Part shown: piece after piece, positions 1 to 64,000 of the stretch
How the letters are laid out: every line of letters starts with the position of its first letter
How positions within the stretch are numbered: position 1 is the first letter of the stretch
Assembly (NCBI RefSeq): GCF_001956985.1
Contig: NZ_CP019082.1
Location: forward strand, 2,666,001-2,730,000
Length of the DNA: 64,000 nt
Direction: 5' to 3'
From: Paludisphaera borealis
GTDB lineage: Bacteria; Planctomycetota; Planctomycetia; Isosphaerales; Isosphaeraceae
The notes under the pieces: generated by a model
Databases searched by the model: none
Seen by the model: only the letters and a program-made list of their open reading frames with translations
What the model was told of the DNA's origin: nothing
Position numbers and translations under genes: made by a program

Positions 1-1
1 C

Positions 2-1945
2 GCCAACCGCAAGGCGTGGGAAGAACAGCAACACGGCAAGCCGCTCCCCGGCGATTCGGTCGACTGGTCGCTTCGGTCAGCGCTGAACGGCGACCTGGCG
101 ATCCAGGGATCGACGGGTGAGACGGCGAACGCCACATATCGCGGCAAGGGCGCGCCCAGGTGGACCGACGGCCCGGGTTCCCGCGCTTTGGCACTCGACG
201 GCCAGGCCGACTCGTACGTGGAAACGAAGCCGGGCGTCAGCCTCGACCGCGTCGACCCGTTCACGATCGGCGTCTGGGTCCGGCCGCTCGGCGACGGTGC
301 CTGCCTCAGCAAGATGGACGACGCCGGAGGCCACCGCGGCTACGACCTCTTGATCCAGGACGCCAAGGTGCAGGTCCACATGGTCCACGCGTGGCCCGCC
401 GACGCCCTGAAGGTCACCACCAAGGAGACCCTGCCCCGCGACGTCTGGTCGCACGTCGTCGTCAGCCACGACGGCTCGGGCAAGGCCGCCGGCCTCAAGA
501 TCTACCTCGACGGCCGCCCCGCGACCCTGGAAGTCCAGGCCGATCAGCTCAAGGGAACGCTCGTCAACCAGGAGCCGCTCCGCATCGGCACGAGGGCGAC
601 GGGTCTCGCGCTGAAGGGCGAGCTGGCCGATCTGCGGATCTATCGCCGCAACCTGTCGGCCGACGATGTTCGCGTTCTCTTCGATCGGCCGATTCTCGAA
701 ATCGCCCAGGCCGCCGAGGCGAATCGAACGCGAGCACAGAAGGACGTGATCGCACGGTACTTCCGGGGCCACGTCGATCGCGAGTTGCCGCCGCTCGTCG
801 AGAAGCTGGCGCAGGCTCGCAAGGCGAAGGCCGACTACGATCAGCAGATCCCGACCGTGATGATCATGGAAGACGCGCCGACGCCGAGGCCGAACCACCT
901 CCTCAAGCGCGGTCAGTACGACCAGCCCGACACGACGACTAAACTGGGATCGGGCGTCCCCGAGTGCCTGGGCCCCCTGCCCTCGTCTCAGCCGACCAAC
1001 CGTCTGGGCCTGGCGCGCTGGATGGCCTCGGCCGAAAACCCACTGACTTCGCGCGTGGCCGTCAATCGGATCTGGCAGCACCACTTCGGCAACGGACTGG
1101 TGAAGACGGCCGAGAACTTCGGGCTCCAAAGCGAGGCCCCGTCGCACCCCGAGCTGCTCGACTGGCTGGCGACCGAGTTCGTGCGGACCGGCTGGGACGT
1201 GAAGGGGATGCACCGCCTGATCGTCACCAGCGCGACCTACCGGCAGGTCTCGAAGACGCCCTCCGAGCTCGTTCAGCGCGATCCGGAGAACCGGCTCCTG
1301 GCGCGCGGGCCGAGATTCCGGCTTCCGGCCGAGGTCGTCCGCGACAACGTGCTGGCGGTCGCCGGCCTGCTGTCGACCCAGTTCGGCGGTCCCTCGGTCA
1401 AGCCCTACCAGCCGGCGGGCCTCTGGGAAGAACTGGCCGGCGGGGCCGGCGAAGCCCCTTACGTCCAGGACAAGGGAGCGAACCTCTACCGCCGCAGCGT
1501 CTACATTTACCGAAAGCGGACGGTCCCCCATCCCCTGATGGCCACCTTCGACGCTCCCAGCCGCGAGATCTGCCAGGTGAAGCGGGCGCGGACGAACACC
1601 CCCTTGCAGGCGCTCGAACTCCTCAATGACGTCACCTACGTCGAGGCCTCCCGCAGCCTCGCCGAGCTGATGATCACCCTCGGCGGCTCGACGCCCGACG
1701 ATCGGATCGCCTTCGCGTTCCGCCGGGCCGTCTCGCGCGAGCCCAGCGAGACCGAGCAGCGCGTCCTCAGCCGAGGGCTCGAAGGCTATCTCGCCAGGTT
1801 CCGGGCCGATCGCGAGGCAGCGGCCAAATACATTCAGGAAGGCGACCGGCCGGCGGCCGCCGCGATCGACCCGGCCGAGCTCGCCGCCTACACGGCGACC
1901 GCCAGCGTCATCCTCAACCTGGACGAAACGATCACGCTCGAGTGA
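2..1945 (+). CDS. DUF1553 (PSD1) planctomycete protein with LamG domain, 5' truncated
   Basis: The reading frame is open from the first bases of the window, so the gene begins upstream; 647 residues are visible. Residues about 25-225 resemble a LamG/concanavalin-A-like domain ([13 protein letters not shown], then [10 protein letters not shown] and [10 protein letters not shown]). From about residue 330 comes the PSD1/DUF1553 domain, with the family block [18 protein letters not shown] and later [17 protein letters not shown]. The family is abundant in Planctomycetota, usually secreted, and nearly always paired with DUF1501, as here. Its role is not established; c-type cytochrome and carbohydrate-binding modules in relatives suggest polysaccharide handling. 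The missing N-terminus would normally carry the cytochrome-like and DUF1549 parts. Confidence 0.9.
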
Positions 1946-1971
1946 GCCGAACGAACCGAGGAGTGCGTATC

Positions 1972-3441
1972 GTGGACGAGCTTCAGATCGCTCAGGAACT
2001 CAACCGCCGGCTGTTTCTCCGACGCTCGGGGATGGGCCTCGGGTCGATGGCCCTCGGCTCGCTGCTGGGCCTCGACGCCGCCGGGGCCGACGCCGCGAAA
2101 CCCGGCTTGCCGAACCCCGGCGCCGGGGCCGGCGCGTTGCCCGGGCTCCCCCATTTCCCCGCCAAAGCCAAGCGGGTGATTTACCTGTTCCAGTCGGGCG
2201 CGCCGTCGCAGCTCGACCTGTTCGACCACAAGCCGGCGATCCGCGAGAAGCGCGGCGTCGAGCTGCCCGAGTCGATCCGGAAAGGGCAGCGGATCACGAC
2301 CATGACGTCCGGCCAGAAGAACCTGCCGGTCGCGCCGTCTATTTTTAATTTCGCCCAGCACGGCGAGAGCGGCGCCTGGCTCAGCGAGCTGTTGCCCCAC
2401 ACGGCCAAGATCGTCGATGACATCTGCATCATCCGATCGGTCCAGACCGAAGCCATCAACCACGACCCGGCCGTCACGTTTGTCCAGACCGGGTCGCAGC
2501 TCGCCGGCCGGCCCAGCATGGGCTCGTGGGTCGCTTACGGCCTCGGGAGCCTGAACGACGACCTGCCGTCGTTCGTCGTCCTGCTCTCTCGCGGGAGGAC
2601 CGACCAGCCGCTTTATGATCGGCTCTGGGGCAGCGGGTTCCTTCCCAGTAAGTACCAGGGCGTCAAGCTCCGGAGCGGCAAAGACCCGGTGCTCTACCTC
2701 GCCAACCCCTCGGGCTGCTCGACCCAGCTTCGCCGCCAGATGCTCGACGACCTCGGCGAGCTGAACACCTTCCACCACGACCGGACCGGCGATCCCGAGG
2801 TCCTCACCCGGATCGCACAGTACGAGCTGGCCTACCGGATGCAGTCGTCGGTCCCCGAGCTGACCGACCTGGCCAGCGAGCCGAAGTCGATCGTCGACCT
2901 GTACGGGCCCGACGTCCAGAAGCCGGGCAGCTACGCCGCCAACTGCCTGCTGGCCCGCCGACTCGCCGAGCGCGGGGTGCGGTTCATCCAGCTGTACCAC
3001 ATGGGATGGGACCAGCACACCAACCTGCCCGAGCAGATCCGCTCGCAGTGCCGCGACACCGACCAGGCCTCCGCCGCCTTGCTCATGGACCTGAAACAGC
3101 GTGGGTTGCTCGACGACACGCTCGTCGTCTGGGGCGGCGAGTTCGGCCGCACGATCTACTCGCAGGGGACGCTCACGGCGACCGACTACGGCCGCGACCA
3201 TCACCCGCGCTGCTTCACCATCTGGATGGCCGGCGGCGGGATCAAGCCGGGCATGACCTACGGCGAGACCGACGACTTCTCGTACAACATCACCAAGGAC
3301 CCGGTCGAGATCTACGACCTCAACGCCACGATGCTCCACCTGCTGGGCGTCGACCACACGCGACTGACCTACCGGTTCCAGGGCCGTGACTTCCGCCTCA
3401 CCGACGTCCACGGCAAGGTGATCAAGCCGATCCTCGCCTGA
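1972..3441 (+). CDS. DUF1501 family protein, Tat-exported, sulfatase-like fold
   Basis: DUF1501 protein of 489 residues. The N-terminus carries a twin-arginine-like signal ([23 protein letters not shown]). Typical family blocks follow: [20 protein letters not shown] near the start, [15 protein letters not shown] in the middle, and WGGEFGRT and [21 protein letters not shown] near the end. I chose the GTG at 1972 because GAGGAG at 1958-1963 lies 8 bases upstream; an in-frame GTG at 1942, overlapping the previous stop, is possible but has no such site. It follows the DUF1553 gene directly and both are probably one transcript. The fold is related to alkaline phosphatases/sulfatases, but the substrate is unknown. 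Confidence 0.92.
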
Positions 3442-3462
3442 CGGACGCCGAAGACGCTCGAT

Positions 3463-4977
3463 TCAATGGCCTTGGTCGTGGCTGTGTCCCACGGCCGCGG
3501 CTCCGGCCGGTTCGCTCGCGGGCGCGGCCGGAACATCGTCATCCTTCGCGGATCGTGGCTCGAACCCGTAGAACAGTCGGATCGCCGACCGCAAGAATCC
3601 GCGTTCGAACCGCGAGGCCCGGAACTGGTCGGCGGCCCGCTTGACGATGCCGGCGTAAGTCGGGTAGATCGGGACGGCCTCGGCGACTCGCGCGAGGCTG
3701 ATTCCCGAGCCGATCGCCAGCGCGAGTTCCTGGATGACGAGGCTCGCCTCCTCGCCGACGATCGTGGCCCCCAGCACCTTGCCCGACGGCGTGACCACGA
3801 CCTTCGCGAAGCCCACGGTCCGGCCGTCGATCCACGCCCGATCGTTATCGGCGTACTCGACCCGGATCAAGCGGTGCGGCCGTCCTTCGGCGGCGGCCTG
3901 GGTCGCGGTGAGACCAACGGCGGCGACCTCGGGGTCGATGAACGTGGCCCTCGGCAGCGTGTCGTACCTGATCTTCCGACGACGGCGGAGGATCGCGTTC
4001 TCGAACACCACCTCGGCCTCGCGCTCGGCCGAGTGAGCGTAATTGTGCCGGAGCAGCACGTCGCCGACGGCGAAGATCCGGAGGGCGTCGGTCTGGAGAA
4101 AGTCGTCGACGACGACCCCGTGCTGAGGATCGGCGTGGACGCCGACCGCGTCCAGATTCAGGCCTTCGACGTTCGCCAACCGTCCCGAGGCCGCCAAGAT
4201 CTCGGCGCCGAGCGCCTCGGCCTTCGGTCCGCCCGCCGCGTTCTTGTAGATGCAGGCCTTCTGATCGCCCCGGCGCTCGACGCTCACGAGCGTCACCCCG
4301 GTCTTGATCGTCACCCCCTCGGCGGCGAGCGCGCGCTCGACCAGCTCGGCGGCTTCGGCTTCCTCGCCAGGCAAGACCTGCGAGGAGTCGGCCAGCACCG
4401 TGACCCTGGCGCCGAACCGAGCGAAGACCTGGGCCAGTTCAAGCCCGACCGGCCCCGCGCCGATCACGACGAGGCTCTTGGGAACCTTGGCGAGGTTCCA
4501 GAGGCTCTGCGCGTCGAGGCAGCCGACCTCCTTCAAGCCCTTGACGTTCGGGATCGACGGCCGTGAGCCGGTGGCGATCACGAACCGACGCCCAACGACG
4601 TGCTTGCCGCCGTCGACGACCACCGTGTCGTAGGAGTCGAACGCGGCTGTTCCCTGGAACAGGTCGATGTTCGGCGCGCGCGAAATCCGCTCCGCGTCGC
4701 GCGCGGAGATCGCCCCGGCGACTTCGCGGACCCGGCTCATGACTTTGGCGAAATCGACTGACGGCGTCCCCATTTCGATTCCGAACGATCCGGCCTCGCG
4801 GACCCGACGGAACTGGCGAGCCGCTTGCACAAGGGCCTTGCTCGCGACGGCCCCGGAAGCCGGCGTCCCATCCGGCCGCCGCTTCTCGATCAAGGCCACC
4901 TTGGCGCCGACTCCGGCGGCGGCCGTGGCCGCGCGCAGCCCTCCTGCGCCTTCACCCATCACGACAAGGTCATACAT
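3463..4977 (-). CDS. FAD/NAD(P)-dependent disulfide oxidoreductase homologue lacking the redox cysteines
   Basis: Protein of 504 residues in the dihydrolipoamide dehydrogenase/mercuric reductase family. The FAD-binding start YDLVVMGEGAGGLRAA, the NAD-binding GAGPVGLELAQVFARFG and the second FAD motif IFAVGDV are all present. The C-terminal dimerisation domain is present too, with PIYPTYAGIVKRAADQFR. The CxxxxC active-site motif that normally follows the first FAD motif is replaced by GTPASGAVASK, so no redox disulfide can form there. The C-terminus is alanine-rich and ends in HSHDQGH, a possible metal-binding tail. The ATG at 4977 places the Rossmann strand directly after the start. It converges on the DUF1501 gene. 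Function is inferred to be a non-disulfide NAD(P)H oxidoreductase; substrate unknown. Confidence 0.88.
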   Translation of the reverse strand: MYDLVVMGEGAGGLRAATAAAGVGAKVALIEKRRPDGTPASGAVASKALVQAARQFRRVREAGSFGIEMGTPSVDFAKVMSRVREVAGAISARDAERISRAPNIDLFQGTAAFDSYDTVVVDGGKHVVGRRFVIATGSRPSIPNVKGLKEVGCLDAQSLWNLAKVPKSLVVIGAGPVGLELAQVFARFGARVTVLADSSQVLPGEEAEAAELVERALAAEGVTIKTGVTLVSVERRGDQKACIYKNAAGGPKAEALGAEILAASGRLANVEGLNLDAVGVHADPQHGVVVDDFLQTDALRIFAVGDVLLRHNYAHSAEREAEVVFENAILRRRRKIRYDTLPRATFIDPEVAAVGLTATQAAAEGRPHRLIRVEYADNDRAWIDGRTVGFAKVVVTPSGKVLGATIVGEEASLVIQELALAIGSGISLARVAEAVPIYPTYAGIVKRAADQFRASRFERGFLRSAIRLFYGFEPRSAKDDDVPAAPASEPAGAAAVGHSHDQGH

Positions 4978-5262
4978 CGCCGGTCTCTCGATGTGAAAAG
5001 CCACGGAGTCGTCGGCGTCCACCCCGCCCACGACCCGATTCGTCTCGATACGGGCGCCGTTCAGGGCGCACTATAACTCGTCCCCAACACCCAAGCCACA
5101 CTCTCGTCGGCCGCGGCCGTCGCCGGCCCGCCGGCTCGACGCGTGATCGAAATCGGCAACGACCAGGGAGACCGGCTTTCCGTCGCCTCGACGGAGTGCT
5201 ACACTCAATTTCATCCCTTTCGCCGAATTCGTTCAGATCCGCGCGTTGCGAGACCAACGGCC

Positions 5263-7197
5263 ATGGAACCGATGGTGACAACCTGCGGCGGTTGCGGTAC
5301 GGCCATCCGCGTCCGCTCTCCCGAGATCGCCAAGCGACGGGCCTGCCCGCGCTGCCGGACGATCCTCGAAACGCTGCCCCCCATCCCCGCTCAGCCTTCG
5401 CCGACGGCTCGCGCGACCTCGCCACGGCTGGCTTGCTTGCTCACGGTGCTGGCGCTTCTCGTCGTCTGGTTCGGCGAAACCCTGATCACCGCGAATTCCT
5501 CGGCGATGGAGCGAACAGCCAGCGCCGCTCTGCTGATTCCTCCCAGCCGACTGTATCGCGGCCCGGCCGGGGATCTTGAAACCCCACCGTCAAACGACTG
5601 TTCCTTGAGGCGAAACGCTCTGACCAGGTTGATCCAGCCGCTCTCGCGAGGCTTGCAGGTCGGCAATCGTCTGTTGCCGGACGGTCGATCGAGGATCGGT
5701 GCCGCGCGCTCTCTGGCGATGCTGATCGCGACCGGCCCCTGGAACCTGGCGGACGACGTCGAGGCCGCGCGGTTCTTTGTGGAACGGATTGGTTTCAGCC
5801 CGATTCGAGTCAACGCCGAGGCCGACCCCCACGCCCCTCGCGATCGCGCCGGGGCCGTCCCCGTGCTCACGCCTCCGGATTTCGGAGCGCCCTCGCCCGA
5901 AGCGCTTTCGGCCGCCTGCTCGTCCAAGGGCGTGCCTCGGTTCTCGATCCGCGGCGACGACGGTCGGCCCGTCGTGGCGCGGCTGCACGGCCACCGCGAC
6001 GGCAAGACGGTCGTCGTCCTGCCCGACGGCCGGCTCGGGATTCCGTCAATGGTCGTCCCCTCGGTGGAGCCCTTCTCCCCCATCTCGGGCGACGAGATGG
6101 AGCGCCGCGCCCAGACCGGCCCGTTCGCAACGTTCCAGGTCCATCGGACGCCTCATTACGTCATCCTCTACCAGTCGTCGAGGCCGTTCGCCACGAACAC
6201 CGGCAAGCTGCTCGAAGACTTGTACAAACGGCTGATCGAAGCGTTCCACAAGCATGACGTGCCCGTCCACGAGGCCGAGTTCCCCCTGGTGGCCGTGATC
6301 TTCCGCCACGAGAGCGACTTCCGCGCCCACCGCCCCGTCGACGCCGACGTCCGGGCGTACTTCGAGATCTTCTCCAACCGCATCTTCCTCTTCGAAACCT
6401 CGGAGCGGGAGGGCGTCGAGCCCGAGATCAGCGCCCTGCTCACGACCCAAACGGTGGCTCATGAAGGAACGCATCAAATCCTTCAAAACATCGGCGTCCA
6501 GCCCCGCCTCAGCGCCTGGCCGCTCTGGCTGGTGGAGGGCCTGGCCGAATACTGCGCCGCGCCCTTGAGCTCGCGAAAAGGCGCTCCAACCTGGGACGGC
6601 CTCGGCCAGATCAACAGCCTGCACATGGCGACCCTCCGCGAACTGGACGATCCTCTCTCCCTTTCGATGAAAGGACCGGACGACCGGCTCCGGTCGCGTC
6701 TTCGAAAGCCGGGCCAACCGATGGTCGAAGCGATGCTGCGGAAGTCCGATATGACGCCCACCGACTACGCTTTGGCCTGGGCCGTCACCCACTACCTGGC
6801 GATGAAGCGCGGGCCCGAGTTCACGCGGTTCTTGAGCGTCATGGGCCAGACCTCTCCGCTCGAACCGAAGACGCCCGACGACCACGTCCGCCAGTTCCGC
6901 GAGGCGTTCGGCGAAGACCTTGCGAAGATGGATAAGACCATTGACGCCTACCTTCGCAAACTGTCGCGGCAAAAGGGCTACGATCCGATGCCCTATTACG
7001 CCGTGATGTTCGAACAACCGCTGCCGATCGGGATCGTCCGCCACGCCGCGATGGTGAGCCAGTCGCCCCAGGTGATTCAGCAATGGGTCCAAGAACTCTC
7101 CAGCCCCGGCGCGGGAATGGTCTCGTGGCAAGCCATCCCCCACCCCACTCGCGACCGCGCGAATCAGGAGATCCAGGAGTGGATGAGCGGCTACTGA
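5263..7197 (+). CDS. DUF1570-type zinc metallopeptidase-like membrane protein
   Basis: Protein of 644 residues. A zinc ribbon lies at the N-terminus (CGGCGTA, then CPRC about 25 residues later). One membrane segment follows near residues 55-70 (LACLLTVLALLVVWFGETL). The C-terminal half holds a DUF1570-like peptidase domain with the HExxH motif as HEGTH (VAHEGTHQILQNIG) and a downstream WLVEGLAEYCA, whose glutamate is a plausible third ligand in a gluzincin arrangement. The ATG at 5263 was chosen because it places the zinc ribbon at the start; the in-frame extension to 5143 has no family-like sequence. Transcribed divergently from the flavoprotein gene. The protein it cleaves is unknown. Confidence 0.85.
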   Translation: MEPMVTTCGGCGTAIRVRSPEIAKRRACPRCRTILETLPPIPAQPSPTARATSPRLACLLTVLALLVVWFGETLITANSSAMERTASAALLIPPSRLYRGPAGDLETPPSNDCSLRRNALTRLIQPLSRGLQVGNRLLPDGRSRIGAARSLAMLIATGPWNLADDVEAARFFVERIGFSPIRVNAEADPHAPRDRAGAVPVLTPPDFGAPSPEALSAACSSKGVPRFSIRGDDGRPVVARLHGHRDGKTVVVLPDGRLGIPSMVVPSVEPFSPISGDEMERRAQTGPFATFQVHRTPHYVILYQSSRPFATNTGKLLEDLYKRLIEAFHKHDVPVHEAEFPLVAVIFRHESDFRAHRPVDADVRAYFEIFSNRIFLFETSEREGVEPEISALLTTQTVAHEGTHQILQNIGVQPRLSAWPLWLVEGLAEYCAAPLSSRKGAPTWDGLGQINSLHMATLRELDDPLSLSMKGPDDRLRSRLRKPGQPMVEAMLRKSDMTPTDYALAWAVTHYLAMKRGPEFTRFLSVMGQTSPLEPKTPDDHVRQFREAFGEDLAKMDKTIDAYLRKLSRQKGYDPMPYYAVMFEQPLPIGIVRHAAMVSQSPQVIQQWVQELSSPGAGMVSWQAIPHPTRDRANQEIQEWMSGY

Positions 7198-7285
7198 CCA
7201 CCACCTCTCCGAGCCGAACTAGCCAACACCCGCGCCTCACGTTATGATCAACCGCGACGACGACGGCCGCACGCCGTCACCCCAC

Positions 7286-7358
7286 GGGGACGTAGCTCAA
7301 TTGGGAGAGCGCCTGGTTTGCAACCAGGAGGTTGAGGGTTCGATCCCCTTCGTCTCCA
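7286..7358 (+). tRNA. tRNA-Ala (anticodon TGC)
   Basis: A 73-base cloverleaf can be folded by hand. The acceptor GGGGACG pairs with CGTCTCC (one G-T pair) and is followed by discriminator A. The D stem is GCTC/GAGC, the anticodon stem CCTGG/CCAGG with loop TTTGCAA, and the T arm GAGGG-TTCGATC-CCCTT. The anticodon TGC reads alanine codons. CCA is not encoded. It lies 18 bases from the convergent 3' end of the dehydrogenase gene. Confidence 0.96.
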
Positions 7359-7376
7359 CTTCGGTAGGACGGCTGG

Positions 7377-8327
7377 TTAAGGGAGCTGATCGGCCTTCGC
7401 CTTCAGGGCGAGGAGCGCCAGCAGGACGTCGTCGCGCTGGCGGATCATGGCGGGCAAAGAGCGGCATTTGAGCTCGTCGTCCACGCCTTCGACGGCTTCC
7501 GCCTTGACGGCTTCGGTGAAAGTGAGGTCGCCGAGGTCGCGCCACCAATCTTCCATCGGAGGGCCGAGGTGGTCGATGACGTGGGCGATGCCCCCCTCGC
7601 CGCCGGAGAGATGCAGGTTCAGAAACGGACCGAGCAAGGCCCACCGGAGGCCGGGGCCGTGGGCGATCGCCGCATCGATGTCAGCGACCGTCGCCACACC
7701 CTGATCGACGAGATAGAACGCCTCGCGCCAGAGCGCCGCTTGCAGGCGGTTGGCGACGTGGCCCTTCATCTCGCGGCGAATGTGGATCGGCTTCTTGCCG
7801 ACCGCCGCGTAGAATCTCATCGCGCGGTCGATCGCCTCGGGCGACGTCAGTTTGCCCCCCACGACTTCCACGAGCGGAATCAGATGGGGTGGATTGAACG
7901 GGTGGCCGAGCAGCACCCGCTCGGGACGGAGAGCGGCGTCTTGGAACTCGCTGATCAGAATGCCGGAGGTGCTTGAAGCGATCAGGACGTCGTCCCTGAT
8001 CCCGGCGTCGATCCGCGCGATCAGGTCGCGCTTGACGTTGAGTCGCTCCGGGCCGTTCTCCTGGACGAAGTCGGCGCCTTTCACAGCCGAGGCGAGATCG
8101 GGCTCGAATCGGAGCCGCTCCTTGGAGGCTCCATCGGCCAGTCCGATCCGCTCGAGTACGGGCCAGGCGCGCTCGACGACCTCTCGCAACCGCTTCTCCG
8201 CGTCCGGCGCGGGATCGGTCGCGGCGACGTCGAAACCTCGCGCGAGATAGTGGGCCGCCCAGCTCGCGCCGATGACGCCGCAGCCGACGACGGCGATCCG
8301 GTCGACGCCGGTGTCGATCGCTGACAT
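7377..8327 (-). CDS. 3-hydroxyacyl-CoA dehydrogenase family protein (L-carnitine dehydrogenase-like)
   Basis: Protein of 316 residues with the NAD-binding motif VVGCGVIGASWA near residue 15, the block SSTSGILISEF, and the family signature HPFNPPHLIPLVEVVGG in which the histidine is catalytic. The C-terminal helical domain follows (HVANRLQAALWREAFYLV). The architecture and length match the short 3-hydroxybutyryl-CoA/L-carnitine dehydrogenase group, which oxidises a 3-hydroxy group with NAD. The ATG at 8327 is preceded by AAAGGA at a good distance, so a longer in-frame extension upstream is rejected. No beta-oxidation genes lie next to it, so the substrate is open. Confidence 0.9.
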   Translation of the reverse strand: MSAIDTGVDRIAVVGCGVIGASWAAHYLARGFDVAATDPAPDAEKRLREVVERAWPVLERIGLADGASKERLRFEPDLASAVKGADFVQENGPERLNVKRDLIARIDAGIRDDVLIASSTSGILISEFQDAALRPERVLLGHPFNPPHLIPLVEVVGGKLTSPEAIDRAMRFYAAVGKKPIHIRREMKGHVANRLQAALWREAFYLVDQGVATVADIDAAIAHGPGLRWALLGPFLNLHLSGGEGGIAHVIDHLGPPMEDWWRDLGDLTFTEAVKAEAVEGVDDELKCRSLPAMIRQRDDVLLALLALKAKADQLP

Positions 8328-8505
8328 GTTCTGATCCTTTCGTCTCGTCCAATGAGAAACGGTCGCGAGTCCGCCCAGAATTCGCGGCCGGTCGGGGATC
8401 AAGGATACCCGGTCCCGGGCGAAGCGCGCAGCCCCTGGAGAGGAAGCAGCCTTCCCAGGGCGAGGACGCCGCGCCGCCTCGGCGTTCGATACCATCAACG
8501 ACAAC

Positions 8506-8540
8506 GAGCCGGCCGCGCGAATCGCTCGCGCGGCCGGCTC
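8506..8540 (-). terminator. Strong GC hairpin downstream of the LEA-like gene
   Basis: Perfect 14-base inverted repeat (8506-8519 with 8527-8540) around a 7-base loop, about 65 bases past the stop of the minus-strand gene at 8604. It has no clear run of T, so it may be a terminator without a U-tract or a transcript-stabilising hairpin. Confidence 0.5.
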
Positions 8541-8603
8541 GGGAACCTGCATGATAGGACGGGGACGCGACCGCGGCGTCAAGGTGGCGCGGTCGAAATC
8601 GAG

Positions 8604-8885
8604 TTACGACTTCTTCTTGATGTTCTCACCGGCTTGTTCGACCTTCTCGCCGGCCTGGTGGGTTTTCTCCTTGACCCATTCCTTGGCTTCACCGGCCTTC
8701 TCGCCGGCTTTGTGACCGAGTTCATGGGCCTTCTCGTCGATCTTGTGACCGACCTCGTGGGCCTTCTCGGAAATCTTGTGGCCCACTTCGTGGGCCTTCT
8801 CAGACGCCTCGTGGCCGACCGCTTTGGCCTTCTCGGCGACCTTGTGAGCGGCGTCTTTGGCTTTGTCGGTGAATGACTCGGACAT
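8604..8885 (-). CDS. Small LEA-like 11-mer repeat protein
   Basis: A 93-residue, highly charged, Lys/Glu/His/Ala-rich protein built from 11-residue repeats of the type EKAHEVGHKIS, visible also as 33-base repeats in the DNA. It has no signal peptide or membrane segment and ends in KKKS. Such repeats form amphipathic helices and resemble group 3 LEA and related hydrophilins, which protect proteins and membranes in drying or osmotic stress; this role is inference. The start is firm: AAAGGAG lies 5-6 bases before the ATG. The histidines spaced within each repeat could bind metal. The gene stands alone with a strong hairpin downstream. Confidence 0.85.
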   Translation of the reverse strand: MSESFTDKAKDAAHKVAEKAKAVGHEASEKAHEVGHKISEKAHEVGHKIDEKAHELGHKAGEKAGEAKEWVKEKTHQAGEKVEQAGENIKKKS

Positions 8886-9013
8886 GGTGTTCTCCTTTGG
8901 CATGAATGGACCGTCGCCCGCAAAACGGACGTCGTTTTGTTTCTCGATTGATAGAACCGCAAACACCATGCCGGTGGGAGAAAGAATTGAACGACGTCGG
9001 GATTCGTCCGGCT

Positions 9014-10243
9014 TCATCTGTCGGTCTTCTCGACCATGCGGAGTTGCGTGCTGACGACCCGGCCCTGTGGATCGATCAGGTTCAAGAAATAGGCCGTGGC
9101 ACCGGTTGGGAGCTGGCCGTCGATGGTCCTGGCGGCCTGGTCGACGCGCGCCTCGGCGGTTTCCCAGAGCCGGTCGGGCCAGGAGCCGTCGGCCTTGGTG
9201 TAGAGCAGTTGGGCGCTGGCGACGAGGTCCTGGCCGGCGAACGCGGCGCGGATCGTCGAGCCGTCGCGAACGACCGTGGAGACCTCGACGAGCGGCTTGC
9301 CTCCCTTGAGGATCGAATCGGCGAATGCGTGGATTTCTTCGGGGTTCTCGCCGGCAGGTCCATGACCGTGCGGCATGCGGAGGCGGACGCAGAGAGTCGA
9401 CGAGCCGCCCGCCGCGCGATACGACTTCCGGAGCGAATCGAGCGGGTAGGCGAAATCGTTCGTGCCGGTCACCCAGAGCTTGGGCGCCTTGCCGAGCGGA
9501 AGGTAATGCGACGGGTCCCAGAGCGCCAGCCACCGCTGGCCGCGTTCACCCAGCTTCTCCAACTCGGGCTTCCACACCGAGTTGTCGCCGAGGAACCCGC
9601 ACCCGTAGACCGGCGCGGCGAACTTGAAGCGATCGTCGAGCCCCGAGACGATGCAGGTGAGGTATCCACCCCACGAAATCCCCGTGACGCCGATCCGATC
9701 GGCATCGACTTCCGGTCGCGATCGCAGCAGCGAGTGGGCCAGAAGGACGTCGGCGACCGCGTGGTAAGGCCACTGGTCGGCGACGGGCTCCATCGACGTG
9801 GTGAAGTCGTAGCCCGGAGGTCCGCCCGCCTCGTGGCGCTCCCACTTACCGTATGATCCCTTCGGCACGGCTCCGCAGGTGTCCATCGCGATCGCGGCGT
9901 ACCCCCGCCCCACCCAGAGCCGCACCCACGATTCGAAGGCCGTACCGCCGCCGCCGTGGACCAGGACGATCCCCGGGGCCTTCTCGCCGGGCTGCAACTT
10001 GGGGACGCCGATCCAGGCGAAGACGCGCGTCGGCTTTCCTTTCCACGGCGGACCGTCGTAAAAGACCGCCTCGACACCGTCCGCCGAAAAGCCCTCCGCC
10101 GGCTGCGTCCGAGGCGCGACGAGCATTTCAGGCGTCGCCCGCATCAGCCCCGGCGTCTCCGGCGTCTGTGCGGTCGTGTCGTTCCAGGAACCCAGCAGCA
10201 GGCAGGTCGTCAACAAACCGGCGCGAGCGAGAAATGATGTCAT
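9014..10243 (-). CDS. Secreted alpha/beta hydrolase (acetyl xylan esterase/dienelactone hydrolase-like)
   Basis: Protein of 409 residues with an N-terminal Sec signal (MTSFLARAGLLTTCLLLG, probable cleavage after TAQ). The alpha/beta-hydrolase elements are in order: oxyanion-hole strand VLVHGGGGTAF, nucleophile elbow GISWGG, an acid-loop candidate in VTGTNDFAYPLD, and a catalytic-histidine candidate in MPHGHGP. A beta-rich C-terminal domain follows. Homologues in planctomycetes are often annotated as acetyl xylan esterases, so deacetylation of a polysaccharide outside the cytoplasm is plausible but not shown. The ATG at 10243 is chosen because it begins the signal peptide. It is divergent from the amidase gene. 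Confidence 0.87.
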   Translation of the reverse strand: MTSFLARAGLLTTCLLLGSWNDTTAQTPETPGLMRATPEMLVAPRTQPAEGFSADGVEAVFYDGPPWKGKPTRVFAWIGVPKLQPGEKAPGIVLVHGGGGTAFESWVRLWVGRGYAAIAMDTCGAVPKGSYGKWERHEAGGPPGYDFTTSMEPVADQWPYHAVADVLLAHSLLRSRPEVDADRIGVTGISWGGYLTCIVSGLDDRFKFAAPVYGCGFLGDNSVWKPELEKLGERGQRWLALWDPSHYLPLGKAPKLWVTGTNDFAYPLDSLRKSYRAAGGSSTLCVRLRMPHGHGPAGENPEEIHAFADSILKGGKPLVEVSTVVRDGSTIRAAFAGQDLVASAQLLYTKADGSWPDRLWETAEARVDQAARTIDGQLPTGATAYFLNLIDPQGRVVSTQLRMVEKTDR

Positions 10244-10453
10244 GGGGCGACTCTCAGGGGGTTCGATCCAGCGAAACGGCCCTCCATTGTAACCAAGCCG
10301 ACCGACGATAGCCCTCTGACGCCGCGCCGGCTCGCATGTTAGCTTCGAGGTGGAAATAGCGTCCATCGGTGTTGCTGGGTTCGGGGGGGATTCATTCGCT
10401 CCGTCTCCTTTGAATCCCCCTGGACTGTACATCAAGGTTTTCAGGAGGCGAGC

Positions 10454-11488
10454 ATGTTCCGATACAATGGGGCGCGACCCATTCTCTGGCTGACGGCCCT
10501 GACGGCGCTGGTCGTGGCGGGGCTTCCGGCTCGGGCGGACGGCCCGAGGCCGGGGGAGAAGCTAGGGCGTCGGGGCGACGAGATCGTGGTTTGCGGGCAG
10601 TTGATCCACACGACGGCCCCGGTGGTCCTCTGGATCGACCCGGGCGGATACGACGCCTATCGAGTCGACCGCCGATTCGTGCCTCGGGAGCAGGCCGGCT
10701 GGGAGGAGTCTCAGAAGGCCGGACTCAAGAGCCCGGTGCGGTTCGGGCTGAGAAAGCACAACGTCGCCCCCTCCCTGCTGGAGTCGGTGCACGAGAAGGG
10801 CTGGACGCTGCCTCAACTTCAGGAGGTGGTGGACCAGTTCGTGCTGCATTTCGACGCGCGCGGCACCAGCCGCAGTTGTTTCCAGGTCTTGCATGACCAG
10901 CGCGGCCTGAGCGTGCAGTTCATGCTCGACCTCGACGGCACGATCTATCAGACGATGGACCTGAAGGAAGCCGCATGGCACGCCACCAAGGCGAACTCGC
11001 GGTCGGTGGGGATCGAGATCGCGAACATCGGTGCCTATCCGGTGGGTCGGCCGAACCCGCTCTCGAAGTGGTACGCGAAGGGTCCGGACGGCCACACCCG
11101 CGTCACCCCGCCCGGCGGCCTGGCCCAGGCGCGACTGCACAACCCCCAGGCGAGCCTGCGGCCCTCGAAAGACGAGCCGGTCGTGGGGGTCGTCCAGGGC
11201 GGCAAACTGGAGCAGTACGACCTCACGCCCGAACAATATGACTCCCTGATCAAGTTGACCGCGACGCTTTCGCAAGTCTTCCCCAAGATCAAGCTCCAGG
11301 CCCCCCGGGACACCTCAGGCCAGGTCGTCAACCACACTCTGCCGCCCGAGGAGTACAACCGCTATCAGGGCGTGCTCGGGCACTTCCACGTGCAGGACAA
11401 CAAGACCGATCCCGGCCCCGCGTTGCAGTGGGACAAGGTGATCAACGGCGCCAAGGCGCTGGTGGATGGCTCGCCCGAACCGAAGTGA
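10454..11488 (+). CDS. Secreted N-acetylmuramoyl-L-alanine amidase (Amidase_2/PGRP fold)
   Basis: Protein of 344 residues starting with a signal peptide (ILWLTALTALVVAGLPARA). The amidase_2 core is clear: QFVLHFDARGTS, then SVQFMLDLDGTIYQ, AAWHATKANSRSVGIEIAN, and a late GHFHVQDNKTDPGPALQWD that supplies a zinc-ligand histidine and the conserved Lys/Asp. It would cut the amide bond between muramic acid and the stem peptide in the periplasm. An insertion of about 80 residues between the GIEI block and the GHFH block is longer than usual. The start is supported by AGGAGG just upstream of ATG 10454. Confidence 0.9.
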   Translation: MFRYNGARPILWLTALTALVVAGLPARADGPRPGEKLGRRGDEIVVCGQLIHTTAPVVLWIDPGGYDAYRVDRRFVPREQAGWEESQKAGLKSPVRFGLRKHNVAPSLLESVHEKGWTLPQLQEVVDQFVLHFDARGTSRSCFQVLHDQRGLSVQFMLDLDGTIYQTMDLKEAAWHATKANSRSVGIEIANIGAYPVGRPNPLSKWYAKGPDGHTRVTPPGGLAQARLHNPQASLRPSKDEPVVGVVQGGKLEQYDLTPEQYDSLIKLTATLSQVFPKIKLQAPRDTSGQVVNHTLPPEEYNRYQGVLGHFHVQDNKTDPGPALQWDKVINGAKALVDGSPEPK

Positions 11489-11590
11489 GTCGAGAGGCCC
11501 CCCGACCATCCCCACCGACGGGCAAAAGGGGAGGCAAAAAGGGAAGAATTCGCTCCGTCCCCTTTCCCCGGTCCCGAAAGGATCGCCCTG

Positions 11591-11725
11591 TCACTCAGCT
11601 GCTTTCTTCCAGGGCGCCTGCCAGCCGGAAACGGCCTCGAATTCCTCGTCCGATATTTCGGTGAAATTCTCGTATTGGGTGTTGGCGGTGAATAACCCCT
11701 GGGTTCCGGCGTGGCGGGTCGGAGG
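11591..11725 (-). pseudogene. Possible 3' remnant of a protein gene
   Basis: A 44-codon open stretch on the minus strand, closed by a stop at both ends, encodes a protein-like C-terminus (QGLFTANTQYENFTEISD and GWQAPWKKAAE). No start or upstream domain is present and I do not recognise the family. It lies between the amidase gene and the insertion sequence in a stretch that otherwise has no gene, so it may be what is left of a gene disrupted by repeats. Confidence 0.3.
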
Positions 11726-11770
11726 TCATGCCCGTACCAAGCGGCTCTCACCGTAGACGCGGAAGAAAAC

Positions 11771-12803
11771 AGGGACATGGTGCTCTGTAGAAAACCCGTG
11801 AACCGTCGTCCACTGGCGGTCGTAGAATGACATGTGACTACGAGCAAATCACCACTGCGGGTGTTCCAGGTCGCCTACGAGGCGGCTTGTCGCGCCCTTC
11901 CGGCGCACCGCCACCAGTTCAGCCCCAAGAAGTTCACCCAGCCTCAACTTCTGGCCTGCCTGGTGCTCAAGGAGTTCCTCCGCCTCGACTACCGCGGGTT
12001 GGCGGCGCATCTGGCGGACCAGGCCGACCTCCGGGACCGGATCGGGCTGACGGTCGTCCCGCACTTCACCACGTTTCAGAAGGCCGCACAGCGGTTGCTG
12101 GCCTCGGTCCCCGGCCGCCGGATGTTCGACGCCGTGCTCGATCGTGCGAGGGAGGACGGCACGCTGAAGCGCCGCGTCCCGTTGGCGGCCGTCGACGGCA
12201 CGGGGATGGAGTCGCGGCACGTCAGCCGCTACTACGCCAAGCGTCGCTCCGCCGGAGACTCCGACCCCGCCAGGACTTACGCGCACTATCCCAAGGTCGT
12301 CTTCGTGGTCGACTGCCGGAGCCATATGATCCTCTCGGCGGTCCCGGGGCGTGGCCCGGCGTCGGATCTGGTGCAGTTCGGCCGGGCCTGGACCCAGGCC
12401 GTGCGCCGCGCCCGGATCGACACGCTGCTGGCCGACGCCGACTTCGACGCCGAACGGGTCCACCGGGCCGTCCGGTCGCACGGCGTGCGGACGATCATCC
12501 CGCCGAAGCGGGGCCGGCCGACCGACAAGCCCCCCACGGGCTGGTGGCGGCGGGTGATGAAACAGCGTTTCGCCGGGCTCAAACGCAAGTACGGTCAACG
12601 GTGGCAGGTGGAGACGGTGAACTCGATGCTCAAGCGGCGCTTGGGCTCGGCCCTCCGCGCGCGGAAGCATCCGACCCAGTGCCGCGAGATCGTCCTTCGG
12701 GCCATTACCCATAACGTCATGATTGTGCGACTACGGGTTTTCTACAGAGCAGGGACATGGCGATTTTATTCGCGGCCAGACGTCAACAAAGCGCCATGTC
12801 CCT
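11771..12803. repeat. Inverted repeat AGGGACATGGCG that served as IS target
   Basis: If the insertion sequence is removed, the flanks join to give AGGGACATGGCG, about 29 bases of spacer, and its exact inverse at 12792-12803. The IS therefore inserted within one arm of a pre-existing hairpin-like repeat, possibly a MITE or REP-type unit. Confidence 0.6.
11781..12751 (+). mobile_element. Insertion sequence of the IS4/IS5 (DDE_Tnp_1) superfamily, about 970 bp
   Basis: Perfect 19-base terminal inverted repeats, TGCTCTGTAGAAAACCCGT at 11781-11799 and its inverse at 12733-12751, bound the element. A 9-base direct repeat GGGACATGG lies just outside each end (11772-11780 and 12752-12760), which is a target site duplication. 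With one terminal base ambiguous the duplication could be 10. It carries one transposase gene. Intact ends and a perfect duplication indicate a recent insertion. Confidence 0.92.
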
Positions 12804-12829
12804 ATCTTTTGGTCGGGGGCAAGGGATGA
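11834..12829 (+). CDS. DDE transposase of the insertion sequence
   Basis: Protein of 331 residues. The catalytic triad candidates are Asp in LAAVDGTGMES, Asp in TLLADADFDAE, and Glu in the YREK-type signature YGQRWQVETVNSMLK, where Y, R, E and K have the spacing Y-x2-R-x3-E-x6-K of IS4-type transposases. The start is a GTG at 11834, 35 bases after the left end's inverted repeat. The frame has no stop inside the element: it runs through the right inverted repeat (RVFYRA) and ends about 78 bases into flanking DNA, adding some 26 foreign residues. The protein may still be active, since the catalytic domain is complete. Confidence 0.9.
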   Translation: MTTSKSPLRVFQVAYEAACRALPAHRHQFSPKKFTQPQLLACLVLKEFLRLDYRGLAAHLADQADLRDRIGLTVVPHFTTFQKAAQRLLASVPGRRMFDAVLDRAREDGTLKRRVPLAAVDGTGMESRHVSRYYAKRRSAGDSDPARTYAHYPKVVFVVDCRSHMILSAVPGRGPASDLVQFGRAWTQAVRRARIDTLLADADFDAERVHRAVRSHGVRTIIPPKRGRPTDKPPTGWWRRVMKQRFAGLKRKYGQRWQVETVNSMLKRRLGSALRARKHPTQCREIVLRAITHNVMIVRLRVFYRAGTWRFYSRPDVNKAPCPYLLVGGKG

Positions 12830-12896
12830 GCGTGACGGCCTTTTCATGACTACTTGGAGCCGCGTGAGCAGACCGCGACAGAATGGAGTCCGCGGA

Positions 12897-13982
12897 TCAG
12901 AGCTTCGTGGGGGTTGGTCCCACGGGTCTGCGACGGCGGGTGTAGCCGGCGACGGCTGTCAGGCCAATGCCCAGGAGGACCACCGAACCGGGTTCTGGAA
13001 CGACGGTTGCGACGAAGCCGTGAAAGACGCCGTTGGCGCCGGAGTAGAAACCGGTGATCTCGCCCGAATTGTTGATCCCCGTGATCTGGGTGACGACCAC
13101 ACCGCTGCTGAACGCCGCATCCGGATTATCCAGGAAAGTGTACTTACCTGTATTGGTGTTGTAGAGGAAGCCGTGCTGGCTCGTGGTCGAGTCGCCGTAG
13201 TAGCCCACGGCGATGCCGTGGTCGTTGATCCCGAGGATCTGGGAGAATACGAACGTGGCGCCGGGTTCGCCCGGGACTGCGGGGATCGTCGGGTCGGCGA
13301 TCGCGGTGCCGGTGAGCGTGTCGCCGATCGCGTTGCTTTCCTTCGCCGAGAAACCGTGGACCTGTCCGTCGACGCCGAGGTAGAAGCCCACCACCAATCC
13401 CTGGCTGTTGATACCTTGAGCGTTGACGACGTTCGGCCCCGAAGGGGCGTTGACCGTGATGTTGGCGATGGCGCTCGTCGTGATGAACCCCGGCGAGTCG
13501 CCCTTGATGTATTGGCCGACGATCGTGCCGTTGTCGTTGATTCCGAAGGCGGTCGCGGTCGTCCCTCCGTTGGGAATGAACGTGGTCAGCGTGCTGCCGG
13601 AGAGGTAGAAGGCGTTGCCGTTGCCGTCGCTGCCGACGACCGTGCCCGCGGAGTTGATCCCGAGCGCCATGGCGGTCGTTGATCCGCCGATGTTCAGCAA
13701 GTTGGCCGTCGTGGACGTCAGAGGATTCGCGGTGAAGTTGTTTAGGGCCCCATTGTTGGCGATCGCGAACCCGACGACCTCGCCGGAATTGGAAATCCCA
13801 TTGATGTTGGTCCCCGTGCCCGGGAGCGTGCCCGGACTCGGACCATCGAAGTTGGTGAACCGGTAGCCGTTGGCGCTGGTCGTGTTGAGGACAGTGATGT
13901 TCGCAGCACAAGCCGGGAGTGTCGACAGCAAGACCGCGCCGGCAGCCAATCCTGCGGAGACGCACACTCGCATCGCTTTCAT
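12897..13982 (-). CDS. PEP-CTERM protein with HAF-type repeats
   Basis: Secreted protein of 361 residues. It has a signal peptide (VSAGLAAGAVLLSTLPACA) and a C-terminal PEP-CTERM sorting signal: VVPEPGSVVLLGIGL, a hydrophobic stretch, then RRRR. Between them are repeated units of the form GIN..G.VVG.Y (GINSAGTVVGS, GINDNGTIVGQY, GINSQGLVVGFY, GINDHGIAVGYY, GINNSGEITGFY), matching the HAF extracellular repeat. PEP-CTERM tails are recognised by exosortase, not in this window, so the protein is probably processed and released to the surface or matrix. GAGGTG before ATG 13982 supports the start. Confidence 0.92.
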   Translation of the reverse strand: MKAMRVCVSAGLAAGAVLLSTLPACAANITVLNTTSANGYRFTNFDGPSPGTLPGTGTNINGISNSGEVVGFAIANNGALNNFTANPLTSTTANLLNIGGSTTAMALGINSAGTVVGSDGNGNAFYLSGSTLTTFIPNGGTTATAFGINDNGTIVGQYIKGDSPGFITTSAIANITVNAPSGPNVVNAQGINSQGLVVGFYLGVDGQVHGFSAKESNAIGDTLTGTAIADPTIPAVPGEPGATFVFSQILGINDHGIAVGYYGDSTTSQHGFLYNTNTGKYTFLDNPDAAFSSGVVVTQITGINNSGEITGFYSGANGVFHGFVATVVPEPGSVVLLGIGLTAVAGYTRRRRPVGPTPTKL

Positions 13983-14485
13983 GGCATCACCTCATGTGGA
14001 TACTCAACCTTTCTGGATTCCACGCAAATCCAGATCAATCGCAGACTAGCAAATCAGGATTTTGCAGGCAATCCTTCGCGGCGTTGTTTTGAGCGATCCT
14101 TGTGGAGGCGGCGTTGTTCATATTTGTTGACGACACACGACATGAGCGCCCGAGCGAATCAAAGGGGTCAGGAGCCGTTCCTGACGTCCCTCGCCCCGCT
14201 GGCTAAGGACGAATACGCGAGCGAAGCCATCGAGCCGAGCACGGGTCGCTAGTCGGTAGCTTGGGCCACCACCTGTCCGACAAGGAGTGTTCGCCAGTAT
14301 AGATGCTTACTTCAGGTGGGGCCGGGAAAGCCGGCCTGGACGAGTGGGAGGCAAAAGAGGACGGGGATCGGGCAAGGGCGATTGCCGAAGTTCTCGACGA
14401 GGCCCTTCGAAACAGGATCTCGCCCGTGTAAGCTGAATCCGTCTGACACCGTTGATCGTCACATCGGGATAGGGGAGGTCGGATC
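13983..14485. other. 503-base gene-free stretch
   Basis: No convincing reading frame was seen. It contains the promoter side of the PEP-CTERM gene, a perfect 7-base hairpin (GTCAGGA, 5-base loop, inverse) at 14167-14185 and one copy of a 34-base repeat at 14157-14190. Confidence 0.6.
14157..14190. repeat. 34-base dispersed repeat, copy 1 (hairpin)
   Basis: Begins AATCAAAGGGGTCAGGAGCC. A same-length relative at 15062-15095 begins AATCAAAGGAGTCGGGAGCC; by eye 26 of 34 positions agree. Copy 1 folds into a hairpin, copy 2 does so poorly. Confidence 0.6.
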
Positions 14486-14806
14486 ATGTCTACCGGCGAA
14501 GAAGAGGTCGTGGGCACTCTCGAAGTGCGCGGCGGCAAGATTCGCATCCCCGCCGTCCGGGCGTTCGTGCGAGAAACCCACCACCACCGCGAACTGTCGT
14601 TCTTCGTCCCGCCCGGGAGCATCATCCGGGTCAAGGACCCCGTGAAGCTGATCATCGCCGGGCCTGTCCCTCGGGTGATCTCAGCCAAGGTCGCGGCCCA
14701 CATGCCCTCGGCGCGCGGCGACATCGGCGATCACTACGACGCCAGAATCGCGGGCGAGGAACAATTTCCCGACGGTCTCGACAAGCCTCCCGTAATCATC
14801 GCGTGA
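14486..14806 (+). CDS. Hypothetical small protein
   Basis: Protein of 106 residues, not recognised. It begins with an acidic stretch and a beta-like pattern (VVGTLEVRGGKIRIPAVRAFV), has an HHHR run near residue 32, and continues with alternating hydrophobic residues (KLIIAGPVPRVISAKVAAHM). It has no signal peptide or membrane segment. GGGGAGG about 5-8 bases before ATG 14486 is a good ribosome binding site. It stands alone between repeat-rich spacers. Confidence 0.6.
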   Translation: MSTGEEEVVGTLEVRGGKIRIPAVRAFVRETHHHRELSFFVPPGSIIRVKDPVKLIIAGPVPRVISAKVAAHMPSARGDIGDHYDARIAGEEQFPDGLDKPPVIIA

Positions 14807-14858
14807 TCGACCTTGGCTCGGTTTACCTTTGGAGTGCACACAGGCTGGGGCCGAACTC

Positions 14859-14992
14859 CCTTCTCCCCTTGCGGGAGAAGGTGCCCCGCAGGGGCGGATG
14901 AGGGGGCTTCGATCGCCGAGGCGTCCGAGGAATCCCGATGATTCACCCCTCATCCGGCCGTTCCGGCCACCTTCTCCCGCAAGGGGAGAAGG
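14859..14992. repeat. 134-base palindromic REP/MITE-like element, intact copy
   Basis: Perfect 25-base outer arms (14859-14883 and 14968-14992) and perfect 11-base inner arms (CGGATGAGGGG at 14895-14905 with its inverse at 14946-14956). There is no coding capacity. A related copy, interrupted by another element, lies at 61618-62053, and similarity continues past the right arm. Confidence 0.85.
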
Positions 14993-15061
14993 CATGCTTG
15001 CGACAGCCTGGTTTGATTATTGTGTGCGACTCGACTGCAAACCGCCCTAGCTCGTGGGAGC

Positions 15062-15095
15062 AATCAAAGGAGTCGGGAGCCGTCTCGTAAGTCCC
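15062..15095. repeat. 34-base dispersed repeat, copy 2
   Basis: Diverged relative of the repeat at 14157-14190, in the same orientation, without the clean hairpin of copy 1. Confidence 0.5.
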
Positions 15096-15349
15096 CATTC
15101 ATCGGCGTTCCCAGCTCGCACGATCTGGCCGTCGAATCCGGTATCGGGGCGCCGAGGATTCACGGCCGACTTGATTCAGGGAGGCTTCGCCCGTCGTATA
15201 TTCATAATGGAGGGGTGTCGGCCGACGGGCTCTTTGACAAGTCGTTTGAGGGTGGGCGCGACTCGACGGCGAGGGCGAAAACGCGCGATCGAACCCAATC
15301 CGGCGACGCGATGAAGGCCGGACGCTGGGCTTTGAGAGTGCGAGATCGA

Positions 15350-15568
15350 GCGCGAACGAAGCCAAATCCAGAACGGACGCTTCAGAACGCACATCTTTTA
15401 CCACAAAGACCTTACGCACCCAGAAACCCGTCGATGGTTCGAGAAGATCGGCGCGAACGAAGCCAATTCGCGAGTGGCGGGCCGGGATCGATCGGGGGGA
15501 TGAATCGGCAGAGTCGGGGCGGGAGACGGCGTGGCGGGAGGGGGCGGTTTCGGCGCGAACGAAGCCAA
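15350..15568. repeat. Three 16-base direct repeats at about 102-base period
   Basis: GCGCGAACGAAGCCAA occurs exactly at 15350-15365, 15451-15466 and 15553-15568, spaced 101 and 102 bases. A looser fourth copy begins near 15283. The intervening sequence is not conserved by eye. The region 14807-15701 has no gene I can support. Confidence 0.8.
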
Positions 15569-15701
15569 TTTCGGGGTCGTCAGGATGACCTCCGGCTCCG
15601 GCGGGGGACCGACGTCCACGACCCACATCTGGTCCGACCACGGAAGGATGTTATCCTTGAGGCGGAATCGGCTTCCATCCGTGGTTCGAGGTTTAACAGA
15701 T

Positions 15702-16721
15702 ATGCGAGTAACGACGTTTGGCGAGGTCATGCTGCGATTGACGACGCCGAGGCGCGAACGGTTCAACCAGGCCCGCGCCCTTGAGATGACCTTCGGCGGC
15801 GCCGAAGCCAACGTGGCCGTGTCGCTGGCGATCCTGGGGGACGAGGCGACGTTCGTCACCCGGCTTCCGAAGAACGACATCGCCGAGGCGTGCATCCAGG
15901 AGCTGCGCGGCCTGGGGGTGAACACCCGCGCGATCCTCCGGGGGGGCGACCGGATCGGCGTCTATTACCTGGAGGCGGGGGCGTCGCAGCGAGGGACGAC
16001 CGTCACCTACGACCGGGCCGGCAGCGCCATAACGACGCTCGATCCATCCGAGATCGACTGGCCGGCCCTGCTCGCGGGCAATGACTGGTTTCACTTCACC
16101 GGCATCACCCCGGCGTTGTCCGACGCCGCGGCCCAGGCGACCCGCGACGCGCTCAAGGCCGCCCGGGCGCTCGGAGTGACCGTAAGTTGCGACCTCAACT
16201 ACCGTAAGAAGCTCTGGAGCCCCGCCCAGGCGCAGGCGACCATGAGCCAGTTGATGCCGATGGTCGACTACTGCATCGCCAACGAGGAAGACGCCGAGAA
16301 GGTCTTCGGCATCAAGGCCGAGGGCGCCGAGATCGAACAGGGCCGAATCGACCATGACCGCTATATCGAAGTCGCCGCCGCTCTGACCAAGAAGTTCGGC
16401 TTGAAGGGGGTCGCGATCGCGCTCCGCGAGAGCTTCTCGGCCTCGCGCAACGGCTGGTCGGGGCTGTTCTACAAGGACGGCCAGGCTTGCTTCAGCCGAC
16501 GGTACGAGATCGACGTCGTCGATCGAGTCGGAGCGGGGGACGCGTTCGGGGCGGGGTTCATCCACTCGAGCGGCCTCAAGCGGACGCCGCAGCAGATCGT
16601 CGAATTCGCGGCCGCCGCGAGCTGCCTCAAGCACTCGATCTTCGGCGATTACAATCGGGTCGGACGGAGCGAGATCGAAGCCTTGCTCGGCGGCGACGGC
16701 TCGGGCCGAGTCCAGCGCTGA
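15702..16721 (+). CDS. kdgK: 2-dehydro-3-deoxygluconokinase (PfkB family sugar kinase)
   Basis: Protein of 339 residues of the PfkB/ribokinase family. It starts TTFGEVMLRLTTP, has the substrate-binding GGAEANVAVSLAILG near residue 32, and carries the second PfkB signature DVVDRVGAGDAFGAGF with the catalytic aspartate. The N-terminal pattern and length fit KDG kinase, which phosphorylates 2-keto-3-deoxygluconate to KDPG in uronate/pectin catabolism. ATG 15702 has GAGG about 10 bases upstream and gives the family start, so a longer extension is rejected. No aldolase lies beside it. Other PfkB sugars cannot be excluded. Confidence 0.82.
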   Translation: MRVTTFGEVMLRLTTPRRERFNQARALEMTFGGAEANVAVSLAILGDEATFVTRLPKNDIAEACIQELRGLGVNTRAILRGGDRIGVYYLEAGASQRGTTVTYDRAGSAITTLDPSEIDWPALLAGNDWFHFTGITPALSDAAAQATRDALKAARALGVTVSCDLNYRKKLWSPAQAQATMSQLMPMVDYCIANEEDAEKVFGIKAEGAEIEQGRIDHDRYIEVAAALTKKFGLKGVAIALRESFSASRNGWSGLFYKDGQACFSRRYEIDVVDRVGAGDAFGAGFIHSSGLKRTPQQIVEFAAAASCLKHSIFGDYNRVGRSEIEALLGGDGSGRVQR

Positions 16722-16763
16722 GCCGGCCTCGCCGCAATCCCATGTCTGGGGGCTCGATCCAAG

Positions 16764-18200
16764 GTGCGCGAGTTTCTGAACACGGCTTTCTACTGGGTCG
16801 TCACCGAGCTGACGACCCTGCTCGGCTTCGGCCTCGCGATTGTCTTCATCGCCCACTTGATCCGCCAGAAGCGGTCGCCGAGCAGTACCCTGGCCTGGCT
16901 GCTGGCCATCGTGCTGATCCCCTACATCGGCGTACCGTTCTACATCCTGTTCGGCGGACGGAAGATGAAGCGGATGGCCGCGCGGAAGCAGCGCGTCTAT
17001 GCGCCGGGGACTCCCAAGAAGGCCGACCTGATCGACTTCGACACCCAGCGGCTGCTCCGATCCTACGGCGTTCCCGAGGAAAGCCAGGGCAATCGCGTCG
17101 AGATCGTCGAGACCGGGGAAGAAGCGTACGCTCGACTCGTCGAGATGATCGAGGGCGCGCAGTCGACCCTCTTCATCATGACCTTCGTCCTGAGCAACGA
17201 CGAGGTCGGCCGCGCGCTGATCGAGATGTTGACCCGAAAGGCCGAGTCGGGCGTGACGGTCCGCCTGCTGATCGACGACGTCGGATCATGGTGGCTGCCC
17301 CGCCGGGCGCTGGCCCCGTTGATCAAGGCCGGCGGCCAAGTGGCGTACTTCATGCCGGTGTTTCACATCCCATTTCGCGGCCGGGCGAACCTCCGCAACC
17401 ACCGCAAGATCGCGGTAGCCGATCACCGGTTGGCCTTCGCCGGCGGCATGAACCTAACGGCGTCGTACATCGGCCCCCTGGCCGACCCCGCGCGGTGGCG
17501 CGACCTGGCGGTCATGGTCGAGGGGCCGACGGTCGACGACCTGGAGTGGCTGTTCTTCTCGGACTGGAAGTTCGCCACCGGAGAAGACCTCGCGATGCAG
17601 TTTCCGCGTCCCCTCGAACCATCCCACAACCACGCGCCGGCGACGCTGTCGCATCGTCCCGGGAACTCCGTCGTGCAGGTCGTGGCCAGCGGTCCGGACG
17701 TTGAGGGCGACCCGCTGTTCGAGTCGTTGCTCTCGCTCGTCTTCTTCGCCCGGGAACGGATCTGGATCCTCACGCCGTATTTCGTCCCCGACGAGATGCT
17801 CGTGCGCGGGCTCGCCCTGGCGGCGCGGCGCGGAGTCGACGTCCGGCTGATCGTCCCCTGGAAGTCGAACCACCCGATCACCGACGTGGCCCGCGAAGGG
17901 TATCTTCGCGAGCTGCACGAGGCGGGCGCGAGCGTCTTGCTTTATCGCCCGACCATGCTCCACGCCAAGGCTGTGATCTTCGACGACAAGCTGGTCGCGA
18001 TCGGCTCGCCTAACATGGACAACCGCAGCCTGTTCTTGAACTACGAGGTGGCCCTGTACATCTTCTCGGCCGAGAGCGTCGGCGAGACCGCGCGGTGGGC
18101 CGAGCGCCTCATGGCGGGCAGCACGGTCTACGAACCCAAGCGAGGGGCGAGCCGCGAGATCGCCGAGAGCGTCTTGCGACTGGTCTCGCCCCTGCTCTGA
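16764..18200 (+). CDS. cls: Cardiolipin synthase (phospholipase D family)
   Basis: Protein of 478 residues. Two N-terminal membrane segments form a PLDc_N region (LLGFGLAIVFIAHLI and LAWLLAIVLIPYIGVPFYILFGG). Two HKD motifs follow: NHRKIAVADHRLAFAGG and HAKAVIFDDKLVAIGS, the latter followed by NMDNRSLFLNYE. This is the standard layout of bacterial cardiolipin synthase A, which joins two phosphatidylglycerols at the membrane. The start is a GTG at 16764, 42 bases after the sugar kinase stop; the ribosome binding site is weak, so the start is less certain. Confidence 0.92.
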   Translation: MREFLNTAFYWVVTELTTLLGFGLAIVFIAHLIRQKRSPSSTLAWLLAIVLIPYIGVPFYILFGGRKMKRMAARKQRVYAPGTPKKADLIDFDTQRLLRSYGVPEESQGNRVEIVETGEEAYARLVEMIEGAQSTLFIMTFVLSNDEVGRALIEMLTRKAESGVTVRLLIDDVGSWWLPRRALAPLIKAGGQVAYFMPVFHIPFRGRANLRNHRKIAVADHRLAFAGGMNLTASYIGPLADPARWRDLAVMVEGPTVDDLEWLFFSDWKFATGEDLAMQFPRPLEPSHNHAPATLSHRPGNSVVQVVASGPDVEGDPLFESLLSLVFFARERIWILTPYFVPDEMLVRGLALAARRGVDVRLIVPWKSNHPITDVAREGYLRELHEAGASVLLYRPTMLHAKAVIFDDKLVAIGSPNMDNRSLFLNYEVALYIFSAESVGETARWAERLMAGSTVYEPKRGASREIAESVLRLVSPLL

Positions 18201-18224
18201 TCGATCGCAGGCTGCCCCGATGCC

Positions 18225-19466
18225 TCAGGCTTCGGTTACGAGGTCTTCGATGCCCTCGGGTTCCTCGTGGATACGCCCACCGTTCTTGCTGGTCAAAAGC
18301 AGCTTCAGCAGCGGCGGGGCGAGGAACGTCGTGACGATCACCATCAGGGTGACGCCGCCGAACATTCCGGCGTCGAAAACCCCCTGGTCGAGCCCCATCT
18401 GGGCGAAGATCAGGCCCACCTCGCCGCGCGGGATCATGCCGACGCCGACGACGCGTTTGTCGCCTCGGAACCAGAACGGCGCATAGCCCGCCGCCAGCTT
18501 GCCGACCACGCCGCAGACGATCAACGCCCCGCCCACGACCAGCGCCCACCGGCTGTCGGAGTCAAGCGGGTTCAGGGCAGACAGATCGACCGAAGCGCCC
18601 ACGGCCACGAAGAACAGTGGGACGAAGAAATGACCGAGAGTCGTGATCCCCTTCTCGATCTCGTGCGCCCGAGGAGTCTTCGCCAGCAGCACCCCGGCGG
18701 CGAACGCGCCGATGATGAGCGCCGAGCCCGACTTTTCGGCCAGCCAAGCCAGGCCCAGGGCCAACGTCAGCGCGAAGATCGTCGGCGTGCCGGGAAGGTT
18801 GATCCGGCTCGCCAGGCGAACGAGCCAGGGCAAGACCAGATGTCCCACGACGAGCGTAACAGCCAGAAAACCGAAAGCCGCTCCGGTGGTCCAGGCGACG
18901 GCCCCGACGCTGACGCTGCCCCCCCCGACCATACCGCCGACGACCGTCAGGATCACCAGGCCGAGGATGTCGTCGATCACCGCCGCGCCGAGTATGATCT
19001 GGCCCTCGACGTCGCGAAGCCGGCCGAGATCCGAGAGCACTCGCGCGGTGATCCCCACGCTCGTCGCGGTCAGGGTCGCCCCCGCCATGATCGACGTCAG
19101 GCCGTCGAGCCCCAGCAGCCGACAGGCGGCGTAGCCCAGCCCGAACGGCAGCACGACGCCGATCACGGCGACCGCCAATGACGTGCCGCCCACACGCATC
19201 ATCGCCCGCAAGTCGGTTTCCAGGCCGATCGCCAGCAGCAGGATCACCACCCCCAGCTCGGAAAGCATGTGGATAGTCTCGACGTGCGGGTCGACCAGGC
19301 CCAGGACCGACCGGCCGACGAGGATTCCCGCGATCAATTCGCCCAGGACTGCCGGCTGGCCGATTCGTTGAGCCAACTCGCCGACGATCTTGGCGGCGAC
19401 CAGCATCACGACCAACATCGCAAACAGTTCGGAGACTTCGAGATGATGCAACGATCCAACTCCCAA
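18225..19466 (-). CDS. Cation:proton antiporter (CPA2/Na+-H+ exchanger family)
   Basis: Integral membrane protein of 413 residues with about 12 hydrophobic segments. Family features are GQPAVLGELIAGILVG near the start, the discontinuous-helix region GAAVIDDILGLVIL with the paired aspartates expected for ion binding, and GMIPRGEVGLIFAQ near the end. It would exchange Na+ or K+ for protons. There is no C-terminal TrkA-N domain, so it is the short form. A TTG at 19466 gives the longest start; another TTG five codons later has a better GGGAG site. Convergent with the cardiolipin synthase gene. Confidence 0.9.
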   Translation of the reverse strand: MGVGSLHHLEVSELFAMLVVMLVAAKIVGELAQRIGQPAVLGELIAGILVGRSVLGLVDPHVETIHMLSELGVVILLLAIGLETDLRAMMRVGGTSLAVAVIGVVLPFGLGYAACRLLGLDGLTSIMAGATLTATSVGITARVLSDLGRLRDVEGQIILGAAVIDDILGLVILTVVGGMVGGGSVSVGAVAWTTGAAFGFLAVTLVVGHLVLPWLVRLASRINLPGTPTIFALTLALGLAWLAEKSGSALIIGAFAAGVLLAKTPRAHEIEKGITTLGHFFVPLFFVAVGASVDLSALNPLDSDSRWALVVGGALIVCGVVGKLAAGYAPFWFRGDKRVVGVGMIPRGEVGLIFAQMGLDQGVFDAGMFGGVTLMVIVTTFLAPPLLKLLLTSKNGGRIHEEPEGIEDLVTEA

Positions 19467-19656
19467 TTCCGGGCCTCACCCGACTCGGGCAGGCAATCCA
19501 ACACGTCATCCGGACTTGCCGATTTCGGTCGCGCCGGTATAGAATCCTGTACCTACGTATTTATTCCGCGACCGGATTATGGACCCAAATCGCCACGAGA
19601 ACCATGCGGACGCAATATCCGCGCCTGGAATTTGTGCGAGACGAGATCAACCTAAG

Positions 19657-21483
19657 ATGAAGAGACGGGACGACATCCGGAACGTGGCAATCATCGCCCA
19701 CGTCGACCATGGCAAAACCACGTTGGTCGACTCGATGCTCCGTCAGTCGGGCCAGTTTCGCGCCTCGCAGCTCGTGGGCGAGCGGATTCTCGACTCCAAC
19801 GACATCGAGCGCGAGCGCGGGATCACGATCCTCGCAAAGAACATCGCGATCAACTACGGCCACTCGAAGATTAACCTGATCGACACGCCGGGTCACGCCG
19901 ACTTCGGCGGCGAGGTCGAGCGGACGCTCCAGATGGCCGACGGCGCGCTCGTGCTGGTCGACGCGTTCGAGGGGCCGATGCCCCAGACCAAGTTCGTGCT
20001 CCGCAAGGCGTTCGAGTGCCACATCAGCCCGATCGTCGTGATCAACAAGGTCGACCGCCCCGACGCGCGGCCCGACGAGGTTCTGAACGAGATCTTCGAC
20101 ACCTTCGTCGAACTCGGTGCCAGCGACGAGCAGTCCGACTTCTCGTACATCTTCGCCTCCGGGCGGAGCGGCTTCGCCTCGAACGACCCGAAGGCCACCG
20201 AGGGGGACATGCGGCCCCTGTTCGATCTGATCCTCGAAAAGGTGCCGGGGCCGGTGGTCGATCCCGACGCGCCGTTCGCGATGCTCTGCACCACGCTCGA
20301 CTTTTCCGAGTACGTCGGCCGGATCGCCATCGGCCGGATCTTCTCCGGGACGGTCCGGCGCGGGCAGCGGGCGAACCTGCTGAAAGCCGGCGGGGTCGTG
20401 GTTCCGGGCTCGATCGACGGCGTCCTGGTGTTCGACAAGCTGGGCCGCGTCGACGTCGAGGAGGCCGAGGCCGGCGACATCGTCGCGATCGTCGGGCTCT
20501 CCACCGTCGAGATCGGCGACACCATCGCCGCGATCGAGCGGACCGATCCCCTGCCCCGCATCGAAGTCGGCGAGCCGACTCTGAGCATGCTGTTCACCGT
20601 CAACGACTCGCCGCTCACCGGCGAGGGCAAATTCCTCACCACTCGCCACCTCAAGGACCGCTTCGATCGCGAGCTGGAATCGAACGTCGCGCTGAGGGTC
20701 GAACCGGCTGAGGACCTCGACGCCTACAAGGTCTCGGGCCGCGGTCTTTTGCATCTCTCGGTGCTGATCGAGACCATGCGCCGCGAAGGGTTCGAACTGG
20801 CCGTCGGAAAGCCCGAGGTCATCGTCAAGAAGATCGACGGCGTCGATCACGAGCCGTACGAGTTCCTGGTGGTCGACGTGCCCCACAGCCACATCGGACC
20901 AGTCATGGAACTGGTCGGCGCGCGTCGCGGCGAAATGAGCAAGATGGACATGAAGGGGGCCTACGCGCACATCGAATTCGCGATCCCCGCGCGTGGCCTC
21001 ATCGGTCTCCGAAACCGGCTCATGAGCGCCACCCAGGGCGAGGCGATCATGCACCACAGCTACCTTGAGTACCGGGTGCTCAGAGGCGACATTCCGTCGC
21101 GCAGCAACGGCGTCATGATCAGCATGGCGCGCGGCCCAGCCGTCGCCTTCTCCCTCGACAACCTCCAGCAGCGCGGGACCATGTTCGTCGCTCCCGGCGA
21201 CGACATCTACGAAGGCATGATCATCGCCGAGAACGCCCGTAGCGATGATATGGTCGTCAACCCCTGCAAGGAGAAGAAGCTGACCAACATGCGGGCCTCG
21301 GGCTCCGACAAGAACGTCCTGCTCAAGCCCCCCCGCGTGCTCACCCTCGAAATCGCCCTCGAGTACATCGAGACCGACGAGCTGGTCGAGATCACCCCCT
21401 CGAAGATCCGACTCCGCAAGAAGGTGCTCAGCGAGGACGGCCGCAAACGCTCCGAGCGGAGCGGCAAGAAGGTCGGCGTCTGA
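19657..21483 (+). CDS. typA: Translational GTPase TypA/BipA
   Basis: Protein of 608 residues, the usual TypA length. The GTPase motifs are AHVDHGKTTLVD (G1), RGITI (G2), DTPGHADF (G3) and NKVDRPDARPDEV (G4). EF-Tu domain 2, EF-G-like domains and the BipA-specific C-terminus follow, with GRGLLHLSVLIETMRREGFE and the family block NMRASGSDKN. It binds the ribosome and aids assembly and stress adaptation. ATG 19657 puts the G1 motif at the family position; the upstream in-frame ATG adds 26 unrelated residues. Confidence 0.97.
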   Translation: MKRRDDIRNVAIIAHVDHGKTTLVDSMLRQSGQFRASQLVGERILDSNDIERERGITILAKNIAINYGHSKINLIDTPGHADFGGEVERTLQMADGALVLVDAFEGPMPQTKFVLRKAFECHISPIVVINKVDRPDARPDEVLNEIFDTFVELGASDEQSDFSYIFASGRSGFASNDPKATEGDMRPLFDLILEKVPGPVVDPDAPFAMLCTTLDFSEYVGRIAIGRIFSGTVRRGQRANLLKAGGVVVPGSIDGVLVFDKLGRVDVEEAEAGDIVAIVGLSTVEIGDTIAAIERTDPLPRIEVGEPTLSMLFTVNDSPLTGEGKFLTTRHLKDRFDRELESNVALRVEPAEDLDAYKVSGRGLLHLSVLIETMRREGFELAVGKPEVIVKKIDGVDHEPYEFLVVDVPHSHIGPVMELVGARRGEMSKMDMKGAYAHIEFAIPARGLIGLRNRLMSATQGEAIMHHSYLEYRVLRGDIPSRSNGVMISMARGPAVAFSLDNLQQRGTMFVAPGDDIYEGMIIAENARSDDMVVNPCKEKKLTNMRASGSDKNVLLKPPRVLTLEIALEYIETDELVEITPSKIRLRKKVLSEDGRKRSERSGKKVGV

Positions 21484-21492
21484 CGGAACCGG

Positions 21493-22017
21493 TCAACCGC
21501 CCGGCGTCTGTTTCTCAGACGCCGGCGGGCAGCCGCGCTGGTTGCGGAGCTTCTGGTAAAAGAGAATTTCGAGGCGGTTGTTGCGCAAGGCGACGCGCGC
21601 CTCGCGGGTCAGTTGCACGCAGGCGGCGAGCATCAGGCTGACGCCGATAATCGCCAAACTCGTCGGCACGGCGATTAAGTAGCCGCCGACGAGCGCGTCG
21701 AGGGCCATCGTCAGGCTGGTGCCGACATACATCGCCATCGCCAAGTACAGCAGCGTGAGGGCGAGCCGGATCAGATCGCTGCGCGTCATCATCCGGTTGA
21801 GCTGGACCGTGACGTGTTCGAGCCGATCGTCGAGGAAGTCGAGCCCTGACGCCCCCCGGCACAGCTCGTCGGCCTCGAGATTGAGCTGGCGGATGCGGTC
21901 GACGACCCGCGACATCCGGTTCGAGGTCGAGATGATCAGCGACCCATTCGCGGTCATGAAGAGTGCGGGGGTGATCATGGCCGAGAGCGTCGTGTACGTG
22001 TCGGGAATCACGGGCAT
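21493..22017 (-). CDS. DUF2721 family membrane protein
   Basis: Protein of 174 residues with three hydrophobic segments: one near the N-terminus (TYTTLSAMITPALFMTANGSLII) and two in the C-terminal half (ALTLLYLAMAMYVGTSLTMAL and LAIIGVSLMLAACVQL). The motif TSNRMSRVVDRIRQL after the first helix is typical of DUF2721. The role of the family is unknown. Its last codons form the hairpin at 21501-21525, shared with the convergent typA gene. Confidence 0.85.
   Translation of the reverse strand: MPVIPDTYTTLSAMITPALFMTANGSLIISTSNRMSRVVDRIRQLNLEADELCRGASGLDFLDDRLEHVTVQLNRMMTRSDLIRLALTLLYLAMAMYVGTSLTMALDALVGGYLIAVPTSLAIIGVSLMLAACVQLTREARVALRNNRLEILFYQKLRNQRGCPPASEKQTPGG
21501..21525. terminator. Bidirectional hairpin between typA and DUF2721 gene
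   Basis: Perfect 10-base arms (CCGGCGTCTG and inverse) around TTTCT, 18 bases past the typA stop. It also overlaps the last codons of the opposing DUF2721 gene, so one structure could serve both transcripts. Confidence 0.6.
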
Positions 22018-22077
22018 GGATCGAAGCTTTCGGGGCTCTGGGCTCGGGACGGGTCACGCTCTCTCGATCGGCCCGGA

Positions 22078-22629
22078 TCAAGGCGAGTGGAGCGCATCCC
22101 AGTCTTCCCTGAGAATGCCATAGTGCTCCATGTCGTGCCAGGTCCCGTCGCGGTAGATCCTCCGCCGCGCCGTGCCTTCATGACGATAGCCGCACTTCTC
22201 GTAAACGCGCCTCATGGCCGGATTGATGGTGTGGCCGTCGATCCGCTGAAGGCCGAGTTGGTCGAAAGCGAACCGGGTGCGAACCCGGACCGCATCCGTC
22301 CCATAGCCCCGCCCTCAGGCTGATTGTTCACCCAGCATCAGACCGCCGAGGGCGCATCGGTTCGTCCAGTGGACCCCGTGCAGCCCGATGAACCCGATGT
22401 GCGTTTCGGACTCGTCGAGAATCGCCCAGTGAAAGTCACGATCGCCCGGCAGCTCGGCCCTGTCGAAGAACGCCTCTTCCTGCTTCCGGGTGAATCCGAA
22501 GTGAAATTTGAGCGCCGCTGTTACGACTGGGTCGTTGAGCCATCGAAGTGCATTCTCAAGATGAAGCGAGCGGTCGAGCGGCGTCAGTCGAACCCGCTCG
22601 CCTTTCCATCCCACGATTGCGACGCTCAT
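22078..22629 (-). pseudogene. GNAT acetyltransferase with an internal TGA
   Basis: The frame from ATG 22629 (GGGAGGAA upstream) runs through a GNAT domain: RLTPLDRSLHLENALRWLND, then ILDESETHIGFIGLHGV and LGGLMLGEQSA. It meets TGA at 22315-22317 exactly in the acetyl-CoA binding loop. The same frame then continues with perfect family sequence: GRGYGTDAVRVRTRFAFDQL, HTINPAMRRVYEKCGYRHEG, ending at 22078. A CGA arginine in place of TGA would restore a 183-residue protein of normal length, so this is one C-to-T change or a base error. The missing arginine belongs to the pyrophosphate-binding loop. The substrate is unknown (RimJ/RimL-like by pattern). Confidence 0.87.
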
Positions 22630-22717
22630 CGTCCGTTCCTCCCGTGAGGTCTCCCCTACTACTGGAGGCGGCCCTCAGCGACGAGGTTCGCGTGCCGTCG
22701 CCAACGGACCTCGGCGG

Positions 22718-23380
22718 TCAGGGATGAGGTTCGCCGGGAGCGGCCTTCTGTGATTCCGAGAGGATTCGCATCCGCTTTCGGAAGACGTACGGAGGTTCGA
22801 ACGGCAGCGGTCCCGCGGCCTTCGCAGCCGCTAGCACCTCGGCGGCCTGCTGCGGGAGCCCATTGTCGCCGTAATGCGTCACCGATTCCTCGGCCAGCCG
22901 CGCCTTGACGATCAAGGTCGAGTAGTTCTTGCCGTTGAGGATCAAGTAGCCGAGCGTACGTTCGTATGAGTCGAGCATGCTTGCCCGGACGAGTTCGACG
23001 GTCGTCGCGGTCGCGAACGCCCCCTGCGCGAAGGCCCTCGCTTCGAGGCCGAACGGCTGATCAAACGGGATGTTGTGCTCGACGTGGCGGGTCTCGGGCG
23101 AGTCGATGCCTAGGATGCGCACGGTTTCCACGTCCCCGCCTGGCCAGCGAATGACAACCGTGTCGCCGTCGTCGACGACGATGATCGAGGGATCGACCGC
23201 CACGGCATGACCATTGGGCCGAACCTGCGGGTTCGAAGTGGGAGTCCCCACGCGCGGCGTTTGCGGCGTCTGGGGCGGCGGGCCGCCCGGGGCTCTCCAG
23301 GCGGTGCCGTGGGCCGCGAGGGCGAGGACGGCGAAAGCCGAAAGCGATGTGACGAGACGCTGCCGAGATCGCAAACCCAT
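22718..23380 (-). CDS. Secreted thermonuclease-like (SNase) protein
   Basis: Protein of 220 residues with a signal-like N-terminus (LVTSLSAFAVLALAAHG), a Pro/Thr-rich linker, and an OB-fold staphylococcal-nuclease domain. The active-site elements are VDDGDTVVIRW, then VRILGIDSPET (Arg and Glu), and SYERTLGYLIL (second Arg). These match the residues that bind calcium and cleave DNA or RNA, so it is probably an active exported nuclease. ATG 23380 was chosen because GGGAG lies just upstream and the signal peptide starts there. Confidence 0.88.
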   Translation of the reverse strand: MGLRSRQRLVTSLSAFAVLALAAHGTAWRAPGGPPPQTPQTPRVGTPTSNPQVRPNGHAVAVDPSIIVVDDGDTVVIRWPGGDVETVRILGIDSPETRHVEHNIPFDQPFGLEARAFAQGAFATATTVELVRASMLDSYERTLGYLILNGKNYSTLIVKARLAEESVTHYGDNGLPQQAAEVLAAAKAAGPLPFEPPYVFRKRMRILSESQKAAPGEPHP

Positions 23381-23417
23381 TCGTGGAGACTCCCTGGGAT
23401 GAGCAGTTTCGTGAGTC

Positions 23418-24260
23418 TTACCGGATGCTCTTCTTGATGAAGCCCAGGCCCTCGCGGCAGAGGCCCGAGGCGTCCGGGAACAGATCGCGCCAGACGCGGG
23501 TGGCGGCGGCGAGGGCCGGCAAGGCCGTGCCGAAGGCTTCAATCGTCATGTAGCCGTCGTAGCCCGACTGCTTGAGGCCGCCGAAGAACGAGTCCCAGTG
23601 GACCTGTCCGGTGCCCGGCGTGCCGCGGTCGTTCTCGGAGATGTGGACGTGGATCGTGTCGGCCGCGCACGAGGCGATCGCCTTGGCCTGGTCCTTCTCC
23701 TCGATGTGCGCGTGGAAGCTGTCGTACATCATCTTGCACGACGGGTGGTTCACCGCCTTGATGAACCGCGAGGTCTGGGCGGCCGTCGTCAGGAAGTAGT
23801 TCTCGAACCGATTCAGGTACTCGATCGCCAGCTTGATCCCCCGAGCCTCCGCCTTCTGGGCGGCCTCTTGGAGGGTCTCGACGCCGTGCTGGAATTCGGT
23901 CTCGGTCGGGCCGGTCCCGGAGAAGACGCCGATGGTCGAGTGCAGCGGACCGCAGAGGATTTCACAACCGAACTGCTGGCCGCATTCGAGGACCCGGTCG
24001 AGGTAAGCGACGGCCGCGGCGCGGATCTTGGCGTCGGGCGAGATCGGGTTGATGTCGGGCCCCATCACGGTCACGGCCGTGGCCGAGAGCCCGAGGCTTT
24101 GCAGCCGCTTGCCGAGCCGGGCGTAGTCTTTCAGATCACTCGTGTTGAAGATCGGGATCTCGACGGCGTCGTAGCCGAGTTCCTTGATCGTGTCGAGGAT
24201 CGCGTCCTGGGCCGCGCTGACGTGGTCGGTCCAGAGCAGCAGGTTCATGCCGATTTTCAT
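23418..24260 (-). CDS. TIM-barrel sugar 3-epimerase-like protein (D-tagatose/D-psicose 3-epimerase family)
   Basis: Protein of 280 residues of the xylose-isomerase-like TIM-barrel superfamily. The start KIGMNLLLWTDHV and the internal LAIEYLNRFENYF match ketose 3-epimerases. Metal-ligand candidates are the Glu in AIEYLNRFE, the Asp in MMYDSFHAH, the His in HVHISENDRGTPG and the late Glu in TIEAFG. It would epimerise a ketose at C3. It is first downstream of the Gfo/Idh/MocA gene, on the same strand, so it probably belongs to one sugar pathway. Hydroxypyruvate isomerase-like activity is an alternative. Confidence 0.83.
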   Translation of the reverse strand: MKIGMNLLLWTDHVSAAQDAILDTIKELGYDAVEIPIFNTSDLKDYARLGKRLQSLGLSATAVTVMGPDINPISPDAKIRAAAVAYLDRVLECGQQFGCEILCGPLHSTIGVFSGTGPTETEFQHGVETLQEAAQKAEARGIKLAIEYLNRFENYFLTTAAQTSRFIKAVNHPSCKMMYDSFHAHIEEKDQAKAIASCAADTIHVHISENDRGTPGTGQVHWDSFFGGLKQSGYDGYMTIEAFGTALPALAAATRVWRDLFPDASGLCREGLGFIKKSIR

Positions 24261-24339
24261 CTTCGTTGATCCTTGATTCGATGCTAGAAAACCGCCGGCC
24301 GGGGAGATCGGCGCGGCGGCGTCTCAGTTCGTCTCGTGT

Positions 24340-25488
24340 TCAAACCGGCACGACCGTCTCCCACTTCTTGTGCTCGGCCGAATCGAGCACCGCGTCACAG
24401 ACGGCCTGCGTGACCAGGGCGTCGCGGAACGTCGGCGCGGTCGAACGCCCCGCGGCGAGATCCGCGAGGAAGTCGGCGACCTGATGCACGAACGTGTGCT
24501 CATAGCCGATCTGAAGGCCCGGCACCCACCAGTTCTTCATGTACGGCATGTCGCCGTCGGTGACGTGGACCGAGTGCCAGCCCCGGATCAGCGAGTCGTC
24601 GGCGTGGTCGAAGAACTCCAGCCGGTGCAGGTCGTGAAGGTCCCACTTGATCGAGGCCTTCTCGCCGTTGATCTCGAAGGTGTAGAGGGCCTTGTGGCCG
24701 CGCGCGTAGCGGGTCGATTCGAACAGGCCGAGCGAGCCGTTGTCGAACCGGCAGAGGAACGCGCACGCGTCGTCGATCCCCACCGGCTCCACCTTGCCGG
24801 TCAGGTTGTGCTTCCGCTCCTTGATGAACGTCTCGGTCATCGCCGAGACCGTGTTGATGGTGCCGTTGAGCCAGAGAGCCGTGTCGATGCAATGGGCCAG
24901 CAGGTCGCCGGTGACGCCCGATCCGGCCGCCGCGGCGTCGAGCCGCCACAGTCCCGCGCCCCCTTGGGGGAGGTCCGACGAGATCGTCCAGTCCTGGAGG
25001 AACTCGGCCCGGTAGTGGAAGATCCGCCCCAGCCGGCCCTCGTCGATCAGTTTCTTGGCCAGCGACACGGCCGGCACGCGACGGTAGTTGTACCAGACCG
25101 TGTTGGCGACGCCGGCCTTCTCGACGGCGTCGACCATCGCCTGCCCCTGCACCAGGTCCATCGCCAGCGGCTTCTCACAGAGGATCGTCTTGCCCGCCTT
25201 GGCTGCCGCGATCGCGATCTCGGCATGCGTGTTGTTGGGCGTGCAAATGTCGACCGCGTCGATATCCTTGCGCTCGATCACCTTCCGCCAGTCGGTCTCG
25301 ACCGACTCGTACCCCCAGTTGTCGGCGAACGCTTGCACGCCGGCCGGGTCGCGACCGCAGACCGCCTTCAGCACCGGCCGGTATTCGAGGTCGAAGAAGT
25401 CGTTCACGCGCTTGTACGCGTTCGAGTGCGTCCGGCCCATGAAGCCGTAACCGATCAATCCGATGTTCAGCGGTTTCTTCTGCGCCAT
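24340..25488 (-). CDS. Gfo/Idh/MocA family oxidoreductase
   Basis: Protein of 382 residues. The Rossmann motif [18 protein letters not shown] is at the start and the family lysine is in [11 protein letters not shown] near residue 98. The alpha/beta C-terminal domain includes [14 protein letters not shown]. No Tat or Sec signal is present, unlike many planctomycete homologues, so it is cytoplasmic. It would oxidise or reduce a sugar or inositol with NAD(P). It sits between two TIM-barrel isomerase-like genes on the same strand, which suggests a dedicated sugar or polyol pathway. Confidence 0.93.
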
Positions 25489-25533
25489 GTTCTCACCTAT
25501 TGTTTTTGTTGATCTTCGATCGCGTTGCTTATG

Positions 25534-26592
25534 TTATTCGGTCCAGCCGTGGGCGTCGCGGACGCCGACCATCGCGGCGAGGATGTCGGTCCAAGTCTGG
25601 GGCTCCATCATCACGGCGTTGGGGAACATGCAGCCGTCCCAGCAGATGTGCCGGAACGCCTTGGTGAGCCGTCCCGAGTCGTCGCGGAGCCAGAATCCGG
25701 CGTGGTGTGGGATGTCGAGCTTGCCGTTGGGGTCGTTCGCCAGGCAATGCCGGCCGGTGTGGTCGTGCGAGCCCGAGCCGAAGACGGTGGCGTCGTTCTG
25801 GGCGACGTGGAAATCGAGCGTCCACGGCCGGAGCGCGTCGGTCAGCGTGCGGAGGGCTTCGTCGAGCGTGTGCCGGTCCTTCCAGTCGAAATTCTCGGGA
25901 AGGATGCGGTCCTCCGGAGCGTTCTCGCCGAGCGTGTAGAGCAGCGTGTGGGCCATGTCCGCCTGAAAGCCAACGGTGTCGGGCTCGCCGACGCGCTCCA
26001 GCAGGTCGACCATCCGCTTCCACGAATGCATCCCGGCCCAGCAGATTTCCCCTTCGGCGGCGAGCTTCTCGCCGTGGTCGCGGGCGATCGCGCCGGCCTG
26101 CTTGAAGGTCTCGGCGATCTTCTTCTGATTGCCGATCGGGTCGGCCGACCAGTCGGCGGGGCTGCACGCCGAGTCGATCCGGACCACGCCGTTGGGTCGG
26201 ACGCCCAGCTCGCGGAGCCGCTTGGCAATCCGACAGCCTTTGCGCACCTGTTCGAGGAACTTCTTCCGCCCCTCGCCCTCGTCCATCGCCGACCCGCCGC
26301 CGGTCGGCGGCCAGACCGGCGCGACGACCGAACCGATCGCCAGCCCGCGCTTCGACGCCTTGTCGGCGAGGGTCTTGATCGCGTCGTCGTCGGCGTCGAT
26401 GTCGACGTGGGGGGCGAACAGGAACAGGTCGAAGCCGTCGAACTTGACGCCGTCGAACTCGGCCGCCGCGGTCAGGTCGAGCATCGTGTCGAGCTCGATG
26501 CAGGGATCGCCGCCGTCGCTCCCCTTCCCAACCACGCCCGGCCACGCCGCGTTGTGCAGCTTCGGAAAATTATGTGTATGGCTTGCGGTCAT
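25534..26592 (-). CDS. Sugar phosphate isomerase/epimerase-like TIM-barrel protein
   Basis: Protein of 352 residues similar to xylose-isomerase-like TIM barrels. It begins with a His-rich stretch and [16 protein letters not shown], and contains [21 protein letters not shown] and [16 protein letters not shown]. Metal-binding candidates include [10 protein letters not shown] (Asp/His) and [28 protein letters not shown] 6 bases before ATG 26592 fixes the start; a GTG nine bases upstream overlaps that site. It heads a run of three same-strand genes that look like one sugar pathway. The exact substrate is not readable. Confidence 0.82.
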
Positions 26593-26667
26593 CGAATCCA
26601 CCTCGGGTGTCGGGATCGTGAGAGAAGAAATCGGGTACGGCGTCGACGTTGACGCCGGTTGCTTACC

Positions 26668-27288
26668 TTACCAGTGCGGAAACGGGTCGATCAGGGTCTC
26701 GCGGACCAGTTCGTCGACCCGGCGGACGGCTCGAATTCCGAAGAAGCCGACGGGGCCGCGCGCGAGCCTCCCGAGGCCCTCGAAATAGACGTCGCCCGAG
26801 CCGTCGGGATACTCGAACCGCGTCGTGCCGTCGAGCATGCCGGGCAGGAACGAGAACAACTGCAGCTCGCCGGCCGTCGAGCCCACTTGGGCGATGATGG
26901 CGCGCTGGTCGGTCACGGCGTAGATCGTCCGGGCGAGCCGCCATCGCGAACCGGCCCAGGCGATCATCCTCCGGACCAGGTCGAAGAGGATGAACCCTCC
27001 CAGAACAGCGGGCGCCAGGCACAAGGCCGTGATCAACACGAGCGGGCTGGCGAGCGGCTGCTCGAAGATCCCCAGCATCGCCGCCAGCGACACCCCCGAG
27101 AGGCCCGTAATGACGGCCACGAAAAGGGCGGGGATCACCGCGATCTTGCGAATCCTCGGCAGGCCGGGCCGGGCCGACCAGAGCAAGTCTTCCCCCGGCG
27201 AAAGCGCCGACTTGAGGCCGCCTCGAAAGTCGTCGCCGTCGAACTCGTCATCGAAGTCGTCCGGCTCGTACCAGCCTTGTGAGTGCAT
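26668..27288 (-). CDS. Membrane protein with PH-like C-terminal part
   Basis: Protein of 206 residues. An acidic N-terminus (EPDDFDDEFDGDDF) is followed by two membrane segments (KIAVIPALFVAVITGLSGVSL and LVLITALCLAPAVLGGFILF). A beta-rich domain comes next, with RTIYAVTDQRAIIAQ, a pattern seen in bacterial PH-domain membrane proteins. It has no enzymatic motif. ATG 27288 has AAGGA about 9 bases upstream. The gene lies directly after the next small membrane protein gene on the same strand, so the two may be co-transcribed. Confidence 0.72.
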   Translation of the reverse strand: MHSQGWYEPDDFDDEFDGDDFRGGLKSALSPGEDLLWSARPGLPRIRKIAVIPALFVAVITGLSGVSLAAMLGIFEQPLASPLVLITALCLAPAVLGGFILFDLVRRMIAWAGSRWRLARTIYAVTDQRAIIAQVGSTAGELQLFSFLPGMLDGTTRFEYPDGSGDVYFEGLGRLARGPVGFFGIRAVRRVDELVRETLIDPFPHW

Positions 27289-27338
27289 GGCGAAGAGTCC
27301 TTCGGGGGTCGACGGCGGTCTGCTGCGAGGGAGCCCAT

Positions 27339-27761
27339 TCACACTTCGTCTTGCGCCGGGCTCTTGCCGGGAGGGGTCCGATACAGGAGGCGGTCAATGA
27401 ACCGCCCGGTCCTGACGATTCCCGCCTCGACGAGCCTGCTCAACGGCCTCAGCCTGGGATGGGCCCAAACTTGCAAGGCGACTCGCCTCGTTTCGGCTCC
27501 CCATGCCCTCGCGTGCATCTGGAACGCCTCGTTCCGCGGTTTCGCCCAGCTTTGCAAGGCGGTGGGCGCGGGAGCGGGCTTAGGCGGCTCCTCTTCGAGG
27601 CCCAGGTGCTTCATGATCCGGTCGAGCTTCCGCCCCAGTTTGTCGACGCTCACGACGAGGACGAGCAAATTCGTGAACGTCATCCAGGTCCAGAAATTCG
27701 GGAACTCCATGAACGCGGCGAAGGGCACGTCGAGTGTGTGAAGAGTCCAGGAACACGGCAT
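27339..27761 (-). CDS. Hypothetical membrane protein
   Basis: Protein of 140 residues, not recognised. One hydrophobic stretch lies near residues 18-40 (FMEFPNFWTWMTFTNLLVLVV), then a short predicted helix (KLGRKLDRIMKHLGLEEEP), a proline-rich linker and a basic C-terminal half. GAGGG lies about 7 bases before ATG 27761. It ends 50 bases before the PH-like membrane protein gene. Confidence 0.6.
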   Translation of the reverse strand: MPCSWTLHTLDVPFAAFMEFPNFWTWMTFTNLLVLVVSVDKLGRKLDRIMKHLGLEEEPPKPAPAPTALQSWAKPRNEAFQMHARAWGAETRRVALQVWAHPRLRPLSRLVEAGIVRTGRFIDRLLYRTPPGKSPAQDEV

Positions 27762-27790
27762 CTTACGACCCTCGGCAGGGGCATCGGGCG

Positions 27791-27820
27791 AGGGACCGGC
27801 CTCGAAGTTGCGGCCGGTCC
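27791..27820 (-). terminator. GC hairpin downstream of the cupin gene
   Basis: Perfect 10-base arms (GGGACCGGCC and inverse) with a 10-base loop, 35 bases past the stop of the minus-strand gene at 27855. There is no run of T. Confidence 0.45.
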
Positions 27821-27854
27821 CCGCCGGATTGCGGATACGCCTTCGCGCCCTCGC

Positions 27855-29089
27855 TCAGCCGGACTTCCGGTGAGCGCCCACCTTGGGCAGGTCGGGATGG
27901 GTGTCGGGGCCGAAGTAGCGGAGGCTGACGAACGGCTCGCTGCCGGTGTTCTTGAAGGTCACGCCCTCGTTGGCCCGCTTGTGGGTGACGAAGACTTCGT
28001 CCTTCGTGATTTCACCGAAGCGGATGAAGTTCGGGCTATCGAGGTCGAGCTTGCCGATCGAGCCGCTGCCCTGCGTGACGATCAGGCCGTACGCGCCGGG
28101 GTCCTTGATCGTCGCCGACTTGCCGGGGAGGACCGTCAGCTCGCAGGCGGAGAACAACTGCTGGCCGTCGACCGTGCCGTAGACGATCCACTTGTCGAAG
28201 AAGCCTTCCTGGGCGCCGCCGGTGCGGACGATCGGCTCCAGGTAGTTGTTGTTCTTGAACTCGGGGTCGACGTTCTTCTCCCAGTCGAGCTGTTCGACCA
28301 GGTAGTCGAGGTCGTGGTGGTACTGCTCGGGAACGTCCTTGACCAGCAGCTCCCAGGGAACGCGCCGGCCTTCGACCATCGACTGGTACATGCCGAAGAC
28401 GTCGGAGCCCCACTGCGGCTCGTACGTCACGAGCGACCCGGGGGCGTGGAGCACGTCGGGGGGACGAGCCAGCCGGTGCCGGGCTTCAAGCGGTAAGCCT
28501 TGGAGAGGTCGAGGATGCCGTTGTCGCCCTGGTTCCAGCGCTCCAGGCACTTGCGGAGGTCTTCCTTCTTCGTCCCCGGCTCAAGGCCGAAGAACGTGTA
28601 CGGGAAGTTGTTGCCGGTCCAGTTGAGCTGGGGGGGGAAGTAGTAGCTCTCGGGCTTGCCTTCGAGGCCGAGCAGCTCGGCCTGCTTCTGGCTCTGGTGC
28701 ATGTGGTGCGGGATCGGGCCGAGGTTGTCGAAGAACTTGCTGTAGACCGGCCACCGCTTGTACTTGTCCCACATCTTGGCGCCGATCGACTCGGCGCCGT
28801 GGTGGCCGATCGCGTCCTTGAGCGTGAACTTCTCGCCCTCGTGGACGACGTAGCTCATGCCTTCATCGGGCGGCGCGCCTTCGTTGGCGGCGGCCGTCGT
28901 CGAGGAGAACCAGCGCTCGTCGATACCGCCCCGGTGGGTGCCCAGCGCGTACAGATCCTCGCGCGAAAGCTTGAGCCGGCCGCCCGGCATCAAGAACGAT
29001 CGGGGAACCCACGTGGGGGCCAGCCGCAGAATGCCTTCGCCGGCTTCGAGGGCCGAGCGCGTGCGCGCGGCCAGATTCTGATCGCTCAT
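27855..29089 (-). pseudogene. Mannose-6-phosphate isomerase-like cupin, frameshifted at a G6 run
   Basis: From ATG 29089 (AGGAAGGA upstream) the frame encodes a class I mannose-6-phosphate isomerase-like cupin protein: YVVHEGEKFTLKDAIGHHG, PHHMHQSQKQAE and GTGWLVPP. At the G6 run 28458-28463 (plus strand) it shifts and stops after some 16 wrong residues. The next frame continues DVLHAPGSLVTYEPQWGSDV and runs to 27855 with LTVLPGKSATIKDPGAYGLIV and HKRANEGVTFKNTG. One extra G (G7) would give a single protein of about 411 residues. Most likely a sequencing deletion or a recent frameshift. The sugar substrate is uncertain; in the family the conserved histidines bind zinc. Confidence 0.85.
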
Positions 29090-29349
29090 CCGATCCTTCC
29101 TCAAATCCAAATGGAGCTCGCCTGTCCCCGCGCCAGGGCCGTCTCGGCGGACTTCGGACGCAGCCCTCGCGAACCGGGCTCGTCCAGACCCTCGCACGAC
29201 GCGTTCGACACGTTGTAAAACCTTCGGCCCCGCGACGCAAGCCGCGATCGGCCGCGGCGAACGCCTCACGTCGCCGTCGGAATCCATTGTGCCGGTCGCG
29301 CGGATCTTCCGAAACCCCTTGTCGACGGAGCGCCCGCCGAAATTCCGAG

Positions 29350-30348
29350 TCACTCCGGGAGCGGCTCGGAACGGGTCGAGCAGGTCGGCGCATCGCGGAA
29401 GAAATCGATCACCCCGGCGAGGATCTGGTCGAGCGACTTCCGCGGCCGGTAGCCGATCAGGGCGTGGATCTTGTCCAGGCAAGGGACCCGCCGCGGCATG
29501 TCCTCGAACCCTTCGCCGTACGCCTTCTCATAAGGAATATGGACGATCTCGGAGGCCGACCCGGTCAGGCTCCGAACTCGCTCGGCCAGCCGCTGGATGG
29601 TGACTTCCTCGCTCGACCCGACGTTGAAGACCTCGCCGACCGCGCCGGGATGATCCATCAGGCCGATCAGGGCCGAGACCACGTCGCCGACGTCGGTGAA
29701 GCAGCGCGACTGCGAGCCGTCGCCGTGGATCGTGAGCGGCCGGCCGCTCAGGGCCTGCTTGACGAACGTCGGCACGACCATGCCGTACTGCCCCGTCTGA
29801 CGCGGTCCCACGGTGTTGAACAACCGGACCAGCACCGTCGGCAGCTTGCGCTCCTTCCAGTAGGCGAGCGCCAGGAACTCGTCGATCGCCTTCGAACAAG
29901 CGTAACTCCAACGACCCTTGGTGGTTGCGCCAAGAACAAGGTTGCCGTCCTCGCGAAACGGGACGTCCTCGCTGAGTCCGTACACCTCGGAAGTCGAGGC
30001 GATGAGCACCTTTTTCTTCTTCTTGTTCGCCTGGGCCAGGACGACTTCGGTGCCGTGGACGTTGGTTTCGATGGTCCGCACCGGGCTCTCGACGATCAGC
30101 TTCACGCCGACGGCCGCAGCGAGGTGGAAAACGACGTCGCACTGGTCGACCAGCTCGGCGACCGTGGGGGCGTGGTGGACGCTCTCGATCGTGTAGTGGA
30201 ACCGCGGATGCGCGCGGAGGTGGCGGATGTTGTCGATGCTTCCGGTTGAGAGGTCGTCGAGGATGAAGACCTCGTCGCCCCGTTCCACATACGCGTCGGC
30301 CAGGTGCGATCCGATGAACCCGGCGCCCCCGGTGATGAGCACTCGCAT
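29350..30348 (-). CDS. NAD-dependent sugar epimerase/dehydratase (UDP-glucose 4-epimerase-like)
   Basis: Protein of 332 residues, short-chain dehydrogenase of the extended type. The NAD motif is MRVLITGGAGFIGSHLAD. The catalytic parts are STSEVYG followed by YACSKAIDEF (Y-x3-K). The substrate block VRLFNTVGPRQTGQYGMVVP and the later SRCFTDVGDVV follow the UDP-sugar epimerase/UDP-glucuronate decarboxylase pattern. It would make a nucleotide sugar for surface polysaccharide. A KKKKK run after QAN is unusual. ATG 30348 is the family start; a longer frame upstream is not family-like. Confidence 0.9.
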   Translation of the reverse strand: MRVLITGGAGFIGSHLADAYVERGDEVFILDDLSTGSIDNIRHLRAHPRFHYTIESVHHAPTVAELVDQCDVVFHLAAAVGVKLIVESPVRTIETNVHGTEVVLAQANKKKKKVLIASTSEVYGLSEDVPFREDGNLVLGATTKGRWSYACSKAIDEFLALAYWKERKLPTVLVRLFNTVGPRQTGQYGMVVPTFVKQALSGRPLTIHGDGSQSRCFTDVGDVVSALIGLMDHPGAVGEVFNVGSSEEVTIQRLAERVRSLTGSASEIVHIPYEKAYGEGFEDMPRRVPCLDKIHALIGYRPRKSLDQILAGVIDFFRDAPTCSTRSEPLPE

Positions 30349-30708
30349 TGAACGATGATCCCCGCAGAAGCCAGATCCAGAAGGCGAACCGATGGGTGGC
30401 ACGGGTTCGGCTCGTCCGAACCCGAGGGGCAAGCCGTGGCGAGCGTCCACGGGGTCGAGTACGAACCCGTGCCACCCTGGACCGCCGTCGCGGACTTACG
30501 CCTCGCTACGATAGACCAGCGTATCGCCGGACGGCCCGCGAAGAAACACGGGAACACACCCGGTCCGCCCGGAATTCGGCCCTGGCCTGTCACTTCCGAC
30601 TCGGACTTGATCATAATCCGGGCGTCGGGCATCCTCTGCCGATCCGTTCGGTCGTGAACGACGCCTCGCCGCGTCGCCGTCGCATATCATCCACCAGGAG
30701 CCGCGTCG
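30349..30708. other. Divergent intergenic region, 360 bases
   Basis: It lies between the epimerase gene (minus) and the LplT-Aas gene (plus), so it should hold two promoters, none of which I can define. It contains the 84-base inverted-repeat element at 30394-30477. Confidence 0.5.
30394..30477. repeat. 84-base inverted-repeat element
   Basis: Perfect 16-base arms GGGTGGCACGGGTTCG (30394-30409) and inverse (30462-30477), with an inner small hairpin CGTGG/CCACG. It is non-coding. Resembles a REP/MITE unit; no other copy was found in this window. Confidence 0.8.
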
Positions 30709-33700
30709 ATGAATGCCGCCGCAGAAACTCGAATTGAAGCAGGCGGCCCGGAGAAACCGGGCGGGTTTCGCGCCCTGGGCGGCCTGCTGACAGCGCAGTT
30801 CCTCGGCGCGTTCAACGACAACGCCTGGAAGCAACTCGTGATCATGCTCGCCATCGCGGCGGCGGCCGGCGAGGCCGACGGGGCGAGCGCGAAGGAGGCC
30901 GCCGCCCAGCGGAAGACCGCGATCGCGCAGATCGTGCTGATGATCCCGCTCATGGCGATCTCGCTGCCGGCGGGACTCCTGGCCGACCGGGTCAGCAAGA
31001 AGTCGGTGATCGTCTCGATGAAGGCGTTCGAACTGGCCTTGATGGTGCTCGGCACCGCGGCCCTGAAATGGCACCCGGCCGGGGGGATGACGGCGCTCGC
31101 GGTCCTGAGCCTGCTCGGGGTCCAGGCCGCGCTTTTCAGCCCGGCCAAGTACGGCATCCTGCCGGAACTTCTGCCCCACGACCAGCTCTCGAAGGGCAAT
31201 GGCTTCCTCGAAACCTGTACGAACCTGGCGATCATAGGCGGGATCGTAGGGGGCGGCGTCTTGTTCTGGATGACCAAAAGCGAGCCGTGGCACGCGGGAA
31301 TGCTTCTGATCCTCTGCTCCGTCGCCGGGATTGCGGCGAGCTTGGCGATCCCCGACGTGCCCCCCGCCCGAGCCGAGGGAGGATTGGCGGCCACGGTGCG
31401 GATGGCCTACGACGCCATTCGCGCCGACCGCGTGTTGCGGCTGGCCGTGATCGGCCAGGTGATCGTCTGGAGCATAGCCAGCCTGGTTCCGGTCCCGATC
31501 ATGCCTTATGCGACGATCGTCCTGGAACTCGAAGGCTGGATGTCGGGCCTGCCGCTGGCCGCACTGGGGATCGGCATCGGCGCCGGCTGCCTGCTGGCCG
31601 CCAGGCTGTCGGCCGCGAACGTCGAGTACGGTCTGATCCCGCTGGGGGCGTTCGGGATGGCCCTGAGCGCCTTGGTCTTCGCCGCCTGGGGGCCGGGATT
31701 GGCAGGCACGATGCTCGTGCTCGGCGTGCTCGGCCTGTTCGCCGGGCTCTTGCTGGTGCCGCTGAACGCGATCATCCAGTGGCGCGCGCCGGCCGACCGC
31801 CGAGGGGCGGTGATCGCCTTCACGAACGTGCTGGTTTACACGGGGATGCTCATCGGCTCGGTGGTCGCGCTCGGGCTGGCCAAGGCCGAGGTCTCGGCCC
31901 AAGGCGTGTTTTCGCGATGGGGGCCGGGCTCGCCGTCGGCTTCGTCTGGGCGCTTTCCCTCGTCCCCGAGGCCTTCCTCCGGTTCGTGATCCTCACGCTG
32001 GGGAACACGATCTACCGGGTCCGGGTGATCGGACGCGAGAACATCCCCCGCGAGGGCCACGCCCTGCTCGTCCCCAACCACGTCTCGTTCGTCGACGGCC
32101 TGTTCATCATGGCGTCGACCGATCGGCCGGTCCGGTTCGTGATCTATGCCGAATACTTCCAGAAGCCGTTCATGGGGTGGGTCCTTCGCGCCATGCGGGC
32201 GATCCCGATCACGTCGACCGACGGCCCGCGGATGATCCTCCAGGCGTTTCGCGAGGCCGGCAAGGCGCTCGACGCGGGAGAGCTGGTCTGCATCTTCCCC
32301 GAGGGGCAGCTCACCCGGACGGGGCTGATGGCGCCCTTTCAGCGCGGGCTTCAGCGGATCGTCAAGGGGCGCACGACGCCGATCATTCCGGTCCATCTCG
32401 ACCGGATCGGCCGCAGCATCTTCGCCCCGGTCAGCGGCCGGCGGCTCCCTGAGCGGATTCCGTTCCCGGTCACCGTCTCGATCGGCCCCCCCTGCCCTCG
32501 ACCGCGACCCTCTTCGACATGCGGCAGGCGATTCGAGGGCTCGATACCGACGCCAGAAGCCTTCGCAAAGGGGAATCGCGACCGCTCCATCACGAGTTCA
32601 TCCGCCAGGCGCGCCGCAACTCCGGGCGGCTCGCCCTGGCCGAGCTTCAGAAGCCGTCGCTCTCGTTCGGCAAGGCGCTCGTCGCCACCCTGGCCATGGC
32701 GCGGCGGCTCCGAGGGCGATGGCAGGGACAGACGAACGTCGGGATCATGCTTCCGGCCAGCATGGGCGGGGCGATCGTCAACCTGGCGGCGTCGATGGCG
32801 GGCAAGACGGCGGTGAACCTCAACTTCACCACCGGCCGCGCGGGCATGGAATCGGCCGCCCGTCAGGCTGGACTGAAGACGATCGTCACCAGCCGCAAGT
32901 TTCTTGATAAGGCCAAGATCGAGGCCCCCGAGGGAGTCGAGCTGATCTACGCCGAGGACGAATCGGCCGGGATCACGCGAGTCGACAAGCTGAAAGCCCT
33001 GGCCCTCGCGATCCTGGCTCCGATCCGGCTCCTCGAACGCTACGCCGGCGCGGACCGGGCGCCGTCGATCGACGACGCGGCGACGATCATCTTCAGCAGC
33101 GGAAGCACCGGCGATCCCAAGGGGTCGTGCTCACGCACTACAACATCGTCGCCGACATCGAGTCGATCCGCCAGGCGTACCGCGTCCTGCCCAACGACCG
33201 CCTGGCCGCAATCCTGCCGTTCTTCCACTCGTTCGGTTACACCATGTTCTGGTTCGCCGCCGACACCGGCATGGGCTCGGCGTTCCACCCCAGCCCCCTC
33301 GACGCCAACGGCGTCGGCGCTCTGGTCGAGCGGTACTCGGTCACGGTCCTGATGGCCACCCCCACGTTCTTGCACCTGTATCTGCGTCGCTGCACGCCTG
33401 CGCAGTTCGGTTCACTGCGGTTGGTGCTCGCCGGGGCCGAGAAGCTGCCGGATTCGCTGTACGTCGCGTTCGAGGACGCCTTCGGAGTCCGACCGATGGA
33501 AGGCTACGGACTCACGGAATGCGCGCCGGTGGTGGCGGTCAACACGTTCGACTACCGCGCCCCCGGAACGTTCCAGCCGGGTTCGAAACGGGGGTTCGTC
33601 GGCCAGCCGCTCCCCGGCGTGTCGATCCAGATCGTTTCGCCCGCGACGTTCGAGCCCCTCGGCGCCGATACGGAGGGACTGATCCTTGTCAAAGGGCCGA

Positions 33701-34170
33701 ACGTCATGCGGGGCTACCTCGGCCGTGACGACCTGACCCAACAGGCCTTCCACGACGGCTGGTACAACAGCGGCGATCTCGGCCTCCTGAGCGAGGACGG
33801 CTTCTTGAAGATCACCGGCCGGCTCTCGCGGTTCTCGAAGATCGGCGGCGAGATGGTGCCCCATGGACGCATCGAAGAGGCCCTTCAGGACGCCGTGAAG
33901 GCCGACACTCAGGTCTTCGCCGTGACCGCCGTCGGCGACCTCAAGAAAGGCGAGAAGCTCGCCGTCCTGCACACGCTCGACGAAGCGAAAGTCGACGAGG
34001 CGCTCCGCAAGCTCGGCGAGCTAGGGCTCCCCAACCTCTTCATCCCGAGACGCGACCACTTCTTCAAGGTCTCGGCCATTCCGATGCTCGGCAGCGGCAA
34101 ACTCGACCTCCGCGCGGTCCATCGTCTGGCCGAGGAATCGCTCTCGGAACGTCAGCTCGTCAATTCGTGA
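30709..34170 (+). pseudogene. LplT-PlsC-acyl-ACP synthetase trifunctional fusion, three frameshifts
   Basis: One long gene, broken three times. Part 1 (30709 to about 31960) is an LplT-like major-facilitator lysophospholipid transporter (LGAFNDNAWKQL, SLPAGLLADRVSKKS). Part 2 (about 32000-32500) is a PlsC acyltransferase with NHVSFVD and FPEGQLTRTG. Part 3 (about 32600-34170) is an AMP-binding acyl-ACP synthetase with SSGSTGDPKG, EGYGLTECAPVVAVN and YNSGDLGLL. The frame is lost at a T4 run (31909-31912), a C7 run (32486-32492) and a G4 run (33121-33124). Restoring one base in each gives about 1,154 residues. Aas/LplT fusions flip and re-acylate lysophospholipids in the inner membrane. Sequencing error is the simplest explanation. 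Confidence 0.9.
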
Positions 34171-34366
34171 GCACATCACGCATCCTCGCCGACGTGCACG
34201 GGCTTCACCCATTCTTCCTGGTCGTAACGCGGGCGCCGGCTTGACCCCCGATGATTTCGGATCATTCTATTGAGGTCGCAAATACGAAAAGATCGGGAGT
34301 TTCGGCGCGGTTTCTGCGACTCTGCGGACGATCCACAGTTCGACCTTCGATCAGGAGTCATCAACG

Positions 34367-35419
34367 GTGAACATCGTCAATCTGATCAAAGACCAATTGA
34401 CTGGCGACGTGCTCGGCAAGCTGGGCGCGTCGATCGGCGAGAGCGAGGAGAAGACGCGAGCCGCGGCCGCCGTCGCGGTCCCCTCGCTGCTCTCGGTCCT
34501 GGCCGGCCTGGTGTCGAGCGGGCAAGGGGCCGACAAACTGATCTCGGCGCTGCGTAACTTCGACGCCGACTCACTCACAAGGCTGCGGACGGAAGTCACC
34601 CAGGGCGACCACGGCAAAATCCGGGACCAGGGGGGCGACATCCTCGGCTCGCTCGTCGGCGGCAACCTTCCGGCGCTCATCAACGTGCTGACCAAGTTCT
34701 CGGGCGTCGGCGCCGTGGCCCTCAAGGGCCTCTTGAGCTACCTGGCGCCGTTGATCCTGAGCGTGATCGCGGCGCAATTGAAGGGTAAAGCCCTCACGCC
34801 GGCGAGCCTGAGCGGCTTCTTCGCCGACCAGAAGGCGAACATCTCCGGCGCGCTGCCGCCGGGCTTCTCGCTGGCCGCCGTCCCGGCGTCGGCGCCTCAT
34901 GCCGAAGCGCCGGGAATTCCCAACTGGCTGCTGCCGCTGGCGGGCCTCGTCCTGCTCGGCATCGGCGCCTGGTACTTCCTTGGCAACCAGGCGGCCGAGG
35001 CACCTCCGGTCGGTGAGCCCGAGGCCAAGAAGGCGGCCCCGGTCCCCACGCCGATCGAGCCCAAAATACCCGCCCCGGCGGACGTGGAGGTCGCCATTCC
35101 GACCGCCGACGAGGTGACCAAGAGCCTGGGCAACGTCTACACGTCGGCCACACAGGCGTTGGCGTCCGTCAAGGACGCAGCAACCGCCGAGGCCGCCGCG
35201 CCGACGCTCACCGGCCTCGACGCCAAGATCGACGCCGCCAAGGCCGTCTGGGAGAAGCTCCCCGACGCCGCCAAGGACGCCGTCAAGAAAGCGACGGCCG
35301 AAAACCTGGGGACGTTCAAAACCCTGGTCGACAAGACCCTCGAACTGCCGGGCGTCGGTGAGAAGCTCAAGGCGATCCTCGACGCCTTGATCGCCAAGCT
35401 GACCGCCTTCAGCGCGTAA
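34367..35419 (+). CDS. DUF937-like protein with membrane segment
   Basis: Protein of 350 residues. The N-terminal 160 residues follow the DUF937 pattern: NLIKDQLTGDVLGKLGASIGE, then AVPSLLSVLAGLVSS, a Gly-rich middle (GGDILGSLVGGN) and LKGLLSYLAPLILSVIAAQL. A membrane segment near residues 186-205 (WLLPLAGLVLLGIGAWYFLG) is followed by a proline-rich linker and a helical C-terminal domain. The start is a GTG at 34367, with AGGAG 9 bases upstream. The function of DUF937 is unknown; OmpA-like C-termini are common in relatives but not evident here. Confidence 0.8.
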   Translation: MNIVNLIKDQLTGDVLGKLGASIGESEEKTRAAAAVAVPSLLSVLAGLVSSGQGADKLISALRNFDADSLTRLRTEVTQGDHGKIRDQGGDILGSLVGGNLPALINVLTKFSGVGAVALKGLLSYLAPLILSVIAAQLKGKALTPASLSGFFADQKANISGALPPGFSLAAVPASAPHAEAPGIPNWLLPLAGLVLLGIGAWYFLGNQAAEAPPVGEPEAKKAAPVPTPIEPKIPAPADVEVAIPTADEVTKSLGNVYTSATQALASVKDAATAEAAAPTLTGLDAKIDAAKAVWEKLPDAAKDAVKKATAENLGTFKTLVDKTLELPGVGEKLKAILDALIAKLTAFSA

Positions 35420-35594
35420 TCGCGAACCTTCCAACTCTGACGACCGCGTCCCCACAAGCTCGTCGCGAGCCCGACGGGCGCGGTCGCAGTTCCCGCCTGG
35501 CGTCGATTCGAGCGGAACGGCTAGAATTCAAAGAGCTGTACGCTAGACCCGTTTGATTCCGCTCGCCCAACCGATCGCTCGACGACCGAACCCC

Positions 35595-36425
35595 ATGCAC
35601 GACAAGTTCCGCAAGAAGTTCAAGGCCGGCGCCGGCTCCCCGCGGCTCCGCCAGCAGATCGCCCTGGAAGCGGCGAAACGGCTCCTCGACGTCTTCCCCG
35701 GCGACGACGCGGCCAACCCGCTCGGCCGGCTTGAGGCCGCGACCGAGAGCGACTATTACTCCGCCAAGCGCAAGGCGGCGGCCGTGCTCGGCCATAGCGT
35801 CCGGCCCGGCGACCTCCCGTCCGACGACGAGGTCCGCGAGCAAGTCGTCGTGGTCGGCAAGGTGCGAGCCGCCCAGGCCGACGACGACGAATCCGAGGAC
35901 GAACAGCCCGAGCCCGACGACGAGGAAGAACCCGTCGCCCTGGCGGCAAGCCTGGATCGGTTCGCGGTGTACCGGCTGCGACTCGCCCCGCTGGAGGCGG
36001 TCAAGCAGAACCCCAAGCTCCATCCCGAGGGGGACGCCCTCTACCACAGCCTCCAGGTGTTCCACCTCGCCCGCGAGGCCCGGCCGTACGACGAGGAGTT
36101 CCTGCTGGCCGCCCTGCTCCACGACGTCGGCAAGGCGATCGACCCGCGCAACCACGTCGCCGCGGCCGTCGAGGCCCTCCGAGGCGCCGTCACCGAGCGG
36201 ACGCTCTGGCTGGTCGAGCACCACATGGACCTTGGCGCGGGGACCGGGCGCGCGCTGAACGCCCGCCAGCGCAAAGAGCTTGACGCCTCCGAATTCCTCG
36301 AAGACCTCAAGCTCTTGCGCGAACTGGACGACGCCGGCCGCGCGACCGGCGTCGTCGTCGAGAATCTGGACGAGGCCCTGGCGTACATCAAGGGCCTCGA
36401 ACATGAAGCCTACCTGAACGAGTGA
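35595..36425 (+). CDS. HD-domain phosphohydrolase
   Basis: Protein of 276 residues. The N-terminal half is charged, with an acidic linker (ADDDESEDEQPEPDDEEE). The C-terminal half is an HD domain: GDALYHSLQVFHLA, then LLAALLHDVGKAID with the HD pair, and VEHHMDLG with a further histidine, as expected for a metal-dependent phosphohydrolase. A nucleotide or cyclic-nucleotide substrate is possible but not shown. ATG 35595 was chosen over an in-frame start 14 codons earlier because family-like sequence begins there. It converges on the DUF1559 gene. Confidence 0.8.
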   Translation: MHDKFRKKFKAGAGSPRLRQQIALEAAKRLLDVFPGDDAANPLGRLEAATESDYYSAKRKAAAVLGHSVRPGDLPSDDEVREQVVVVGKVRAAQADDDESEDEQPEPDDEEEPVALAASLDRFAVYRLRLAPLEAVKQNPKLHPEGDALYHSLQVFHLAREARPYDEEFLLAALLHDVGKAIDPRNHVAAAVEALRGAVTERTLWLVEHHMDLGAGTGRALNARQRKELDASEFLEDLKLLRELDDAGRATGVVVENLDEALAYIKGLEHEAYLNE

Positions 36426-36443
36426 GGACGTCTCCGCTCCCGG

Positions 36444-37982
36444 TCAGAACGCCTCGTTGCCGACGACCTCGCCGCCGTTCATCGTGAACACCGCCTGCAA
36501 GATCAGTGGGCTGATCGTCTCGACCAGGAAGCGCACCGAGCCGTCGGCGAAACCGACGTTCGACCCTCGCAGGTGACGGCTGAGCAGGGCCTTGGGGTCG
36601 ATTTTGGCCGGCACCTCCCAGTCGTCGGGCTTGGTCCACGTCACGGCCTGGTCGGCGGGCAGGTCGATCGTCAGGATCGTCAATGAGGTGCCGTCGGTGA
36701 TCGCGCTGAGCTTCACCCCGCTCGAACCGGGGAAGATCGTCCTGGGCCCCCGGGGCGTGGCGTAAGTCGTCTTGCCGGCTTCGAGCTTCTTCCCGAGTTC
36801 GCTGGGGCATGAGTAGACCTTCGGCATCCGGCCGATCAGCGTCTTGTTGTGCGGGCTGTCCCAGGCTTCGTCGAGGTGGAACTCCTTGTAGAGTTCGTTC
36901 TCATCAAGATAGGGAAGGATCAACACGCGCCAGCTCAACAGTGGTTTGCCCTCCTTGTCGGCGACGAACGCCGGCGGGAAGGTTCCATGCGCCGCGACGT
37001 AATTATGCATGGCCAGGCCGATCTGCTTGAGGTTGTTCTTGCACTGCGCGCTCGTCGCCCCTTGCCTTGCGGACTTCAACATCGCGCCCGCCCACATCCC
37101 GACCGCCTTGGCGTCGGCCGAGACCGTGATGCGGTCTTCATTCACCTCGGAGGCGAAGCGGTCGGATATCTTCCCGATGTCGGGGATGAAGCGGGCGACG
37201 GCGGGCGACTGACGAAGCATTTGATCGAGGCTCTTGGCCAGTTGCGCGAGCGTCTTCGCCGCCGCGGCGTCGTGGGCCTGGACCATCAGCCGAAGTCCAG
37301 GCTGCGGCTCGTCGTTGAGACTGAGAACGCCCCACCGAATCCCCTTCGTGAGCGAGGTCACGGGGCCGCCGCCCAACTCCGCCGGCAGGTTCGGGACCAT
37401 CTCCTCGAGCACCCGCCGCGCGTCGGCCGACGGCATCAGGACGATCTCGGCCGCCGAGCCCTTAGCCGCGGCCAGCGCCTCAGCCAGCTCCGGCCGGGCG
37501 ACCGGCTTCAACCGGCCCACGCGCTCGACCGCCTCGTTCGAACCGGCGAAGACGGCCTGACCGACCGTGGCGCAGGTCGGCCAGGCGTACGGGGCCGCCA
37601 CGTCGCCCCCGCCGCAGAGCAGCTTGCCCACCGCCGCGGCGTCGACTCCGGGCGGGAGCGGCACCACGGCCGAGGGGGGCGACGACCCGGCCGGCGGCAG
37701 GTCCTCCAGGGTCGCGAGCAGATACAGATCCCGCGCCCCCGCCTTCCGCAACGCCGCCAGCCACGGGCCGAAATTCTTCGTGAGCAGCGCGGCCGACGCC
37801 TGATCTTCCACCAGTCGTCCGGCGAACGTATCAACGTCGAACTTCTCGATGTTGATCCGACAGACCACCACCACGTCGGCGTCGAGGAACGGCGCGATCG
37901 CCTCGGCCCGCGAGTCGGCCGCCCGGGCGTCGAAGACTCCGAATGCAAGCAGGAAACCGATCGATACGAACTTCCGAAACAT
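36444..37982 (-). CDS. Secreted protein with DUF1559 C-terminal region but no pilin N-terminus
   Basis: Protein of 512 residues. It starts with a Sec signal (FVSIGFLLAFGVFDARA) rather than the pilin-type GFTLIELLVVIAII motif that DUF1559 proteins normally carry. About 300 residues of unrecognised sequence follow. From about residue 320 the DUF1559 core appears: QCKNNLKQIGLAMHNYVAAHGTFPPA, LSWRVLILPYLDENELYKEF, and the C-terminal GSNVGFADGSVRFL. CAGGAG lies 6 bases before ATG 37982. It is the last gene of a run headed by an ECF sigma factor. A surface or periplasmic role is likely. Confidence 0.86.
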   Translation of the reverse strand: MFRKFVSIGFLLAFGVFDARAADSRAEAIAPFLDADVVVVCRINIEKFDVDTFAGRLVEDQASAALLTKNFGPWLAALRKAGARDLYLLATLEDLPPAGSSPPSAVVPLPPGVDAAAVGKLLCGGGDVAAPYAWPTCATVGQAVFAGSNEAVERVGRLKPVARPELAEALAAAKGSAAEIVLMPSADARRVLEEMVPNLPAELGGGPVTSLTKGIRWGVLSLNDEPQPGLRLMVQAHDAAAAKTLAQLAKSLDQMLRQSPAVARFIPDIGKISDRFASEVNEDRITVSADAKAVGMWAGAMLKSARQGATSAQCKNNLKQIGLAMHNYVAAHGTFPPAFVADKEGKPLLSWRVLILPYLDENELYKEFHLDEAWDSPHNKTLIGRMPKVYSCPSELGKKLEAGKTTYATPRGPRTIFPGSSGVKLSAITDGTSLTILTIDLPADQAVTWTKPDDWEVPAKIDPKALLSRHLRGSNVGFADGSVRFLVETISPLILQAVFTMNGGEVVGNEAF

Positions 37983-38024
37983 CGCAATCTCCTGAGAGGG
38001 TGACTTCGCGAGAAAGGCGTTCAA

Positions 38025-39449
38025 CTAGCGAGCGAGCTTGATTTCATAGTGGACGACGTATTGCGAAACCCGTTCCAGGCCCGGCGGCGGTGGGGCGGTG
38101 AGGCTGACGGTTGGGCCGTTCACCGCGTAGTCGAAGACCCTTCCCGTCACCGGATCGAGCGGCGCGGGAGTTTCGGTCAGGGCTGCCAGAGACGGCGGCG
38201 GCGAGCCGTCGTGGGACGCCGCGTACTGGCGGACGGCCTCGATGGTCTGGATCGCTGCGAACCGCCGATCGATCCGCACCGGCACGTTGAAAACGGATCG
38301 AATGCCCGGCAGGATCGAGACGAACGGAATGCCGATCGGCGCGCCGGCGAAGGCGTTCTTCTCGGCCTCCGCCATCCCCCGATGCCCCTGTGAATACGGC
38401 AGATTCGCCCATTTGAACAGGTCGTCGCGCTTTTCTTCGAAGTTCCGATACGAATGGATCGCGACGGCCTGGATCGCCGGCATGGCCTCGACCCGCTCGG
38501 AAGTCATCCCCGACGCGACGAGCGCCCGCTTGGCTTCGGGATAAGCCCGAGCCACAAGGCCGGCGATAATCAGATGCTGAGCGAGGTCGTCGACCGTCGG
38601 CTGCGTCAACGTGCTCTTGGGGAAGGTCCACCTGCCCAGGAGCAAACCTCCTTTCCGCTCCAGCTCGTCGCCGAACGCTCGCGCCTGTTCGAGCGACCAG
38701 ACGGCCTCGTCGGCTCCTCGGAGCCGGGGGAACTCGCGTTCGAGGAAGTAACGCTCACCCTCGGTCGCGGACGTCAGGTCGAGGAACGGCCGCGGCAGGG
38801 CCGCGAGCGCCCAGTACAGGTTCGGACACCCCGGCGCCTGGATCAGCGCTTCGATCGATTTCGCCATTTCCTCGGTGATCGCCGCCGCCACCAGCGATTG
38901 GATGTAGAACTGGCTCTCGCCGACGTGCCGGGCCAGGGAGAGGCCCGTCTGGATCCAGTGGATCGCGGAATCGATCCGCCCTTCCGCGATGTCGAACTGG
39001 ACCTGGAGCGCGACCAGGCGCGCCAGCGAGCGGGTCTGCTGGATCTCGCTGATGTCGAGCGAGAAACCCTCCTCGCGGCGGCGAAACTCCCAATCGCAGG
39101 CCTCGCGAAGCGCCCCTTGCTCGATCTCGTGGAGAATCGAGCGCTGCGAGTTCAGAATCACCCGGACTTCGCCCATCTCGTCGGGCGGCGGCGGCGTGGC
39201 CGACAGCTTTTGTGTCCGGCTAGCCAAGTCCGCGCGAAGCAGGCCCTCGATCGCGCGATGGTAGAAGATCGCGGCGTTGCCCGGGATTAGCTTGCTCGCG
39301 TCGGGTAGCAGTCGGTATCGAAGCGCCGGAACGGGCGCCTTCGCCGGCCGGACGGAGAGAACCGTTGGCGGTTGTTCCTCCTGAGCCCTCGCTCGCGCGC
39401 CGAGCGCGGCGGCGAGGGTGGTCACGATCAAAACCAAACGTCTCGTCAT
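38025..39449 (-). CDS. Hypothetical secreted protein
   Basis: Protein of 474 residues, family not recognised. It has a signal peptide (MTRRLVLIVTTLAAALGARARA) and is largely helical, with HRAIEGLLRADLASRTQK, an EQGALREACDWEFRRREEGF stretch and a long alpha-rich middle. Its ATG at 39449 overlaps the stop of the upstream anti-sigma-like gene by 4 bases (ATGA), so translation is probably coupled. It ends 42 bases before the DUF1559 protein gene, in the same operon. This layout is frequent in planctomycetes but without known function. Confidence 0.75.
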   Translation of the reverse strand: MTRRLVLIVTTLAAALGARARAQEEQPPTVLSVRPAKAPVPALRYRLLPDASKLIPGNAAIFYHRAIEGLLRADLASRTQKLSATPPPPDEMGEVRVILNSQRSILHEIEQGALREACDWEFRRREEGFSLDISEIQQTRSLARLVALQVQFDIAEGRIDSAIHWIQTGLSLARHVGESQFYIQSLVAAAITEEMAKSIEALIQAPGCPNLYWALAALPRPFLDLTSATEGERYFLEREFPRLRGADEAVWSLEQARAFGDELERKGGLLLGRWTFPKSTLTQPTVDDLAQHLIIAGLVARAYPEAKRALVASGMTSERVEAMPAIQAVAIHSYRNFEEKRDDLFKWANLPYSQGHRGMAEAEKNAFAGAPIGIPFVSILPGIRSVFNVPVRIDRRFAAIQTIEAVRQYAASHDGSPPPSLAALTETPAPLDPVTGRVFDYAVNGPTVSLTAPPPPGLERVSQYVVHYEIKLAR

Positions 39450-39982
39450 AACGGGCCTCCCAGATCAAGGACCTTGTCCAGCTCGTAACGTCGAAGCACG
39501 TCGGGCGCGTTCGGGACGAATCCCGAGTTGGCCTCACGCCCCACGGAAAGGGTCAACAACGGGGGCGGGTCGGGCAGACCTTCGAGCCCGAACCGCTCGA
39601 CCTGGCGGCTAAGCTGCAGGAGCGGGCTGCTCGCGGGCGGGTCGAGAAGAGCGCTCGACGCCGCGCCCGGGTTCCGAGTCAGGATCACCACCGGCTCAGC
39701 CACGTCCACCGGCGCGACGGCGGGCCGCGGAATGTACACCAGGCGGTCGACGACGCGCGGCTCGGGACGACGCCCAAGGGCGACCGTCTGGCCCAGGACC
39801 ACCGCCGCCAGCGACGCCGCGACCGCCGGCCACGCCCAGCGCGGGCGGCTCGGGACGATCGCCGACCGCCGGCCCGCCTCGAACATCAGGCGATCTCGGT
39901 CGAGCCGCCCCTTCGTCGGTTGGAGCGCCGAGAGGGCGCGCTCGAGATCGGTCATTTCGGGATCGCGCGCGTCTTCCGGCAT
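39446..39982 (-). CDS. Anti-sigma-factor-like single-pass membrane protein
   Basis: Protein of 178 residues. The cytoplasmic N-terminus (DLERALSALQPTKGRLDRDRLMFEAG) is followed by one membrane segment (WPAVAASLAAVVLGQTVAL) and a periplasmic Pro-rich tail. It overlaps the ECF sigma gene by 31 bases and the next gene by 4 bases. Position and topology suggest an anti-sigma factor, but the zinc-binding HxxxCxxC motif is absent, so this is inference. Confidence 0.65.
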   Translation of the reverse strand: MPEDARDPEMTDLERALSALQPTKGRLDRDRLMFEAGRRSAIVPSRPRWAWPAVAASLAAVVLGQTVALGRRPEPRVVDRLVYIPRPAVAPVDVAEPVVILTRNPGAASSALLDPPASSPLLQLSRQVERFGLEGLPDPPPLLTLSVGREANSGFVPNAPDVLRRYELDKVLDLGGPL

Positions 39983-40458
39983 GTTACCCCCAATCGTTCT
40001 CTCAAGGCCGACAGCCCCCGGGCGTAAAGGCGATGGGCCGAACTCGACGACGTCCCCAGGACCTCGGCGATCTGCTCGAACGTCAATCCGCCCCAGAGAT
40101 GGGCGACGATCACTTCGCGGTCCTCGATCGGCAAGGCGGCCAGCTCGCGCTCGGCGCGCGCCGGGTCGACGTCGTCCGGCCCGGAATCGGCCGCCGGATC
40201 GAACCAGGGGGTCGAGCGAACCGCGGCTTCCCGCTCATACCGCCGTCGCCTGCCGGCCGCCAACGACGCGTCGACGGCCCCGTTGCGAACCACTCGAAAC
40301 AGCCAGGCGGCCGGGTTGTCCGGCATCCGGCTCAGGCCCGCGAGCTTCAAAAAGGCTTCCTGGACCACGTCCTCCGGCGCGTCGCAAAACTGGCGTGCGA
40401 AGAGCACCAGAGCGTCGGCGTGGCGGTCCAGAAGATCTGCAAACGGTTCCGAGTCCAT
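39952..40458 (-). CDS. ECF-type RNA polymerase sigma factor
   Basis: Protein of 168 residues. Region 2 is FADLLDRHADALVLFARQFCDAPEDVVQEAFLKL with the expected DVVQEAF. Region 4 is LPIEDREVIVAHLWGGLTFEQIAEVLGTSSSSAHRLYARGL, a helix-turn-helix. Length and motifs fit an ECF sigma-70 factor. ATG 40458 is chosen because GGAG lies 5 bases upstream; earlier in-frame ATGs lack a site. It probably directs transcription of its own operon (39982 down to 36444), regulated by the overlapping membrane protein. Confidence 0.92.
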   Translation of the reverse strand: MDSEPFADLLDRHADALVLFARQFCDAPEDVVQEAFLKLAGLSRMPDNPAAWLFRVVRNGAVDASLAAGRRRRYEREAAVRSTPWFDPAADSGPDDVDPARAERELAALPIEDREVIVAHLWGGLTFEQIAEVLGTSSSSAHRLYARGLSALRERLGVTCRKTRAIPK

Positions 40459-40481
40459 CGCGACTCCGATTGCGTTCATGG

Positions 40482-40997
40482 TCAATCAAGGACCGTCGGG
40501 CCGTGAACGAGCTTGCCTTCCGGGGTGACCCCGAGGCCGTCGCGAATGCCGTCGGGACCACCGGAGACCGTGAAGCCGGACGCGGCGTGAGGTCGGACCA
40601 CGAGCCGGTAGCAAGATTCACCGCTCACGACGTCCATGGAGTAATGACCACCCGGCGTGGCTGAGCAGGCCGCTTTGACGGGAAAGCTCTCGCCCCACGT
40701 GACGACCACCCGGCCCGACCGGCCGTACATCACCCGGAGAAGCTCCTTCCCCTCGTCGTCCCTCAGAGAGTAGTGCGAGAACAGCCGCCCCTCGGCCACG
40801 TGCATGCCTACCTCGGTCGTCTCGCATTCGAAGTCCGAAACGACCGACTGCTTGAGTTCCGGCGGCGGATCGGAAGCGCCGTCGTGGTCGACGCGCGGCG
40901 GCGACAGCGACGAAGCCAGCGCCGTCGCGACGACGACGACCGCGCACCAACAGGCGAGGTTGTAGGCGGCGTTCAAAGCGTAACGGGCTTCCCTCAT
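40482..40997 (-). CDS. Hypothetical membrane-anchored protein
   Basis: Protein of 171 residues, not recognised. It has an N-terminal hydrophobic segment (YNLACWCAVVVVATALASSL), then a beta-rich extracytoplasmic domain (HVAEGRLFSHYSLRDDEGKE, ESFPVKAACSATPGGHYSMDV). Three or four cysteines in that domain could form disulfides. GGGGG lies just upstream of ATG 40997. It is immediately upstream of the sigma factor gene and may be the first gene of that operon. Confidence 0.6.
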   Translation of the reverse strand: MREARYALNAAYNLACWCAVVVVATALASSLSPPRVDHDGASDPPPELKQSVVSDFECETTEVGMHVAEGRLFSHYSLRDDEGKELLRVMYGRSGRVVVTWGESFPVKAACSATPGGHYSMDVVSGESCYRLVVRPHAASGFTVSGGPDGIRDGLGVTPEGKLVHGPTVLD

Positions 40998-41221
40998 CAG
41001 CGGCTACCCCCGTGAACGGTGCTGCGACGTCTCCCTGATCCCTTCACCCAATAAGACGTTTGTCGGAGTCGGCCGTCCCACGAATCCGACCGGAATTTTC
41101 GAGGCGGCCGGCGGCGGTGGGGGCCCCGGGAATCGTTCCAGGCTTGCGAGGGTCGATGTGGCGGCTAGAATGAGATCTCAAACGGCGACCGAATTGTTCG
41201 ATATCGACGGGGAGCCCGCGC

Positions 41222-42427
41222 GTGCGAGTCGGCTATTTTGACTGCTTCAGCGGCATCTCGGGCGACATGACGCTTGGCGCCCTGGTGGATGCGGGGGTCG
41301 ACCGCCGCGCGATCGAGCAGGCGATCGCCAGCCTCGGCCTGCCGGGTGAAGTCTCGTTCGAGACCGTCAAGCGAGGCGGGTTCCGGGCGACCCACGCCCG
41401 GGTCGTCACCCCGCACGAGCACGCGCATCGACACTGGCATCATATCGAAGCGATCATCGACAAGGGGAGCCTCAGCCCGCGTCAGAAAGACCTCGCCAAG
41501 CGGATCTTCATGAAGCTGGGCGAAGCCGAGGCGCGGGTGCACGGCGTCGACCTTTCGAAGATCCACTTCCACGAGGTCGGCGCGGTCGATTCGATCATCG
41601 ACATCGTCGGCTCGGCCGTCGGGCTCGACCTGCTGGGCGTCGACCGCTTCGAGGCCAGCGCCGTGCCGCCGGGCCGAGGCTCGATCACGGCGGCCCACGG
41701 CCGGATGGCGCTTCCCGCCCCCGCGACGGCCGAGATCCTCAAGGGGGTCCCGCTCGCCGAGTCGCCGATCGAGATGGAGATGACCACGCCGACCGGCGCG
41801 GCGATCGTCACGACCGTCGCCGAGCGGTTCGGGCCGCTGCCGGCCCTGACCGTCGAAGCCATCGGCCTGGGCGCCGGGACGCGCGAGACGGCCGATCAGG
41901 CGAACATCCTGCGGCTGTTCGTCGGCACGATCGACCTGCCGGCGTCAAGCGACCGCGTCTGGATGCTCGAAACGAATCTCGACGACCTGCCCGGCGAGGT
42001 CGTCGGCTATACGACGCTCAAATTGATGGAAGCCGGGGCTCTCGACGCCTTCGTGACGCCTATTCAGATGAAGAAGAACCGGCCGGGCGTCATGGTGAGC
42101 GTGCTCTGCGACGACGCCAAGATCCCGGCCATGGAAGAGATCCTGTTCCGCGAGACGACCACGCTCGGCGTTCGCCGCTACCCGGTGTCGCGGCACAAGC
42201 TGAATCGCCGGAACGTCGAGGTCGACACCGCGTTCGGGATGATTCGCGGCAAGCTCGGCTGGCTCGAAAACCGGATTCCCACGTTCAGCCCGGAATACGA
42301 CGACTGCGCCCGCGCCGCCTCCACCGCGAGCGTCGCCCTCCGCGAGGTCTACGACGCCGCGCACGCCGCCTACGCGGAGCGGCAGCGGCAAGAGCGAGAG
42401 CAGGCGGGCGAGACCGTCGCCAAGTGA
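41222..42427 (+). CDS. larC: LarC-type nickel insertion protein (DUF111)
   Basis: Protein of 401 residues. The family start YFDCFSGISGDMTLGALVDAG is followed by a His-rich metal stretch (TPHEHAHRHWHHIEAII), then KIHFHEVGAVDSIIDIVGSA and EMEMTTPTGAAIVTTV. The C-terminal half has WMLETNLDDLPGEVVGY and MKKNRPGVMVSVLCD. LarC provides nickel for the pincer cofactor of lactate racemase LarA. No larA, larB or larE was found in this window. The start is a GTG at 41222 with GGGGAG about 8 bases upstream; the frame is single, without the programmed shift seen in some lactobacilli. Confidence 0.93.
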   Translation: MRVGYFDCFSGISGDMTLGALVDAGVDRRAIEQAIASLGLPGEVSFETVKRGGFRATHARVVTPHEHAHRHWHHIEAIIDKGSLSPRQKDLAKRIFMKLGEAEARVHGVDLSKIHFHEVGAVDSIIDIVGSAVGLDLLGVDRFEASAVPPGRGSITAAHGRMALPAPATAEILKGVPLAESPIEMEMTTPTGAAIVTTVAERFGPLPALTVEAIGLGAGTRETADQANILRLFVGTIDLPASSDRVWMLETNLDDLPGEVVGYTTLKLMEAGALDAFVTPIQMKKNRPGVMVSVLCDDAKIPAMEEILFRETTTLGVRRYPVSRHKLNRRNVEVDTAFGMIRGKLGWLENRIPTFSPEYDDCARAASTASVALREVYDAAHAAYAERQRQEREQAGETVAK

Positions 42428-42502
42428 ATTACATCGAGGACTTCGGCCGTCTCGCGCTTCGGGCTCGACCCGAGGATTCGGCCGCCGGCAGGGAGGAACG
42501 CC

Positions 42503-42997
42503 GTGAACCATCCTGATTTCTGGCTGTCCGCGAGCCTGGCGTGCAACTTCTTGCTCGTGCTGCTGTCGGCTGCGTCGTGCCTGTTCCTGATCCGTCGCCT
42601 CGACCAGATCGTCCGCGCCCGGGCCACGGCCGAACAGCGGTTGATCCAGCTCGCCTTCGATCTGCGAAGGCTCGAGCAGCGTATCGCCCATCTCGATCTC
42701 CGCCCCACGGCCGGCAGCGCCGAGGCTCCGGCGCCGACAGTGCTGAAGCACACGGAGGCGGCGCCGTCGTTGATCGCGGTGCCCGACCTCTCGTATCAGG
42801 GCGAAGCCGAGGGTGACGATGCGGACAACCTCGCCCAGAAGCATGGCGACGTCTGGGCGCTCGTCGAAGCCGGTCGCGATCCCACCGAGATCGCCGAAGC
42901 CACCGGCCGGCCGATCGGCCAGGTCGAATTGATCGTCGGGCTCTATCGTCAGTATCTGGCGACGCGAAACGTGGGGGACCATGCACGAGCCACCTGA
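42503..42997 (+). CDS. Small membrane protein with C-terminal HTH-like motif (DUF6115/DUF2802-like)
   Basis: Protein of 164 residues. One membrane segment near the N-terminus (LACNFLLVLLSAASCLFLI) is followed by a coiled-coil-like stretch (RRLDQIVRARATAEQRLIQL...RRLEQRI). A C-terminal helix-turn-helix-like segment follows (VEAGRDPTEIAEATGRPIGQVELIVGLYRQ). This layout resembles DUF6115/DUF2802 proteins of unknown function. The start is a GTG at 42503 after GGGAGGAA. It overlaps the next gene by 17 bases, so the operon is tight. Confidence 0.72.
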   Translation: MNHPDFWLSASLACNFLLVLLSAASCLFLIRRLDQIVRARATAEQRLIQLAFDLRRLEQRIAHLDLRPTAGSAEAPAPTVLKHTEAAPSLIAVPDLSYQGEAEGDDADNLAQKHGDVWALVEAGRDPTEIAEATGRPIGQVELIVGLYRQYLATRNVGDHARAT

Positions 42998-43481
42998 GTC
43001 GTCCGTCGAACTCGATCCCACCTCGCTACGGTGCCTGGAACGGACCCGATCGTGGGTCCTCAACATCCTGGTGGTCGTCGGCCTGATGATCATGGCCTCC
43101 GGGCTGATCCTCCGCTACGTCGACTGGAAGCTGATCGTCGGCGACGTCGAGGGCTGGCGCCGAGCCTTGTACGGCGGCTTGATCGGCGTCATCGCGTTCA
43201 GCCACTTGACGCGGCGGATCATGGGGGCTCGCGACCGCCTCCGCCCCCCCGAAACCCGTGCCGAGCGGTTCTTCAAGTCGCACGTCGGCGCGGCGGCCGT
43301 CGGCGGGCTGGCCGCGGCCCTCGGCCTCGTTTACGGCCTGACGATCGAGCCTCGCTTCGAGAGCGTCGTGATCTTCTGGGTCGCCGCGCTCGTCCTGGGA
43401 ATCCTCGCCCTGCCGAAGTCGATCGAGCTGGAAGACTTCTCCGAGCCCATGACTCCTGCTGGAATCACCGAAGCACGATGA
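42981..43481 (+). CDS. Hypothetical four-helix membrane protein
   Basis: Protein of 166 residues with four hydrophobic segments, including WVLNILVVVGLMIMASGLILRY, AVGGLAAALGLVYGLTI and VIFWVAALVLGILALP. No family was recognised. It starts inside the preceding gene and its TGA overlaps the ATG of the glycosyltransferase (ATGA), so it is translationally coupled to it and may help or anchor that enzyme. Confidence 0.7.
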   Translation: MHEPPESSVELDPTSLRCLERTRSWVLNILVVVGLMIMASGLILRYVDWKLIVGDVEGWRRALYGGLIGVIAFSHLTRRIMGARDRLRPPETRAERFFKSHVGAAAVGGLAAALGLVYGLTIEPRFESVVIFWVAALVLGILALPKSIELEDFSEPMTPAGITEAR

Positions 43482-44698
43482 GCCGCACACAGTCGACGAT
43501 TCTCTGGATCTACGCGGTCGTCATCGCGATCTGGCCGATCCGCTACGTGGTCCTCAAGTACATCTTCAGCCGGCTCCAGTTCCTCACGCCCGACTCGCCG
43601 ACGCTCGATCCGACCGACCCGCCCCTGGTGTCGGCGATCATCCCGGCCAAGGACGAGGAAGCCTCCCTCGCCGACTGCCTCGCGTCGGTCTCGGCCCAGA
43701 AGTACCCGAGGATGGAGATCCTCGTCGTCGACGATCGGAGCACCGATCGCACGCTGGAGATCGCCCGGGAGTTCGCCGCCCGCGACCCGCGCATCCAGGT
43801 GGTCCACAACGACCACCTCGAACCGGGCTGGACCGGCAAGACGTACGTGTTGCAGAAGCTGGCCGACCAGGCGCGGGGCGACTGGCTCTGGTTCCTCGAC
43901 GCCGACACCGACCACCGGCCCGAATTCCTCGGCGTGATGATGGAGTACGCGCGAAGCAACAAGGCCGAGATGGCCAGCCTGCTGCCCGAACTGCGTTGCG
44001 AGACGTTCTGGGAGCAGGTCATCCAGCCGCTAGGGGGCATCGTGCTGATGCAGTCGTTCCCGGTCCAGCGCGTCAACGACGATCGGTCGAAGCTGGCGTT
44101 CGCCAACGGCCAGTCGATCCTGATCTCGCGACGCGCCTACGACGCGGCCGGCGGCCACGCGGCGGTTCGCGACCGGTTCGTCGAGGACATTGGCATGGCC
44201 TACAAGGTGAAAAACCTCGGCATGCCGATCCGGGTGGCGATGACCAAGGGCCTCGTCTCGTGCCGGATGTACGCGACTCTCGGCCAGCTCGTCCGCGGCT
44301 GGAGCCGGATACTCTACGACGCCCACGATCGCAAGACCTGGCGGCTCGTGGTCAAGCTGCTCGACCCGATCATCTTCTGCCAGAGCGGCCACGTCGTCCT
44401 GCTGATCGCGCTCGTCCTGCTGGCGACGGGCTCCCCCGGCCCGTTTCCGGCGTGGCTGCTGGGCCTGAGCCTGGTCCACCACGCGCTCATGTACGCCGTC
44501 TTCCGGGTGATCTACAACGCCTCGGTTCCGCGATCTCGCTACACCCACTGGTTCCCGGTCGGCAACATCGTGTCCGACCTGATCCTCATCCGCGCCATCC
44601 AGATGTGCCTGACCGGACGCGTCACCTGGCGGGGGACCAGCTACGGGCCCATCGCCGCCCCCGCCGCCGACGCTTCCGGCTCGCCGGCCCAGGGATAA
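43478..44698 (+). CDS. Family 2 glycosyltransferase, membrane-bound
   Basis: Protein of 406 residues. An N-terminal membrane segment (ILWIYAVVIAIWPIRYVV) precedes a GT2 domain: VSAIIPAKDEEASLADCLASV, ILVVDDRSTDRT, WFLDADTDHRPEF with the DxD, and a later VEDIGMAYKVKNLGM. Three C-terminal hydrophobic segments follow. It resembles carotenoid/hydroxychlorobactene-type glucosyltransferases, so a lipid or pigment acceptor is possible; this is a weak guess. ATG 43478 overlaps the previous stop. Confidence 0.88.
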   Translation: MSRTQSTILWIYAVVIAIWPIRYVVLKYIFSRLQFLTPDSPTLDPTDPPLVSAIIPAKDEEASLADCLASVSAQKYPRMEILVVDDRSTDRTLEIAREFAARDPRIQVVHNDHLEPGWTGKTYVLQKLADQARGDWLWFLDADTDHRPEFLGVMMEYARSNKAEMASLLPELRCETFWEQVIQPLGGIVLMQSFPVQRVNDDRSKLAFANGQSILISRRAYDAAGGHAAVRDRFVEDIGMAYKVKNLGMPIRVAMTKGLVSCRMYATLGQLVRGWSRILYDAHDRKTWRLVVKLLDPIIFCQSGHVVLLIALVLLATGSPGPFPAWLLGLSLVHHALMYAVFRVIYNASVPRSRYTHWFPVGNIVSDLILIRAIQMCLTGRVTWRGTSYGPIAAPAADASGSPAQG

Positions 44699-44705
44699 CG
44701 CTCAA

Positions 44706-45686
44706 TCACTGTTGCTGCTGGCTCTGCTGCTGCCGGTAGCCGATCGCCTGCATCTGAGAAGGCTTGAGGCGGTGGGCCTGACGTTCCGATTGGATCCACG
44801 ACGCGGTCGACCAGGGGGTCGTCTGGCCGTCGGACGACTCGCTCCAATCGGTCGGAACCCGCTGGATCGGCTCGACCTTGACGACGACGGCGATCGTCTC
44901 GTCGGCGTCGCCCCGCCAGATGCCGCGATTCGGGGGCACGTCCAGGTAGTCGCGTCCGAGGGCGATCTTCACGTAGTCGTCGTCGACGATCTGACCCCGG
45001 GTGGGGTCGACGTCGACCCAGCCGTTCCTCCCCGCCCAGACCTGGCACCAGGCGTGGGTGGCGATCTCGCCCGGCTCGTGGATGTAGCCGCTGACGTACC
45101 GCGCGGGGAGATTGATCCCTCGACAGGCGCCGATGAACAGGTGGGCGAAGTCCTGGCAGACTCCCCGGCCGAGCCGAAGCGCCTCGCCGACCGGCGTCCG
45201 CGCGGTGGTGACCTTCTTCTCGTAGACCAGGCGTGAGCGGGTCGCCTGGAACAGCCGCTGGACGACCTCCAGCACCGAGCCCTCGGCGCGAGGCAGGCTC
45301 GCGAGGAAGCTCGACATCTCCGGTCCGGGATTCACCAGCGCGCTCGGCGTGCGGCATTCGACGGCCTCGGCCGCGTGGAACTCGTCGTGGTCGGGCTTGA
45401 ACGCGACTTCGGCCAGCTTCGGGCCGCCGGGCGCGCGATGCGTACGGATCACGCTCGTCGCCCGCATCAGCAGCTCGCGGTACGGCGTGAAGACGTTGAA
45501 CAGGTCGACCCGATTACTGAAACCGTCGTGATAAACCGTCACCGGCGCGAACGGCTTGATCCGCAACCGATAGTCGAGGCAGGTCTGGTCTTCGTCCGAC
45601 GGCGGCGCCATGCGCACCTCGAAAACCGTCTCCGAGACGTTGTTGGAATAGCTGAGCTTGGTCTCGTGCTGAACGCGGAGCAACAT
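44706..45686 (-). CDS. Transglutaminase-like cysteine protease-fold protein
   Basis: Protein of 326 residues. The N-terminal transglutaminase-N domain starts MLLRVQHETKLSYSNNVSE. The catalytic triad is visible: Cys in GRGVCQDFAHLFIGACR, His in THAWCQVWAG and Asp in WVDVDPTRG. The C-terminus is glutamine-rich (QQQSQQQQ). It is the third gene of the ATP-grasp/alpha-E/transglutaminase operon found in many bacteria, where it is thought to act on peptide bonds or glutamine side chains linked to a peptide-like product. No signal peptide is present, so it is cytoplasmic. Confidence 0.93.
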   Translation of the reverse strand: MLLRVQHETKLSYSNNVSETVFEVRMAPPSDEDQTCLDYRLRIKPFAPVTVYHDGFSNRVDLFNVFTPYRELLMRATSVIRTHRAPGGPKLAEVAFKPDHDEFHAAEAVECRTPSALVNPGPEMSSFLASLPRAEGSVLEVVQRLFQATRSRLVYEKKVTTARTPVGEALRLGRGVCQDFAHLFIGACRGINLPARYVSGYIHEPGEIATHAWCQVWAGRNGWVDVDPTRGQIVDDDYVKIALGRDYLDVPPNRGIWRGDADETIAVVVKVEPIQRVPTDWSESSDGQTTPWSTASWIQSERQAHRLKPSQMQAIGYRQQQSQQQQ

Positions 45687-45715
45687 AATGATTCCTGCGC
45701 CTCACTCGACTCGGT

Positions 45716-46672
45716 TCACATGAGGAAGAACGACTGCTGGATCTGATCGCTGACTTTGTAACAGGTGCCCTGCAAGGAGCCGAGGAACTTGAGCAGCCCC
45801 CGGTCGAAGATCTCGGGGACGTCGATGTACCGCAGATCGCTCTCCAGCCGGCCCAGAATCCGCTCGGCCTCGCACCCGTAGGCGTCGTCGTCGCCCCCGG
45901 AAATCGCTTCAAGCGAGTCCTGGCAACGCGCGGCGGCGTACCGGATCGATCGGGGGAAATCCGAATTGAGGACGAGGAACCGGATCACTCCCTCGGGCTC
46001 GATCCGCTCGCGTTCGCTGCGAAGGTAGGCTCCATAGGCCGAGCAGCTCCGGAGAAGGCTGGTCCAGCGGACGAGCTGAAACGAGACTTCCGGCCCGGGT
46101 GCTTCGCCGGTCAGGCTCGGGCACTTGGCGAGGAGGATGCGACACAAGACGTCGAGCCGCTCAAGATGCCGGCCCAGTTGCAGAAAGTGGTAGACCTCGT
46201 CGCGCGGCAGGGTGTTCTGGACCAGTCCGTCGAGGAGCAGGCACGAGTGCGAGATCGACGCGAACAGGGCCGACGGCCCCCGCGCGAACCGCCGCTGGGC
46301 GCGCGAGCCGCCGAGGAAGAGGTACAAGCGGTTGACCTCGCTCCAGACGTCGACGCCGATCGACTCTTGCGTCCCCCGGGCGTTCTCCCGGGCGCGGGCG
46401 ATCATGCTCAGGATCGACTGCGGGTTGCTCCGGTCGAAGGTCAAGAACCGGAGCACCGCGTCCCGCGACCGACGGTTCTTCTCGGCGGGGAACGCCTCGC
46501 GGCAGGCGAGGATCGTCAGCGCGATCTCGACCGGCGCGAACCCCTCGTCCACCCCGATCTCGGCGGAGTCGAGTTCGAGATCCAGCCCGATGTCGAGCAG
46601 TCGGGCGACGTTCTCGGCCCGCTCGATGTAGCGGCTCATCCAGTAGAGGCTTTCCGCGACGCGACTCAGCAT
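45716..46672 (-). CDS. Alpha-E domain protein (DUF403)
   Basis: Protein of 318 residues matching alpha-E/DUF403: start MLSRVAESLYWMSRYIERAENVARLLD, a long helical bundle, and VYHFLQLGRHLERLDVLCRILLA in the middle. It is always found beside the circularly permuted ATP-grasp and a transglutaminase. Its ATG is one base after the ATP-grasp stop, so the two are coupled. The function is unknown; it is predicted to be part of an amide-bond forming or modifying complex. Confidence 0.93.
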   Translation of the reverse strand: MLSRVAESLYWMSRYIERAENVARLLDIGLDLELDSAEIGVDEGFAPVEIALTILACREAFPAEKNRRSRDAVLRFLTFDRSNPQSILSMIARARENARGTQESIGVDVWSEVNRLYLFLGGSRAQRRFARGPSALFASISHSCLLLDGLVQNTLPRDEVYHFLQLGRHLERLDVLCRILLAKCPSLTGEAPGPEVSFQLVRWTSLLRSCSAYGAYLRSERERIEPEGVIRFLVLNSDFPRSIRYAAARCQDSLEAISGGDDDAYGCEAERILGRLESDLRYIDVPEIFDRGLLKFLGSLQGTCYKVSDQIQQSFFLM

Positions 46673-46673
46673 C

Positions 46674-48191
46674 TCAGGCCCTCCCGTCGTGGGCCGAAGC
46701 GGCGCGGCTCGGGCTGAAGGACGACGACGGCGCGTCGTGCAAGACCCAGGTGTCCTTCGTGCCGCCCCCCTGCGAGCTGTTCACGACCAGGCTCCCCTCG
46801 GGCAACGCCACCCGCGTCAGACCGCCGGGGAGCACGAAGATCTCTTCTCCGTACAGGACGAACGGCCGCAGATCGACGTGGCGGCCGTCGAGCCGGCCGT
46901 CGACGAAGGTCGGATGCCGGCTGAGCTGAATCGTCGGCTGGGCGATGAAGCCGCGCGGGTTGTCTTCGATCTTCCTCGCGAAATCCTCGCGCTGCTCGCG
47001 GGTCGACGCCGGGCCGATCAACATCCCATAGCCCCCCGATCCGTCGACCGCCTTCACGACCAGCTTCTCAAGGTTGGCCAGGATGTGCTGCTTGTGCGAG
47101 GCGATCGTCGGCCGAAACGTCTCGACGTTGCCCAGGATCGCCTCCTCGTTCAGGTAGTAGCGAATGATGTCGGGGACGAACGGATAGATCCCCTTGTCGT
47201 CGGCCATTCCTGTCCCGAGCCCATTGGCCAGCCCGATGTTTCCGGCGCGATAGGCGCCCATCAAACCGGCGACGCCCAGCACGCTGTCGGGCCGGAACGC
47301 GAGCGGATCGAGGAACTCGTCGTCGAGCCGGCGATAAATCACGTCGACCCGCTGGAGCCCCCGCGTCGTGCGACGGAAGATCTGCCCCCGGTCCAGGACG
47401 AGGTCCCGGCCCTCGACCAGGTCGACCCCCATCTGACGCGCCAGGAAGCTGTGCTCGTAGTAGGCCGAGTTGTACATGCCGGGGGTCAAAACGGCCACGC
47501 TCGGTTCGTCGCAACCGTCCGGCGCAATGTGGCGGAGGACGGAGAGCAGCTTGTCAGTGTAATCGTCGACGGGACGAACGTTGTACTCTTCGAACAGCAG
47601 GGGGAAAAGCTGCTTCATCACTTGACGGTTCTTGAGCACGTAGCTCACGCCCGACGGGGTCCGGCAGTTGTCTTCCAAGACGAGGTAATCGCCGCGATCG
47701 TCGCGGATCAAGTCGATGCCCGAGACGTGGATGTAAATATCCTTCGGAACCCGAAGGCCGACGCAGTCGCGGCGATAGCCCGACGCCCCGAACACCAGCT
47801 CGGCCGGGATCACCCGATCCTTGAAGATCGAACGATTGTGGTAGACGTCTCGTATAAACAGATTGAGAGCCCGCACCCGCTGGGTCAGCCCGCGCTGGAT
47901 GCGGTCCCACTCGCTGGAGGAGACGAGTCGGGGGATCGGATCGAAGGGGATGATCCGTTCCACCCCCTGATCGCGGCCGTAGACCGTGAAAGTGATCCCC
48001 TGGTGTCGCATCGTCAGGTCGGCCACCTTGTGCCGCCTCTCGATCTCGGCGGCCCCCATGTCGACCAGCCGGTCGAACAGCGGCGCGTAATGGGCGCGCG
48101 GGGCGCCTTCGGATCCAAACATCTCGTCGTAGGCCGAGATCTTGTAACGGCCGAACAACACGGCCTTTTCATCGGCGTGGGGCGCTTGCAT
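46674..48191 (-). CDS. Circularly permuted ATP-grasp protein (DUF404/DUF407)
   Basis: Protein of 505 residues. Features include MFGSEGAPRAHYAPLFDRL at the start, VYGRDQGVERIIPFDPIPRL, the block DRGDYLVLEDNCRTPSGVSYVL, and VVKAVDGSGGYGMLIGP, typical for this family. It is predicted to form amide bonds using ATP, and is the first gene of the three-gene operon. ATG 48191 gives the family start; an in-frame extension to 48608 has unrelated sequence. A weak ribosome binding site makes the start less certain. Confidence 0.92.
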   Translation of the reverse strand: MQAPHADEKAVLFGRYKISAYDEMFGSEGAPRAHYAPLFDRLVDMGAAEIERRHKVADLTMRHQGITFTVYGRDQGVERIIPFDPIPRLVSSSEWDRIQRGLTQRVRALNLFIRDVYHNRSIFKDRVIPAELVFGASGYRRDCVGLRVPKDIYIHVSGIDLIRDDRGDYLVLEDNCRTPSGVSYVLKNRQVMKQLFPLLFEEYNVRPVDDYTDKLLSVLRHIAPDGCDEPSVAVLTPGMYNSAYYEHSFLARQMGVDLVEGRDLVLDRGQIFRRTTRGLQRVDVIYRRLDDEFLDPLAFRPDSVLGVAGLMGAYRAGNIGLANGLGTGMADDKGIYPFVPDIIRYYLNEEAILGNVETFRPTIASHKQHILANLEKLVVKAVDGSGGYGMLIGPASTREQREDFARKIEDNPRGFIAQPTIQLSRHPTFVDGRLDGRHVDLRPFVLYGEEIFVLPGGLTRVALPEGSLVVNSSQGGGTKDTWVLHDAPSSSFSPSRAASAHDGRA

Positions 48192-48610
48192 AGAGTGCCG
48201 CCAGAGGGGCGCGAGGGCGCGGAGTATGAATCCCACGAACCATCGGCCCGTGGCAACAAGCGAACTGAGAGGTGGGAGAGGAGGTGAGATCCGTAGCCGT
48301 CGCTCGGCCGGTCCAGCAAAGACAAGCCCGACGTCGGGGATGCGGTTCGGGAACGCTTGTCGTTCGATGCGGCAAGTCGCCTCCGCCCTCGATCGCTCGA
48401 AGGCTACTGATCTCACTCGTAGTTGTAGCACGCCGTCGTGCCCATGACCAGAGCGAAGGATCGCGCGTGGCAAGGTTTCCCCACCGCCGGCGACGTCGAG
48501 GAATCCGTGGAAGTCCAAAAGTTGGGACAGGATTCGTAAACCCATTGCGAACAGGTAGAATAAACTAAGTGGATCAGAGAAACGGCCCACACACTTTGTG
48601 CGTCCCATTC
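48192..48610. other. Divergent intergenic region, about 420 bases
   Basis: It separates the ATP-grasp operon (minus) from the five-gene operon (plus) and should carry both promoters. I see no repeat or RNA. An AT-richer patch just before 48569 (AGAATAAACTAAG) may be the -10 region of the plus-strand operon; this is a guess. Confidence 0.4.
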
Positions 48611-50230
48611 ATGTTCAAGCGATTCGCGACCTCCGGCGTGTTCTGGCTCACGGCCGCCCTGCTGGCGACGTCCGTTCCGCGTCCGGCGTGCGCGCAGCAG
48701 GATCAAGCGATCGCCTCGGGAATTCAATTCCTTCGCGGCAGGGCGTCGACGCGGCCGGTCGGCGAGTCGGCCATGATTGCGCTGGCGTTGCTCAAGTCCG
48801 ACGTCCCGTTCGGCGATCCGGCCCTGTCGGCCTGCCTGACCAAGATTCGCTCGCGCTTCTCCAGCAATAGCTACACACCCGAGCAGACGGGCGGCGTCGA
48901 CGTCTACGAGGCCGGGGCGATCGCGATGGCCCTGGCCAATCTCGACCCCTCCGAGCGCGGCGGCCAGCTCGACATGATCGCCGCCTTCCTGATCGGCAAG
49001 CAGAAGGCCAACGGCAGTTGGGACTACTCGGCGCGTTCGTTCGGCGACACTTCGATCTCGCAATACGCCGTGCTGGGGCTGTGGGAATGCGAGAACAGCG
49101 GCGTCGACGTCCCCCCTTCCGTCTGGGACCGCGCCGCCCAGTGGTACATGTCGGTCCAGAGTTCGGCGGGGAGCTGGAACTACCATCGCGACCAGGGGGG
49201 CGAGCCGGAAACCGTCTCGATGACCGCCGCCGGCGTCGGCAGCCTTCTGATCTGCCGCCGCCAGCTCGAAAACTACCGCCAGTTCCAGAAAGGGGCCAAC
49301 CCCTACCTGACGCCCGTCGAGACCGGCGGACTCACGACCGACTACCAGGTCGTCTCCAGCCCGGCGGCGATCAACGCGGCGATCGCCAAGGGCCTGGGCT
49401 GGATCGGCGCCAATTTCAACACCGGCAACGCGCCCCTCTTCGGCAAGTCGAAGTACTACGGCCTCTACGGCATCGAGCGGATCGGCGCCCTGGCCGACCG
49501 CCAGATGATCGGCCGACTCGACTGGTTCGAAAAAGGGAGGTCGCACATCCAATCGACTCAGGCTCCCGGAGGCGGCTGGAGCGGTCAATTCGGCGACGAG
49601 ATGAACTCCGTGTGGGCCCTCCTCTTCCTGACCAAGTCGACGGCCAAGACACTCAAGCGGATCGAGGTCCGCAAGCTCGGCGCGGGAACCCTGCTGGGCG
49701 GCCGGTTCCTCCCCAGCGACCTCTCGACGATGACGGTCGCGGGAGGGCGGATCATCAGCCGGCCGATGAACGGCGCGGTCGAAGGAATGCTCGACATCCT
49801 CGAAGACCCGCGCATCCAGAACGCCGACAAGGCGGTCGCCGGCATGATCGAGCGCTACCACGCGCAAGGCCCGTCGGCGCTCCGTCCTCATAAAGACCGG
49901 CTCCGCAAGATGCTGAGCCATCGCGACCAGGGCGTCCGCCAGGTGGCCGCCTGGGCTCTCGGCCGCACCGGCGACCTCGACGTCGTCCCCAACCTGATCG
50001 CCGCGCTCCAGGACGCCGACGCCGACGTGGCGGCCACGGCCCGCCAGGGGCTTCAGCTCATCAGCCGCCGGATCGACGGGCCGGCCGCCGCCGATCCCAC
50101 GAACGCCCAGGCGAAACAGGCCGAGGCGGCGCAGTGGAACCAGTGGTACGACCTGGTCCGGCCGCTCGACGCCTCGGGGGCCGACGACGACGAGGCCGAC
50201 GCGGCCAAACCGGGGAGGCCGTCGTCATGA
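48611..50230 (+). CDS. Secreted prenyltransferase/squalene-cyclase-fold repeat protein with HEAT-like tail
   Basis: Protein of 539 residues with a signal peptide (SGVFWLTAALLATSVPRPACA). The middle has alpha-toroid repeats of the terpenoid-cyclase/prenyltransferase type: QANGSWDYS-like segments (QKANGSWDYSARSFGDTS, SSAGSWNYH, GGGWSGQF), without the DxDD or DDxxD motifs of active cyclases. The last part has HEAT-like repeats (VRQVAAWALGRTGDLDVVPNLIAAL). It is probably a binding scaffold in the periplasm. First gene of a five-gene operon: its TGA overlaps the next ATG. A GTG at 48569 is an alternative start. Confidence 0.8.
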   Translation: MFKRFATSGVFWLTAALLATSVPRPACAQQDQAIASGIQFLRGRASTRPVGESAMIALALLKSDVPFGDPALSACLTKIRSRFSSNSYTPEQTGGVDVYEAGAIAMALANLDPSERGGQLDMIAAFLIGKQKANGSWDYSARSFGDTSISQYAVLGLWECENSGVDVPPSVWDRAAQWYMSVQSSAGSWNYHRDQGGEPETVSMTAAGVGSLLICRRQLENYRQFQKGANPYLTPVETGGLTTDYQVVSSPAAINAAIAKGLGWIGANFNTGNAPLFGKSKYYGLYGIERIGALADRQMIGRLDWFEKGRSHIQSTQAPGGGWSGQFGDEMNSVWALLFLTKSTAKTLKRIEVRKLGAGTLLGGRFLPSDLSTMTVAGGRIISRPMNGAVEGMLDILEDPRIQNADKAVAGMIERYHAQGPSALRPHKDRLRKMLSHRDQGVRQVAAWALGRTGDLDVVPNLIAALQDADADVAATARQGLQLISRRIDGPAAADPTNAQAKQAEAAQWNQWYDLVRPLDASGADDDEADAAKPGRPSS

Positions 50231-51183
50231 GCGTTTCCGCCGTCCCGTCTGGCGCGGTCGCAGAACCGCCGAAGCCCTTCGAGCCGCGCGTGCTCGGCGA
50301 ATCGCGGTACGACCGCGTGACCTCGTTCCTGATGGCCGTGGTGCTGGGCGCGTTCCTGGTGGTCGGCTGGCTCGGCCTGGTCTTCGCCAGCAACCAGGAG
50401 TACACGTCGCGGGTGACGTCCCCCTTGCACATCATCGAGGTCTTCGGCGGCGGCGGGGGGAGTCCCGACGGCACGCCGGGCTCGACCGAGAAGGTCGACG
50501 TCGCCGGCGCCGACGCCGCGCCGCAGGCGTCGAACAACGAGGAGACCCCCGGCGACTTCGAGCAGCCCTCGATCCAGACCACTCCCGGCGCGATGCTCGA
50601 CGCCGCCCTCGACGCCGGCCAGCAGGTCGCCGAGATGGACATCGGGCCGGCGATGCCCAACGGCGGCGCCGTCGCCAGCGGCCGACGCGCCTCGAAGATC
50701 GGCACCGGTGGCCCCGGCCTGGGATTCGGGCCGGGCGACGGCGGCGTCAGCCGCGAGAATCGCTGGAGCGTCATCTTCCCCGACGGCCAAAGACCCGAGG
50801 AATACGCCCGCCAGCTCGACGCGCTGGGGGTCGAGCTCGCCGTCGTCGCGGGCAAGGATCAATTGACGTACGTCACCAACTTCTCGGCCGCGAATCCCAC
50901 CAAGCGGACCGGAGTCAGCCGCGCCGAGAACCGGCTCTACTTCATCTGGGAAGGGCGGCTGCGCAAGTCGTCGGACCTCGCCCTGCTCCGCAAGGCGGGC
51001 ATCGAGGTCGGCGAGGGGACGGTCTTTCAGTTCTACCCGCCGGGGGTCGAGGACCAGCTCGCCGACCTGGAGCGCCGGTACCGCGGCCGGACGCCGGGCG
51101 AGATCCGGGTGACGCGGTTCGGCGTCATCCCCAACGGCGACTCATACGCCTTCAAAGTGCTCGCTCAGGAAACTTTACGGTAA
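50227..51183 (+). CDS. Single-pass membrane protein, second gene of operon
   Basis: Protein of 318 residues, not recognised. A short cytoplasmic N-terminus precedes a membrane segment (SFLMAVVLGAFLVVGWLGLVFA), a glycine/proline-rich region (GGGGGSPDGTPGSTEK) and a folded C-terminal part (ENRWSVIFPDGQRPEEYARQLDALG... GVIPNGDSYAFKV). The topology resembles TonB-like or linker proteins, but no TonB C-terminal motif is evident. ATG 50227 overlaps the previous stop (ATGA). It is probably anchored in the inner membrane and reaches into the periplasm. Confidence 0.7.
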   Translation: MSVSAVPSGAVAEPPKPFEPRVLGESRYDRVTSFLMAVVLGAFLVVGWLGLVFASNQEYTSRVTSPLHIIEVFGGGGGSPDGTPGSTEKVDVAGADAAPQASNNEETPGDFEQPSIQTTPGAMLDAALDAGQQVAEMDIGPAMPNGGAVASGRRASKIGTGGPGLGFGPGDGGVSRENRWSVIFPDGQRPEEYARQLDALGVELAVVAGKDQLTYVTNFSAANPTKRTGVSRAENRLYFIWEGRLRKSSDLALLRKAGIEVGEGTVFQFYPPGVEDQLADLERRYRGRTPGEIRVTRFGVIPNGDSYAFKVLAQETLR

Positions 51184-51250
51184 GCTCTATCGTCACGGAT
51201 CGTTCCATCGCCGCAACGCCCCGCATCGCCCCGGAGTCGACGTTCGCACC

Positions 51251-54200
51251 ATGGCAACACTCGAAGTCCATGACGCCCAGGGACGCGTGCGGTTCGTCGA
51301 TCTGGCGATGGACCACCCCGTCCTGTTCGGCTCGAGCGCCTCGTGCGACATCGTCGTCGAAGGGGCGGGAATCATGCCGGTGCAGGGACGAATCCGCTGG
51401 GGCAAGAACCGGTTCAAGGTCGACGCCTCGCCCGACGCCGAATCCCTGATCGTCAACGGCCGCCACGTCGTCACGACGAGCCTGCATCAGGGGGACGAGC
51501 TGACCGTGGGGCCGTGCCGGATCTTCGTCCTCCGGCTCGACGACGCGGCCGACGGCCGGGCCGCCGCCCCTCAACGACCGCGCCCCGACGAGGAGCCCAC
51601 GCGGGTCCTGGAAGACGGCGTCGCCCCGGCGCCCCGGCCCGCCGCGGTCCAGGTCCAGGCCAGGCCGAGCATGCCGCCGCGCCGCGAGGCGCTCTTCGAG
51701 AACGACGCCTTGCTCGACGCCCTCCACATCGGAACGCCCGCGCCTCAGCCGGCCCAGGCGCCCGTCCGAAGCGACGACAAGGAGCATCGCCGCAAGGTCG
51801 ACGTGAAGCCGAAGGCCGCGCTCTGGTCGAGGCTCCGCGACCGTCTCGTTCGCGCTCGGTCGGCCGACGACGCTCCGGGGCGCGAGGTCATCGCCCGGTC
51901 GCCGCTGGTCCTCAGCCTGGTGGTCATGCTGGCCCTGCTGATCGGCCTCGGCTTCTGGCTCCGGACCATCATCAACCAGACCCTCGCCTCGCGAACCTAC
52001 AACCGCGCCGTCTCGTTGATGGAGGACGGCGACAACCCGACCGCGATCCGCGAATTCGACTCATTCGTGACGGCGAACCCAACCGACCCCCGCGTCCCCA
52101 AGGCGCGGACCCTGCGCGCCCTGGCCGACGTCCGCCAGTACGTCACCGTGACCGGCGCCACCTGGTCGGCCGCGCTCGAGGCCGCCGCCGCGATGGTCGA
52201 CACGGTCGGCGACGAGGCCGAATTCCGCGACGAGAAGTCCGAGCTGGCCGAGCTGGTGATCCGGATCGGCGAGGGGCTGGCCGACCGGGCGAAGCGGTCG
52301 GTCGACGCCAAGTCGCTGGCCGAGGCCGAATCGGCGATTCCTTTACACGCGCGGATCGCCGGCGAGTCGGCGCAGGCGTTCCTGACCAAATCGCGGCTCC
52401 CCAGCCTGCTGGACGAGGCCCGCGCGGCGGTCCGCAAGGCCCAGATCCGGACCAATGCGCTGGCGGTCATGGACAAGGCGATCGAGAAAGGCTCGGCGGC
52501 CCAGGTCTACAAGGCCCGCGACGCGCTCGTCGATCAATACGCCGACCTCAAGACGGACGCCGAACTTTTGAGCCGGATGGTCCGCGCCAACGACCTGGTG
52601 CGCGCCGCCGTCAAGGTCGACCGCACCCATCGGCCGGCGGCCGTCGCCGAACGTCCCGAGCCGCTCGGCCCGCCGACGACCCTGGTCCTCCGGTCGTCGC
52701 CCGACGTCCCCGCCGCCCCGCCCGCCGCCGACGCGATCGTCTACGCGGCGGCCGACGGGATCGCCTATGCGATCGACGCGGCCACCGGCGCTCCGCTCTG
52801 GCAGACGGCCGTCGGCCTGTCGTGCCCGTTCGTCCCCCAACCCGTGCCCGGCGACCCCACCGTCCTGGTCTTCGACGCCCGCCACGGCGAGCTGGCGCGG
52901 CGCAATGCGCAAACCGGCCGGCTGCTCTGGCGGCTCGAACTCGGCGAGACCGTCGACGCCCCGCCGCTCGTACTGGGCGAGCAGCTTTTCCAGGTGCTCC
53001 CCAGCGGCAAGACGGTCGTCGTCGCGCTCGGGACGGGCGAGCTTCAGGCCACGATCGACATGGGCTTCCCCGCCACGCGGACGCCCGCCGGCGACGAGTC
53101 GGGACGGTTCCTGTACGTGGCCGGTCGCAAGGACTGCCTGTTCGTCCTCGCCCGCGATCCGCTCGGCTGCGCCGCGGTCGAATACCTCGGCCACACGGAA
53201 GGCTCGATCGCCTGCGCCCCGGTGCGGCTCGGCCGGTTCCTGATCGTCGTCGAGAACGATCGACCGAGCGACGGCCGATGGCGCGTGATGGTCCTCGACG
53301 ACGACGGCGCGAAGCCGCGCGTCGTTCAGGAAATCCCCGTCGCCGGCTGGACCTGGGACGCGCCGCCGTCGTCGGGCTCGACCATCTGGGCGGTCGGCGA
53401 CCGGGGAGGGATCGAGGCGTTCGCGGCCGGCGACTACGCGAGCGCCAACCCGTTCCATTCGCTGGCGAAGCTCAGCCCCGACGCCCAATCGTCGGGACCG
53501 GCTTACGCCTGGACGGCCACCGACCGCGAGATCTGGATCGCCGCCGAACGATCGGGCCGGTTCGACCTCGACGCCGAGCGCGGCGAGATCGCCAGCCGCG
53601 CCCTGCTCGGCAAGCTCGGCGTCGCCTCGGCGCCGATCCAGGGCGCCGCCAGGCGGGTCGTGCCGACCTTTCAAGACCCCGAGACCGGCGGCCTGGCGCT
53701 CCGGGGCGTCGATCCCGCGACCGGCAGGATCGCCTGGGAGACGGTCGTCGGCGCGGCCTGGCCGACGTCGCCGACCGCGATCGCCGACGGCGACGCCCTG
53801 GCGAGCGTCGGCCTGACCGGTCAGCCGATCCGGCTCCCCCGCGCCACGCTGCAAAAGGGGGGCTTCATCACATCCTCCCTCCCGAAGCCCGGCGACGCTC
53901 GCTTGCCCGAGGGGACGCTCCTGAACCTTCAGGCCAAGGACGAAGCCGCCTCGCTGATCGCCCCCCGGCCGGGCGCCGACGCGGTCTGGACCGAGGACGC
54001 GAAGCAGCCCGGCCGCTGGAGCCGCATCGAACTCCCATCGGCCCTGGCCGCCGCGCCCGTGTTCTGGAACCGGGCGTTGCTGGTCCCCGGCGAGGACGGC
54101 CGGGTCTACCTGATCGACCCGCACACCGGCACGTCGCGCGCCGAGCCCCTCGTCCCGGCGTTCGACCGCGACCGCCGGGGCCGCTGGCTGGCACCGTGCC

Positions 54201-54781
54201 GGACCGGCGACGACGTGGTTTTCTTGGCTGAGGAAGGCGGCCGGGTCCGCCGCGTCGGCCTCAAGCCGTCCCCCGCGCCCCGACTGGTCGTCGAGGCGGA
54301 AACCCTGCTCGACCAGGGGGTGATCGCCAACCCCGCGTGCATCGGAGCGGCCGTGATGACGGCGACCGCCGACGGCCGCGTCCGCGCGCTCGCCGCCCGC
54401 GATCTCAGCCCGATCGGCTCGTGGAAGCTCGACGCCCCGATCCTCGGCGCCCCCCTGGCCGTCGACGGCCGCCTCGTCGTGCTCGACGCCTCCGGCGGCG
54501 TCCTCCTGTTCGGCCGCGACGGCCAGCGCGCGTGGTCGAGCAAGCTCGATGCGCCGGCCTCGGGCTCGCCCCTGGTCGTGGGGGACGCCCTCTGGATTCT
54601 CGACCGCAAGGGAAAGGCCCACGGCCTGGCGATCGCCGACGGCAAGGAAGTCGAGACCGTCGATCTCGGCGTTCTGCCCGCCGGCGGGTTGGCTCTGGTG
54701 GGAGGCGACGTGTTCGTCCCCTCGGGCCGCGGCGCGCTCCAACCGCTCGTCCTCGGTCGACCCGCAGGCGCCAAACCGTGA
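51251..54781 (+). CDS. FHA domain, membrane segment and PQQ-like beta-propeller protein
   Basis: Protein of 1,176 residues. The N-terminal FHA-like domain spans about residues 1-100: FGSSASCDIVVEGAG, VQGRIRWGKNRF, SLIVNGRHV and LHQGDELTVGPCRIFVLRL. A low-complexity Pro/Ala linker follows, then a membrane segment at 218-237. A helical region comes next, and from about residue 490 a large PQQ-like propeller (VYAAADGIAYAIDAATGAPLWQ and several DGRVY-type blades). FHA domains bind phosphothreonine, so the cytoplasmic end could be a kinase target and the propeller its periplasmic partner. Third gene of the operon. Confidence 0.85.
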   Translation: MATLEVHDAQGRVRFVDLAMDHPVLFGSSASCDIVVEGAGIMPVQGRIRWGKNRFKVDASPDAESLIVNGRHVVTTSLHQGDELTVGPCRIFVLRLDDAADGRAAAPQRPRPDEEPTRVLEDGVAPAPRPAAVQVQARPSMPPRREALFENDALLDALHIGTPAPQPAQAPVRSDDKEHRRKVDVKPKAALWSRLRDRLVRARSADDAPGREVIARSPLVLSLVVMLALLIGLGFWLRTIINQTLASRTYNRAVSLMEDGDNPTAIREFDSFVTANPTDPRVPKARTLRALADVRQYVTVTGATWSAALEAAAAMVDTVGDEAEFRDEKSELAELVIRIGEGLADRAKRSVDAKSLAEAESAIPLHARIAGESAQAFLTKSRLPSLLDEARAAVRKAQIRTNALAVMDKAIEKGSAAQVYKARDALVDQYADLKTDAELLSRMVRANDLVRAAVKVDRTHRPAAVAERPEPLGPPTTLVLRSSPDVPAAPPAADAIVYAAADGIAYAIDAATGAPLWQTAVGLSCPFVPQPVPGDPTVLVFDARHGELARRNAQTGRLLWRLELGETVDAPPLVLGEQLFQVLPSGKTVVVALGTGELQATIDMGFPATRTPAGDESGRFLYVAGRKDCLFVLARDPLGCAAVEYLGHTEGSIACAPVRLGRFLIVVENDRPSDGRWRVMVLDDDGAKPRVVQEIPVAGWTWDAPPSSGSTIWAVGDRGGIEAFAAGDYASANPFHSLAKLSPDAQSSGPAYAWTATDREIWIAAERSGRFDLDAERGEIASRALLGKLGVASAPIQGAARRVVPTFQDPETGGLALRGVDPATGRIAWETVVGAAWPTSPTAIADGDALASVGLTGQPIRLPRATLQKGGFITSSLPKPGDARLPEGTLLNLQAKDEAASLIAPRPGADAVWTEDAKQPGRWSRIELPSALAAAPVFWNRALLVPGEDGRVYLIDPHTGTSRAEPLVPAFDRDRRGRWLAPCRTGDDVVFLAEEGGRVRRVGLKPSPAPRLVVEAETLLDQGVIANPACIGAAVMTATADGRVRALAARDLSPIGSWKLDAPILGAPLAVDGRLVVLDASGGVLLFGRDGQRAWSSKLDAPASGSPLVVGDALWILDRKGKAHGLAIADGKEVETVDLGVLPAGGLALVGGDVFVPSGRGALQPLVLGRPAGAKP

Positions 54782-54801
54782 ACGCGAGGAGGCTCCGCAC
54801 C

Positions 54802-57291
54802 ATGAACACCGCCACTCGACTCTCGATCGCCCTCTTCGCGCTCCTCGCGACTCCAACCCTGTCGCAAGCCGAGGAAGCCCCGAACCCGGCCGCCGCCCCC
54901 CCCGCGTCGGCCGACCTGCTCCGCTCGTATCCGTTCGACCGGATCACGCTCCTCGACGGCACGGTGGTCGGCGTCGAGCCCGTCAGCCCGCGCCCGCTGC
55001 CGGTGATCGATCAGGCCAAGCTCCAGGCCGAACGCGATCGCAAGCGGTCGACCAAGGGAGTCCTTCCCCCCGACGGCAACATCGGCCTCCCCGGCGAGCC
55101 GAGCAAGTTCAAGCCGGCCGAGGCCAAGAGCGAGATCGAGAAGGAGGCCGACCGCGAGATCACCGTCCACCTGCTTCAGGACCGGCCGGGCGCCCGCGGC
55201 GACATGCGCGACTTCAAGGTCAAGCGCGCCCACATCAAGAAGGTTGAATACTTCGAAGATATGTTGCTGGCCGAGGGCGAGCGGCTGGTGCAGGCGCGCG
55301 GGTTCACCAAAGCGTTCGAGCACTACCTCCGCGTCCAGTCGCGCAACCCCGCGTGGCCGGGGCTGGTCGACCACGTCAACGACTTGCTCTTCGCCGAGGG
55401 CCGCCAGGCGCTGCACGACGGCGAGGGCGAGCGCGGCTTGCGCCTGCTCCGCGAACTGCTGGCGCGAAAGCGCGACTACCCGGGGCTGCTCGACCAGATT
55501 TCGTCCGCCTACGCCGTCCGGATCGTCCGCGCGTTCGACCTGGGCCTCTACCCCAAGGCGAGGCGCATCCTCCACGAGCTGGAGACGATCGCGGCCGAGC
55601 ACCAGCAGGTGAAAGACCTCCGGACCAAGTTTGCGACCGCCGCGAGCGAGCGGGCGAAAGCCGGCGGATCGGTCTCCGGGCCCGAACGACTCGACGGCCT
55701 GACCGAAGCCCTGCGGATCTGGCCGACCGCCGACGGGCTCGAATCCGAGTACGTCCGCGAGTTCCAGGCTGTGCCGACGCTCGACGTGGCGGTCGACGAC
55801 GTCCCGTCGCCGCTGGGCCCCTGGATTCGGAGCCCGGCCGACGCGCGGGTCGCCCGGCTGTTGTTCCTGCCGCTGCTCGCCTCCGACGGCGACGAGGCGA
55901 AGCGAGGCAAGCTCGCCGGCCAGCTCGCCGCCGGCCTGGAATCGACCGACCTCGGCCGTCGCCTGATCGTCCGGATCAAGCCCGACATCCCCTGGTCGGA
56001 CGGCTCGCGGTCGACGTCGGCCGTGGACGTCGCCCGCGCGCTCATCGACCGCTGCGATCCTCAGAACCCGGCCAAGTACCAGGCGCGGTGGGCCGAGCTG
56101 CTCGACCGCGTCGACCCCAGCGGCGAGGGGCAGCTTGAACTCCGGCTCAAGCGACCGCTGCTCAAGCCCGCGTTCTGGCTCGATGCGCCAATCGGCTCGG
56201 CCCACGCCGGTTTCGACGGCCGCGTGGTCGTCTCGGCTCGGGAGCGCGTCCTGGTGAGCAACGGCCCGTTCAACTGCGCGGTCTCGACGCCCCGGTTGAT
56301 CGAGCTGCGAGCCCGGTCCGAATCGAGCGCCGGCGGCGGCGCGGCGAAGCTTAAACGCATTCGCGAATTCCGTTACGATCGCCCCGCGGCGGCGCTGGCC
56401 GCCTTCTTGCGAGGCGACGTCACCGTGCTGGCGCACGCGCCCGCCGACCAGGTCGCGACCCTCGCGGCGACGCCGGACGTGAAGGTCGGCCGCTACGCCC
56501 AGCCCGCGGTCCACGTCCTCGCGCTCGACGGCCGCAACCCGGCGATCCGCAACCGAATGCTCCGGCGCGGGCTGTCGTACGCGATCGACCGCAAGGCGCT
56601 GCTCGAAGAAACGGTGCTCAGACACCCGGCTTCGAACGCCGACGCCCCCTCCGACGGCGTCTTCCCCAAGGGGGGCTACGCCGACGCGCCGGGGGTCAAG
56701 CCGCTGACTCACGACACCGTGCTGGCGGCGGCCCTGGTGACCCTGGCCCGGGGCGAGCTGGGCAAGGCGCCGATCAAACTCAAGCTCGAATACCCGGCGA
56801 TCGCCGAGGTCCGCGCGGTCGTCCCTCGCCTGGTCGAGGCGTTCCGGCTGGCGCGCGTCCAGATCGAGGCCGTCGAGCTTCCCGAATCGCAGCTCGAATC
56901 GGAGCTGCGCGCCGGGCGGCGGTTCGACCTGGCCTACCGCGTGCTGCGATGCGACGAGCCGGTGCTCGACGCCGGCCAGATGATCTGCCCCGGCTACGAC
57001 GCGCCTCCCGCCGTCAACGCGCTCGCGTCGGCCGCCAGCCCGCGCATCCTTCAGCTCTTGCTCCAGCTCGAACAGGCCGCCGAGTGGCCGACCGCCAAGG
57101 GGCTCGCGCTCCAGATCGACCGCGAGCTGCGCGACGAGCTGCCGGTGCTTCCGCTCTGGCAGACGACCGCCCACTACGCCTGGCGGAACCGGCTGAAAGG
57201 CCCCGCCGAGGAAACCGGCTCGCTCTATCAAGGCATCGAAACCTGGGAGGTCGCCCCGTGGATCGCCAAAGATCCCTGGAACGCGAAATGA
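54802..57291 (+). CDS. Secreted solute-binding-like protein (SBP_bac_5 fold) with helical N-terminal domain
   Basis: Protein of 829 residues. A signal peptide (TRLSIALFALLATPTLSQA) is followed by about 300 residues with TPR-like helices (ALHDGEGERGLRLLRELLARK). The second half resembles family-5 oligopeptide-binding proteins: LIVRIKPDIPWSDGSRSTSAVDVARALID, and the late MLRRGLSYAIDRKALLEE. In that family this fold binds peptides for ABC import, but no permease genes lie here. GAGGAGG before ATG 54802 gives a strong start. Its TGA overlaps the next ATG. A scaffold or sensor use of the fold is inferred. Confidence 0.8.
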   Translation: MNTATRLSIALFALLATPTLSQAEEAPNPAAAPPASADLLRSYPFDRITLLDGTVVGVEPVSPRPLPVIDQAKLQAERDRKRSTKGVLPPDGNIGLPGEPSKFKPAEAKSEIEKEADREITVHLLQDRPGARGDMRDFKVKRAHIKKVEYFEDMLLAEGERLVQARGFTKAFEHYLRVQSRNPAWPGLVDHVNDLLFAEGRQALHDGEGERGLRLLRELLARKRDYPGLLDQISSAYAVRIVRAFDLGLYPKARRILHELETIAAEHQQVKDLRTKFATAASERAKAGGSVSGPERLDGLTEALRIWPTADGLESEYVREFQAVPTLDVAVDDVPSPLGPWIRSPADARVARLLFLPLLASDGDEAKRGKLAGQLAAGLESTDLGRRLIVRIKPDIPWSDGSRSTSAVDVARALIDRCDPQNPAKYQARWAELLDRVDPSGEGQLELRLKRPLLKPAFWLDAPIGSAHAGFDGRVVVSARERVLVSNGPFNCAVSTPRLIELRARSESSAGGGAAKLKRIREFRYDRPAAALAAFLRGDVTVLAHAPADQVATLAATPDVKVGRYAQPAVHVLALDGRNPAIRNRMLRRGLSYAIDRKALLEETVLRHPASNADAPSDGVFPKGGYADAPGVKPLTHDTVLAAALVTLARGELGKAPIKLKLEYPAIAEVRAVVPRLVEAFRLARVQIEAVELPESQLESELRAGRRFDLAYRVLRCDEPVLDAGQMICPGYDAPPAVNALASAASPRILQLLLQLEQAAEWPTAKGLALQIDRELRDELPVLPLWQTTAHYAWRNRLKGPAEETGSLYQGIETWEVAPWIAKDPWNAK

Positions 57292-58916
57292 CCGCAAGGT
57301 TGCTCGCGGTTCTGCTGCTGCTCGCCGGTCCGTCGTTCGCCCGAGCCGACGCGCCGGCGAACGTTCCGGCGAAGCCCGCGACCACGCCGGCCGACAAGGT
57401 GAACGCCGAGCCGATCGACCGCCAGCCGTACCGGATCGAGCTGCACCTCGTCGCCGACCCGTCCGCCCGGATCGATGAATCTTCGCGTGAGAACCTGGTC
57501 GATCGATGGCGCGATCTGGTCCATCGGTTCATCGGCGCGTCGTGGTCGATCTCCGTCGCCCCCCGTCCCAGCCCGCTGGTCGGCGACGGCCTGGCGCGAC
57601 TCAAGGCCGATGCGATCACGGGCTTCGATCCGGCGCTCGACAAGATCTGGCTGGTCTGGGTCGATTCCGACCCCGAGGACGGCGGCCTCGTCTTCTCGGG
57701 ACGCGAATACGACGTCGCGACCCGCTGGCTGGGTCCGCTCCAGCAACAGAAAGCCCCGTCGCGACGCGACCTGCCCCGGTCGCTGTTCGCGATCTCCCGG
57801 AACCTGTTCAGCCCCTCGGCCCTGATCACCGGCCAGGAAGGGGGCCGGGCGCTGCTCAAGGTCCGAGGCTCGGCCCTCGCGCCGGCCAGCGACCTGGGCG
57901 CGGTCGTCGTCAAGGGGACGACGTTCATCCCGCTGCGACTGGTCAGCATGAAGGACGATTCCGTGCGGATCAGCCGGATCGCCTACACCTACCTCGTGGC
58001 CGAATCGATCGAGGGTTCGTCGGCTCGTTGCGCGATCGTGAGCGCGTTCCGCGACCCGCTCACGCAGCGGATCTCGCGTCCGAACACGCTCGCGGCGCTC
58101 GGCGTCAAGGCGGGCGACTCCCCCTTGCACCTGCGGTTCGTCACCAAGACCGACAAGACCCCCGCCGCCGGCTACACGCTGACCGAGCGCGCGGTGCCCG
58201 ACGGCGTCGCCCGCGAGGTCGGCATGACCGACCGGTCGGGCCGCATCCTCGTCGAACCGGGGACCACCCGGGCCCTCGTCAAGCTCCGCCTGCTGGCCGG
58301 CGGTTCGGAGCCTCTGGCCGAGTTTCCGATCATGCCCGGCGAAAGCTCCGAGGAGCGCGAAGTCGCCGTCGACCCCCTGCCCCTCGCCGCGAAGTACCAG
58401 GTCCGGCTCGACGCCCTGCGAGACGAGGTCGTCGACCAGGTCGCCCTCCGCGGCCGACTCGAACGGATGATGCAGTCGCGCGTCGACGGCGACGAGTGGG
58501 ACGGCCTCGACGCCCTGCTCAAGGAATACGCCGCCCTCCCCGCCCCCGCGACCTTCACCGAAAACCTCACGAAGATGAAGGACGAGGCGACCAAACAAGC
58601 CTACGAAACCTCCAAATCCACGGTCCTCACCAAGAACCTCCAGGCGCAGTTCAGCGACCTCCAGGCGCTCATCGACGGCTACCTCAGCAACGAGGCCTAC
58701 GGCGCTTACTCGGAAGTCCTCCAGAAGAAGAAGAAAGACGTCGCCGACGCAGCCAAACTCACCGCCAAGAAGAAAGCCGCCCGCCCCGCGCCGGCGGAGG
58801 CCCCAACGGTCGCGGAGACGCCTCCCGCTCCCGCCCCCAAAGCCGCGCCGCCCGCACCCGCCCCCAAATCCGTACCCAAAGCCCCCCCAAAAAACGATTC
58901 GGGTGTGCCGTTTTAG
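57288..58916 (+). CDS. Hypothetical secreted protein, last gene of operon
   Basis: Protein of 542 residues, not recognised. Signal peptide (RLLAVLLLLAGPSFARA), then a mixed alpha/beta region beginning RIELHLVADPSARIDESSREN, a beta-rich middle and a helical segment (YAALPAPATFTENLTKMKDEATK). The C-terminus is Lys/Ala/Pro-rich (KKKAARPAPAEAP and PAPKAAPPAPAPKS), likely disordered. ATG 57288 overlaps the previous stop (ATGA), so it is translationally coupled with the solute-binding-like gene. Confidence 0.72.
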   Translation: MTARLLAVLLLLAGPSFARADAPANVPAKPATTPADKVNAEPIDRQPYRIELHLVADPSARIDESSRENLVDRWRDLVHRFIGASWSISVAPRPSPLVGDGLARLKADAITGFDPALDKIWLVWVDSDPEDGGLVFSGREYDVATRWLGPLQQQKAPSRRDLPRSLFAISRNLFSPSALITGQEGGRALLKVRGSALAPASDLGAVVVKGTTFIPLRLVSMKDDSVRISRIAYTYLVAESIEGSSARCAIVSAFRDPLTQRISRPNTLAALGVKAGDSPLHLRFVTKTDKTPAAGYTLTERAVPDGVAREVGMTDRSGRILVEPGTTRALVKLRLLAGGSEPLAEFPIMPGESSEEREVAVDPLPLAAKYQVRLDALRDEVVDQVALRGRLERMMQSRVDGDEWDGLDALLKEYAALPAPATFTENLTKMKDEATKQAYETSKSTVLTKNLQAQFSDLQALIDGYLSNEAYGAYSEVLQKKKKDVADAAKLTAKKKAARPAPAEAPTVAETPPAPAPKAAPPAPAPKSVPKAPPKNDSGVPF

Positions 58917-59285
58917 CGCTTGGCGCTCGCGGATGGAGCTTGGTAAATTGCGAATGGCTCCGGTCGTCACCCTCTGGGTCCTCTAGACCGCTATGCGGAT
59001 CTACTTGAGGATGCTTCGGCATACCTCGTTAAAGTACGGCCGGAGCCGCTTTCCCGTCGCTCGTCGCCGTGTCCATCGAATTCGGAACATCAGTTCTCCC
59101 CGGCCCCCGATCCGCTCGATCCCGGTACGGCTCGAAATCGTTGCGCAATCCCCGGCGCGGTCCTCGGTTTTACGTGACTTGTATTGGTGACTCAGTGTCC
59201 TGAGCTGGAAGTTTACGGACTTCTGAGGCAGAACACTCGACTCGTGGTCCCTGTCGTTTTCACGCAACAGCGAATCACCTGGTCG
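58917..59285. other. Intergenic region before the kinase gene, about 370 bases
   Basis: No gene, RNA or clear repeat was seen. It may hold the end of the five-gene transcript and the promoter of the kinase gene. Confidence 0.4.
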
Positions 59286-61556
59286 ATGCCGAACGGGGGC
59301 ATGCTCGTGTCATCCACCAACGTCGAAGCCTGCTCAAGCGTTGAATATGCGGGTTCGACCGGGACGTTCTCGCGGTTCGAGGACCTCCGGATCGTCGCGG
59401 CCATGGAGGAGTATGTTTCCCTTGTCGATGGCGGCCAGCCGCCCGCTCGGAGTGAGTTCCTCGCCCGCCACGCGTCGATCGCCGAGCCGCTGGGCGCGTG
59501 CCTCGCCGGAATGGATCTCGTCGACGAGGCTGCCTGGATGTTCCAATCGACCTCGAATTGCGCCTCGGCGGTGGAGGCACCTCCCACGTTCGTGCTGGGC
59601 GACTTCCGGATCATCCGGGAGATCGGCCGGGGCGGCATGGGCGTGGTCTACGAGGCCGAGCAACGGTCCCTCGGGCGCCGGGTGGCGCTGAAGGTTCTGC
59701 CGTCGGCCGCGTCGATGGACCCTCGCCAGCGGCAGCGGTTCCAGATCGAGGCGCAGGCCGCGGCCCTCCTCCACCACGAGCACATCGTCCCGGTGTTCGG
59801 CATCGGGACCGATCGGGGCGCCCACTTCTACGCGATGCAGCTCATCGAGGGCAAGCCCCTGACGCGCATCATTCGCGAGCTTGCGGCCAAGCCTTCGGTC
59901 GACTCGGAAGGCGATGGTTCGGGACTTGCCGGCGAACGGGCGCGCCGGACGAGGCCGCCGGGGCAATCATCGTCGGGCCGCGCCCATGGGCGGGAGACGG
60001 CCCGGCTTGGACTTCAGGCGGCCGAAGCGCTCGAGCACGCCCACATGATGGGGGTCATTCATCGCGATATCAAGCCGTCGAACCTCCTGATCGACGGCCG
60101 AGGGAGTCTCTGGATCGCCGATTTCGGCCTGGCTCGACTCCCTCAGGAAGACCTCGACCTGACGCGGACGGGCGACCTCGTCGGCACGCTCCGCTACATG
60201 AGCCCCGAGCAGATCCGCGCCGAGCGCGGCGGGGTGAACGCGGCGACCGACATCTACTCGCTGGGCGTGACCCTCTACGAGCTGTTGACGCTCCGTCCCG
60301 CCTTCGACGCCGCCGACCGCGAGGAGCTGGTCAAGCGAATCCTCGACGACGAGCCGGCGCCGCTCCGACGGATCAATCCCGCGATCCCCAAAGACCTGGA
60401 GACGATCGTCCTCAAGGCCGTGGAGAAGGTGCCCTCGGCCCGGTACGCCTCGGCCGGCTCGCTGGCCGACGATCTCCGGCGGTTCCTCAACGATGAGCCG
60501 ATCCGGGCGCGTCGGCCGGGCCTCGTCGATCGCGCGATCAAGTGGTCGCGGCGCCACCGACCGGCCGTCGTGGCCGGGCTCGCGGCCCTTATCTTGACTC
60601 TGACGGTCAGCACGACAGTCCTCTGGGCGGCCAAGCGGCGCACCGACGCCACGCTCGACAGCAACAGGAAGGCGCTCGTCGAGGAACGCCTCGCGATCGA
60701 GTATTCCCTCGGCGCGCTCGATCAGATCACGCGCCCCCTGGCCGCGTCGATCGGTTCCGACCCCACGAGTGAAGCGGACGCGAAGCGGGTGCTGCTGTGG
60801 GCGCTCTCGTTCTACGACCGCGTACCGAAACTGGTCGCCAACGCCGAGATGCTGAAGGAGGTGTACCCCAAGGCCTATCGCCAGGCGGGCTTCTGCCGGA
60901 TGGCTCTGGGCCGGGCGCAAGGCCGCGACGACTACCGAGAGGCGATCCGCCACTACGAACAACTCGCGGCCTCGCATCCCGAGCAAATCTGGCTCCGCAC
61001 CGGCCTGATCGAGACCTTGTACGAGTACTCGCGATTCTTGAAGGCCCCCGCCGATGGACCGGAGGCCGAAGCCACGTTCCGCCGGGCCCTCGCGGTCGCC
61101 GAGGCGATGATCGCCGACACGGCCGTCGCGCAGCCTTGCTTCACGACGGCCCTGGTCGGCCCCCTCAACGACCTGGCGTGGGCCCTGGTTCTCACCCCCG
61201 ACGTCAACACCTCCGACGCGGAGGCGGCCGCCCGCCTGATCAGACATGCGACCGAATGGGAGCCCAGGATCGCCGGATTCTGGAACACCCTTGGAGTGGC
61301 CCAGTACCGTCTCGGACACGACGCGTCCGCCGCCGCGGCCTTCCAGAAATCCATGGATCTGAACAATGGCGGCGACCCCGCTGACTGGCTCTTCCTGGCG
61401 GCTCTCGATCATCGCACCGGGAGCAAGGAACAGGCCCGCCTGTGGTTCGATCAGAGCATCGCCTGGATGGACCGGAATCGGGGAAAAGACATGGTTCGCG
61501 ACGCCGAACTCGCGCGATTTCGTGACGAGATCGCCGGGGTCACGGGGTTGAAGTAA
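59286..61556 (+). CDS. Serine/threonine protein kinase with membrane segment and TPR-like C-terminus
   Basis: Protein of about 756 residues. The kinase domain has the glycine loop IGRGGMGVVYEAE, the lysine in VALKVLP, catalytic HRDIKPSNLLID, DFGLAR and SPEQIRAE. An insertion of about 40 residues (around PSVDSEGDGSGLAGERARRTRPPG) lies before the catalytic loop. A membrane segment (PAVVAGLAALILTLTVSTTVLWAA) follows the kinase, then a TPR-like periplasmic part. This is the planctomycete PknB-type layout. The start is uncertain: ATG 59286 or 59301, the latter after a GGGGG site. It is on the same strand as the FHA operon, about 370 bases later. Confidence 0.92.
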   Translation: MPNGGMLVSSTNVEACSSVEYAGSTGTFSRFEDLRIVAAMEEYVSLVDGGQPPARSEFLARHASIAEPLGACLAGMDLVDEAAWMFQSTSNCASAVEAPPTFVLGDFRIIREIGRGGMGVVYEAEQRSLGRRVALKVLPSAASMDPRQRQRFQIEAQAAALLHHEHIVPVFGIGTDRGAHFYAMQLIEGKPLTRIIRELAAKPSVDSEGDGSGLAGERARRTRPPGQSSSGRAHGRETARLGLQAAEALEHAHMMGVIHRDIKPSNLLIDGRGSLWIADFGLARLPQEDLDLTRTGDLVGTLRYMSPEQIRAERGGVNAATDIYSLGVTLYELLTLRPAFDAADREELVKRILDDEPAPLRRINPAIPKDLETIVLKAVEKVPSARYASAGSLADDLRRFLNDEPIRARRPGLVDRAIKWSRRHRPAVVAGLAALILTLTVSTTVLWAAKRRTDATLDSNRKALVEERLAIEYSLGALDQITRPLAASIGSDPTSEADAKRVLLWALSFYDRVPKLVANAEMLKEVYPKAYRQAGFCRMALGRAQGRDDYREAIRHYEQLAASHPEQIWLRTGLIETLYEYSRFLKAPADGPEAEATFRRALAVAEAMIADTAVAQPCFTTALVGPLNDLAWALVLTPDVNTSDAEAAARLIRHATEWEPRIAGFWNTLGVAQYRLGHDASAAAAFQKSMDLNNGGDPADWLFLAALDHRTGSKEQARLWFDQSIAWMDRNRGKDMVRDAELARFRDEIAGVTGLK

Positions 61557-61617
61557 TCGCGTGCAAAACCGAATAGCCGAGGGCAGCGCTGTAGAACTTT
61601 AGACGCACCGGTGCCAA

Positions 61618-62053
61618 ATTCCCTTCTCCCTTTACGGGAGAAGGTGCCTCGCAGGGCAATAGTGTTCGGCGCGAGATTTGAGGCGGCGTTGGAAGCGAAC
61701 CGATTATTAGCCGGCCTCCGTGAGGCCGGTCCCATACCGACGTGGAGTGCGGCGGCTTGCCGCCGCGCTTGGCGCGCGGCCCATGCGGGAGCAGGCTCCC
61801 GCACTCCAAATCGGAGGCCGAACCGCTCCCACGTCGCGCGTGCCGGGGCCACAACCCTGGCCATAAAACTACGCGGACCATCTCACGCCACCCGATCGGC
61901 ATCGCACGTCCGTGAGCAATCATCGCGGCGAACACTATTGCCCCAACGGGGCAGATGACGGGTGTTCGATCGCCGAGGCGCTCGAGAAACCCCCGATCAT
62001 GACCCCCTCATCCGACCCTCGGCTGACTTGTCTCGCAAGGAGGGAAGGCATGC
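61618..62053. repeat. Second copy of the 134-base palindromic element, split by an inserted unit
   Basis: The left part (61618-61656, starting ATTCCCTTCTCC) and right part (61950 to 62053, with GATCGCCGAGGCG and ending GGCATGCTCGC) match the intact element at 14859-14992 and its right flank. Between them lies the 290-base inverted-repeat unit at 61654-61943. Confidence 0.75.
61654..61943. mobile_element. Putative MITE, 290 bases, nested in another repeat
   Basis: Terminal inverted repeats of 21 bases with one mismatch, GGGCAATAGTGTTCGGCGCGA (first 15 bases exact at 61654-61668; inverse at 61929-61943). No transposase is encoded. Inside are further palindromes such as GGCGGCTTGCCGCC and GGGAGCAGGCTCCC. 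No target duplication is clear. Confidence 0.6.
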
Positions 62054-62118
62054 TCGCGGCAGTCTGTTTTGATGACTTTCCGCAACACGGTGCTTGAGGT
62101 GACGTCGTCTACGGATGG

Positions 62119-62748
62119 TCACGCCCCGCGCCCGTCGGCTTCGGCTCCCGCACGGACGAGGGCTTCGGCTTCCGACTCGTCGGAGTCGGCTGGGTCGAAC
62201 CCGATCTGACCCTTTCGGGCACCGGCTTTGGTGAAGAGCTTGGCGATCAGGGTTCCGCCGCGGAAGAGTCGGAGCAGCGAGGGGATCGGCAGGTTGTCGA
62301 TGTGGCTGTACCACTCGGTGACCATCCGGGTGAAGTCGAGCATCTTTTCGAGCTGCTCGCGCGTGTATTGCTCCGACTCGTCCCCCGCCTTGGCTTCGCG
62401 GACGCAGTTTTCGAGCAGCAGGATGGTCGGGTCCATCTCGCGCCGCTTGCGCTCGGCCATGATGACGCGGAACGTCTCCATCACATCCTTGAGCGCCTCG
62501 AAACGGTCGCGGCGGTCGCCGATGATGTGGACGCGACGCACCACGCCCCAGGTGATCAGCTCGCGAAGGCTCGTCGAAACGTTCGAACGGCTGACGTCGA
62601 GGAGCTTGCTGATCTCCTCGGCGTCCAGCGGCGAGGGCGAGACGAACAGCAAGGCGTGAACCTGGGCCATCGTCCGGTTGATGCCCCAGGCCTGCCCCAT
62701 CTCTCCCCAGTGAAGCACGAATTTCTGCGCGGCCGGTGTGAGCGTCAC
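62119..62748 (-). CDS. GbsR/MarR-type transcriptional regulator
   Basis: Protein of about 209 residues. The winged helix-turn-helix starts LTPAAQKFVLHWGEMGQAWGI, with NRTMAQVHALLFVS, then LDAEEISKLLDVSRSNVSTSLRELITWGVVRRVH typical of GbsR. The C-terminal half is helical (MLDFTRMVTEWYSHIDNLPIPS) with an acidic tail. I chose GTG 62748 since it gives the family N-terminus; ATG 62793 has a purine site too close and would cover the operator candidate. It is likely autoregulated. It faces the MsrB gene's 3' end. Confidence 0.83.
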   Translation of the reverse strand: MTLTPAAQKFVLHWGEMGQAWGINRTMAQVHALLFVSPSPLDAEEISKLLDVSRSNVSTSLRELITWGVVRRVHIIGDRRDRFEALKDVMETFRVIMAERKRREMDPTILLLENCVREAKAGDESEQYTREQLEKMLDFTRMVTEWYSHIDNLPIPSLLRLFRGGTLIAKLFTKAGARKGQIGFDPADSDESEAEALVRAGAEADGRGA

Positions 62749-62776
62749 GGTTGATACCGCCCTGTCTGGTAAAACA

Positions 62777-62807
62777 GTTTCTACAGAAATCATACTCCCT
62801 GTGAAAC
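62777..62807. promoter_or_regulatory. Candidate operator upstream of the GbsR-type gene
   Basis: Near-inverted repeat GTTTCTACAG (62777-62786) and CTGTGAAAC (62799-62807), 12 bases apart, just before the regulator's coding start. An adjacent GTAAAACAG resembles a third half-site. It fits a MarR/GbsR autoregulatory site. Confidence 0.4.
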
Positions 62808-62850
62808 GGTCGAACAAGCAGGCGAAACCTCCCCCGAGCGCGGCTTCCGT

Positions 62851-63423
62851 TTATTCCGGCTTGGCTTTCGCGGCTGGTTCCCGGCCTTGCGAGCCGGCTC
62901 GCTCCTCGAAGTCGAGCGACGCCGAGTTCAGACAATAGCGCAGGCCGGTGGGCTCGGGACCGTCTTCGAAGACGTGTCCGAGGTGGGCCTTGCAGTTGCG
63001 GCAGACGACTTCGTTCCGGCTCATGAAGAGGCTGGAATCGGTCTCGGTCTCGATCTTCTTTTCGGCGATCGGCTGCCAGAAGCTGGGCCAGCCGGTGCCG
63101 GACTCGTACTTGGTCGACGAGTCGAACAGCGGCTCGCCGCAGCAGACGCACTTGTAAACGCCTTCGTGCTTGTTGTTCCAGTATTTGCCGGTGAAGGCGC
63201 GCTCGGTCCCCTTCTCGCGCGTGACGTGGTATTGCTCGGGCGTGAGCTTGCCGCGCCAAGGGTCGGCCTTTTCGCTCGCGTCGTTGTTCGCCATGATCGT
63301 CGACCTCCCGTCGGTTGAAGGTTGCTGCGTCAGGTCGGCCGTCCAGAAGGCCGCCGCGCCGGCCAGAACGACCGTCGCCCCGACCAGAAGTTTGAAGCCC
63401 TTCGGCAAGTTCCCTGTCATCAT
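62851..63423 (-). CDS. msrB: Methionine-R-sulfoxide reductase MsrB, membrane-anchored
   Basis: Protein of 190 residues. An N-terminal hydrophobic segment ([18 protein letters not shown]) suggests membrane anchoring or export. The MsrB domain is complete: [46 protein letters not shown] with the second zinc pair, and RYCLNSASL with the catalytic cysteine. It reduces methionine-R-sulfoxide in proteins, in the periplasm if exported. ATG 63423 or the next codon is the start; CAGGA lies close upstream. Neighbouring genes are unrelated. Confidence 0.94.
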
Positions 63424-63539
63424 CGGTCCTGCTCCGTGCCTGCCGCCGAGGAACTCGGCTCGGTTCCATCCATTGTATTCACGATCCGGGCCGCAATCGC
63501 GGCGATCATCCGAAATCGACCGCGCGAACGCCTCGAGCT

Positions 63540-64000
63540 TCACGCGCGACGGTGGAACATCCAGCGGTAGAAACCCAGAAACTTGTCGACCGTCCCGCCG
63601 CGCGAATACGGGAATAACTGGGGCCGGAAGCCCCCCGCGCTTCGTTCGAACAGAACCTGCGGCGCGACGAATTCGCGGAGCCCCAGCTCGCCGTGCGTCC
63701 GCCCGTAACCGCTCGACTTGAAGCCGCCGAACGGGGCCGAGGCCGAGGCCGTCGGCGCAACCGCCTCGTTGACGCAGACCATGCCAGCCTCGATCCGCCG
63801 GGCGATCGCGCGCGCAGCGCGCCTGTCGCGGCCCCAGACGCTTGCCGCGAGAGCCATGTTGCTGGAATTGGCCGCCGCGATCGCGGCCTCGGCGTCGTCG
63901 ACGCCCCGGATCAGCACGACCGGCCCGAACGCCCCTTCGAGCGCTCGTTCCGGCTCGGGCGACCGGGCCGAGAGGAGCGTCGGCGCGTAGAACGAGCCCG
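63540..64000 (-). CDS. Aldehyde dehydrogenase family protein, C-terminal part (truncated by window)
   Basis: The frame is open to the end of the window, so the N-terminus lies beyond 64000. About 153 residues are visible: [27 protein letters not shown], then [24 protein letters not shown] and [13 protein letters not shown], the standard ALDH C-terminus with the oligomerisation motif. The catalytic Cys and Glu are upstream. Substrate unknown; succinate-semialdehyde dehydrogenase-like by pattern. Confidence 0.93.

Follow-up and report, generated by a model that had tools for sequence, protein, structure and literature searches.

A conserved five-gene unit of the Isosphaeraceae is a candidate part of an ExbBD-type trans-envelope machine in Planctomycetia

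Analysis of the window, the whole stretch of 64,000 nucleotides of Paludisphaera borealis DNA considered here, showed a conserved five-gene unit (g1 to g5) that, together with an ExbB-ExbD1-ExbD2 trio encoded elsewhere in the genome, probably forms one trans-envelope machine driven by ion-motive force; we put the probability of this reading at about 0.65. Its direct basis lies in the gene content, in synteny across other families, in co-occurrence, and in the motor residues. The five genes look like an undescribed inner-membrane and periplasmic system, a sequence-only reading of this DNA having proposed a possible undescribed signalling or surface system: the literature searched (mostly open access, with no bioRxiv preprints) yielded no description of the g1-to-g5-plus-motor gene set among the matches listed, and the main text of a Planctopirus limnophila TraDIS paper (PMC10632474) contains no ExbD, biopolymer, TolR, MotA, FHA, or Tol-Pal. 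As a motor system present in most of the class, mostly in one copy, the proposed machine would make the question of the power source of the outer envelope in these bacteria open to experiment.

All six open reading frames, those of g1 to g5 and of a downstream kinase gene (g6), are present on a single strand (+), and the ATGA overlaps claimed for the first two and last two genes of the unit are both seen (g1/g2 at 50227-50230; g4/g5 at 57288-57291). The middle gaps, given earlier as 68 and 20 bases, measure 67 bp between g2 and g3 and 20 bp between g3 and g4. The proposal that all five proteins are exported or membrane bound stood for g2 and g3, each of which has one strongly hydrophobic segment in a hydropathy scan (19-mers, threshold 1.6); the scan flagged nothing in g1, g4, and g5, which are probably exported, judging by eye from their N-termini. 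When gene order was compared, g1-g2-g3-g4-g5 proved to be kept together in the Isosphaeraceae, with g3 directly after g2 in 31/31 other loci of the family that had room (loci were assigned to this family or to others by us, from the handle for G genomes and from list rank, up to L165, for named records). Together with the presence of g2 in 42/45 genomes of the order, this puts conservation of the unit above chance. Across the class Planctomycetia, g2 was found in 254/297 genomes, mostly as a single copy, and a match was absent from 43; g1 adjoins g2 in only 30/57 other loci with room. In four genomes checked in which g2 lies apart from g3, the trio, g3, g4, and g5 are still together (4/4), so the unit splits in blocks. 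The full eight-gene order (g1 to g5 plus the trio) occurs in both f106 genomes. The f101 genomes have g2 and g3 in divergent orientation and apart, with no trio seen near either in the stretches read. Among 12 genomes of our own choosing, nine have both g2 and g3; the other three lack g2, and their g3 hits are background propeller matches only (E 1e-10 to 1e-12).

The connection to a motor comes from other Planctomycetia, where ExbB-ExbD1-ExbD2 lies between g2 and g3 in 45/60 loci that extend 3.5 kb or more downstream; ExbD2 is followed by g3 in 46/60 such loci, one of them (L211) without a scored ExbB. The trio families exceed the Pfam cut-offs at loci L102 (MotA_ExbB, 1.2e-25; ExbD, 2e-18 and 4.9e-24) and L124, and the helix Asp is kept in ExbD1 (54/54) and ExbD2 (50/50) proteins with a complete helix, a count that leaves out three ExbD2 reading frames truncated by the locus end, so that both marks of an ExbBD/TolQR-type motor, a MotA_ExbB subunit and an ExbD with its helix Asp, are present. 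In the Isosphaeraceae the trio is unlinked from the unit (linked in 0/33 loci); the earlier delimitation of five genes held as far as their conservation goes and missed a motor trio that lay elsewhere in the genome, beyond that reader's view. A probable cognate trio is found in the window's genome at G000:C1:4598142-4600533, 1.9 Mb away and outside the window. Against profiles built from the operonic trio, its ExbB reaches 244 bits, while four further loci reach 186, 165, 162.5, and 122, a comparison that covers five of the six MotA_ExbB matches in the genome; its ExbD1 reaches 136 bits versus at most 36 elsewhere in the same genome and its ExbD2 153 versus at most 34. ExbD2 of the cognate type is present in 40/45 genomes of the order and in 26/26 good ones, G036 being marginal (5.8e-4) and G003 in pieces. 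The ExbB tree, for which the program warns of long branches, leaves orthology unsettled: with a midpoint root, the Isosphaeraceae trio (94/94) groups with the genome's four paralogues, opposite the operonic ExbBs, and the Isosphaeraceae ExbB is nearest to the operonic set only if the root is placed on the long stem of the paralogues.

The candidate force transducer is g2 (50227..51183, + strand), which has a transmembrane segment at about residues 35-53, a linker at 61-171, and a globular C-terminal domain at 172-318. Its structural model shows a helix over residues 27-60, a pLDDT below 50 over 61-171, where the linker is probably disordered, and structure over 172-318, the end domain reaching a pLDDT of 90.3 and a pTM of 0.83; in the model, this layout agrees with the TonB/TolA-like pattern. 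The protein has no match in Pfam or NCBIfam and no useful one in a PDB sequence search. Comparison of the whole model with solved structures (Foldseek and VIA-align, the latter re-examining only Foldseek's own list) likewise gave no useful match, and the end domain alone had none in the PDB (Foldseek E no better than 0.084; highest Z 3.3, over 57 residues). No His occurs at aligned positions 24-55 in 27/27 rows, and the motor-binding His of TonB and TolA (SHLS motif) is missing. A role for g2 as an ExbD-like pore helix was rejected, as there is no conserved Asp inside the transmembrane segment; an Asp immediately preceding the segment is replaced by E or N in some rows.

In the machine that we propose, ExbB with the ExbD1/ExbD2 pair would convert ion flow into movement, which g2 would carry through the periplasm, as TonB and TolA do in their systems. 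The inner-membrane scaffold would be g3, whose cytoplasmic domain, together with that of ExbD2, may dock or gate the motor, while the g3 propeller, with g1, g4, and g5, may form a periplasmic part that has the outer membrane or the cell wall as its target. The most likely job would be Tol-like envelope upkeep or remodelling, a tentative assignment made because the unit occurs in most of the class, mostly in one copy and with no tie to a nutrient locus, and because the window's genome shows neither a TonB domain nor a TonB-dependent receptor. Against the machine stand the lack of a motor His in g2, the lack of a solved likeness for its end domain, and the unlinked trio of the Isosphaeraceae, which could serve another partner instead. 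The root-dependent ExbB tree, the arrangement in f101 genomes, the limited adjacency of g1 to g2, and the 43 class genomes that gave no g2 match count against it too.

The first of the putative periplasmic components, g1 (48611..50230, + strand), combines a QW-repeat alpha/alpha-toroid of squalene-hopene-cyclase-like fold with HEAT repeats (HEAT_2, 1.5e-9). QW motifs are present, and the family profile matches the squalene-hopene cyclase structures 2sqc/3sqc (1.2e-11 over profile positions 97-191) and HEAT/alphaRep structures around 434-488. ATG 48611 is a more likely start than GTG 48569, and the N-terminus is signal-like by eye. Activity as a cyclase was rejected, as the window's protein contains no D.DD (the DxDD cyclase motif). 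Other rows of the family contain looser acidic matches, one of them (L053, 212) inside the toroid part. The fifth protein, g5 (57288..58916, + strand), has a Pro/Lys-rich tail, no Pfam match in 10/10 members scanned, and no convincing hit in a PDB sequence search (best E 0.023). In g4 (54802..57291, + strand), a long N-terminal region, residues 1-366 of which have no Pfam match on their own, precedes an SBP_bac_5 domain (8.9e-23, over the Pfam cut-off), the sole transporter family among g1 to g5, in agreement with the earlier description of a solute-binding-like protein without transporter genes. This domain speaks for an import machine, in which the motor would drive uptake of peptides or larger molecules over the outer membrane with g4 as periplasmic receiver, as a substitute for Ton. 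Neither TonB_C (PF03544) nor the TonB-dependent receptor family (PF00593) has a match in the window's genome at E 1e-3, each being positive in 3/14 control genomes, and Ton-system import is powered by ExbBD motors (PMC12204202, in its available part). However, none of g1 to g5 was recognised as an outer-membrane barrel or an ABC permease, and the same gene set occurs class-wide, unlike what would be expected of a substrate-specific importer; we consider import unlikely.

The candidate scaffold, g3 (51251..54781, + strand), consists of a cytoplasmic FHA-like domain (residues 1-95; FHA, 2.5e-5), a transmembrane segment at about 219-237, a periplasmic helical part that is TPR-like by weak matches, and a PQQ/BamB-type beta-propeller (PQQ_2, 1.2e-21). 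The propeller would also suit a BamB-like envelope assembly complex made of g1 to g5 without a motor, with ExbB and the ExbDs merely ancestral neighbours, and such a complex would fit the unlinked trio of the Isosphaeraceae and the f101 genomes; nevertheless, the trio's place between g2 and g3 in the 45 loci, and the similar trio kept elsewhere by genomes with the motor-less arrangement, make it improbable. A machine for adhesion or gliding, of the Agl-Glt kind known from Myxococcus, is likewise improbable: one TolQ-type and two TolR-type genes with an FHA-TM protein recall AglRQS and GltG (PMC3169522, available part), and g3 weakly matches the NCBIfam GltG model (NF033760), but at 16.9 bits against a cut-off of 650 bits, and TonB_C is absent from g3 as from the genome.

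Across 65 g3 FHA domains, that of the window's g3 included, 6 keep the GR arginine and 0 the SxxH serine; in the window's g3, R, S, and H are all lost. Eight FHA domains elsewhere in the same genome, a favourable control in being the best Pfam matches, keep both Arg and Ser (8/8). Phosphothreonine reading by g3 was rejected on these counts; lack of the binding residues had been named beforehand as one of two findings that would refute the earlier proposal. The PknB-type kinase said to follow g5 is there on the same strand: g6 (59184..61556, +; Pkinase, 9.1e-41) encodes a Ser/Thr kinase with a TPR tail and starts 267 bp (TTG 59184) or 369 bp (ATG 59286) past g5. It is a neighbour only, outside the conserved unit; a relative follows g5 in 0/23 other loci of the Isosphaeraceae that extend 2 kb or more past g5, and membership in the unit was rejected. 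That this kinase phosphorylates partners read by the g3 FHA domain in trans-membrane phospho-signalling, as had been suggested, is extremely unlikely, for although the kinase lies downstream of g5, the FHA domain is real, and at five other loci this system's ExbD2 or g3 carries a fused kinase, the position of the kinase is not conserved, the pairing fails because g3 lacks the phosphothreonine-binding Arg and Ser, and FHA and a fused kinase coincide in 0/48 loci with both modules typed, a point that is weak because the three kinase-ExbD2 cases are one clade.

The cytoplasmic modules themselves are exchanged among loci. In place of FHA, g3 may have a zinc ribbon or a Ser/Thr kinase, and the module of ExbD2 is either a Ser/Thr kinase, a zinc ribbon, or a stretch with weak likeness to GYF. 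The five kinase fusions, all without FHA, were confirmed by Pfam, kinase labels across loci being derived from the single L118 kinase query. In these fusions the idea of kinase involvement survives faintly, and those of ExbD with a kinase, provided that they exist in the cell, would tie Ser/Thr phosphorylation directly to an ion-driven envelope motor. We find it possible, if doubtful, that a class-wide trans-envelope motor with its own transducer domain replaces Ton/Tol and is switched in the cytoplasm by exchangeable modules (FHA-like, zinc ribbon, GYF-like, and a lineage-limited Ser/Thr kinase in ExbD), with phosphorylation acting directly on the motor.

Among known systems, ExbBD-TonB has the MotA_ExbB and ExbD families in common with the proposed machine, whereas the window's genome is without a TonB_C or TonB-dependent receptor match. 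The YscD/PrgH-type scaffolds of type III secretion resemble g3 in having a cytoplasmic FHA-like domain before one transmembrane segment, and g3 has a Yop-YscD_cpl match of 1e-4, below the Pfam cut-off. To our knowledge, YscD-type FHA-like domains do not bind phosphothreonine. In the available part of its description (PMC3169522), Agl-Glt of Myxococcus xanthus has one TolQ-type and two TolR-type proteins and an inner-membrane GltG with a cytoplasmic FHA domain, a composition shared by the proposed machine; in contrast, g3 ends in a propeller with no TonB_C match, its FHA domain is without the phosphothreonine residues, and the toroid, solute-binding, g2, and g5 proteins are absent from that part of the description. 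Tol-Pal is similar in combining a motor with a single-pass long-linker protein, a propeller, and TPR-like parts (PMC12204202, available part, and general knowledge), but g2 has no Pfam match and no transmembrane His, and two ExbD-type genes are present here. The vWA force transducers of the PVC group, which occur with tolQ and two tolR genes, share with the proposed machine a TolQ-type and two unlike TolR-type genes in planctomycetes and the logic of a TM-linker-globular transducer (PMC12204202, available part), whereas g1 to g5 have no vWA match. The published vWA type appears to have its own locus in the window's genome, where a vWA protein is encoded at another ExbBD locus (L123; VWA_3, 2.6e-5). 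The best reading of the sequence comparisons is that the machine would be of a PMF-driven ExbBD type distinct from Ton, from Agl-Glt, and from the published vWA type.

Paludisphaera borealis genes g1 to g5 form a real, conserved unit that is apparently undescribed so far. The sequence-only reading had proposed such a unit, and the comparison of gene order bears it out: in loci from Isosphaeraceae, g3 lay immediately 3' of g2 in 31 of 31, g3, g4, and g5 occurred together in 23 of 25 (exceptions, loci L049 and L052), and g1 was upstream of g2 in 29 of the 30 with room for it (exception, L055). The gene-order comparison covered 105 distinct loci, reduced from 120 by merging those with identical g2 ends; these are mutually related best matches, not a random sample, and we divided them into 33 from Isosphaeraceae and 72 others. 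In the source genome (G000; 7.65 Mb, 99.93 percent complete; window at G000:C1:2666001-2730000), all five genes are on the plus strand; g1 (48611-50230) and g2 (50227-51183) share an ATGA overlap, as do g4 (54802-57291) and g5 (57288-58916), and the inner gaps on either side of g3 (51251-54781) are 67 bp (g2-g3) and 20 bp (g3-g4). The g1 protein combines a QW-repeat toroid with HEAT repeats; g2 has a transmembrane segment (TM), a probably disordered linker, and a globular end domain, with no match in Pfam or NCBIfam; g3 has an FHA domain, a TM, a helical part, and a PQQ/BamB-type propeller; and g4 has a long N terminus without an assigned family, followed by SBP_bac_5. None of 10 g5 relatives matched Pfam, and g5 has no family. 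Judged by eye from their N termini, g1, g4, and g5 are probably exported; a hydropathy scan did not flag these N termini.

At the edges of the unit, divergent genes on the minus strand (44706-48608), which we take to be transglutaminase-like, alpha-E-like, and circularly permuted ATP-grasp-like, adjoin g1 in 5 of 20 loci (L039, L040, L044, L045, and L046). A regulator-like gene (62119-62817, minus strand; presumably GbsR/MarR-like) lies just past g5 on the opposite strand in 12 of 20 loci compared; in the window, the Ser/Thr kinase gene and a tRNA-Pro (61742-61810) separate the two, as if inserted.

Of the order's 45 genomes, 42 have g2, as do 254 of 297 genomes of the class Planctomycetia (228 of the 261 good genomes), mostly as a single match. 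Among 392 genomes sampled from the phylum it was matched in 40, all 40 belonging to the class; these figures come from two profiles, apparently run on one and the same sample. Both g2 and g3 occurred in 9 of 12 hand-picked genomes; the other 3 lacked g2 and had g3 matches only at E values between 1e-10 and 1e-12, a level also given by background propellers elsewhere. A g2 relative was also seen in a genome labelled Alphaproteobacteria (MarineAlpha3_Bin4; L208), perhaps a planctomycete contig wrongly binned. Additional g2-like matches occur in G351, the genome of L118, and a second, diverged g2-like ORF (172 bits) lies directly 3' of g2 at 6661-7617 of L210, a locus with a kinase-ExbD2 fusion.

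Outside the Isosphaeraceae, 60 of the 72 loci had at least 3.5 kb after g2. ExbD2 and then g3 followed g2 in 46 of them, with ExbB and ExbD1 also present in 45 (L211 had ExbD2 and g3 without a scored ExbB); g3 came directly after g2 in 3 (L121, L186, and L209), and 11 had no g3. Pfam confirmed the families of this trio. At L209, an inverted ExbB-ExbD1-ExbD2 set (7735-9815) lies upstream of g2 rather than between g2 and g3. Four of four genomes checked in which g2 is apart from g3 (G417, G260, G327, and G365) kept trio-g3-g4-g5 together elsewhere, and two of two genomes of group f106 had all eight genes in order; in group f101, g2 and g3 were divergent and distant from each other, and the stretches read there showed no trio.

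In our interpretation, the unit has been split in Isosphaeraceae, not reduced. The P. borealis genome has seven ExbD and six MotA_ExbB matches, and of the five MotA_ExbB loci scored with operonic-trio profiles, C1:4598142-4600533 ranked first: its ExbB reached 244 bits, versus 186, 165, 162.5, and 122 at the four others, its ExbD1 136 bits versus at most 36, and its ExbD2 153 bits versus at most 34 elsewhere among the scored loci. This ExbD2 had matches in 40 of the order's 45 genomes, two of them weak or fragmented; among good genomes, the tally was 26 of 26. In the ExbB tree, the trio clusters with six other Isosphaeraceae trios (94/94); with a midpoint root, used for drawing only, the Isosphaeraceae group falls with four paralogues (on a long branch, 100/97) opposite the operonic ExbBs, and therefore the tree alone is no proof of a moved operonic trio. 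A very long branch places the low-scoring ExbB of L174 among the operonic ExbBs.

It had also been proposed that the kinase, which starts 267 or 369 bp after the end of g5 depending on the start chosen, may work together with the FHA protein g3 across the inner membrane. This phospho-mechanism fails, since a kinase relative followed g5 in 0 of 23 other Isosphaeraceae loci and the 65 g3 FHA domains kept the binding Arg in 6 and the Ser in 0 (His, 56; Asn of the NG turn, 62); as a control, the eight top-scoring FHA domains from the P. borealis genome kept Arg, Ser, and His in 8 of 8. By its sequence, the g3 domain is predicted to retain the fold and to have lost the pThr pocket, and we take it for a docking domain.

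Among 83 loci with g3, its N-terminal module was FHA-like in 64, a kinase in 2 (L180 and L183), and neither in 17. A zinc ribbon was recognized there by eye from cysteine pairs in five of five f101 genomes examined, and two f101 scans gave Zn_ribbon_5 (2.1e-5; L287) and Zn_ribbon_4 (0.019; L289), both below the cut-off. In 49 of 52 operonic loci, the cysteines of the ExbD2 module follow a zinc-ribbon pattern; the remaining 3 (L118, L205, and L210) have a kinase there. In these three, whose ExbBs form one clade (97/92), Pkinase (1.4e-47 to 3e-51) and ExbD share a single open frame, and the fused kinases retain the VAxK lysine and the HRDxKPxN and DFG/DMG motifs; the source genome of L118 is one contig. 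Where both modules were typed (48 loci), the pairings were FHA with ribbon in 30, neither with ribbon in 13, neither with kinase in 3, g3 kinase with ribbon in 2, and FHA with kinase in 0. A stretch weakly resembling GYF_2 occurs in the P. borealis ExbD2 (16.3 bits against a cut-off of 25.8) and, of three further Isosphaeraceae ExbD2 proteins scanned, in one (14.8 bits). By eye, a small helical stretch opens g3 in L116 and L120 (group f3) and also precedes the kinase of the g3 fusions in L180 and L183; it looks as though the former two had lost a kinase that followed the stretch.

The data show the components, the linkage of their genes, and the residues of the motor; the mechanism that we infer is of the PMF-driven trans-envelope kind, of which g1-g5 with the trio would be a new variant. 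Ion flow via ExbB, ExbD1, and ExbD2 would move g2 or g3, and g2 would pass this motion toward the outside; the body would consist of g3 together with g1, g4, and g5 in the periplasm, with the cytoplasmic modules gating or positioning the motor. The absence of His from the g2 TM and of any match for its end domain count against a TonB-type transducer. As output, we lean to Tol-like envelope upkeep, because neither TonB_C nor a TonB-dependent receptor was found in the P. borealis genome and most of the class has the unit; the output may instead be adhesion, or import involving g4.

The unit goes without mention in the portions of PMC10632474 and PMC12505986 consulted here, and a term search of PMC12283558 for Tol-Pal, TolQ, ExbD, TolR, and biopolymer returned none of them. 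The comparison with published work also covered passages of four further papers: TonB was detected in only four planctomycete genomes (PMC3422733), one exbB and one exbD of Rhodopirellula baltica were salt-induced (PMC2754498), GltG joins an FHA and a TonB domain and occurs with AglR/Q/S (PMC3169522), and the vWA transducers of PVC bacteria are accompanied by a TPR gene, tolQ, and a pair of tolR genes (PMC12204202). Two further P. borealis loci were noted. At 6321-9244 of L122 (G000:C1:7292001-7306000), ExbB-ExbD-ExbD precedes a single-pass protein without a Pfam match, which has a His in its hydrophobic stretch and Pro-rich sequence behind it, a TonB-like layout by eye. At 7206-11296 of L123 (G000:C1:7326001-7342000), ExbB-ExbD is followed by a protein with a weak vWA match (VWA_3, 2.6e-5, below the cut-off), with an H+-pyrophosphatase farther along. 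L123 resembles the vWA type published for PVC bacteria; as far as the sections consulted describe it, that type fits this locus and not g1-g5.
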